Shown here: one piece after another, positions 1 to 27,255 of the stretch
How the letters are laid out: each line of letters begins with the position of its first letter
Numbering within the stretch: the stretch's first letter is position 1
DNA from: a virus
IMG/VR virus record: IMGVR_UViG_3300047557_000497
Coordinates: 1-27,255 of that record
Strand: one strand, 5' to 3'
DNA: 27,255 nt
Made by a program: the position numbers and the translations under genes
Notes under the pieces: model-generated
Database searches by the model: none
Told to the model about the DNA's origin: nothing
What the model saw: the letters and a program-made list of their open reading frames with translations, nothing else

Positions 1-509
1 GGGTGGACATCCCTGCCAACGTGCAGACAGCGCCGGCAGTCAACACTGAGGTCAGGAACTTCTTCGAGGACAAGAACCCGTTCCGCGAGGCGTCTACCGT
101 GCATGGAAGAATTACCATGAGCGAGCGCCCGCTGATCGTGGCCGGTATGGGTATCCGTCAGTCAGGCTCGCTGGGGCAGTTCATCCATTTCGTAGAGAAG
201 TACCAGATCCCGTTCATCACCACTTACGGTGCACAGGACTACGCACCCTACGATCACCCGCTGAACATCGGCACACCGGGAGTCAGGGGCAACAGGGCTG
301 GCAACTTTGCCATGCAGAACGCTGACTTGCTGCTGTTCTTGGGCACGTCGCTGGGAGCCACGGTCGTCGGCTATGACCCCAAGCAGTTCAACCCCACGGC
401 CTACAAAATCTACGTGGACATCGAGCGGGACGAGCTGAACAAGGACATCATCCCGGTGGATTGGAAGATCGAGACTAACCTCAAACAATTCTTTGGAGCC
501 ATGCTATGA
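1..509 (+). CDS. TPP-dependent enzyme, PYR end plus central domain (partial, first half of split enzyme)
   Basis: This is the 3' part of a gene cut by the left edge. The first complete codon (position 3) lies inside a VDIPANVQ stretch, which in acetolactate-synthase-type enzymes ends the N-terminal pyrimidine-binding domain, so the GTG there is an internal valine and not a start. The rest is a central TPP-enzyme domain (TPP_enzyme_M type): RPLIVAGMGIRQSG, then TPGVRGNRAGNFAMQNADLLL, then the LGTSLG and YVDIERDELN strands. The reading frame stops just after this domain, and the diphosphate-binding domain is encoded by the next ORF, which overlaps by ATGA. The likely role is carboligation or decarboxylation of a 2-keto acid such as pyruvate. 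The following epimerase suggests surface-sugar synthesis rather than branched-chain amino-acid synthesis; that is inference. The enzyme class is confident, the substrate is not known. Confidence 0.85.
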   Translation, partial: VDIPANVQTAPAVNTEVRNFFEDKNPFREASTVHGRITMSERPLIVAGMGIRQSGSLGQFIHFVEKYQIPFITTYGAQDYAPYDHPLNIGTPGVRGNRAGNFAMQNADLLLFLGTSLGATVVGYDPKQFNPTAYKIYVDIERDELNKDIIPVDWKIETNLKQFFGAML

Positions 510-1237
510 CGCGGGAAGAATGGGTTCAGAAGTGCCAGCATTGGAAGGCCAAGTGGCCTGTCATGCAGCCGGAGTATCTGAGCGACACTCACGGCCTGAA
601 CATCTATGCCGTACTCGAAGCCATCCACCAGCACAGCCCGGACGATGCAGTGATCATGTGCGACGCCGGGAGTGCCTTCTACATGGTGCCGCAGGCGTAC
701 AGGATCAAAGGCAAACAACGACTGGTCATGAGTCAATCACAAGGCGACATGGGCTGGGCGCTACCAGCAGCTATCGGCGTAGCAAAGGCAGGGGCCAAGA
801 ACGTCATAGCCATCATGGGAGACGGCAGCTTCATGTCCAACATGCAGGAGCTGGCAGTGATCCGCGAGCACGACCTGCCTATCAAGATCATCATCCTTAA
901 CAACAAGGGATACCTGAGTATCAAGAACACGCAGTCCAAGTTCTACGGCAACGTGCACGGCGTGGACAGTGATACCGGCCTATGGTTTCCAGACTTCCTT
1001 GATCTTGCCGATCCTTTCCACATCAACGCGGTCAAAGTCTGGGGTCATGCAGTCATGCACAAGTACATGCCGCAGGTCTTTGAGACAGTGACACCCTACA
1101 TCATGGATGTTCTGTGCTTACAAACCCAGAACATCCTGCCATCCCAGTCCTTCAAGGATGGCAAGCAGGCACCGCTACACGACATGATGCCTTTCCTATC
1201 TGACGAAGAACTAGCCGCTGAGATGGTGAACAAATGA
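506..1237 (+). CDS. TPP-dependent enzyme, diphosphate-binding (PP) subunit, second half of split enzyme
   Basis: This encodes 243 residues that form the C-terminal TPP_enzyme_C domain. The classical TPP/Mg motif is present: GDGS at residues 105-108, then NN at 132-133, with 24 residues between GDG and NN. DAGSAF near residue 50 and QGDMGWALPAAIG near residue 82 are also typical. The tail contains PFLSDEEL, resembling the ends of TPP enzymes in O-antigen loci. The start overlaps the previous stop (ATGA at 506-509), which implies translational coupling. Together with the upstream ORF it makes one acetolactate-synthase-like enzyme as two chains. Most members of this fold are single chains of about 550 residues. 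Two-subunit forms such as sulfopyruvate decarboxylase are split but lack the middle domain. A sugar-modifying role (YerE-like addition of a two-carbon unit) is possible but unproven. Confidence 0.88.
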   Translation: MTREEWVQKCQHWKAKWPVMQPEYLSDTHGLNIYAVLEAIHQHSPDDAVIMCDAGSAFYMVPQAYRIKGKQRLVMSQSQGDMGWALPAAIGVAKAGAKNVIAIMGDGSFMSNMQELAVIREHDLPIKIIILNNKGYLSIKNTQSKFYGNVHGVDSDTGLWFPDFLDLADPFHINAVKVWGHAVMHKYMPQVFETVTPYIMDVLCLQTQNILPSQSFKDGKQAPLHDMMPFLSDEELAAEMVNK

Positions 1238-2145
1238 AGATAGCCATCCTTGGAGCTACCAGCCAGATTGCCAAAGACCTGATCCTGTCCTTCAGCGACG
1301 AGCACCAGCTTGAGCTGTTCTCCCGCGAGGCCACGGCCATGGGCAGGTGGATGGTCGAGAACAACCTGCGCAACTACAGCAGCAAAACGTATTTCGACTT
1401 TCCTGCTACCAGCGGGCTGAACGCCATCATCAACTTCGTGGGCGCAGGCAACCCAGAGCGAGTCAAGAAGATGGGAGCAAACATCTTCAACATCACGGAG
1501 ACGTTTGACCGCATGGCTCTGGATTACCTTGAGCACAACAAGGACTGCCTGTACATCTTCATGTCCAGCGGCGCAGCCTTTGGGGACAACTTCTCCACGC
1601 CCGCAGATGCACAGAAGACTTGCGTGCTGCCTATCAATAACCTCCAGCCAGAGCATTACTACGGCGCAGCCAAGGCCATGGCAGAGATCCGGCACAGGGT
1701 AACTGACAGGAATATCATCGACCTGCGACTGTTCAACTACTTCAGTCACACGATGAGCTTAAAGCACAGGTTCATGATCACAGATATGATCAGAGCCATC
1801 CAGTACAGAGAGCCGTACCGCGTTGACCGCAACATCATCGTGCGGGACTACATCGGCCCGCTGGACTTCTACCAGATGATCAACGTGCTGCTATCCACAG
1901 ACAACATCAATACCGCCATCGATTGCTACAGCCGCCAGCCTGTGAGCAAGGACACGCTGCTTACCAAGATGGCCGAGCGGTACGGGCTGGAGTATGAGAC
2001 CACAGGCTACCAAGCTGGTATGCCTACCACTGGGATCAAGGAGAAGTACTACTCCACCAACACAGCGGCGTACGCACTAGGATACCGGCCCACCCTGACC
2101 TCGCTGGAGACCATCTTCATCGAAGCAGACAAGATCCTGAAATAG
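1234..2145 (+). CDS. NAD(P)-dependent epimerase/dehydratase or reductase (extended SDR)
   Basis: This 303-residue protein has the layout of extended short-chain dehydrogenases. An N-terminal Rossmann strand reads MKIAILGATSQIAKD, with the usual second glycine of GxxGxxG replaced, so the loop is degenerate. A serine cluster MSSGAAFG sits at 110-117 and the catalytic pair is Y143xxxK147 in YYGAAK. Length fits nucleotide-sugar epimerases, dehydratases and reductases. The start overlaps the stop of the TPP subunit by ATGA (1234-1237), so the two are probably co-translated. By analogy with yersiniose synthesis, where a TPP enzyme (YerE) is followed by a reductase (YerF), it could reduce a branched 4-keto sugar made by the preceding enzyme. 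That link is inference; the fold assignment is firm. Confidence 0.85.
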   Translation: MKIAILGATSQIAKDLILSFSDEHQLELFSREATAMGRWMVENNLRNYSSKTYFDFPATSGLNAIINFVGAGNPERVKKMGANIFNITETFDRMALDYLEHNKDCLYIFMSSGAAFGDNFSTPADAQKTCVLPINNLQPEHYYGAAKAMAEIRHRVTDRNIIDLRLFNYFSHTMSLKHRFMITDMIRAIQYREPYRVDRNIIVRDYIGPLDFYQMINVLLSTDNINTAIDCYSRQPVSKDTLLTKMAERYGLEYETTGYQAGMPTTGIKEKYYSTNTAAYALGYRPTLTSLETIFIEADKILK

Positions 2146-2146
2146 C

Positions 2147-2353
2147 ATGTGGTGCCCTTCTTGTGACAAACCTACGCAGGTGACTGACACCCGCAAGTAC
2201 CGGGACATTACCGGTACGTTTGACTTCGTACACCGTCAGCGCGTGTGCAGGCATTGTGACCACCGGTTCCTGTCCATCGAGATACCGCAGGAAGTCTGGG
2301 AGAAGCACTACAAACTACCGAAGAAATACAGGAGGGAAGATGAAGAAGAGTGA
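2147..2353 (+). CDS. Small NrdR-like zinc-ribbon protein
   Basis: This 68-residue protein has paired cysteines CPSC (C3, C6) and CRHC (C34, C37), spaced as in the zinc ribbon at the N terminus of the ribonucleotide-reductase repressor NrdR, followed by an RFLSIEI strand similar to NrdR's RFTTYE. NrdR is about 150 residues with an ATP-cone after the ribbon. Here the protein ends in a charged tail (KKYRREDEEE), so the ATP-cone is absent. The ATG lies one base after the epimerase stop. It may bind DNA or a partner protein through the ribbon, and it cannot sense nucleotides as NrdR does. Free-standing zinc ribbons are common in phages. Zinc binding is well supported, function is not known. Confidence 0.75.
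   Translation: MWCPSCDKPTQVTDTRKYRDITGTFDFVHRQRVCRHCDHRFLSIEIPQEVWEKHYKLPKKYRREDEEE
2331..2337 (+). promoter_or_regulatory. Ribosome binding site for the 65-residue ORF
   Basis: GGAGGGA lies two bases before an ATG at 2340. The spacing is short, but this is the only strong purine-rich site here. It supports the ATG at 2340 rather than the long upstream extension of the same frame, which runs through the zinc-ribbon gene. Confidence 0.5.
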
Positions 2354-2537
2354 GAGCTACAAAAGCTGGTCTGCCATGGATGCGTCAAAGCAGGGGGTGT
2401 TACAAGAGTCTGCCTTTTCCGCCGGATGGGATGCGGCTACCAAGCGGTGCATCGATATTCTCAAGACCACATACATCATCGACGACGGCGAAGACTATGC
2501 CCAGCTAGTTCTGGATCGAATCAATGAAGACAGTTAA
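2340..2537 (+). CDS. Small hypothetical protein (65 aa)
   Basis: The frame is open from 2220, but the sensible start is ATG 2340, which follows a GGAGGGA site and gives a 65-residue acidic protein. It contains SAFSAGWDAATKRCIDIL, an F-x-x-GW-x-AA pattern found in many small phage proteins, then an acidic stretch (IDDGEDYAQLVLDRINEDS). There is no signal peptide, membrane segment or catalytic motif. It overlaps the zinc-ribbon gene by 14 bases at its start and the Ref-like nuclease gene by 14 bases at its end, so it is embedded in the same operon. Function is not recognised. Confidence 0.6.
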   Translation: MKKSESYKSWSAMDASKQGVLQESAFSAGWDAATKRCIDILKTTYIIDDGEDYAQLVLDRINEDS

Positions 2538-2808
2538 GCAGTATATGAACGAGGTGGCAGAGATTGGCTGTGTGCTCTGCCATCATCTGGGCTACGGTCA
2601 CAGCCCTGCTCACCTGCATCATCCTCGCGACGCGGTTGGAGGAGCACAGAGAGCGTCAGATTGGCTGGTGATTCCACTCTGCCCGGAGCACCATCAGGGA
2701 CAGAGCGGATACCATGGGTTAGGAAGCAGGGGGTTCTATACACGGTACAAGCTCACAGAGTGGGACTTGATGGCCATGACTATTGAGAGGCTGCATAACT
2801 CTTCTTGA
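2524..2808 (+). CDS. Ref-like HNH-family nuclease (recombination enhancement function type)
   Basis: This 94-residue protein resembles the nuclease domain of phage P1 Ref, a RecA-dependent HNH-superfamily endonuclease, and related small phage proteins. Visible residues are C16-x2-C19 (CVLC), the histidine run HLHHP at about 30-34, CPEHH (C53, H56, H57) and H64 in YHGLG. Together these form a zinc site and a His-metal active site. The order (CxxC, HHPR, a WLVIPLCPEHH strand, then GFYTRYKLTEWDLM) matches the family as I know it. It probably nicks or cuts DNA in recombination or packaging. Its last 29 bases overlap the 3' end of the giant virion gene on the opposite strand. Family is fairly sure, in vivo role is not. 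Confidence 0.75.
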   Translation: MKTVKQYMNEVAEIGCVLCHHLGYGHSPAHLHHPRDAVGGAQRASDWLVIPLCPEHHQGQSGYHGLGSRGFYTRYKLTEWDLMAMTIERLHNSS

Positions 2809-5800
2809 CCTCCAGACGGGCTTCCTCCATCTGGCGGGCGATCTCCCCGATCAAAACCTTCATCCGGTCGATCTCTTCCTTCTTCTGAGCGCCGGTCATG
2901 TTCTCGTCGTTGCGAATAGCCTGGATTGCCTGACGCATCTTGGCCATATCCTTGGACGCATTGTCGTAGAACTTGGCCATGGCAATCTTGTCGCCCTTCT
3001 CCTTCAGGATCTCCTGCACCTTATCTGCCTGACCTAGCTGCGCGAAGTGCCGCATGTCAGCATAGGCTTGGCTGATTTCTTTGTTGTTCTCGTAGAAGGC
3101 CGTGACGTACTTGGACTGCGTAGCCGGCAGGGACTTGATGAATCCCATCGACAGAGTTTCAGTCCAGTTATTGTCAGGATAAGCAGACTTGGAAAACGGC
3201 ATCACAGCATAGTGCGACAGCCAAGATGCGGTGCTTCCGAGCCATCCGAAGAAAGCCTTGATTGTGTAATCAGTTTGCACTGGAGACAGTTCTTTGGATT
3301 CTGGCAGAAATACGTTTGCCACTTCTGACAATCCTATTGCCAGTGGGCTGGTCTTTTCTGCAATCCTTTGTGCTTTAGATAAACGCTCCATGCCCGCAGT
3401 CTCAATCGGCGCACCGGTAAAGCTGTCCTTGTTGGCGTACAAGTCCACCAGCGGCTTTGCGACCTGTGGAAGATTTACCGCAAAGGTGTCAGTCAACATA
3501 CGAGACAGGCTCTCTTTGAACACCTTGCCTTCTACACCTTGGTCGAAGATCTGCTCCGCCACGCGCTCGGCAATCGTACCAAAAGCGCCTACTTCAAACG
3601 GCTTTGGAATGCGATAAGCCTGATCCATTCCTGGCAACTTAAACCACCAGAAGTTGTCGCGATCCCACTGTTCGCGCTTCTTGAACTCATCGTCATCTTT
3701 GAATGCCATGTACAGCGCAAGTGATGCCAAAGCTACAGCAGACATAATGATGCTGAACTGCTCTGCCCGCTGCTTGTCTGTGGCCTCTATTGGCTTGCCA
3801 GTGGCCGTGTTGTAGATCACCCGGCTAGTTGGAATAATCCCATCCCTGCCCAATTTGTACAGACCCTGCACACGCGCATTCAAGAATGGAACTACTTGCG
3901 TCAGAAAGCGGAACGCAGGCCATGATCCCTGCATGGAAAAGTCCAGCATGTCGCGAGCGTAGAACGATGCCTCAAGATGGCTGTAGCCTTGCTCTTTCAA
4001 CTGCTTGTACAGCGCCATGCGGTTGGCAGATTCTGACTTGTTTCCCCACTCCTGATACTTGTTCCACAAGAACTGCGATGCCTTTTTAATTTTCTCAGGG
4101 GTGTCAAGAATTGTGTTTGCCGGAACACCTTTATCAAGTAACCGCTTGATAAGTTTTGCTTGGTCGCCCTCGTAATAAGATCCAAAGTTGAACACAGCAC
4201 CGCCGGCCAGCGCAGAGATATGCGCAGGATTGTTGCGGTCAGATGCAGCCCAACCTTGGATGACGTTCGCAAACGGGTTCTTCTTCAAGTCTGTCACAGC
4301 CATAGCAGACACAGAGTCGCGGATTAAGTTTCGAATCTTGAACGCCGGAGACAACGTGACACCAAACTGGAGCATATTCTTGAACCCGCGAGCCACCTCA
4401 AGGAACTTGGACTTCGGCCCCATGTAACCTATGGACATAATGGACTCTAGCAACAAAGGCTCCTTGACATCAAAGTAGGCTGGTTTGCCGTCAATCACAG
4501 TCTTGACCGTGCCTTTGCCGCTAGTCGTGTACTCTGGTTTTAAGGATCCGTCGCCCACCATCTCGCCTGTGCGACTGCTGTAAACCTTTCCATCAATCCA
4601 GTCTAGCCCGACCTTGAGGTTAGGATATGCGCCATCAAGCTTCATGGCCGCCTTGATGGTTGCGTTGGCTGCCTCGTTCTTCATGGCCGCAGACAGGATA
4701 TGACTCCAGTTCCGCAGGGTGTTCTCCATCAGATCACCGAACGGTTTCTCTCCGCCCTTGAGAGCTTTTGAGAAGTACTGGTTTACCAGACCTGACTGCG
4801 TGGCGGCAGCCTGAACGTCGCTGTTCTCGTCCAGCATCTTGTAGAACGGGATGTAGTTAATGTCACGGGCGTAAACCTTGTACGCCTCCTCATCAATAAT
4901 TCCCTGCTCTTTTGCAATTTTCAGCACTGACTGGTTCAGCTTGTTCATGTCTTTCTGAACTTGCTTGTAAACTTCTAGCCGAGACTTGTCCCCAATCTTT
5001 CCTGAAGATAACTGGTCGCGCCGCTCAACAATTTTAGGGTTGATCGACGGAGCCTTGATGCTGCTCTTGAGCTTGCCAATCTCTACGCGCTTGGATGTAA
5101 TTGCTTTATCAACATCACTTCTGTAGTCATCCAAACTTTTCCGCAAAGACTTGAGCGCATCTCTTTTCTTGGCAGAAGAAAGGCTGTCATCATCAATAAT
5201 CTTCTTGGTTTCTTTGTCAAAAGCTTTCCCAGCCTCTGTCTTCAGGCCGCCCATCCTCTTGATCTCTTGTTCAGCCGCAGAGATTTCATCGCGAGCACGG
5301 TTGGATTTTTCAGTAATCGCCGCATCACGTTGTAACGCCACCCAGATCTGGTAACGGTCAACCTCTGCCCCTACCGGCTCCAGCACCTTCAGCAGTCCTT
5401 TGGTGTCCTTGGCAATATCAAGAGCGCCGTCAGTCAGCTTGACCTCGCCGTTAAACAGAATGCCTTCCAGCGCACCGTCGATAGTCTTCGACATGCGGGC
5501 TTTCATGTACGCTTCTTGGCTGATGTCCTTGATAGACCGATACTGGTCGGCCACACCCTGCGCCAGCTTCATCCAGAAGTCGTCGCGCATCCCGTCAATC
5601 TTGTCGATGATGGTCTTGCGTTCAGGGGCAAAGACTGGCTCCAAGTCGGCATACAGATCGTCAGACACGCCCTCGAACTGACTCTTCTTGAGAGTGCGCT
5701 TTTGCAGAGATTTCTTGGCTTTTTGCTTGACCGCCTCAACTTTGCTAGGCTTGCCGGCCTGCTCGAACAGCGTACCTTGGACTGGAGCTTCATCCGGCCT

Positions 5801-8800
5801 TACACCAAAGCTGTACTGCTTGGAGATGATCCTGTCTCCAACCGTGTTTACATCTTCGTCAAGGATGGATTCTGTGGTCTTGACCAACTGATCGAGCGCG
5901 GTCAGGTATGGCTTGGTAACGTTCAGTATCTTGCGGATCAACTCCACAAGCTTGTCCATGATGGTCTGCTCGCCAACCTTGATCTCTGACAGGAACTCCT
6001 GCATGTCGCGGTCTGCAATACCCCATGCCACCAGCTCGTCAGGGCCGGTTAAAGGATTGATCTCACCTGCGTATACCTTCTCCATAAACGGAGTAAGACG
6101 GCCAGCCCGCACCTCTGTGTTGAAGTGTGTGACAACCTTGTTGAAAAGATCGCGCAGTTCCTTGACTATCGGATCATCACCTTTCAGCACGTTGATCTGG
6201 CCGACAGTGGCCGCGTGCAGCAGCTCATGCAGGACAGTGATGTACCGAGTGCCTGGCGGATAGCCTCTCTGATTGTCAACAACAGCAGCACCATTCAAGG
6301 TTATCTTGATGGATGCCATCTTCTGTTCACCGCGCTTACCAAAGTCGTACTCGGTCAAACCGCGAGCGGCAGACATTTTCAACGGACGGCGCTCACCAGA
6401 CGTAACCTCGAAGTCCAGCTTGATGCCGCGCTTGGCCATGCCGTTCAAGCGGTTGGAAACCTTCTGGGCGATGGCCTTGGCAAAGTCGTTGGGCGCATTA
6501 TCGACAGCCCATTGTGCCGCTTGCAGCAGAGTCTTGCCAGTCAGCTCTTTCTCGATGCGAGCGTGCTCCGGGTCCTTGTTGATGACTAATTTGGCCTGCT
6601 CGGAAACTTGTTTTGTTTTTGGTGGGTTGCTTTTATCTATAACAACAACCGCTGGAATATTTTGTTTTCCTAGCGCGTCAAGAGCATCAATCCTATGAGC
6701 GCCCTCTAAAATATAGTTGCCATCTCCAGAATAAACAACAATTAAAGGATTTATTTCCCCCGACTGAGATATTTGTTCTGCTAGATTTCTAGTCCTTTGA
6801 TCAAGGGCATCTAAATTTCCAGTTGCCGGCCCTGGCTCACCAAGATCAGATATTGGCACTGATCTAATACCAGGAAGAACCGTGTAATCTTCTAAAGAAG
6901 CTTGAATTGAAGAAAGATTTGGAACATCTTTTCTTACCGTAAGTCCATCAACTACTTCGCCGGGCAAAACTCTTGGCAAGGATTTTTCAAAATTTTCTTT
7001 ATTTTGTTCCGCAGCACGACCACGCCCCTCCTCCTTCAGAAGATCCTGATCTGGGAAGTACTCTTCTTCCTCGACAGGCTCTGGTAGCGGCTCTTCTATT
7101 CCAACAAACCCTTCTTCCGGCGCAAGCTGCGCAGCCTCTGCCCGACGCTCCTCTACCGGCAACTCTGACACCGCTTCTTGAGCTATGTCCGGTGATTTGA
7201 GTTCAGAAATGCGCTGGTCAATCTGCGATAGCTGCTCTGCGAAGTCGTCAATCTGACTTTGTGTTTCGTACTCAAGAATTTTTGATCTTGGATTTTGCGC
7301 TTCTTCTGAGCGCAGCAAATTCTTGATGTACTCTTGAGAATCCGAGGCATCAAAAGTACCGGAGTCATGGCGCATAGCAGGCGGCAACCACTTGTCCAAG
7401 ATGCCGTCTTCTACCAAGTCCGACAATATTGAAAATTTCTTGCCCTCTTTGGCAACCAGATATGCAACGGATTTTTCTGGGCTAATGTCAAAAACATCCT
7501 CTGGGCCAAGCCTGCCCTTCAAGGTTGTTTTCAAATCTCCAGACTTGTCCACGGCACTACCGCGCAGCGCACGCATCTGCTTGTCTAACTCGTTGGCTTG
7601 TTTGGTTAGATCCTTAATCTCAAGATCAACCTCAGACTTGGGCGGTTTAGCAGTCTCCAACTTCATGGTGGCGCGACGGAAGTCTGCCAGCGCCTGATTG
7701 ACGGATTCAGTGACCTCATCTTCAGGAATGGCACCTGACTCCATTTGTTGCCGTAACTGCATTAGCTCTGGACGCACAGGCTCACGGGCACGACGGATGC
7801 CGTCCATGATCATGTCCATCTTCAGTCCTTGCAGCTCTTGAATTCTTGCCTGAACCTCTGCCGATTTTGGCTGCTGTTTAAGAAACTCAACCTCTTGAGT
7901 GGCCTCACCATACGTCATGGCCGGACGTGCAATCTCTTCAGCAGTCGGCTCCTCAAACTCACCCCTTCGCTCAACCGGTTGGGGTTCGTATTTTTTCTGG
8001 AACTGCTCTTCTTCGTAACGCGCCAGATCCTCCCTAGTCATAGCCACAGATCCGTCCGGCAACGCAACAGGCACGAACGCACCCTTACCCTCCAACAACA
8101 ACGGGATCTGTTTTTCTTCTACTGGCTTAGGCTTTTCCTGTTCCTTCGCAATAGCAGTTTCTTCTGCTGGTGGTAACGTTTCCACCTGTTGCCTACGTGA
8201 CAACCCAGCAGCAGTGCCTAGTCCAGCGCCACCTACAGCCGCCATACCCATGGTTTCGCCCAGACCTTCTGTCAGGCTTTGATCGGGTTTGACGTTTCTA
8301 ATAGCCAAGTTTTGAAGTACTTTGCCTCCGCCTTCTTCCACCATCTCGGCAGCAGCTTCACCAGCACCACCCTTGACCATGCCAGCCAGCTTGCCACCCT
8401 TGATCGGGACTTTGGCCATAGCTTCTTCAATTGCACGGCCGCCAGGCAGGCTATTTACTAATCCTGAGAGCGCACCTGCTGCAATACCAACTGCTCTTGC
8501 GTAGCCAAGGACTTGGCCAGTAGCCTCTTCTGGGGATACACCTTTGCTGACCAGCTCTTCGTGCATCCGCTTGAAAGTCTCTGCGCCAACGTCAGCACCT
8601 TGCTGTACTGCGCCTGTAGCTACAGCGCCGCGCATAGCTCCAGTTGCCATGCCAGCCTTCGCAAGACCACGAGCTACAGCCAAGCCCGGCAGCAGGTTGG
8701 GAGCCTGCTCTGCGATAAAGTTTGTCAGCAGACCGGGATCCTTGACGGTCTCTATGAACGCAGTGATACCCGCCTTTACTTCACCTTCTGCACCAGCTTC

Positions 8801-9094
8801 TTTGATCTTGGCCGCACGCTCGGCTTCAGCCTGCTTTAGCCCCGGAGACTTCATCTCTTCGGCATACTCGCGGACTTTGCGTCCAACCTTGGTCAGGCCG
8901 GTGTCAGAGAAGTCGCCCGTAGCCAAGCCGTACAGTTGGCCTGGTAGCTGTGCCAGTGCCCCCACACCAGATACGCCGCCGGCAAGAATATCTTTCAGCA
9001 TCGCGCGTTCTTTGGGTGCGGCAGAAACGTCAAACTGGTCAAACGGATTGCCAGCTTTGGTCTGCGCATCAAACTGGTCAAACGGGTTTGCCAT
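2780..9094 (-). CDS. Giant polyvalent internal virion / ejection protein (2104 aa) with ParB-like and zincin-like domains
   Basis: This is the last gene of the late operon, in the position of T7 gp16. The N terminus carries NPFDQFD twice (residues 3-9 and 16-22), then a glycine/alanine-rich hydrophobic region to about 300 and a charged glutamate/proline-rich part. A ParB/sulfiredoxin-like domain (about 700-832) has the core EGAHRIDALDAL. A HELLH motif (956-960) suggests a zinc metallopeptidase fold. Long coiled-coil segments occupy about 1240-1415. The C-terminal part (about 1565-1990) resembles the 'large polyvalent protein associated' domain LPD38, with SPAFKIRNLIRDSVSAMAV and a hydrophobic helix near 1780-1800. 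No lysozyme or SLT motif was recognised. ATG 9094 follows the upstream TAA directly; AGGGG lies upstream. It is probably packaged and ejected with the DNA; the exact activity is unknown. Confidence 0.85.
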   Translation of the reverse strand: MANPFDQFDAQTKAGNPFDQFDVSAAPKERAMLKDILAGGVSGVGALAQLPGQLYGLATGDFSDTGLTKVGRKVREYAEEMKSPGLKQAEAERAAKIKEAGAEGEVKAGITAFIETVKDPGLLTNFIAEQAPNLLPGLAVARGLAKAGMATGAMRGAVATGAVQQGADVGAETFKRMHEELVSKGVSPEEATGQVLGYARAVGIAAGALSGLVNSLPGGRAIEEAMAKVPIKGGKLAGMVKGGAGEAAAEMVEEGGGKVLQNLAIRNVKPDQSLTEGLGETMGMAAVGGAGLGTAAGLSRRQQVETLPPAEETAIAKEQEKPKPVEEKQIPLLLEGKGAFVPVALPDGSVAMTREDLARYEEEQFQKKYEPQPVERRGEFEEPTAEEIARPAMTYGEATQEVEFLKQQPKSAEVQARIQELQGLKMDMIMDGIRRAREPVRPELMQLRQQMESGAIPEDEVTESVNQALADFRRATMKLETAKPPKSEVDLEIKDLTKQANELDKQMRALRGSAVDKSGDLKTTLKGRLGPEDVFDISPEKSVAYLVAKEGKKFSILSDLVEDGILDKWLPPAMRHDSGTFDASDSQEYIKNLLRSEEAQNPRSKILEYETQSQIDDFAEQLSQIDQRISELKSPDIAQEAVSELPVEERRAEAAQLAPEEGFVGIEEPLPEPVEEEEYFPDQDLLKEEGRGRAAEQNKENFEKSLPRVLPGEVVDGLTVRKDVPNLSSIQASLEDYTVLPGIRSVPISDLGEPGPATGNLDALDQRTRNLAEQISQSGEINPLIVVYSGDGNYILEGAHRIDALDALGKQNIPAVVVIDKSNPPKTKQVSEQAKLVINKDPEHARIEKELTGKTLLQAAQWAVDNAPNDFAKAIAQKVSNRLNGMAKRGIKLDFEVTSGERRPLKMSAARGLTEYDFGKRGEQKMASIKITLNGAAVVDNQRGYPPGTRYITVLHELLHAATVGQINVLKGDDPIVKELRDLFNKVVTHFNTEVRAGRLTPFMEKVYAGEINPLTGPDELVAWGIADRDMQEFLSEIKVGEQTIMDKLVELIRKILNVTKPYLTALDQLVKTTESILDEDVNTVGDRIISKQYSFGVRPDEAPVQGTLFEQAGKPSKVEAVKQKAKKSLQKRTLKKSQFEGVSDDLYADLEPVFAPERKTIIDKIDGMRDDFWMKLAQGVADQYRSIKDISQEAYMKARMSKTIDGALEGILFNGEVKLTDGALDIAKDTKGLLKVLEPVGAEVDRYQIWVALQRDAAITEKSNRARDEISAAEQEIKRMGGLKTEAGKAFDKETKKIIDDDSLSSAKKRDALKSLRKSLDDYRSDVDKAITSKRVEIGKLKSSIKAPSINPKIVERRDQLSSGKIGDKSRLEVYKQVQKDMNKLNQSVLKIAKEQGIIDEEAYKVYARDINYIPFYKMLDENSDVQAAATQSGLVNQYFSKALKGGEKPFGDLMENTLRNWSHILSAAMKNEAANATIKAAMKLDGAYPNLKVGLDWIDGKVYSSRTGEMVGDGSLKPEYTTSGKGTVKTVIDGKPAYFDVKEPLLLESIMSIGYMGPKSKFLEVARGFKNMLQFGVTLSPAFKIRNLIRDSVSAMAVTDLKKNPFANVIQGWAASDRNNPAHISALAGGAVFNFGSYYEGDQAKLIKRLLDKGVPANTILDTPEKIKKASQFLWNKYQEWGNKSESANRMALYKQLKEQGYSHLEASFYARDMLDFSMQGSWPAFRFLTQVVPFLNARVQGLYKLGRDGIIPTSRVIYNTATGKPIEATDKQRAEQFSIIMSAVALASLALYMAFKDDDEFKKREQWDRDNFWWFKLPGMDQAYRIPKPFEVGAFGTIAERVAEQIFDQGVEGKVFKESLSRMLTDTFAVNLPQVAKPLVDLYANKDSFTGAPIETAGMERLSKAQRIAEKTSPLAIGLSEVANVFLPESKELSPVQTDYTIKAFFGWLGSTASWLSHYAVMPFSKSAYPDNNWTETLSMGFIKSLPATQSKYVTAFYENNKEISQAYADMRHFAQLGQADKVQEILKEKGDKIAMAKFYDNASKDMAKMRQAIQAIRNDENMTGAQKKEEIDRMKVLIGEIARQMEEARLEVKKSYAASQ
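6601..7020 (-). other. AT-rich segment encoding the ParB-like domain within the giant gene
   Basis: By hand count this segment is about 40% G+C, while the 120 bases on either side are about 53-58%. It encodes residues of roughly 692-832, which carry the ParB/Srx-like core (INPLIVVYSGDGNYILEGAHRIDALDAL). The sharp match between composition change and domain borders suggests a domain acquired by recombination. This is a feature inside the 2104-residue gene, not a separate gene. Confidence 0.6.
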
Positions 9095-10513
9095 TTATCT
9101 TGCCCCTAAAATACGCGCAGCAGCACCGGCCCCATATTTAGCATCAAAATCCGCTGCAAGAGCAGGATTCTTTTTCAGATAATCTACCGCAGCAGCGGGC
9201 GGCGTAGTTGTTGTTTGTGGGCCAGCACCACCAGCTTGCAGCCTTCTTGTTTCCTCATCTACTGCTCGTTGATACGCACCAGGTTCACGCAAAGTCATCG
9301 CAAAATTTAAATCAACCTGCGCCCGTCTGTTGACGTTGTCAGCGGCCTTGTCAGCCAGTGCGGCCGCGCTTACGCCGGGGCCACCACGAACAACAGCAAT
9401 TGCATCAGCCAAAGTTGCGTTTGGATTGGTTTTCTTCATATCCGCCAAAACGCTTTGAGCCAATTGTTTGGTTTCTCCAGGCATACCAGCAACCGCCACC
9501 CTCGTGCCACGCTCGTAAGTAGCCAACTCTTTTTGCAGTTTGTAGTTGAGTTCAGCTTTTGCCATTTCAGTGGCAGTTTGCTTATCAACCTTTTCTTTTT
9601 CTTGCAATATGTTGGCGTGAACTTGAATTGCTTTGTTGTAAGCATCTGTCTGTTCTTTTTCCAGAACGTCTTTCTTATCAAGAAGAGACTGGTAGCGGTT
9701 AGCGGCTTTACCGGATGTATCGCGTTTCATGCGATCTTCTGCCATCATCAGTTCGCGCTCATTCTTCTTGATATCGCGTTCCGACTCTCTAATCTCACGC
9801 AAAGCACCGCTGTATTGAGCAACAGCTTGGCGACCGACGTTAGCTAGTGTCTCAAACTCTTGACCGCGACGAGCGCCCATCAGACCCAAACCAGCCATCA
9901 GCAAGGCTTCACCCTTGGCTTCTTCGCGGCGACCCTTAAGTTCATCCCTGCGTCCAGCTTCTTCTTCACGCATACGTTTGTACATCTCAGGATCAACGCC
10001 AGCCATCTGTTCTGACTTGCGACTGATATCAAACTGCTCCTCAAGACTTGGCGCTTTCATGGGCGCATACTCACGGAACCTTAGTCCGCCTGGAAGTGTT
10101 GGCATACCGCCTTCATCTTCAGGACGGCTGGCAAGACCCCTGCGCATGGTGTCACTGGCAGATACTAGGTCTCCATCGGCAAACGCAACGATTCCACCGC
10201 CCGCCATGTTCTGTAGGCCGCTTGGCAATCCTGCCACACCAGCACTTTGCTCCGGCGCACCCGGCGCTCCCATCACACCCTGCGAAATCTGACCTTGTGC
10301 CGTAGTCGGCGCTGCCAAGACATCCTCTGCCACAGTGGTCTGTGGAGGAGTCATGGCCGACTTGGCGATGCGGTCGATCATCATGCCCGCCATCAGTGCA
10401 CGCTGCGGGTCAATTAACCCCATCTTCACCATACGTGCCAGATCAGGTTTGCTGTACTTTGTGGCCAGCTCGCGGATCTCGTCTATCCGCATCCCGAAGT
10501 CATCGCGCCTCAT
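9095..10513 (-). CDS. Internal virion protein (472 aa), T7 gp15-position
   Basis: The frame opens with a TTG at 10519, but ATG 10513 is the better start: GAAAGG (10520-10525) sits six bases before it, giving 472 residues. The N-terminal helix (about 1-55) is followed by a Pro/Ala/Gly linker with MAGGGIVAFADGD, a motif shared with neighbouring proteins. A strongly charged helical region (about 165-345, many E/K/R, RRDELKGRREEAKGEALL) is probably coiled coil. The C-terminal segment includes a proline/threonine linker. There is no enzyme motif. It lies between the gp14-position protein and the giant gene, with TAA immediately followed by the next ATG. By position and composition it is likely an internal virion/ejection protein; that is inference from order, not homology. 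Confidence 0.7.
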   Translation of the reverse strand: MRRDDFGMRIDEIRELATKYSKPDLARMVKMGLIDPQRALMAGMMIDRIAKSAMTPPQTTVAEDVLAAPTTAQGQISQGVMGAPGAPEQSAGVAGLPSGLQNMAGGGIVAFADGDLVSASDTMRRGLASRPEDEGGMPTLPGGLRFREYAPMKAPSLEEQFDISRKSEQMAGVDPEMYKRMREEEAGRRDELKGRREEAKGEALLMAGLGLMGARRGQEFETLANVGRQAVAQYSGALREIRESERDIKKNERELMMAEDRMKRDTSGKAANRYQSLLDKKDVLEKEQTDAYNKAIQVHANILQEKEKVDKQTATEMAKAELNYKLQKELATYERGTRVAVAGMPGETKQLAQSVLADMKKTNPNATLADAIAVVRGGPGVSAAALADKAADNVNRRAQVDLNFAMTLREPGAYQRAVDEETRRLQAGGAGPQTTTTPPAAAVDYLKKNPALAADFDAKYGAGAAARILGAR

Positions 10514-10515
10514 GA

Positions 10516-11619
10516 TCAACCTTTCGAGAGATGTTCAACTGCCAGATCTGCTAGACCGCCGCCAGCAAACAGCTTGCTTGCCCCGTACAGAGCCGTACCC
10601 ATACCAGCCAACTGTGCCGCCGTGGACGGAGGTGCTTGGTAGATCTGTTGAGTTGTGCCAGTCGGAACGCCCTTGAGCATTTCCTGCATGAACGCAAGTT
10701 GCTGGTACGGATACTGTTTCTGCTGGAGAAAGTCTTCGTACTGGCGGGTAAGCTGTGCTTGTTGGAGCGCCTGACGCTGCTGGCCGGCTGCTTGCAGTGC
10801 GTTGATAATCGCCTGCTGCTGCTGCATCTGCTCCTGGCCTAGCGCACCCAATCCCTGTGCCGCCTGTAGCTGTGCCTGCAAACCCTGCATACTGAGACCT
10901 GCGCCGTACTGACGGGACTGCTCCTGCGCCTGCTGGGCTGCCAGTGCTCTCTGTGCTTCCGTGCCGTAGAGATTCTGAGCTTGCTCGTATGCGGCCTGCA
11001 AGCCAGCCTTCTGGATGTCGGCTTTCTGCTGCGCCAGATTACGTGCAGCCTCTGCCTCCATAATCGCCTGACGTGAACCACCGTATGCGCCACGGCCAAC
11101 AGCCTGTGCCTTCAATCCTTGGGCTGCGATATCTGCCTGACGCTGGGCTTCACGCTGCTGGATGTCGATCACGTTCTGGGCGTAGGGCGACATGTACAGG
11201 CCAGCCAAGCCGGGAGAGGTAAAGCTTGCCGTACCGAACTGCTGCGGAGCGTACTGCACATCGCCAGCCTTTAGGCCGGCTGAAGTGGCAAACTGTGATG
11301 CTGTGCCAAGCTGCTGTGAGGGGCCGAGATTGGCTACAGCCTGCTGGGCAGTAAGCTGGAAAGGATCAAAACCCGCTATGCGCTCACCCTTGTACGCTGT
11401 GTACGGAGTAGAAGCTTCAGCCATCGCACGCTGCGCGGTCTCGTAGACCATCGGCTGAAACTCTTTCGGGTACGTCAGTTGCGTGACAGACTGCGAGGTA
11501 GGCTGACTTGCGCCACCACCACTGTCATACAGACGAATCTTTCCGCCTTCAGCCTTGAACGCGCCCAAGTCACCGGGGATAAACCCAGCTTCCATCATTC
11601 CAAAAGATATACGGCTCAT
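10516..11619 (-). CDS. Gln/Ala-rich internal virion protein (367 aa), T7 gp14-position
   Basis: The N-terminal part (about 1-60) has glycine-rich FKAEGGKIRLYDSGGG. The segment 61-170 includes STPYTAYKGERIAGFDPFQ and GLYMSPYAQNVIDIQQREAQ, a pattern I associate with podophage structural proteins. Residues about 130-315 are very rich in Q, A and L (AQQAQEQSRQ, MQQQQAIINALQAAGQQRQ), consistent with long helices. It ends in a hydrophobic/glycine segment and KLFAGGGLADLAVEHLSKG. AGGGG-type purines precede ATG 11619. Gene order (acyltransferase, this, 472 aa, giant protein) matches T7 genes 13-16. It is likely packaged in the virion; sequence similarity to T7 gp14 itself is not evident by eye. Confidence 0.7.
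   Translation of the reverse strand: MSRISFGMMEAGFIPGDLGAFKAEGGKIRLYDSGGGASQPTSQSVTQLTYPKEFQPMVYETAQRAMAEASTPYTAYKGERIAGFDPFQLTAQQAVANLGPSQQLGTASQFATSAGLKAGDVQYAPQQFGTASFTSPGLAGLYMSPYAQNVIDIQQREAQRQADIAAQGLKAQAVGRGAYGGSRQAIMEAEAARNLAQQKADIQKAGLQAAYEQAQNLYGTEAQRALAAQQAQEQSRQYGAGLSMQGLQAQLQAAQGLGALGQEQMQQQQAIINALQAAGQQRQALQQAQLTRQYEDFLQQKQYPYQQLAFMQEMLKGVPTGTTQQIYQAPPSTAAQLAGMGTALYGASKLFAGGGLADLAVEHLSKG
10520..10525 (-). promoter_or_regulatory. Ribosome binding site choosing ATG 10513
   Basis: GAAAGG read on the - strand ends six bases upstream of ATG 10513. It overlaps the upstream gene's 3' end and leaves no spacing for the TTG at 10519, so the two-residue N-terminal extension is rejected. 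Confidence 0.55.
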
Positions 11620-11627
11620 GGTAGCCC

Positions 11628-12059
11628 CTACTCAAAAAATCTCTGGTACATCACGCTCTGCGCCTTGTACCCATAATGTTCTGCGTGCTTCTTCCAACCT
11701 GGCCTGCCGATGAACTCTATCCCACGGCAGCCTGCTTGCTTCGCATACTCCTCCGCATACCTTTGCATTAGATCCTCAATCTCGACCATGTAGTTCGGTG
11801 TCATGGCCGCATACTGGATCACCAGCATCTTGCACTGCGGGTACTGCTTGACCTCTGTGATGAAGTGACCGTGCGCCTCGTTGGTCTCTGCATCAAACAC
11901 AACCCATAAAGCCATCTCGCCGCTGAACAGGAACCGCAGGATATCGTCCACGGTTGCCCTGCCACGACTGCGCTCTGCCGACTCCATCAGGTATGGCAAG
12001 ATTGCCGGGATAGTTCCAGCAATCCTACCGTACGGTATCAGCGCAATATCGAGCTTCAT
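11628..12059 (-). CDS. GNAT-like acyltransferase, T7 gp13-like
   Basis: This 143-residue protein has the strand-helix order of a GNAT fold. MALWVVFDAETNEAHGHFI forms the central strands, LVIQYAAMTPNYMVEIEDLM resembles the acyl-CoA strand and following helix but lacks an obvious Q/RxxGxG/A loop, and GIEFIGRPGWKKHAEHYGY is the terminal strand-helix. It resembles the phage gp13 family (T7 gene 13). In such phages this gene stands between tail-tube and internal virion genes, as here. ATG 12059 overlaps the preceding stop (ATGA, 12056-12059), so it is coupled to the 1142-residue gene. Because the CoA loop is weak, the protein may be a structural or assembly factor that lost catalysis. Family call moderate. 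Confidence 0.7.
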   Translation of the reverse strand: MKLDIALIPYGRIAGTIPAILPYLMESAERSRGRATVDDILRFLFSGEMALWVVFDAETNEAHGHFITEVKQYPQCKMLVIQYAAMTPNYMVEIEDLMQRYAEEYAKQAGCRGIEFIGRPGWKKHAEHYGYKAQSVMYQRFFE

Positions 12060-15000
12060 GCAGGCAGAAGCTTCTCTGCCTTACTGTCTACCGCAACCCT
12101 GTCTTTGCCCACGGACTTGCGACGAGCGCGCTGGATTCTGTCCATCATCGCGTACAACTTGCGAGCACCAGCATCTGTGGAGCCGTTGCCAAGCTCAGAC
12201 ACGATACGAGCCGGTACTACAAATTCACCATCAGCAAGACGAGCAGGCTGCCTGCCCCCAATAGAAGCAGGGATTGAATCAGATACTCCATCGCCAGGTC
12301 CTTTCAATAAACGCCCACCGTCTGAGTAATCACCAAGGTGGTAGCCGCCACCAGCGTAGCCACCCTCTGCCATCTGCGTCACACCTTGCTGCTGCTGTGC
12401 GCGAAGGGCTGCGAGTATGGCCTCGATAGACTGCGGAGACTGCGGTGCTTGTGCGTACGGCTGGAATCCAAACACGTTCTGAGGTTGAGGCGCTGCAAAC
12501 TTCAAGCCAGTTTGTAGTGCCGGCGCTTTCTCTGCTGCTTGTGTAGCCAGTGTCTGCAATCCCATCTGCTCTTGGAACGTCGGGTTCAGTGGCATCGCAC
12601 CTTCCAGCGTGACAGCGCCACGAGTCAGTGGAGCCTGCAAGCCTGACGGGGTAGGAGCAACACCGCCGGTAATAGCACCAAGACCTGTGGCAGCCTGCTG
12701 CTGCGGCGTGTATTCCAGAACGGTTCCCGGCGCATACCTTGGGGCAGCCGGTGTCGGCACAAGCGGCTGGGTCAACTTACCCAGATATTCCTGTGATCCC
12801 TTCAGGATACCTTCCAGTCCTTGAGGAGTCTGCTGCGCACCCATGTACTGCTTCAGCTCATCCATGCTGGGCGTACGGCCAAGGATGTCGCGATAGGCCG
12901 TGGATACCTGCTCTGGCGTCAATGATGCTGCCATGCGCTGCTGCTCTTGCAGGGCTTCCTCCGCCGTCTTCTGCTGTGCTTGGAATGCCTGCTGCGCGAC
13001 AGTGTTCAGGTTCTTAAGATACGCCGGCTGCTGCTGGAGGAAGTTCCTCATCTGGTTGAAGTTGGTGATCCTCGCCTTCTTCATGGATGCCAGCTCGCCA
13101 GTGGTAGGCTGACGGCCAATGTAGTACTGGAAGTTCTCCTTGAAGTCGTCGTCTGTGTACTGGACGCTTGCCTTCACGTCAGGCTGGTTCATGGCGAACT
13201 GGGCAATAGCTGCATCAGTCGTCTGCGTGCCAAGGAACCTGTCCATCTCCGCCTTGGTGGGGCGACGGCCAGCTACATCCTCGAACACAGCCGTGATGTC
13301 GTTCTCTTCCATCAGGCGGCGCGTTGTGTCATAGCCTGGCACTTTCGTGAACGGCTTGAATTCTGTAATCGGAGGAGCTTCCGATGACGGTATCAGCTTG
13401 CCGGTCTTTGGATCCTTGATGTATGCAGGCGTGTAACCGGCAGCGCCAGACTTGAGATCAGCAATTTGCTGTTGTATTTTGCTGGCCTCACCTGCTGACT
13501 GCAAATTACCGGGCAACGATGCCAACTGTTTCTCAAGCTCCGCAATCTTCGCAGAGTTGTCTCCACCAAGACCTCTAGTAACAGTCTGCGGACGAATAGC
13601 TTGAACGCCGGTAGCCTTGCGACCGGTCTCTTCCTGCCATGCCCTCTTCTCTTCCGCTAGTGCATCTTGATATGACTGGAACTTGGCCATCGCTGCTTCG
13701 TTCTGCTCGCGAGCCTTATTGGTCGCAGCCTCGTTGGCAGCAATCAGCTTGTCACGCTGGGCAACGGCATCTTGATATTGCTTGGCAAAAGCAGCGGCAC
13801 TCTTTGCTGGTGTTGCTTCTTTGTTCAAGGAGGCAATACGTGTGTCAAAGTCTTTGACAGATGCAGCGTAATCTTTCTTGAAGTTGTTGTACTCGTTCTG
13901 ACGATTCTTGATTGCATCGGCAAACTCTGTGTTTACGCCGGCAATCGTTGACTTCTGCTCGCGCTGTATCTCAGCGATAGCTGCCTGCTTCTCTTTGGCA
14001 GGACGGCCCTTGTCAGCCTGAATCTCACGTATGCGATTAGAGAACTCAGTGTTCAACTCTTTCAGGCGATTAGCCTTGTCCTTGTTGATCTGAGCAATTG
14101 CTGCGTTGTAATCCTTGGCAGCGTTCGTAGACTCAGCAGCACGGTTCTTCTTCTGCTCTTGCAGTTCTTTGATCTGGTTCTGCAAGTCGTTGTAGCGATT
14201 CTGAACTTCTTCAATATTGCTGTACTTCTCAAGGCTGGCAATACGTTTATCAATAGCAGCGGTGCTTTGCAGCTTTGGCTTGATCTCTGCGGGCTTGGGC
14301 ACAGCCTTCAGCTTGGAAACAAATCCACCTGTAGCCATGCTGACCAAGGAGGCTAGACCGCCGCCGGCAAACTTCTGCTCGCCTGTGTACGGATCTACAG
14401 ACTGATAGTCCATCGGCTTGATCACGTCCTGCGCGATAGGATTGTTGCGAGGTACAGCGTAGCCGTATGGCTTGATCTGTGCCATGGGGTACATCTGATT
14501 GCCGCCAGTCATGTTCTGCTGCGACATGCGCGCAACCGGCAGATCTGCCAAGCCGCCGTCGGCAAAGTAGCGACGCTCGCCCGTCATGCTGGGATATGCG
14601 CCTGCTTGATAGTTGCCGCCAGACTGAGCGATGCGGTTGTATGTAGGGTTGAACGTGGTGTAGCCGCCAGCTTGTTCTTGCGGCATCTTCTGTTCTTCAC
14701 GAGACAGCGACAGCGCAGCGATACCGGCACCAATTAGCGGCATTTTGTTTTCTTTCAGGAACTGATCCCGGAAAGCTTTGTCTTCTTCCGATCCGCCAAA
14801 CAGCTTGCCAACATTTCCACCCATAGTCTTGAGCTTGTTCATGATGCTGGACTCTACGCCCTGCGCACCTTGTGCGGCAGCGGCTGGTGCTGGTGCAGTC
14901 GGAGCAACCACGGGAGGAGTTGGAGTGGGAGTGGCTGGAGCTGTTGGCGCAGGCGGGGTAAACGCAGTGCCGGCAGCCGGAGCTACACCAGCAGCGGCAG

Positions 15001-15484
15001 CAGCAGGCGCAGCAGTTGTGGGCAGCGCAGCAGTAAATGGCGTGCCTCCAGCATAAGTTACAGGCGCGGCGGCGGCAGCAGCAGGCGCAGCAGATCCAGC
15101 AGCGGCACTAGCACCAGCTAAACCAGCACCTACGCCAGCTCCACCGTACGCACCCAAGCCCATCATCAAGCCTTTTTGCAAACTACCAGTGGCTAACGTA
15201 CCAGCAGCACCAACAAGCAGGCCAGCAGATGCAGCACTAGATAGACCACCAAACGCTATTCCAGCGCCAGCAGGACCAAGCATGGCACCAGCAGCAATAG
15301 GCAAAATGGCCGACAGAAAGCCTGCTTCCGGCAGACCAGTTTCAGGGTTGATGGTAAGACTTCCGCCGTGCGCCATGGCCAAGGACTGTAAGCCGCTGAC
15401 CTCCCGTGGGGTCATGTGAACAAGGACTTTGTCCTCGCCTCTGCCTGCGCTCTGAAGATGTTGGGCTAGGGTGTGCAGACTCAT
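12056..15484 (-). CDS. Large structural protein (1142 aa) with coiled coil and DUF4214-like repeats
   Basis: The N terminus (LVHMTPREVSGLQSLAM and GGSLTINPETGLPEAGF) is of a type I recall in podophage tail/core proteins. It is followed by a hydrophobic Gly/Ala region (about 55-130) that could be membrane-active, then an Ala/Pro/Thr linker (130-205). Glycine motifs FADGGLADL and FAGGGLASL lie near 305-380. A lysine/glutamate-rich coiled coil spans about 400-640, and a second helical stretch follows. Three related units at about 725-900 each contain an [AYD]xxGRxP core (VAGRRPT, YIGRQPT, ILGRTPS), similar to DUF4214. The C terminus has GGRLLKGPGDGVSDSIPA and RLADGEFVVPARIVSELGNGS, widespread in phage virion proteins. 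AAAGGTG precedes the ATG. It is likely part of the tail/inner core and possibly ejected. Confidence 0.75.
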   Translation of the reverse strand: MSLHTLAQHLQSAGRGEDKVLVHMTPREVSGLQSLAMAHGGSLTINPETGLPEAGFLSAILPIAAGAMLGPAGAGIAFGGLSSAASAGLLVGAAGTLATGSLQKGLMMGLGAYGGAGVGAGLAGASAAAGSAAPAAAAAAPVTYAGGTPFTAALPTTAAPAAAAAGVAPAAGTAFTPPAPTAPATPTPTPPVVAPTAPAPAAAAQGAQGVESSIMNKLKTMGGNVGKLFGGSEEDKAFRDQFLKENKMPLIGAGIAALSLSREEQKMPQEQAGGYTTFNPTYNRIAQSGGNYQAGAYPSMTGERRYFADGGLADLPVARMSQQNMTGGNQMYPMAQIKPYGYAVPRNNPIAQDVIKPMDYQSVDPYTGEQKFAGGGLASLVSMATGGFVSKLKAVPKPAEIKPKLQSTAAIDKRIASLEKYSNIEEVQNRYNDLQNQIKELQEQKKNRAAESTNAAKDYNAAIAQINKDKANRLKELNTEFSNRIREIQADKGRPAKEKQAAIAEIQREQKSTIAGVNTEFADAIKNRQNEYNNFKKDYAASVKDFDTRIASLNKEATPAKSAAAFAKQYQDAVAQRDKLIAANEAATNKAREQNEAAMAKFQSYQDALAEEKRAWQEETGRKATGVQAIRPQTVTRGLGGDNSAKIAELEKQLASLPGNLQSAGEASKIQQQIADLKSGAAGYTPAYIKDPKTGKLIPSSEAPPITEFKPFTKVPGYDTTRRLMEENDITAVFEDVAGRRPTKAEMDRFLGTQTTDAAIAQFAMNQPDVKASVQYTDDDFKENFQYYIGRQPTTGELASMKKARITNFNQMRNFLQQQPAYLKNLNTVAQQAFQAQQKTAEEALQEQQRMAASLTPEQVSTAYRDILGRTPSMDELKQYMGAQQTPQGLEGILKGSQEYLGKLTQPLVPTPAAPRYAPGTVLEYTPQQQAATGLGAITGGVAPTPSGLQAPLTRGAVTLEGAMPLNPTFQEQMGLQTLATQAAEKAPALQTGLKFAAPQPQNVFGFQPYAQAPQSPQSIEAILAALRAQQQQGVTQMAEGGYAGGGYHLGDYSDGGRLLKGPGDGVSDSIPASIGGRQPARLADGEFVVPARIVSELGNGSTDAGARKLYAMMDRIQRARRKSVGKDRVAVDSKAEKLLPA

Positions 15485-15524
15485 AACGCACCTTTGAGAA
15501 ATTTTGTCAAGTTTAGCATGTAAG

Positions 15525-16388
15525 TCATAGCGCAGACGTAAATGTTGCCGTTAAAATAATTGACGGCGACGTAGGGTGCGCTGGGCTAGTTCCTGGCGGA
15601 TACGTCACCGCCAAAGTATTGCCGCTATCTGACGCAAAGTAAATTTGGATGTAATCGTTGGCGTTTACCGGAATGATAATGTTCCACGAGATAATCGCCG
15701 TCGCTGGCTTGGTGGCTGTAATCCTGCCGGGGATGGTGCCAAGTCCTGCGCTGTAGTCGATATTGGATCCGTTCTTTGAGAACCATATCGTTACATTATC
15801 AACCGCAGTATCGAACGACAACAACTGCAAACTAAACTGGATGTTGTAGTAGCCAGCCGTCTCAAACACAACCTTGGACATATCTGTAGGGTCTAGCGCC
15901 ACACCATTACTGCTGGTTGTCTCAGACATATAAAGCGGTACAGGGGCCGTGGCTGACTGCACCTCACCTACATACACACCGCTCAAATGTGCAGCGTTGC
16001 TTGAACCAAACTGGCCTCGCGTGCAGCCTGTAAACGAAGTTGCTGTTTTGCCGGTGTACGTTATGACTTCGGACCCAATAAGTATTGCTCCACTATCTTG
16101 GAAAAATTCTGTAGAAGCAACAGGAATGGTCGTGACTGCGTTGTTTATATTGGCAGTCAGTGTCGTAACACCGTCTTGAAAAAACGCACCCTGCGGTAAC
16201 GCCAACGTATTAAGCGCACCTGCATTTAACTGGGCAATAAAATTATCAAGCTGAGAGAAGTACAAACGCAGGACGTTGTTCAACTGATCTATGTACTGAC
16301 GGCTGTACTCCGTAGGCGCAACAGGCAGCGCCGGGGCTTTTGTCCTCGATAGAGTCGTAACCTCTGTAGTGACAATCTGTGTGCTCAT
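15525..16388 (-). CDS. Tail/virion protein with C1q/TNF-like C-terminal domain (287 aa)
   Basis: Residues 1-65 form a helical attachment region (YSRQYIDQLNNVLRLYFSQLDNFIAQL) as in fibre N termini. Residues 75-140 are a beta-rich module with GSEVITYTGKTATSFTGCTR, also present in the next gene upstream. The C-terminal part (about 145-287) has the strand pattern of a C1q/TNF-like jelly roll: AGYYNIQFSLQLLSF, NVTIWFSKNGSNIDYS, PVNANDYIQIYFASDS. Such domains trimerise at fibre tips or decorate tails. ATG 16388 overlaps the nozzle gene's stop (ATGA, 16385-16388). It is probably a tail appendage or short fibre. Structural role likely, exact place unknown. Confidence 0.72.
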   Translation of the reverse strand: MSTQIVTTEVTTLSRTKAPALPVAPTEYSRQYIDQLNNVLRLYFSQLDNFIAQLNAGALNTLALPQGAFFQDGVTTLTANINNAVTTIPVASTEFFQDSGAILIGSEVITYTGKTATSFTGCTRGQFGSSNAAHLSGVYVGEVQSATAPVPLYMSETTSSNGVALDPTDMSKVVFETAGYYNIQFSLQLLSFDTAVDNVTIWFSKNGSNIDYSAGLGTIPGRITATKPATAIISWNIIIPVNANDYIQIYFASDSGNTLAVTYPPGTSPAHPTSPSIILTATFTSAL

Positions 16389-18520
16389 CTGCGACCGTCA
16401 GGACGTACATCGATTCTGGGAGCGCCCAACTGCCACTGACAACCAAGCTGGTTGGACTCAATCTTGAACGCCATCTGTCGGCCACGCAGCCTTGTGTACA
16501 CAATCTCAGTGAACTCCTGCACGGTATAGTTTCTGACTGATGCGTAGCTCTGCATGGATGTGACAGAAGCATTTGCCGATGCAGCGTACGGCGCACCAGG
16601 ATTCTGACGCGGGCGCAGGCTGAACGTGACCTGTGGCTTGTCAGGCGTAGGCGTGCTAGATCCGTCAAACGTGATATCTGGGATCATCCTCCAGACGAAG
16701 CCATAGTTGTGGCCATCGCCGATATCAAAGTCTGATGACTGGATGTAAGCGTTGATCGGCAGGACTGTGCCGTTGACCTCGATGTCATCGTTGCCACTCT
16801 CGTGGAACACCACTGTGTGACTGTACGTGGCTGCCATCGGGTTCTCACGCAGCGGGCTGTCCAGCCATGCCGTGCGGCCAAGATTGCCGTAGTACCAGAC
16901 CTGATCCAGATAGTTGTAGATCACGTACCGGTCAATCACGTCGCTGCCAGCGGAGCAGTAGAACCACCATATCTCACTGTAGCCTTCGTTCGTGCCGGCA
17001 AAGAACTGATCCTGCTGGTCAAGGTTGATGTTGCCGTAAACGTACTGACGCAGGCTGCATGGTAATGTTTCCACACGTCCGGTGTAAGCGTAGAACTTGT
17101 CCACGCCCATCCAGTAGGTAATGTTGTTTGCCGTGGCTACAGCGTTCGGGCCGGCTATCGAGATGTTGTCAGACAGGATGTTGAAGCCCCAGACGAAGGG
17201 TGGCCCAAGATACTGCATCGAGAACACAGCACTATCTGTAAATACCAGAATCTCCTGACGAGTCTGCTGGGCTGTGACGATGGTCGATCCCGATGACAGG
17301 CGGAAGCTACCAGCCTGATTCGTAACTGCCGGCGTCCAGACTTGGTAGTTCTCCTGATCTGACCAGCGGATCAGCATCGGATCCTGAGAGGTTTCGTTGT
17401 AGTCATTCACGCCGAACGTGATGACAAAACGGCTGGAGTCAGAGACCATCACAAAGTTACAAACTGACGGGCAGCCTGAATCTGTTTGATACACGCCAGA
17501 GCTGGTGCTCGATAGCAGAGTCGCAGGGGTGGTAAACAGCAGACTGCCGGCTCCTGTGTACTGCGGTATCCACATGTACAGCGCACCGCCGCGAGGATTG
17601 ATGATCAGATAGTCACCGTAATTTGACTCTGACCACAAACGTAGCTGCTGCGGGATGCCGAACGCCGCTGACTGTCCCCAGCCGGTAAACGAGTTAGCGC
17701 GGTAGACGATGGTCCCGTTGGAATGCGTGGTGGCAATAGTTCCATTCGCTCCTCGCGTAGCGCCCGTAAACGTCGTGGCAGTGTTTCCAGTATAGGTGGC
17801 CAGCTCCGAATCCATCAGGATCGTGCCGGTAGCGTTGGAGAACCCGGTAGTAGATGTAACCGTGATCGTGGTATTCGATGCGTCTAGCGTGGCGCTCAGT
17901 GTCGTCTGGTTGGTGCCGCTGACAAAACCACCCCAGAGACCAGCGCCCCAGCCTGCTGCGTATCCAAACACAGCCTGGCCGATGTTTAACTGGTACGCAG
18001 CCGTCACCGTCCCGCCGCCGGTAGCATCAGCGTTGGCGTTGGCAGAAGCAGTGATGGTGTAGCTGTTGGTGTTGACGTACGTGATCCTGAACTCGCCGTT
18101 CAAGGTCAGGCCGCCCACAGCCGTAGCGCCCGAGAAGGTCACATAGTCGCCATCAATCGCGCCATGATCAGCGTCGGTAACCGTTACCGTTCTAGAGCCG
18201 TTGGTAGTCGTAAACGGATTGGTCAGCGTGGCTGTAGCTCTGATCGGTGTAATGTCGTTGTATACACCGCCGCTCTCAACGTAGTACTTAACGTTCGTGC
18301 CAAGGCCGAGCAGGTTGTATCCCCGCAGCGTCACCCAGTTCCAGAGCGTACGGGCCACACCAAGATAGGTGTTACTGGAGATGGGCTGCCAGCCGCCGAG
18401 CTTCTGAGGATACCCAGAACGAAAACGAATCTTGTCGCACTCAAACCAGCCGCCTTCATTGGCGAGCGTAGTGCCCTCGCGATTTACACCTGGTCGGAGT
18501 TGCAGTTTCTGTAATGGCAC
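16385..18520 (-). CDS. Tail nozzle / tail tubular protein B-like (P22 gp10-like), 711 aa
   Basis: The start is GTG 18520, with GGTGAG six bases upstream. The opening MPLQKLQLRPGVNREGTTLA and GGWFECDKIRFRSGYPQKLGGW, together with the C-terminal GRQMAFKIESNQLGCQWQLGAPRI, fit the beta-propeller protein that closes the tail in P22 (gp10) and T7 (gp12). Blades with repeated WxxxE/YGDYLIIN, MVSDSSRFVITF and QEILVFTDSAVFSMQYLG are visible. Two extra beta-rich modules sit near the N terminus: residues about 95-172 (DGDYVTFSGATAVGG) and 206-275 (ATYTGNTATTFTGATRG). The second is shared with the 287-residue protein. The position before the ejection-protein genes agrees. Role confident at the level of tail component; nozzle identity moderate. 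Confidence 0.72.
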   Translation of the reverse strand: MPLQKLQLRPGVNREGTTLANEGGWFECDKIRFRSGYPQKLGGWQPISSNTYLGVARTLWNWVTLRGYNLLGLGTNVKYYVESGGVYNDITPIRATATLTNPFTTTNGSRTVTVTDADHGAIDGDYVTFSGATAVGGLTLNGEFRITYVNTNSYTITASANANADATGGGTVTAAYQLNIGQAVFGYAAGWGAGLWGGFVSGTNQTTLSATLDASNTTITVTSTTGFSNATGTILMDSELATYTGNTATTFTGATRGANGTIATTHSNGTIVYRANSFTGWGQSAAFGIPQQLRLWSESNYGDYLIINPRGGALYMWIPQYTGAGSLLFTTPATLLSSTSSGVYQTDSGCPSVCNFVMVSDSSRFVITFGVNDYNETSQDPMLIRWSDQENYQVWTPAVTNQAGSFRLSSGSTIVTAQQTRQEILVFTDSAVFSMQYLGPPFVWGFNILSDNISIAGPNAVATANNITYWMGVDKFYAYTGRVETLPCSLRQYVYGNINLDQQDQFFAGTNEGYSEIWWFYCSAGSDVIDRYVIYNYLDQVWYYGNLGRTAWLDSPLRENPMAATYSHTVVFHESGNDDIEVNGTVLPINAYIQSSDFDIGDGHNYGFVWRMIPDITFDGSSTPTPDKPQVTFSLRPRQNPGAPYAASANASVTSMQSYASVRNYTVQEFTEIVYTRLRGRQMAFKIESNQLGCQWQLGAPRIDVRPDGRR

Positions 18521-18526
18521 TTTTGC

Positions 18527-19189
18527 TCACCCATGATTTATGGCCGCCATCACTTTGTCGTACAAAGCTTGGCGAGCTTCAAGCCCAATATAACCACCGT
18601 TGATCTTCTTGGTCATGCCCTTTATATCAGAAGCATCCGCCAGTGGCGATAGGTTGTTAGTCTTCCAAAACCATCCGGCAGAACGGGCGGCATATATAGG
18701 TTCCAGCAGCAGATCAGGATTGGCTACCAAGTCCACGCCTAGCGCGTCTCCGCACCGTTTGTAATTATCCTTGCCAGTGAGCTGCTTTAGCCCTCTGCCC
18801 CGAAACTTCCAACCCTCGCCCGACTGCGGTGGACCGTTACCCATCCGTGAGCTGTAGACCATGTTGGCTATCAGCTCTGGCTTTTTCTCAATTGATAATG
18901 CCACCTTGGTAGGTATCAGCGCACCCTTGGCATCCCGCTTGGGCTTCTTGTTTGGGCCGAGTTCAGCAAACCTGTTAGGCCAGCAGGCCGCCAACGTCGC
19001 AGCGCGGTAGTTCAGGTTTTCCGTCAGCATGGTGTAGCCGCCAGACTCATGCGAGGTCTGGGCTAGGAAAGCGGCTACCCGCTTCTCGTTGTTGATCTCA
19101 AACTCAACACAGGTCTCAATCAGGGGCTGCAACCACTTGTCGGGATCCTTGATCTTGGCCGCAACCAGCAATGGGCTAGTCGGATTCAC
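18527..19189 (-). CDS. Endolysin, GH19 chitinase-like muramidase
   Basis: This 220-residue protein matches phage GH19-type lysins. FLAQTSHESGGYTMLTENLNY (residues 41-61) includes the presumed catalytic glutamate E48, followed by YSSRMGNG (about 112-119) and EGWKFRGRGLKQLTGKDNY (125-143). The C-terminal half has AARSAGWFWKTNNL and ends with MTKKINGGYIGLEAR. It should cut peptidoglycan glycan strands. There is no signal peptide or membrane anchor, so it needs the holin next door for export. The start is GTG 19189, overlapping the holin stop as GTGA, with a good AAGGAG at 19198-19203. It is the most securely recognised gene of the late operon. Confidence 0.93.
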   Translation of the reverse strand: MNPTSPLLVAAKIKDPDKWLQPLIETCVEFEINNEKRVAAFLAQTSHESGGYTMLTENLNYRAATLAACWPNRFAELGPNKKPKRDAKGALIPTKVALSIEKKPELIANMVYSSRMGNGPPQSGEGWKFRGRGLKQLTGKDNYKRCGDALGVDLVANPDLLLEPIYAARSAGWFWKTNNLSPLADASDIKGMTKKINGGYIGLEARQALYDKVMAAINHG

Positions 19190-19683
19190 TTGCCAATCTC
19201 CTTCATCTTCTTGTCAGTGTCTTCCTGTGCTTTGTTGGAAGATCCGTACCAGAAACGTATCAGGCTGTTGATAGCTGTACCAATCAGGAAACCAAGGATG
19301 ATGTTGATGAAGTCCCTGTTCTTGTTCTCGATGGGCATGAACGACACCATGAAGAAGTACAGGAACGAGACTATCGTGATGAACCAGCCGTACAGATATA
19401 CGTGCCGTCGGATGATCGGGTCTGTGGATTTCATGGCTTCCATCTGCATGTCTGTTGCACGTTGGGTGGACTTCTCGTCCAGCTCTGCCATGAACTCGGC
19501 GTGGCGGTTGGCCTCTTCTTGCAGCTTGGCGTTGTACTCAGGGGTAGCTTCTCCTTCAGGCTTCAGCTCCATTCCAAGCTTTTCCTGAACCGCATCCACA
19601 CCCTTCTCGATCACTTGGTCTGCAACCTTGTGCATACCGTTCTGGATCAGGTTGGAAACAATACCAGCTACGATAGGTAACAT
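19186..19683 (-). CDS. Holin-like membrane protein (GTA-type holin family)
   Basis: This 165-residue protein has a soluble, charged N-terminal half (amphipathic start, then helix about 45-85) and two strong membrane segments at about 95-116 (HVYLYGWFITIVSFLYFFMVSF) and 124-146 (DFINIILGFLIGTAINSLIRFW), then YGSSNKAQ and a charged tail. The GFLIGT...YGSS-K ending resembles the holin family named for gene-transfer-agent release. It is followed directly by the endolysin (GTGA overlap), the classical holin-lysin order. AGGGGGA precedes ATG 19683. It should form the inner-membrane hole that triggers lysis. Some phages use homologous proteins as antiholins, so the exact lysis role remains open. Confidence 0.75.
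   Translation of the reverse strand: MLPIVAGIVSNLIQNGMHKVADQVIEKGVDAVQEKLGMELKPEGEATPEYNAKLQEEANRHAEFMAELDEKSTQRATDMQMEAMKSTDPIIRRHVYLYGWFITIVSFLYFFMVSFMPIENKNRDFINIILGFLIGTAINSLIRFWYGSSNKAQEDTDKKMKEIGK
19198..19203 (-). promoter_or_regulatory. Ribosome binding site of the endolysin
   Basis: AAGGAG on the - strand lies eight bases before the GTG at 19189, within the holin coding sequence. It justifies the GTG start and suggests strong translation of the endolysin. Confidence 0.65.
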
Positions 19684-19684
19684 C

Positions 19685-19978
19685 TCAGTCCCCCTGCATC
19701 ATCAACATCATCTTGAGCCGCAGCTCACGCATTTTCTTTATTTCTTCTACCGCTACCGCCGTCGCATTGTGCGCATCCATCAGCGCCATCCCAATCAACG
19801 GTATTGCTACTACAAAGGTCAGAGCCATTATTGCTAGACATATAATGACAATGACCGATACGTGTGACTCATCCTTATCATTATTAGGACGGCCCACATC
19901 CATATTGCTACGAACAGGATTGCCCCAATCCAAGTTGCCAGATTTTTTATCTGGTTTACCGCCCTTCTGCGTCGCCAT
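19685..19978 (-). CDS. Small single-span membrane protein (97 aa), lysis cassette
   Basis: The polar, lysine-rich N terminus (1-39) is followed by one long hydrophobic helix (about 40-67, VSVIVIICLAIMALTFVV) and a basic/acidic helix (VEEIKKMRELRLKMMLMM). It ends one base before the holin ATG. Its first 145 bases overlap, in another frame, the 3' end of the 232-residue gene, including that protein's membrane segment. There is no good ribosome site before ATG 19978, so expression may depend on coupling. Topology would suit an inner-membrane spanin partner or holin regulator, but no lipobox or spanin signature is seen. Gene reality probable, function unknown. Confidence 0.55.
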   Translation of the reverse strand: MATQKGGKPDKKSGNLDWGNPVRSNMDVGRPNNDKDESHVSVIVIICLAIMALTFVVAIPLIGMALMDAHNATAVAVEEIKKMRELRLKMMLMMQGD

Positions 19979-20532
19979 GATGCAATCTGATTCTTCCTCA
20001 GTTCGTCAGCCAAAGCCGCGTTCTGCTCTTGCACGATCTCCTGCCAGGCTTTCTCCCACCGTGTGTACACGTTAGATAGCTCTGGCGGCGTCTGGTACAC
20101 CATCATCTCGCGCACCTCTGAGAGCATAGAATCCAACTGCGTCCTAATCTGTATCCTGCGCAGCGCCCTCCGGGCTAGTGATTCGTCCCCCTTGTACAGC
20201 TTCCTAGCATTAGCTTCTTCTTCTATGAAAGCCTTGGCCAGCTTGTCATACTCATCTATGAACGTACCTAAGTAGTCCCAGATATCATTAAGCGCGTCTT
20301 GGGGGTGGGTTTTTGCCACCTCCTGAACGCGCTTGACCTCTTCTTGGTACTGCTTTGTCTGCTCCGGGCTGGGGTTAACCAGCTTGTGATACTGCTCTTT
20401 CAGATCCTTCAGCACTCCGCTGACGTCGCCGGCTGTAGACCTGACGTCCTTGTAAATTTTTATGCCTTGCTTTACAAGGTCGATTGCGGTGGTTGCGGCC
20501 TTGAAACACGCAGCAATCGTCAGCGGATCCAC
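19834..20532 (-). CDS. Hypothetical helical protein with C-terminal membrane anchor (232 aa)
   Basis: This starts at GTG 20532, three bases after the upstream stop codon. The sequence opens MDPLTIAACFKAATTAIDLVKQ and is mainly alpha-helical and charged, with VRSTAGDVSGVLKDLKEQY near 30-50 and paired arginines (RRALRRIQIRTQL) near 121-133. One membrane helix lies at about 198-219 (LATWIGAILFVAIWMWAVLI), preceded by RRRR and followed by a short polar tail. It therefore seems to be an N-in, tail-anchored protein. It sits upstream of the small membrane protein, holin and endolysin, so a lysis or virion-membrane role is plausible. I recall similar proteins in aquatic phages but no assigned function. 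Confidence 0.65.
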   Translation of the reverse strand: MDPLTIAACFKAATTAIDLVKQGIKIYKDVRSTAGDVSGVLKDLKEQYHKLVNPSPEQTKQYQEEVKRVQEVAKTHPQDALNDIWDYLGTFIDEYDKLAKAFIEEEANARKLYKGDESLARRALRRIQIRTQLDSMLSEVREMMVYQTPPELSNVYTRWEKAWQEIVQEQNAALADELRKNQIASWRRRRAVNQIKNLATWIGAILFVAIWMWAVLIMIRMSHTYRSLSLYV

Positions 20533-20535
20533 ATT

Positions 20536-20901
20536 TTATGCAGCCTGCTGTGCTACCCAGCTAGTTGTAGCCTCATCCCACGAATACATCTGACCGTCAG
20601 TAGGCATATCCACAGGAGCCTTCCACTGGCAGGTGTCTTCGTTCAGCACCCAGCTTGCGAAGGGCTTGGGCGGGATGAACGCATCACGCTGCTCATCGTA
20701 GGTATAGCCAATACCGGCATAGTTCTTACGGATACGGGCGTTATAGCTAGTCTGCACCCAACGGCCTCCTAGAAGCCGCTCACAGAAAGCCGCGCCAATG
20801 TATTCCTTTTCAATGCCATTAGCGTCAGCCGTGTCCTTGTTGTCTACTACGATAACTTGCTCGACCACATTGTTCGGGCCAAGACGGGCAAAGTGGCTCA
20901 T
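20536..20901 (-). CDS. Conserved phage hypothetical protein (121 aa)
   Basis: This begins MSHFARLGPNNVVEQVIVVD and contains GGRWVQTSYNARIRKNYAGI followed by GYTYDEQRDAFIPPKPFASW. It resembles a protein repeatedly seen in cyanophages and other aquatic phages as I recall, always without a known role. The composition is aromatic-rich (W, Y, F), beta-strand-like and soluble. ATG 20901 overlaps the last base of the preceding oxygenase stop codon (TAATG), so translation is coupled. In such genomes it accompanies virion genes and may be a minor structural protein, but nothing in the sequence demonstrates that. Confidence 0.75.
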   Translation of the reverse strand: MSHFARLGPNNVVEQVIVVDNKDTADANGIEKEYIGAAFCERLLGGRWVQTSYNARIRKNYAGIGYTYDEQRDAFIPPKPFASWVLNEDTCQWKAPVDMPTDGQMYSWDEATTSWVAQQAA

Positions 20902-21509
20902 TACTCTTCTCCTAGTTGCAGTCCAGTTAAGCTCTCATCGACACCGATGTGCCCCTTGAGAAAGGTGTTAAACGCAATGCTGACACGAGTCTCGTTACCT
21001 ACTTTCGTCTCAACCATGTGCTCAAGATGCGACGGGAACAGAATCAAATCCCCTGCCCCTACCTCAAACCACCAGCTCTCAGAGTTCCAGTGGTTCCATG
21101 TAGCAGGCTGAACCTTGATCCGCTCGTAGCCGCTCTTGTAAAAGTAAATCTTGTCTACCGACCTGTCAGCCTGCGGGTAGAACACACCGCTGATAAAGCT
21201 GTTAGGGTGAGCATGTTTGTGGTGATACTGCCCCGGATCAGTGTAGTTCGCCCATGATTGCGTGACATATAGCGCAACATCGCCCTTTGGGTCATGCACT
21301 GTCTTGAAGTATTCCAGCATCGCGTCTTCGATAAAGTCACGGATGTCTGTCAGTTCCTTGTCCTTCAAAATCGTGCGGTTTGAACTGGTAATGTTTCCTT
21401 GGTTCGGATACTTATCCTGACCAAGAATGTAGTCCAGCTCTGTTTTAGTCAGATCACGACCCAGACGGAAGAAGCCGATAGGTAACGGGAAAAGGTTGTG
21501 AATGTTCAT
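20901..21509 (-). CDS. 2-oxoglutarate/Fe(II)-dependent oxygenase (phage type)
   Basis: ATG 21509 is preferred to the TTG three bases upstream, giving 202 residues. The iron site is visible: H99/H101 in YHHKHAHPNSFISGVFY, the distal histidine in FPSHLEHMV (H161 or H164), and R175 in ETRVSIAFNTF, which would bind 2-oxoglutarate. This is the layout of the 2OG-FeII_Oxy family common in cyanophages and related phages. The enzyme would hydroxylate a protein, nucleic acid or small molecule using 2OG and oxygen; the substrate is unknown. It follows the adhesin genes and an 86-residue ORF, with TGATG coupling. Its place in the late operon raises the possibility of modifying a virion protein, which is speculative. 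Confidence 0.82.
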   Translation of the reverse strand: MNIHNLFPLPIGFFRLGRDLTKTELDYILGQDKYPNQGNITSSNRTILKDKELTDIRDFIEDAMLEYFKTVHDPKGDVALYVTQSWANYTDPGQYHHKHAHPNSFISGVFYPQADRSVDKIYFYKSGYERIKVQPATWNHWNSESWWFEVGAGDLILFPSHLEHMVETKVGNETRVSIAFNTFLKGHIGVDESLTGLQLGEE

Positions 21510-21769
21510 CAATTCACCGCCTTATCGTATTCCTGCTGGCGACCTAGCAACTCTTCCAGTTGCTTCTTTGTCCACACGGTTTTAATGCTGTCCTCAAAAG
21601 CTTTGATCTTCTCCATAGTGTCATGCACTTCTTCCATCGTCGGGCATGGACGCTCATCCTCCCAGACGCTGAAGAAGTTGTTGGTGATCTCCCATCGTGC
21701 GCCCGGACGTAGCAGGTGCATCGCTGTATCAATACCGTAGAGCATGTACACTTTTTTCTCCACTCTCAC
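21509..21769 (-). CDS. Small hypothetical protein (up to 86 aa)
   Basis: The core YMLYGIDTAMHLLRPGARWE is followed by TNNFFSVWEDERPCPTMEEV and a helical end (DTMEKIKAFEDSIKTVWTKK). From memory, this resembles short proteins in aquatic phage genomes near the tail-fibre genes; function unknown. The start is uncertain: GTG codons occur at 21769, 21763 and 21751. An AGGGAG-like site fits the second and GTGGAG fits the third, which would begin MYMLYGID. The stop shares a base with the oxygenase ATG (TGATG). The acidic C-terminal helix suggests a partner-binding protein. Confidence 0.65.
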   Translation of the reverse strand: MRVEKKVYMLYGIDTAMHLLRPGARWEITNNFFSVWEDERPCPTMEEVHDTMEKIKAFEDSIKTVWTKKQLEELLGRQQEYDKAVN

Positions 21770-21776
21770 TCTCCCT

Positions 21777-23474
21777 TTATGAGTTTAGTTTTAGGATAAC
21801 TATGCCGGAACCTCCAGAGCCGCCAGCGACAAACGAGCCAGAATAGCCAGAACCACCACCGCCCCCTCCAAGGTTCGCAGTTGCTGCGGTCGGAATAGTT
21901 GAACTAGCAGTTCCATTGGCACCACCACCAGAACCGCCTGTTCCCGCAGTACCACCTTGACCACCACCGCCGCCGCCACCAGCGTAAGTTACAGAAGAAC
22001 CAGTAAGCGTTGATGTCGTCCCATTTCCACCATTTCCGCCTTTTACTGCTGGCGATGCAACTCCAGCTTGACCACTTTCAGATGCTCCACCACCGCCACC
22101 TCCATTACCAACACCAGCTCCCGCAGCAGAACCACCTCCATTATTCCCCTGTGCAGGAGCCGTAGACGGAGTATTCCCAGCGCCAGCAGCAAAATTTTGA
22201 GTGCTCCCGCCGCCAGAACCACCTGCGGCACCGGCTTGGTTTGAGTCACTTCCTCCTCCGCCACCGCCGTTAGAGGTTATGGTACTGAAAATTGAATTAC
22301 CGCCGTTTGAACCTTTTACTGATGTTGAAGCAGCTCCAGCTCCACCAGCACCTACGGTAATAGCATAAGTGGCTCCAGAAGAAACCGAAAACGCTGTGCC
22401 AGTTCTAAAACCTCCAGCGCCTCCTGCGCCAGCTAGAGAGCCACCTCCACCTCCACCAGCAACAACAAGGTAGTCCACACTTGTCACGCCCGGAGGAACA
22501 GTCCACGAGCCAGAAGCATTAAACGTCACTACGCCTGTCTGTGGGGCTAGGTATTTGATAATGACAATGCCGCTGCCTCCGGAACCGCCCGTCGAATTAT
22601 TTGGGAAGCCGCCGCCGCCACCGCCGCCGCCTGTGTTTACAGTACCGGAACCAGCAACAGAACTTGCAGCACCATTACTGCCGTTACCGCCACCACCGAG
22701 ACCGCCCGTACCACCTTGATTGGTTGTAGGGGTTGTTCCGCAGCCACCGCCACCCCCTCCTGCGTAAAATGTTGATGATCCACTTATTGAAGAAGCAGTT
22801 CCATTACCTCCTGCGCCCCCATTGTTCGGCCCAGAGCCGGGTCCCGCACCATTCCCGCCAGCAGCAGATGCACCACCACCACCGCCTCCAGAATCTGTTG
22901 CGCCGGGAACTGCGGCACCAGCGCCACCATTGTTTCCTTGAGATGGCGTAGTTGCAGGTGTATTTCCAGCGCCTCCAAGACCTACAGGACCACCGCCATT
23001 TCCTGTCCCGCTTCCACCAGAACCACCAGAAATTCCAGTTACAGTTGAACTGTTATCACCACCACCGCCGCCACCATTTGTGGTAATAGTGCTAAATATG
23101 GAATTTGCACCAGATACCCCTCTCCCATTATTGTTTCCAGCTCCGCCAGAGCCAACAGTAATTGTATAAGTGGTTCCGGGAATTACGGGAAATCCTGTTC
23201 CAGTTCTAAATCCTCCAGCACCGCCAGCACCATAATATTTTCCTCCTCCACCACCACCCGCCACTACAAGGTAATCCACCTGCGACACACCATCCGGGCA
23301 TGTCCACGAGCCAGAGGAAGTGAAAGATAGAACAACAGTGTTCGTAGGTATGCCGGGCCATACGCCTGCCTTGATAGCCTGCAATGCCTGCTGTAGCGTC
23401 CATATCCCCGATGCCTGCGTCGTGCTCGGCAAGCGAGGACTTTTCGTCATTATTCTGCCGGGATAATCACTCAT
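21777..23474 (-). CDS. Glycine-rich tail fibre / adhesin, copy 1 (565 aa, two modules)
   Basis: A short unique N terminus (1-45, SGIWTLQQALQAIKAG) is followed by two homologous glycine-rich modules. Each begins with a WT-PxGV-xVDYLVVAGGGGGG strand and AGGFRTGT, passes through long G/S/A/N runs with an AGNTPxTxPxQGNxGG block, and ends GGSGIVI[IL]K. Such proteins resemble phage adhesins with packed polyglycine-II helices (as in gp38 of T-even-like phages), where variable loops bind the receptor. ATG 23474 has AAGGT upstream. The gene follows its paralogue (23483-25114) by eight bases. It is likely the distal receptor-binding part of the tail. Adhesin role probable, receptor unknown. Confidence 0.75.
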   Translation of the reverse strand: MSDYPGRIMTKSPRLPSTTQASGIWTLQQALQAIKAGVWPGIPTNTVVLSFTSSGSWTCPDGVSQVDYLVVAGGGGGGKYYGAGGAGGFRTGTGFPVIPGTTYTITVGSGGAGNNNGRGVSGANSIFSTITTNGGGGGGDNSSTVTGISGGSGGSGTGNGGGPVGLGGAGNTPATTPSQGNNGGAGAAVPGATDSGGGGGGASAAGGNGAGPGSGPNNGGAGGNGTASSISGSSTFYAGGGGGGCGTTPTTNQGGTGGLGGGGNGSNGAASSVAGSGTVNTGGGGGGGGFPNNSTGGSGGSGIVIIKYLAPQTGVVTFNASGSWTVPPGVTSVDYLVVAGGGGGGSLAGAGGAGGFRTGTAFSVSSGATYAITVGAGGAGAASTSVKGSNGGNSIFSTITSNGGGGGGSDSNQAGAAGGSGGGSTQNFAAGAGNTPSTAPAQGNNGGGSAAGAGVGNGGGGGGASESGQAGVASPAVKGGNGGNGTTSTLTGSSVTYAGGGGGGGQGGTAGTGGSGGGANGTASSTIPTAATANLGGGGGGSGYSGSFVAGGSGGSGIVILKLNS

Positions 23475-25017
23475 GTCTTACCTTATTGATTGCACTTGAT
23501 GATGACGATACCTGAGCCGCCTGTGCCGCCGGGGTTTGGTGTTGTTGATGCACCGCCACCTCCACCACCAGTGTTTGCTGTACCGTTTATAGCATTTCCT
23601 CCTACCGGCCCGCCGTCGCCGCCGCCACCTGTACCGCCTACACCTTTATTCCCGCCATAGTCAGTGTTAGCACCTCCGCCTCCACCTCCGGAATATGTCG
23701 TTGAAATTCCAGAAATACTAGAGGCAGTTCCATTTCCACCTTTTCCGGATATGCCTGTGCCACTATTACCAGTTTGCCCTACCTCACTTGCGCCGCCGCC
23801 CCCACCAGAAGCATAAGGTGAAGAAAATGCTCCACCAGCGCCGCCGTTATTTCCTTGGGATGGTGAAGTAACCGGGGTATTTCCAGCGCCAGCAGTTCCT
23901 CCAGAATATCCACCACCACCAGACCCGCCAGCAGCTCCGTTCGGTGCACCACCACTACCACCAGCACCACCTCCATTAGAAGTTATAGTGCTGAGCGTCG
24001 AATTTCCGCCGTTGGTATTTGTAGCTCCACCAGCGCCAACCGTTACAGTGTATTCAGTTCCAGCAGTTACAGCCAAAGCTGATCCGGTTCTAAAACCACC
24101 GGCACCGCCGCCGCCAGATGATGAACTAGAACCACCGCCACCACCGCCAGCCACAACCAGATAATCCACTGTTGTCACGCCGACAGGAGCGACCCACTTC
24201 TGGGTAGAGCGGAATACATAAATGGATTGCGAGGGTGCGATATACCGGATAATGACAATGCCAGAGCCGCCTGCGCCGCCGTTTCCTGAGTTTGCGCCGC
24301 CGCCACCTCCGCCACCAGTGTTAGCTGTCCCATTGCTACCTGCGGTTGTCGAAGGGGCTGATCCATTACCTCCACCACCCACACCTCCTAACCCGGCGGT
24401 TCCGCCAGCAGGGCCAACTGCTCCACCGCCGCCACCACCAGCATAAGTAACAGATGCCCCCGAAAGTGTAGACGCAGTTCCAGCGCCACCGTTACCAGCG
24501 ACTAAATTGCTCGGGCCAGAACTATTTCCGCCTCCAGCACTAGCGCCACCGCCGCCACCAGCTCCACTTTGGCCTGCTGTATTTCCACCATTACCACCAG
24601 CATTACCTTGTGATGGAGTTGTTGATGGCGTATTTCCTGCCCCGCCAGTATAAGTAGCAGGCCCAGAACCTCCACCACCGCCACCAGAACCGCCAGCAGC
24701 TCCGTTGTTTAAAGACTGCGCACCGCGTCCACCACCATTTGAAGTTATGGCGCTAAATATTGAGTTTCCGCCGTTGCTTCCAGCGCCGCTTCCAGAAGCC
24801 CCAGTTCCGCCAGAACCTACGGTAATTGAATACGTAGCCCCCGGAGTTACAGGAAGCGCAGTTCCAGTTCTAAAACCTCCTGCACCGCCACCACCACCAA
24901 CGTCATATCCAACTCCACCGCCACCACCAACCACAAGGTAATCAACAGCAGTCACACCCGCAGGCGCAGTCCAGTAGCCGGATGCAGTAAAGGTCTGGAC
25001 AACAGTTACCCCTCTAG
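21783..25017 (-). repeat. Four tandem homologous glycine-rich modules across two genes
   Basis: Modules lie at roughly 24235-25017, 23489-24220, 22543-23337 and 21783-22537. On the + strand each carries a near-identical AGTTCTAAAACC-type block (at about 24866, 24086, 23202 and 22401; encodes GFRTG) and a GTAxTCCAC block (encodes VDYLV). They are long, low-complexity and rich in CCACCGCC on the + strand. The repeats provide homology for recombination between modules. Confidence 0.7.
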
Positions 25018-25114
25018 GCCAACTGCCAAGATTCCAGATACCCGAAGCAAAGCCGGGCGTATACAGCGGAGAACTCGCGCTGATAATGTTGCCGGGATAC
25101 CCGTGAATTGCCAT
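23483..25114 (-). CDS. Glycine-rich tail fibre / adhesin, copy 2 (543 aa, two modules)
   Basis: This paralogue of the 565-residue protein has a different N terminus (MAIHGYPGNIISASSPLYTP, then ASGIWNLGSW). The first 35 or so residues probably dock to the tail, and SGIW is shared with copy 1. It has two modules: about 36-293 (YWTAPAGVTAVDYLVVGGG to GGSGIVIIRYIAPSQ) and about 296-543 (KWVAPVGVTTVDYLVVAGGG to GGSGIVIIKCNQ). Glycine dominates, with serine, alanine and asparagine. AAGGG lies before ATG 25114. Two adjacent paralogues could form one hetero-oligomeric tip or give alternative receptor binding. Confidence 0.75.
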   Translation of the reverse strand: MAIHGYPGNIISASSPLYTPGFASGIWNLGSWPRGVTVVQTFTASGYWTAPAGVTAVDYLVVGGGGGVGYDVGGGGGAGGFRTGTALPVTPGATYSITVGSGGTGASGSGAGSNGGNSIFSAITSNGGGRGAQSLNNGAAGGSGGGGGGSGPATYTGGAGNTPSTTPSQGNAGGNGGNTAGQSGAGGGGGASAGGGNSSGPSNLVAGNGGAGTASTLSGASVTYAGGGGGGAVGPAGGTAGLGGVGGGGNGSAPSTTAGSNGTANTGGGGGGGANSGNGGAGGSGIVIIRYIAPSQSIYVFRSTQKWVAPVGVTTVDYLVVAGGGGGGSSSSSGGGGAGGFRTGSALAVTAGTEYTVTVGAGGATNTNGGNSTLSTITSNGGGAGGSGGAPNGAAGGSGGGGYSGGTAGAGNTPVTSPSQGNNGGAGGAFSSPYASGGGGGASEVGQTGNSGTGISGKGGNGTASSISGISTTYSGGGGGGANTDYGGNKGVGGTGGGGDGGPVGGNAINGTANTGGGGGGASTTPNPGGTGGSGIVIIKCNQ

Positions 25115-25123
25115 GTTCTACCC

Positions 25124-25525
25124 TTACGAGCTGATCTGTTCGTAGCTGACTGAGAAAGTAATTGCGCTGTTCGTGCCGCTAGACACCACAATAGCCTTGT
25201 CTTCCAACAGATAAGTAGCCGTGGTCTTGTCCATCACGATCAGCGACGCATACGCAGGAACTGAGATGTTCGATGCAATCGGGAACGTGTTCGACGATCC
25301 AGTGACAACAGCCGTGCCAGCAGCAGAATTGCCACTGGTAAAGATTGCCACACTGACGTTCGCCGCCGTGTTCGTCTGGTTTGCAGCCACAATCTGGTCA
25401 AGCTTGAATACATTGCCTGAACCAGAGGTGTTTGTCACCAAGATAAAACTAGCCGTGTTCGCAGGGGTCAGATAGGTAGTCTGACCGTAAATCTGCGTAA
25501 CGTTAACGATATTAGGGTTTGCCAT
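25124..25525 (-). CDS. Small virion/tail-associated beta protein (133 aa)
   Basis: The opening MANPNIVNVTQIYGQTTYLT is typical, from memory, of a family of small structural proteins in marine phages. The rest consists of alternating beta strands rich in T, S, A, V and N (FKLDQIVAANQTNTAANVSV, SNISVPAYASLIVMDK), consistent with a beta-sandwich that may decorate the head or tail. AAGGAG at 25534-25539 is nine bases from ATG 25525. It lies between the 221-residue protein and the adhesin genes. A fibre-attachment or decoration role is inference. No signal sequence or catalytic residues are visible. Confidence 0.7.
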   Translation of the reverse strand: MANPNIVNVTQIYGQTTYLTPANTASFILVTNTSGSGNVFKLDQIVAANQTNTAANVSVAIFTSGNSAAGTAVVTGSSNTFPIASNISVPAYASLIVMDKTTATYLLEDKAIVVSSGTNSAITFSVSYEQISS

Positions 25526-25537
25526 TTTAGTAACTCC

Positions 25538-26203
25538 TTAGAAGCCGAAGATCATGGCCATCGCTATGGCCTTGCCTGTTGATACGCCAGCCGATTGAGC
25601 TTGGCTAACCCAAGTCGTGCCGTTACTGGTCAAAACATTGCCGCTTGCGCCGGGTGCCACAAAATTTACCGCAGATGTATTGTTGCCAATCATCACGCTG
25701 TTGGCCGTCAGGTTTGCCCTGCCAGTGCCGCCGCTTGCCACGCCCAGCGCATTTGTAATTGTCACATTACTTGCAGCAAATTCGGTAATGTAATTGACCG
25801 CCTGTGCCACATTGATGGAATCGTTATAGATAATCATGTTCCTACCGGCTGGCACCGTTACGGTAGTACCTGTCGGTGCGGCATTGGTGCCGTTAGAAAT
25901 CACAACCGAGTTTGATAGGTTGTTGACTATCAAATACTGCTTCTCTATCGCAGGGATAAACAGCGTCTGCTGGTTGGTAATAGTGCCAACCAAATTCAAT
26001 TCCAGATTACGTGCGACCTGACTAGCGTTTGTGTCTGTCAGGGCAATTGCTACGTTAGAGCTTGCAAACGTGACGTTGGCAGAACCAGTGATGGCTTCTT
26101 CCAAGGCTGTGCCAAGGTTCGTGTTGGTGGTAGCACCCCACGTACCTGCCTGATCGCCAGTGCCGATCAGCTCAATCTTTAACGAGGAATATGTACTAGC
26201 CAT
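25538..26203 (-). CDS. Tail fibre-associated protein (221 aa)
   Basis: The N terminus MASTYSSLKIELIGTGDQAG then TWGATTNTNLGTALEEAITG belongs to a common phage tail-protein type, as I recall. It is followed by beta strands (LTDTNASQVARNLELNLVGT, IEKQYLIVNNLSNSVVISNG, VTVPAGRNMIIYN) and then VASGGTGRANLTANSVMIGN with LTSNGTTWVSQ, the GGTG/‘ready-made loop’ motif often found at fibre ends. It ends in a hydrophobic tail AIAMAMIFGF. AAGGAA precedes ATG 26203. It is likely part of the tail fibre or its baseplate-like hub. It is adjacent to the repeat protein and adhesins. Structural role confident, exact position not. Confidence 0.72.
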   Translation of the reverse strand: MASTYSSLKIELIGTGDQAGTWGATTNTNLGTALEEAITGSANVTFASSNVAIALTDTNASQVARNLELNLVGTITNQQTLFIPAIEKQYLIVNNLSNSVVISNGTNAAPTGTTVTVPAGRNMIIYNDSINVAQAVNYITEFAASNVTITNALGVASGGTGRANLTANSVMIGNNTSAVNFVAPGASGNVLTSNGTTWVSQAQSAGVSTGKAIAMAMIFGF

Positions 26204-26212
26204 GATTCTTCC

Positions 26213-27121
26213 TTACTCAATGGTATTTATAATCCGCCAACTTACATTCTGACTGTCGTCAACAAACTCCCACAAGAACCTGCGAGTTACCCTGTCTGTT
26301 GCGGTCACTGACTCAGATATCGTGACCCTGACCGTTCCTGTAATTCCTAACTCTTCTGATGCTACCGTGCTTTCCTGCACCGACGACTGGAATATACCCA
26401 ACGTCGATATCAACTCGGAAGCAGTTATCGCCTCCTGTATGGCGGTCTGCAACACAACCTGGCCGCTCATCGCCACGTTAGCATTTGCACTTTCCACGAC
26501 AAACGCAGGAACACCAAACGCGCTTGTCAGAGAATCGTTGCCGGTAGCCGACTCCGAGACTATTGCTGCAAACGACGGTACGCTGCTTACCACCTCGCTC
26601 ACCGCCGCAGACTCGCTGACGTTGGCCGGGAACTGTGGTGTAGCGCGAACCGTCTCACTTGCCGTCACAGACTCTGCTATCGACGTACCAAGTATTACAT
26701 TCGTGCTGACAGTCTCAGAGCCAACCACCGACTCGTTAATCCTGCCACCTATGACAAAGAGCGATGAAACCGTTTCACTTACCGTAGCAGACTCTGACGT
26801 GCGAGCTACCAGAATCTGCGCCGCTGCTACCGTTTCCGAACCAGTGACCGTTTCAGCCACAGATACGGGGAAAATCTTTTCGCTTGCTACCGTGTCGCTG
26901 GCAACTACAGACTCTGCAACAGAGGCCAAGATCGCCGGGTTCTCGTTGTAGATGACCTGATCAGATGCGCTGACCAAACCACCATCACCTAGCCCCCAAC
27001 CAGCCTGCCCCCACTGACCGTTGCCCCAGCCGGCATTAGTGACGAGCGGGTAGTAGACTGAACAGCCCCACCCTGCTTCGCCCCATGTACCGCTGCTGTA
27101 GCCGCCATCGACAATAGCCAC
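26213..27121 (-). CDS. Repeat-containing tail/fibre protein (302 aa, eleven 20-residue repeats)
   Basis: This starts at GTG 27121 with GGAG six bases before. Residues 1-48 are rich in Trp and Gly (GTWGEAGWG, GQWGQAGWG), possibly an attachment cap. Residues 67-286 are eleven consecutive 20-residue repeats with consensus xVxESVTASETV followed by eight variable, largely hydrophobic positions. The C terminus (287-302) is VDDSQNVSWRIINTIE. Strict spacing suggests a repetitive beta-solenoid or fibre shaft. No enzyme motif is visible. It lies upstream of other tail-fibre genes in the operon. Fibre identity is inferred from context and periodicity. Confidence 0.72.
   Translation of the reverse strand: MAIVDGGYSSGTWGEAGWGCSVYYPLVTNAGWGNGQWGQAGWGLGDGGLVSASDQVIYNENPAILASVAESVVASDTVASEKIFPVSVAETVTGSETVAAAQILVARTSESATVSETVSSLFVIGGRINESVVGSETVSTNVILGTSIAESVTASETVRATPQFPANVSESAAVSEVVSSVPSFAAIVSESATGNDSLTSAFGVPAFVVESANANVAMSGQVVLQTAIQEAITASELISTLGIFQSSVQESTVASEELGITGTVRVTISESVTATDRVTRRFLWEFVDDSQNVSWRIINTIE
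26264..26923 (-). repeat. Eleven 60-bp coding repeats (20-residue period)
   Basis: Each 60-bp unit encodes 20 residues with a conserved core (ES at positions 4-5, SETV-like at 9-12). Protein conservation exceeds DNA identity: units differ at many bases, so the array is old or under selection. A partial degenerate unit with ASDQV precedes it (residues about 47-66). Confidence 0.75.
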
Positions 27122-27124
27122 TCA

Positions 27125-27255
27125 TTACTCCACGGCTACGATCTGATCTGCCGTGAACCAACGCTCTGCCGGGGTGCCGTCAGTGTTCGTCCACTCCACC
27201 AAATAATAGATCGTGCCGTCATCGTCCATCCGCATCTTAGTGATCGGTCCTTGCG
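27125..27255 (-). CDS. Small hypothetical protein, C-terminal end only (partial)
   Basis: This - strand frame stops at TAA (27127-27125) and is open to the right edge, giving at least 42 residues. The visible sequence contains GPITKMRMDDDGTIYYLVEW and ends AERWFTADQIVAVE. The pattern suggests a small beta-rich (SH3-like) domain, with strands TIYYLVEW and ERWFTADQIV, but this is only a guess. Its last codon GAG and the stop supply the GGAG site for the GTG start of the repeat protein, so the two genes are coupled. ATG codons lie inside, but it probably continues beyond the window. Function unknown. Confidence 0.5.
   Translation of the reverse strand, partial: QGPITKMRMDDDGTIYYLVEWTNTDGTPAERWFTADQIVAVE

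Follow-up and report, generated by a model that had tools for sequence, protein, structure and literature searches.

The tail fibre gp24 of phage Pam3 (PDB 7YPX), which is described as receptor-recognising and is paired with the chaperone gp25, is built around a TNF-like domain that extends into a glycine-rich stack with variable tips (PMC9608196). The gp38 adhesins of phages S16 and PP01 (PDB 6F45; PMC12892980) likewise display hypervariable receptor-binding loops on a glycine-rich scaffold; they contain a beta-helix domain and no TNF-like domain (PMC9608196, PMC12892980). Here we analysed 27,255 bases of an IMG/VR virus record from an uncultured aquatic phage (the window), in which two adjoining genes on the minus strand, A and B, encode paralogous proteins with two glycine-rich modules apiece, each of 246-268 aa. 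The modules were delimited by module search, Pfam matches and pairwise alignment, and the locus is laid out as follows.

Gene A, 23483-25114, minus strand: open reading frame for a 543-aa adhesin-like protein with two glycine-rich modules (PF21722 twice, E 4e-53).
Gene A N-terminal anchor (aa 1-37), 25004-25114, minus strand.
Module A1 (aa 38-297), 24224-25003, minus strand.
Module A2 (aa 298-543), 23486-24223, minus strand.
Gene B, 21777-23474, minus strand: open reading frame for a 565-aa paralogue with two glycine-rich modules (PF21722 twice, E 2e-48).
Gene B N-terminal anchor (aa 1-46), 23337-23474, minus strand: contains SGIWTLQQALQAIKAGVWP.
Module B1 (aa 47-314), 22533-23336, minus strand.
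Module B2 (aa 315-565), 21780-22532, minus strand.

The original prediction of two homologous modules in each of two adjoining genes was borne out. Searching the window with one module recovered the other three at E-values of 2e-37 to 9e-41, PF21722 (Gly_rich_2) matches proteins A and B twice each with 181 and 166 bits against a curated cut-off of 24.3, and the six module pairs share 58-64% amino acid and 58-62% nucleotide identity. The homology of the four modules is far above chance. Alignment at the DNA level, which the prediction had proposed as a check, confirmed this with about 60% identity, the longest exact stretch common to any two window modules being 17 nt in pairwise comparison. 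Third bases of shared four-fold codons match in 34-45% of cases, where codon usage alone would give 31%; given this low agreement and the lack of exact DNA matches above 17 nt, the duplications that gave rise to the window modules are old. The motifs VDYLVV, AGNTPxTxPxQGNxGG and GGSGIVI, listed earlier as common to all four modules, are indeed present in each, while AGGFRTGT is found in three and reads AGGFRTGS in module A2. In PHROGs both adhesins fall into family 2295, annotated as of unknown function, with a weaker match to a tail fibre assembly family.

An AlphaFold2 model of the gene A product, built from an alignment of 55 relatives, has a mean pLDDT of 89.8 with low confidence in residues 1-32 only. 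These residues are disordered in the model, the glycine stretches, which may pack as polyglycine-II helices as originally suggested, are assigned neither strand nor helix by DSSP, and no helix of at least four residues is present. Foldseek ranks the Pam3 tail fibre first among PDB structures (7ypx_A, E 6e-6, probability 1.00), followed by a Bxb1 tail tip protein (9D93, E 1.6e-4) and then by the TNF-like/glycine-rich domain of the ALK receptor at insignificant E-values. Whole-chain TM-scores to 7ypx are modest (0.24 and 0.48), the query having two modules and the target one. A sequence-profile search also ranks Pam3 first (E 0.003). Profile and fold searches took the place of tblastn, which returned no matches for gene A among annotated phages, probably as a result of low-complexity masking by BLAST. 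When the modules are aligned, mean entropy is 0.14 bits at conserved glycine columns, compared with 1.35 over all columns, and each module contains nine hypervariable runs, almost all of them flanked by runs of glycine. A scaffold of glycine bearing variable tips would be expected to give this pattern.

The adhesin-like identity proposed for the two proteins is thus supported by PF21722 and by the fold match to Pam3 gp24, with which the window module agrees in both fold and profile. The long N-terminal alpha-helical docking domain of gp24 is absent from the gene A model, and for this reason we assign the module to the Pam3 gp24 type and do not regard the whole protein as a gp24 orthologue. Pam3 gp24 carries one module on a long helical shaft, whereas the window proteins have a short disordered anchor followed by two tandem modules, and two such genes adjoin. 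The second structural match, from Bxb1, is the tail tip protein of an Actinobacteriophage, with 22% identity. Kinship with the S16 gp38-type adhesins did not hold up: S16 gp38 appears neither among PDB fold matches at E<=10 nor among profile matches, and the likeness to gp38 would be a functional one.

Searches with gene A and with a 711-aa protein of the window gathered 158 loci. In the lineage of the window the adhesin slot is bordered by the 302/221/133-aa genes on one side and by the 232-aa to 711-aa genes on the other. Its contents are either the A and B pair with two modules each, one gene with two modules, one gene with a single module, or unrelated genes. Among annotated phages, a close arrangement is that of DSL-LC04 (OR003939), in which a syntenic two-module protein (WJZ48128.1) is followed by 95-aa, 2OG oxygenase and 119-aa genes, and whose stabilisation protein shares 38.5% identity with the 711-aa protein; unlike the window, DSL-LC04 has a single glycine-rich gene, with a concanavalin-A-like gene after it. 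One relative, L085, is 93% identical to the window at the nucleotide level over 16227-20548 and 81-95% identical in other matching flanks, yet both adhesin genes are replaced by two laminin-G proteins (PF13385, with three and four domains), the N-terminus of one of which weakly resembles the gene B anchor (E 0.015). Laminin-G genes can therefore take the place of the entire cassette. In L085 this version of the slot (2829-5243 and 5253-7985) also includes a 107-aa gene that weakly matches the ALTTAQ repeat.

Conservation within the cassette itself is sharply divided. The gene A anchor is 89-100% identical in nucleotide sequence in nine relatives with A modules of 69-73% identity, and outside the modules the gene B anchor region is 76-100% identical to relative L097 and others. 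Between L097 and the window, nucleotide identity is 96-100% in the gene A anchor and 89-100% in the gene B anchor and the B1-B2 linker, against mostly 40-75% in the module interiors; at third bases both anchors are 100% identical and each of the four modules 35-46%. Interiors that diverged in place could not have become saturated beside unchanged anchors, which argues that the interiors (or the whole anchors) have been replaced by recombination. A tree of whole modules groups them by position (8 changes against 32.5 when shuffled) and first suggested fixed modules, a reading that was dropped once edges and interiors were treated separately: among 58 modules, the edge tree needs 5 position changes (minimum 3, shuffled mean 33) and the interior tree 22 (shuffled mean 32), so it is mainly the edges that are tied to position. 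Interiors at the same position are 59.1% identical, those at other positions 58.1% and those within one phage 58.6%. The loss of position signal in the interiors is partly due to saturation, and cases of direct transfer were therefore sought.

A comparison of 602 distinct modules (400 loci) yielded 26 pairs with a common stretch of 250 nt or longer at 80% identity or more; in some of them one phage is present in two records. Some 15 of the pairs are blocks the size of a module lying between 300-nt flanks of only about 58-76% identity, and in roughly half of these the two copies occupy different module positions. L316 and L319 are 100% identical over 768 nt, every synonymous site included, between flanks of 59 and 76%; module 1 of L289 matches module 2 of L322 at 98% over 708 nt, and module 1 of L180 matches module 3 of L320 at 92% over 715 nt. 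The transferred blocks start and stop at conserved module edges, which suggests that the unit of exchange is the module interior between these edges. Misassembled public contigs could explain some of the transfers; several, with identities of 80-96%, are too old for this. Other pairs, free of indels, are 92-95% identical as proteins and 49-61% identical at third bases, and module B2 of the window shares 88% amino acid but 38% third-base identity with that of L006, a pattern suggesting that interior alleles may have persisted for long under purifying selection. In loci L289, L295 and L322 single genes carry four tandem modules, whose interiors are shared among themselves and with L024 at different positions.

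For the window itself the observed pattern is mosaic, and whole-module transfers are documented in its relatives. Recent exchange within the window locus was considered and set aside, as both the limit of 17 nt on shared DNA and the near-saturated third-base identity argue against it. The original prediction had named matching DNA blocks of the AGTTCTAAAACC type as recombination sites. This 12-base block occurs four times in the window with at most one mismatch, against 0.05 expected, and corresponds to the codons of GFRTG; its codon conservation is about background, whereas conservation is raised at the module edges PxGVxxVDYLVVAGG and GGSGIVI, and a role as an exchange site was accordingly rejected. 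The larger idea, that the locus is a cassette for host-range diversification, survives in part: interiors vary, modules move between genes and positions in relatives, and the cassette is replaceable. Comparison with related phages, also proposed at the outset, cut both ways, since the module arrangement in the lineage is mostly 2+2 with position-bound edges and the interiors change. Our search of the literature, which was narrow and partial, found no account of module exchange in these proteins.

Taken together, these results make it likely that genes A and B form a receptor-binding cassette with modules of the Pam3 gp24 type, diversified by recombination of module interiors. We infer virion location and receptor binding: the two genes would encode paralogous tail-fibre or tail-tip receptor-binding proteins, in each of which a short docking peptide at the N-terminus precedes a tandem pair of beta-rich modules. 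Each module would form a TNF-like sandwich whose strands run on into a stack rich in glycine, and some nine short hypervariable tips may project from this stack; the conserved edges and glycine runs would keep the fold while the tips set specificity. Homologous recombination would replace whole interiors between the conserved edges, across phages, genes and positions, the whole cassette would sometimes be replaced, and a downstream 121-aa protein probably aids folding of the adhesins. Module exchange of this kind would let these phages alter what they bind. Phages that infect freshwater and marine bacteria commonly encode proteins of the Gly_rich_2 type, most of which are annotated only as hypothetical or glycine-rich in the records examined, and the data suggest a tandem module that acts as an exchange unit with clear edges, from which host-range evolution could be read in sequence.

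The grouping of whole modules by position, and the fact that no copy of the four window interiors exceeds about 73% identity among the matches listed by a pattern-limited search, would also fit modules that diverge in place through fast point mutation and indels under arms-race selection, in fixed order and without exchange. We consider this very unlikely, as it leaves synonymously saturated interiors next to anchors that are 100% identical at third bases, places the position signal in the edges and not in the interiors, and has to accommodate module-sized blocks of 92-100% identity between dissimilar flanks. A programmed switch, by which the four modules of one phage recombine during growth to produce variants within its population, appears extremely improbable. 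Four modules do lie at one locus, interiors have moved across positions in relatives, and the window contains a gene for a Ref-type RecA-dependent nuclease; yet the window modules share at most 17 nt exactly, no inverted repeats were found among them, and interiors within a phage are no more alike than those between phages. No match to RVT_1 was found in 17 lineage records, several of about 58-65 kb, with control genomes positive, and this lack of a reverse transcriptase argues against a diversity-generating retroelement as well. It is also unlikely that the proteins are virion or surface components with another role, such as stabilising or decorating the particle, and bind no receptor. The functionally uncharacterised PHROGs family leaves room for such a role, but the best fold match is a phage tail fibre described as recognising receptors (PMC9608196), the slot is alternatively occupied by laminin-G lectin-type proteins, and variation is concentrated in the tips.

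The proposed receptor-binding cassette is trailed in the window by three further genes.

86-aa accessory gene (phrog_21526), function unknown, 21509-21769, minus strand: near 42 of 53 loci with at least two modules and 0 of 19 with one.
2OG-Fe(II) oxygenase (PF13759, phrog_81), 20901-21512, minus strand: near 39 of 53 loci with at least two modules, 1 of 19 with one and 0 of 9 with other cassettes.
121-aa gene (phrog_7759), candidate adhesin chaperone, 20536-20901, minus strand: near 51 of 53 loci with at least two modules, 16 of 19 with one and 0 of 9 with other cassettes.

The linkage of the oxygenase to two-module as against single-module loci has a Fisher P of 1.6e-7, a value that is overstated, the loci being non-independent and the profiles built from the lineage. 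Both the oxygenase and the 86-aa gene are absent from the laminin-G versions examined, and profile searches with the 86-aa family returned nothing convincing. As with gp24 and gp25 in Pam3, a small gene trails the adhesin in most relatives: in 12 of 15 named phages the gene immediately upstream of phrog_7759 is glycine-rich, a count that includes phiPsal1 in a corrected reading frame, with Greip left unjudged. In DSL-LC04 two genes lie between the glycine-rich gene and the downstream phrog_7759 gene, and S-SSM5 and S-CAM8 have a phrog_7759 gene with no glycine-rich gene directly upstream. The model of the 121-aa protein has a pLDDT of 94.7, and Pam3 gp25 is its second Foldseek match, a weak resemblance at E 0.56; since the fold search gave no match below E 0.2, it is mainly gene adjacency that points to phrog_7759, a companion of these adhesins across aquatic phages, as a candidate chaperone.

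These associations also indicate a testable role for the oxygenase, an enzyme that two phage papers file under DNA repair or auxiliary metabolism (PMC11288001, PMC10436341). A rather doubtful extension would be a combinatorial system of binding modules with its own maturation genes, in which interiors drawn from a shared pool of aquatic phages are folded with the help of phrog_7759 and hydroxylated by the 2OG-Fe(II) oxygenase, perhaps in the GNTPxTxPxQGN block, before binding. Clusters of several 2OG-Fe(II) oxygenase genes adjoin the phrog_7759 gene in cyanophages S-SSM5, S-RSM4 and S-CAM8 and in pelagiphage HTVC008M (loci L171, L174, L175 and L176). In Pontimonas phage phiPsal1 (L173, MG835450), the deposited frame of phiPsal1_022 at about 2500-3400 appears to be wrong; read in an alternative frame, the region encodes a glycine-rich module, and the phrog_7759 gene lies directly downstream.

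Elsewhere in the window, a thiamine-pyrophosphate enzyme is split over two overlapping plus-strand reading frames (3-509, truncated by the window start, and 506-1237; PF00205 central and PF02775 C-terminal domains) and adjoins an NAD-dependent epimerase/dehydratase (1234-2145, plus strand; PF01370), with which it may form a sugar-modification pair. Next on the plus strand are a 68-aa protein whose only match is an NrdR-like zinc ribbon (2147-2353; PF22811) and the small recombination-related gene matching the RecA-dependent nuclease Ref (2524-2808; PF16786, E 3e-8). A 2104-aa protein on the minus strand (2780-9094) has a ParB-like stretch near residues 745-855, and its C-terminal part matches phrog_18222, a family of unknown function.
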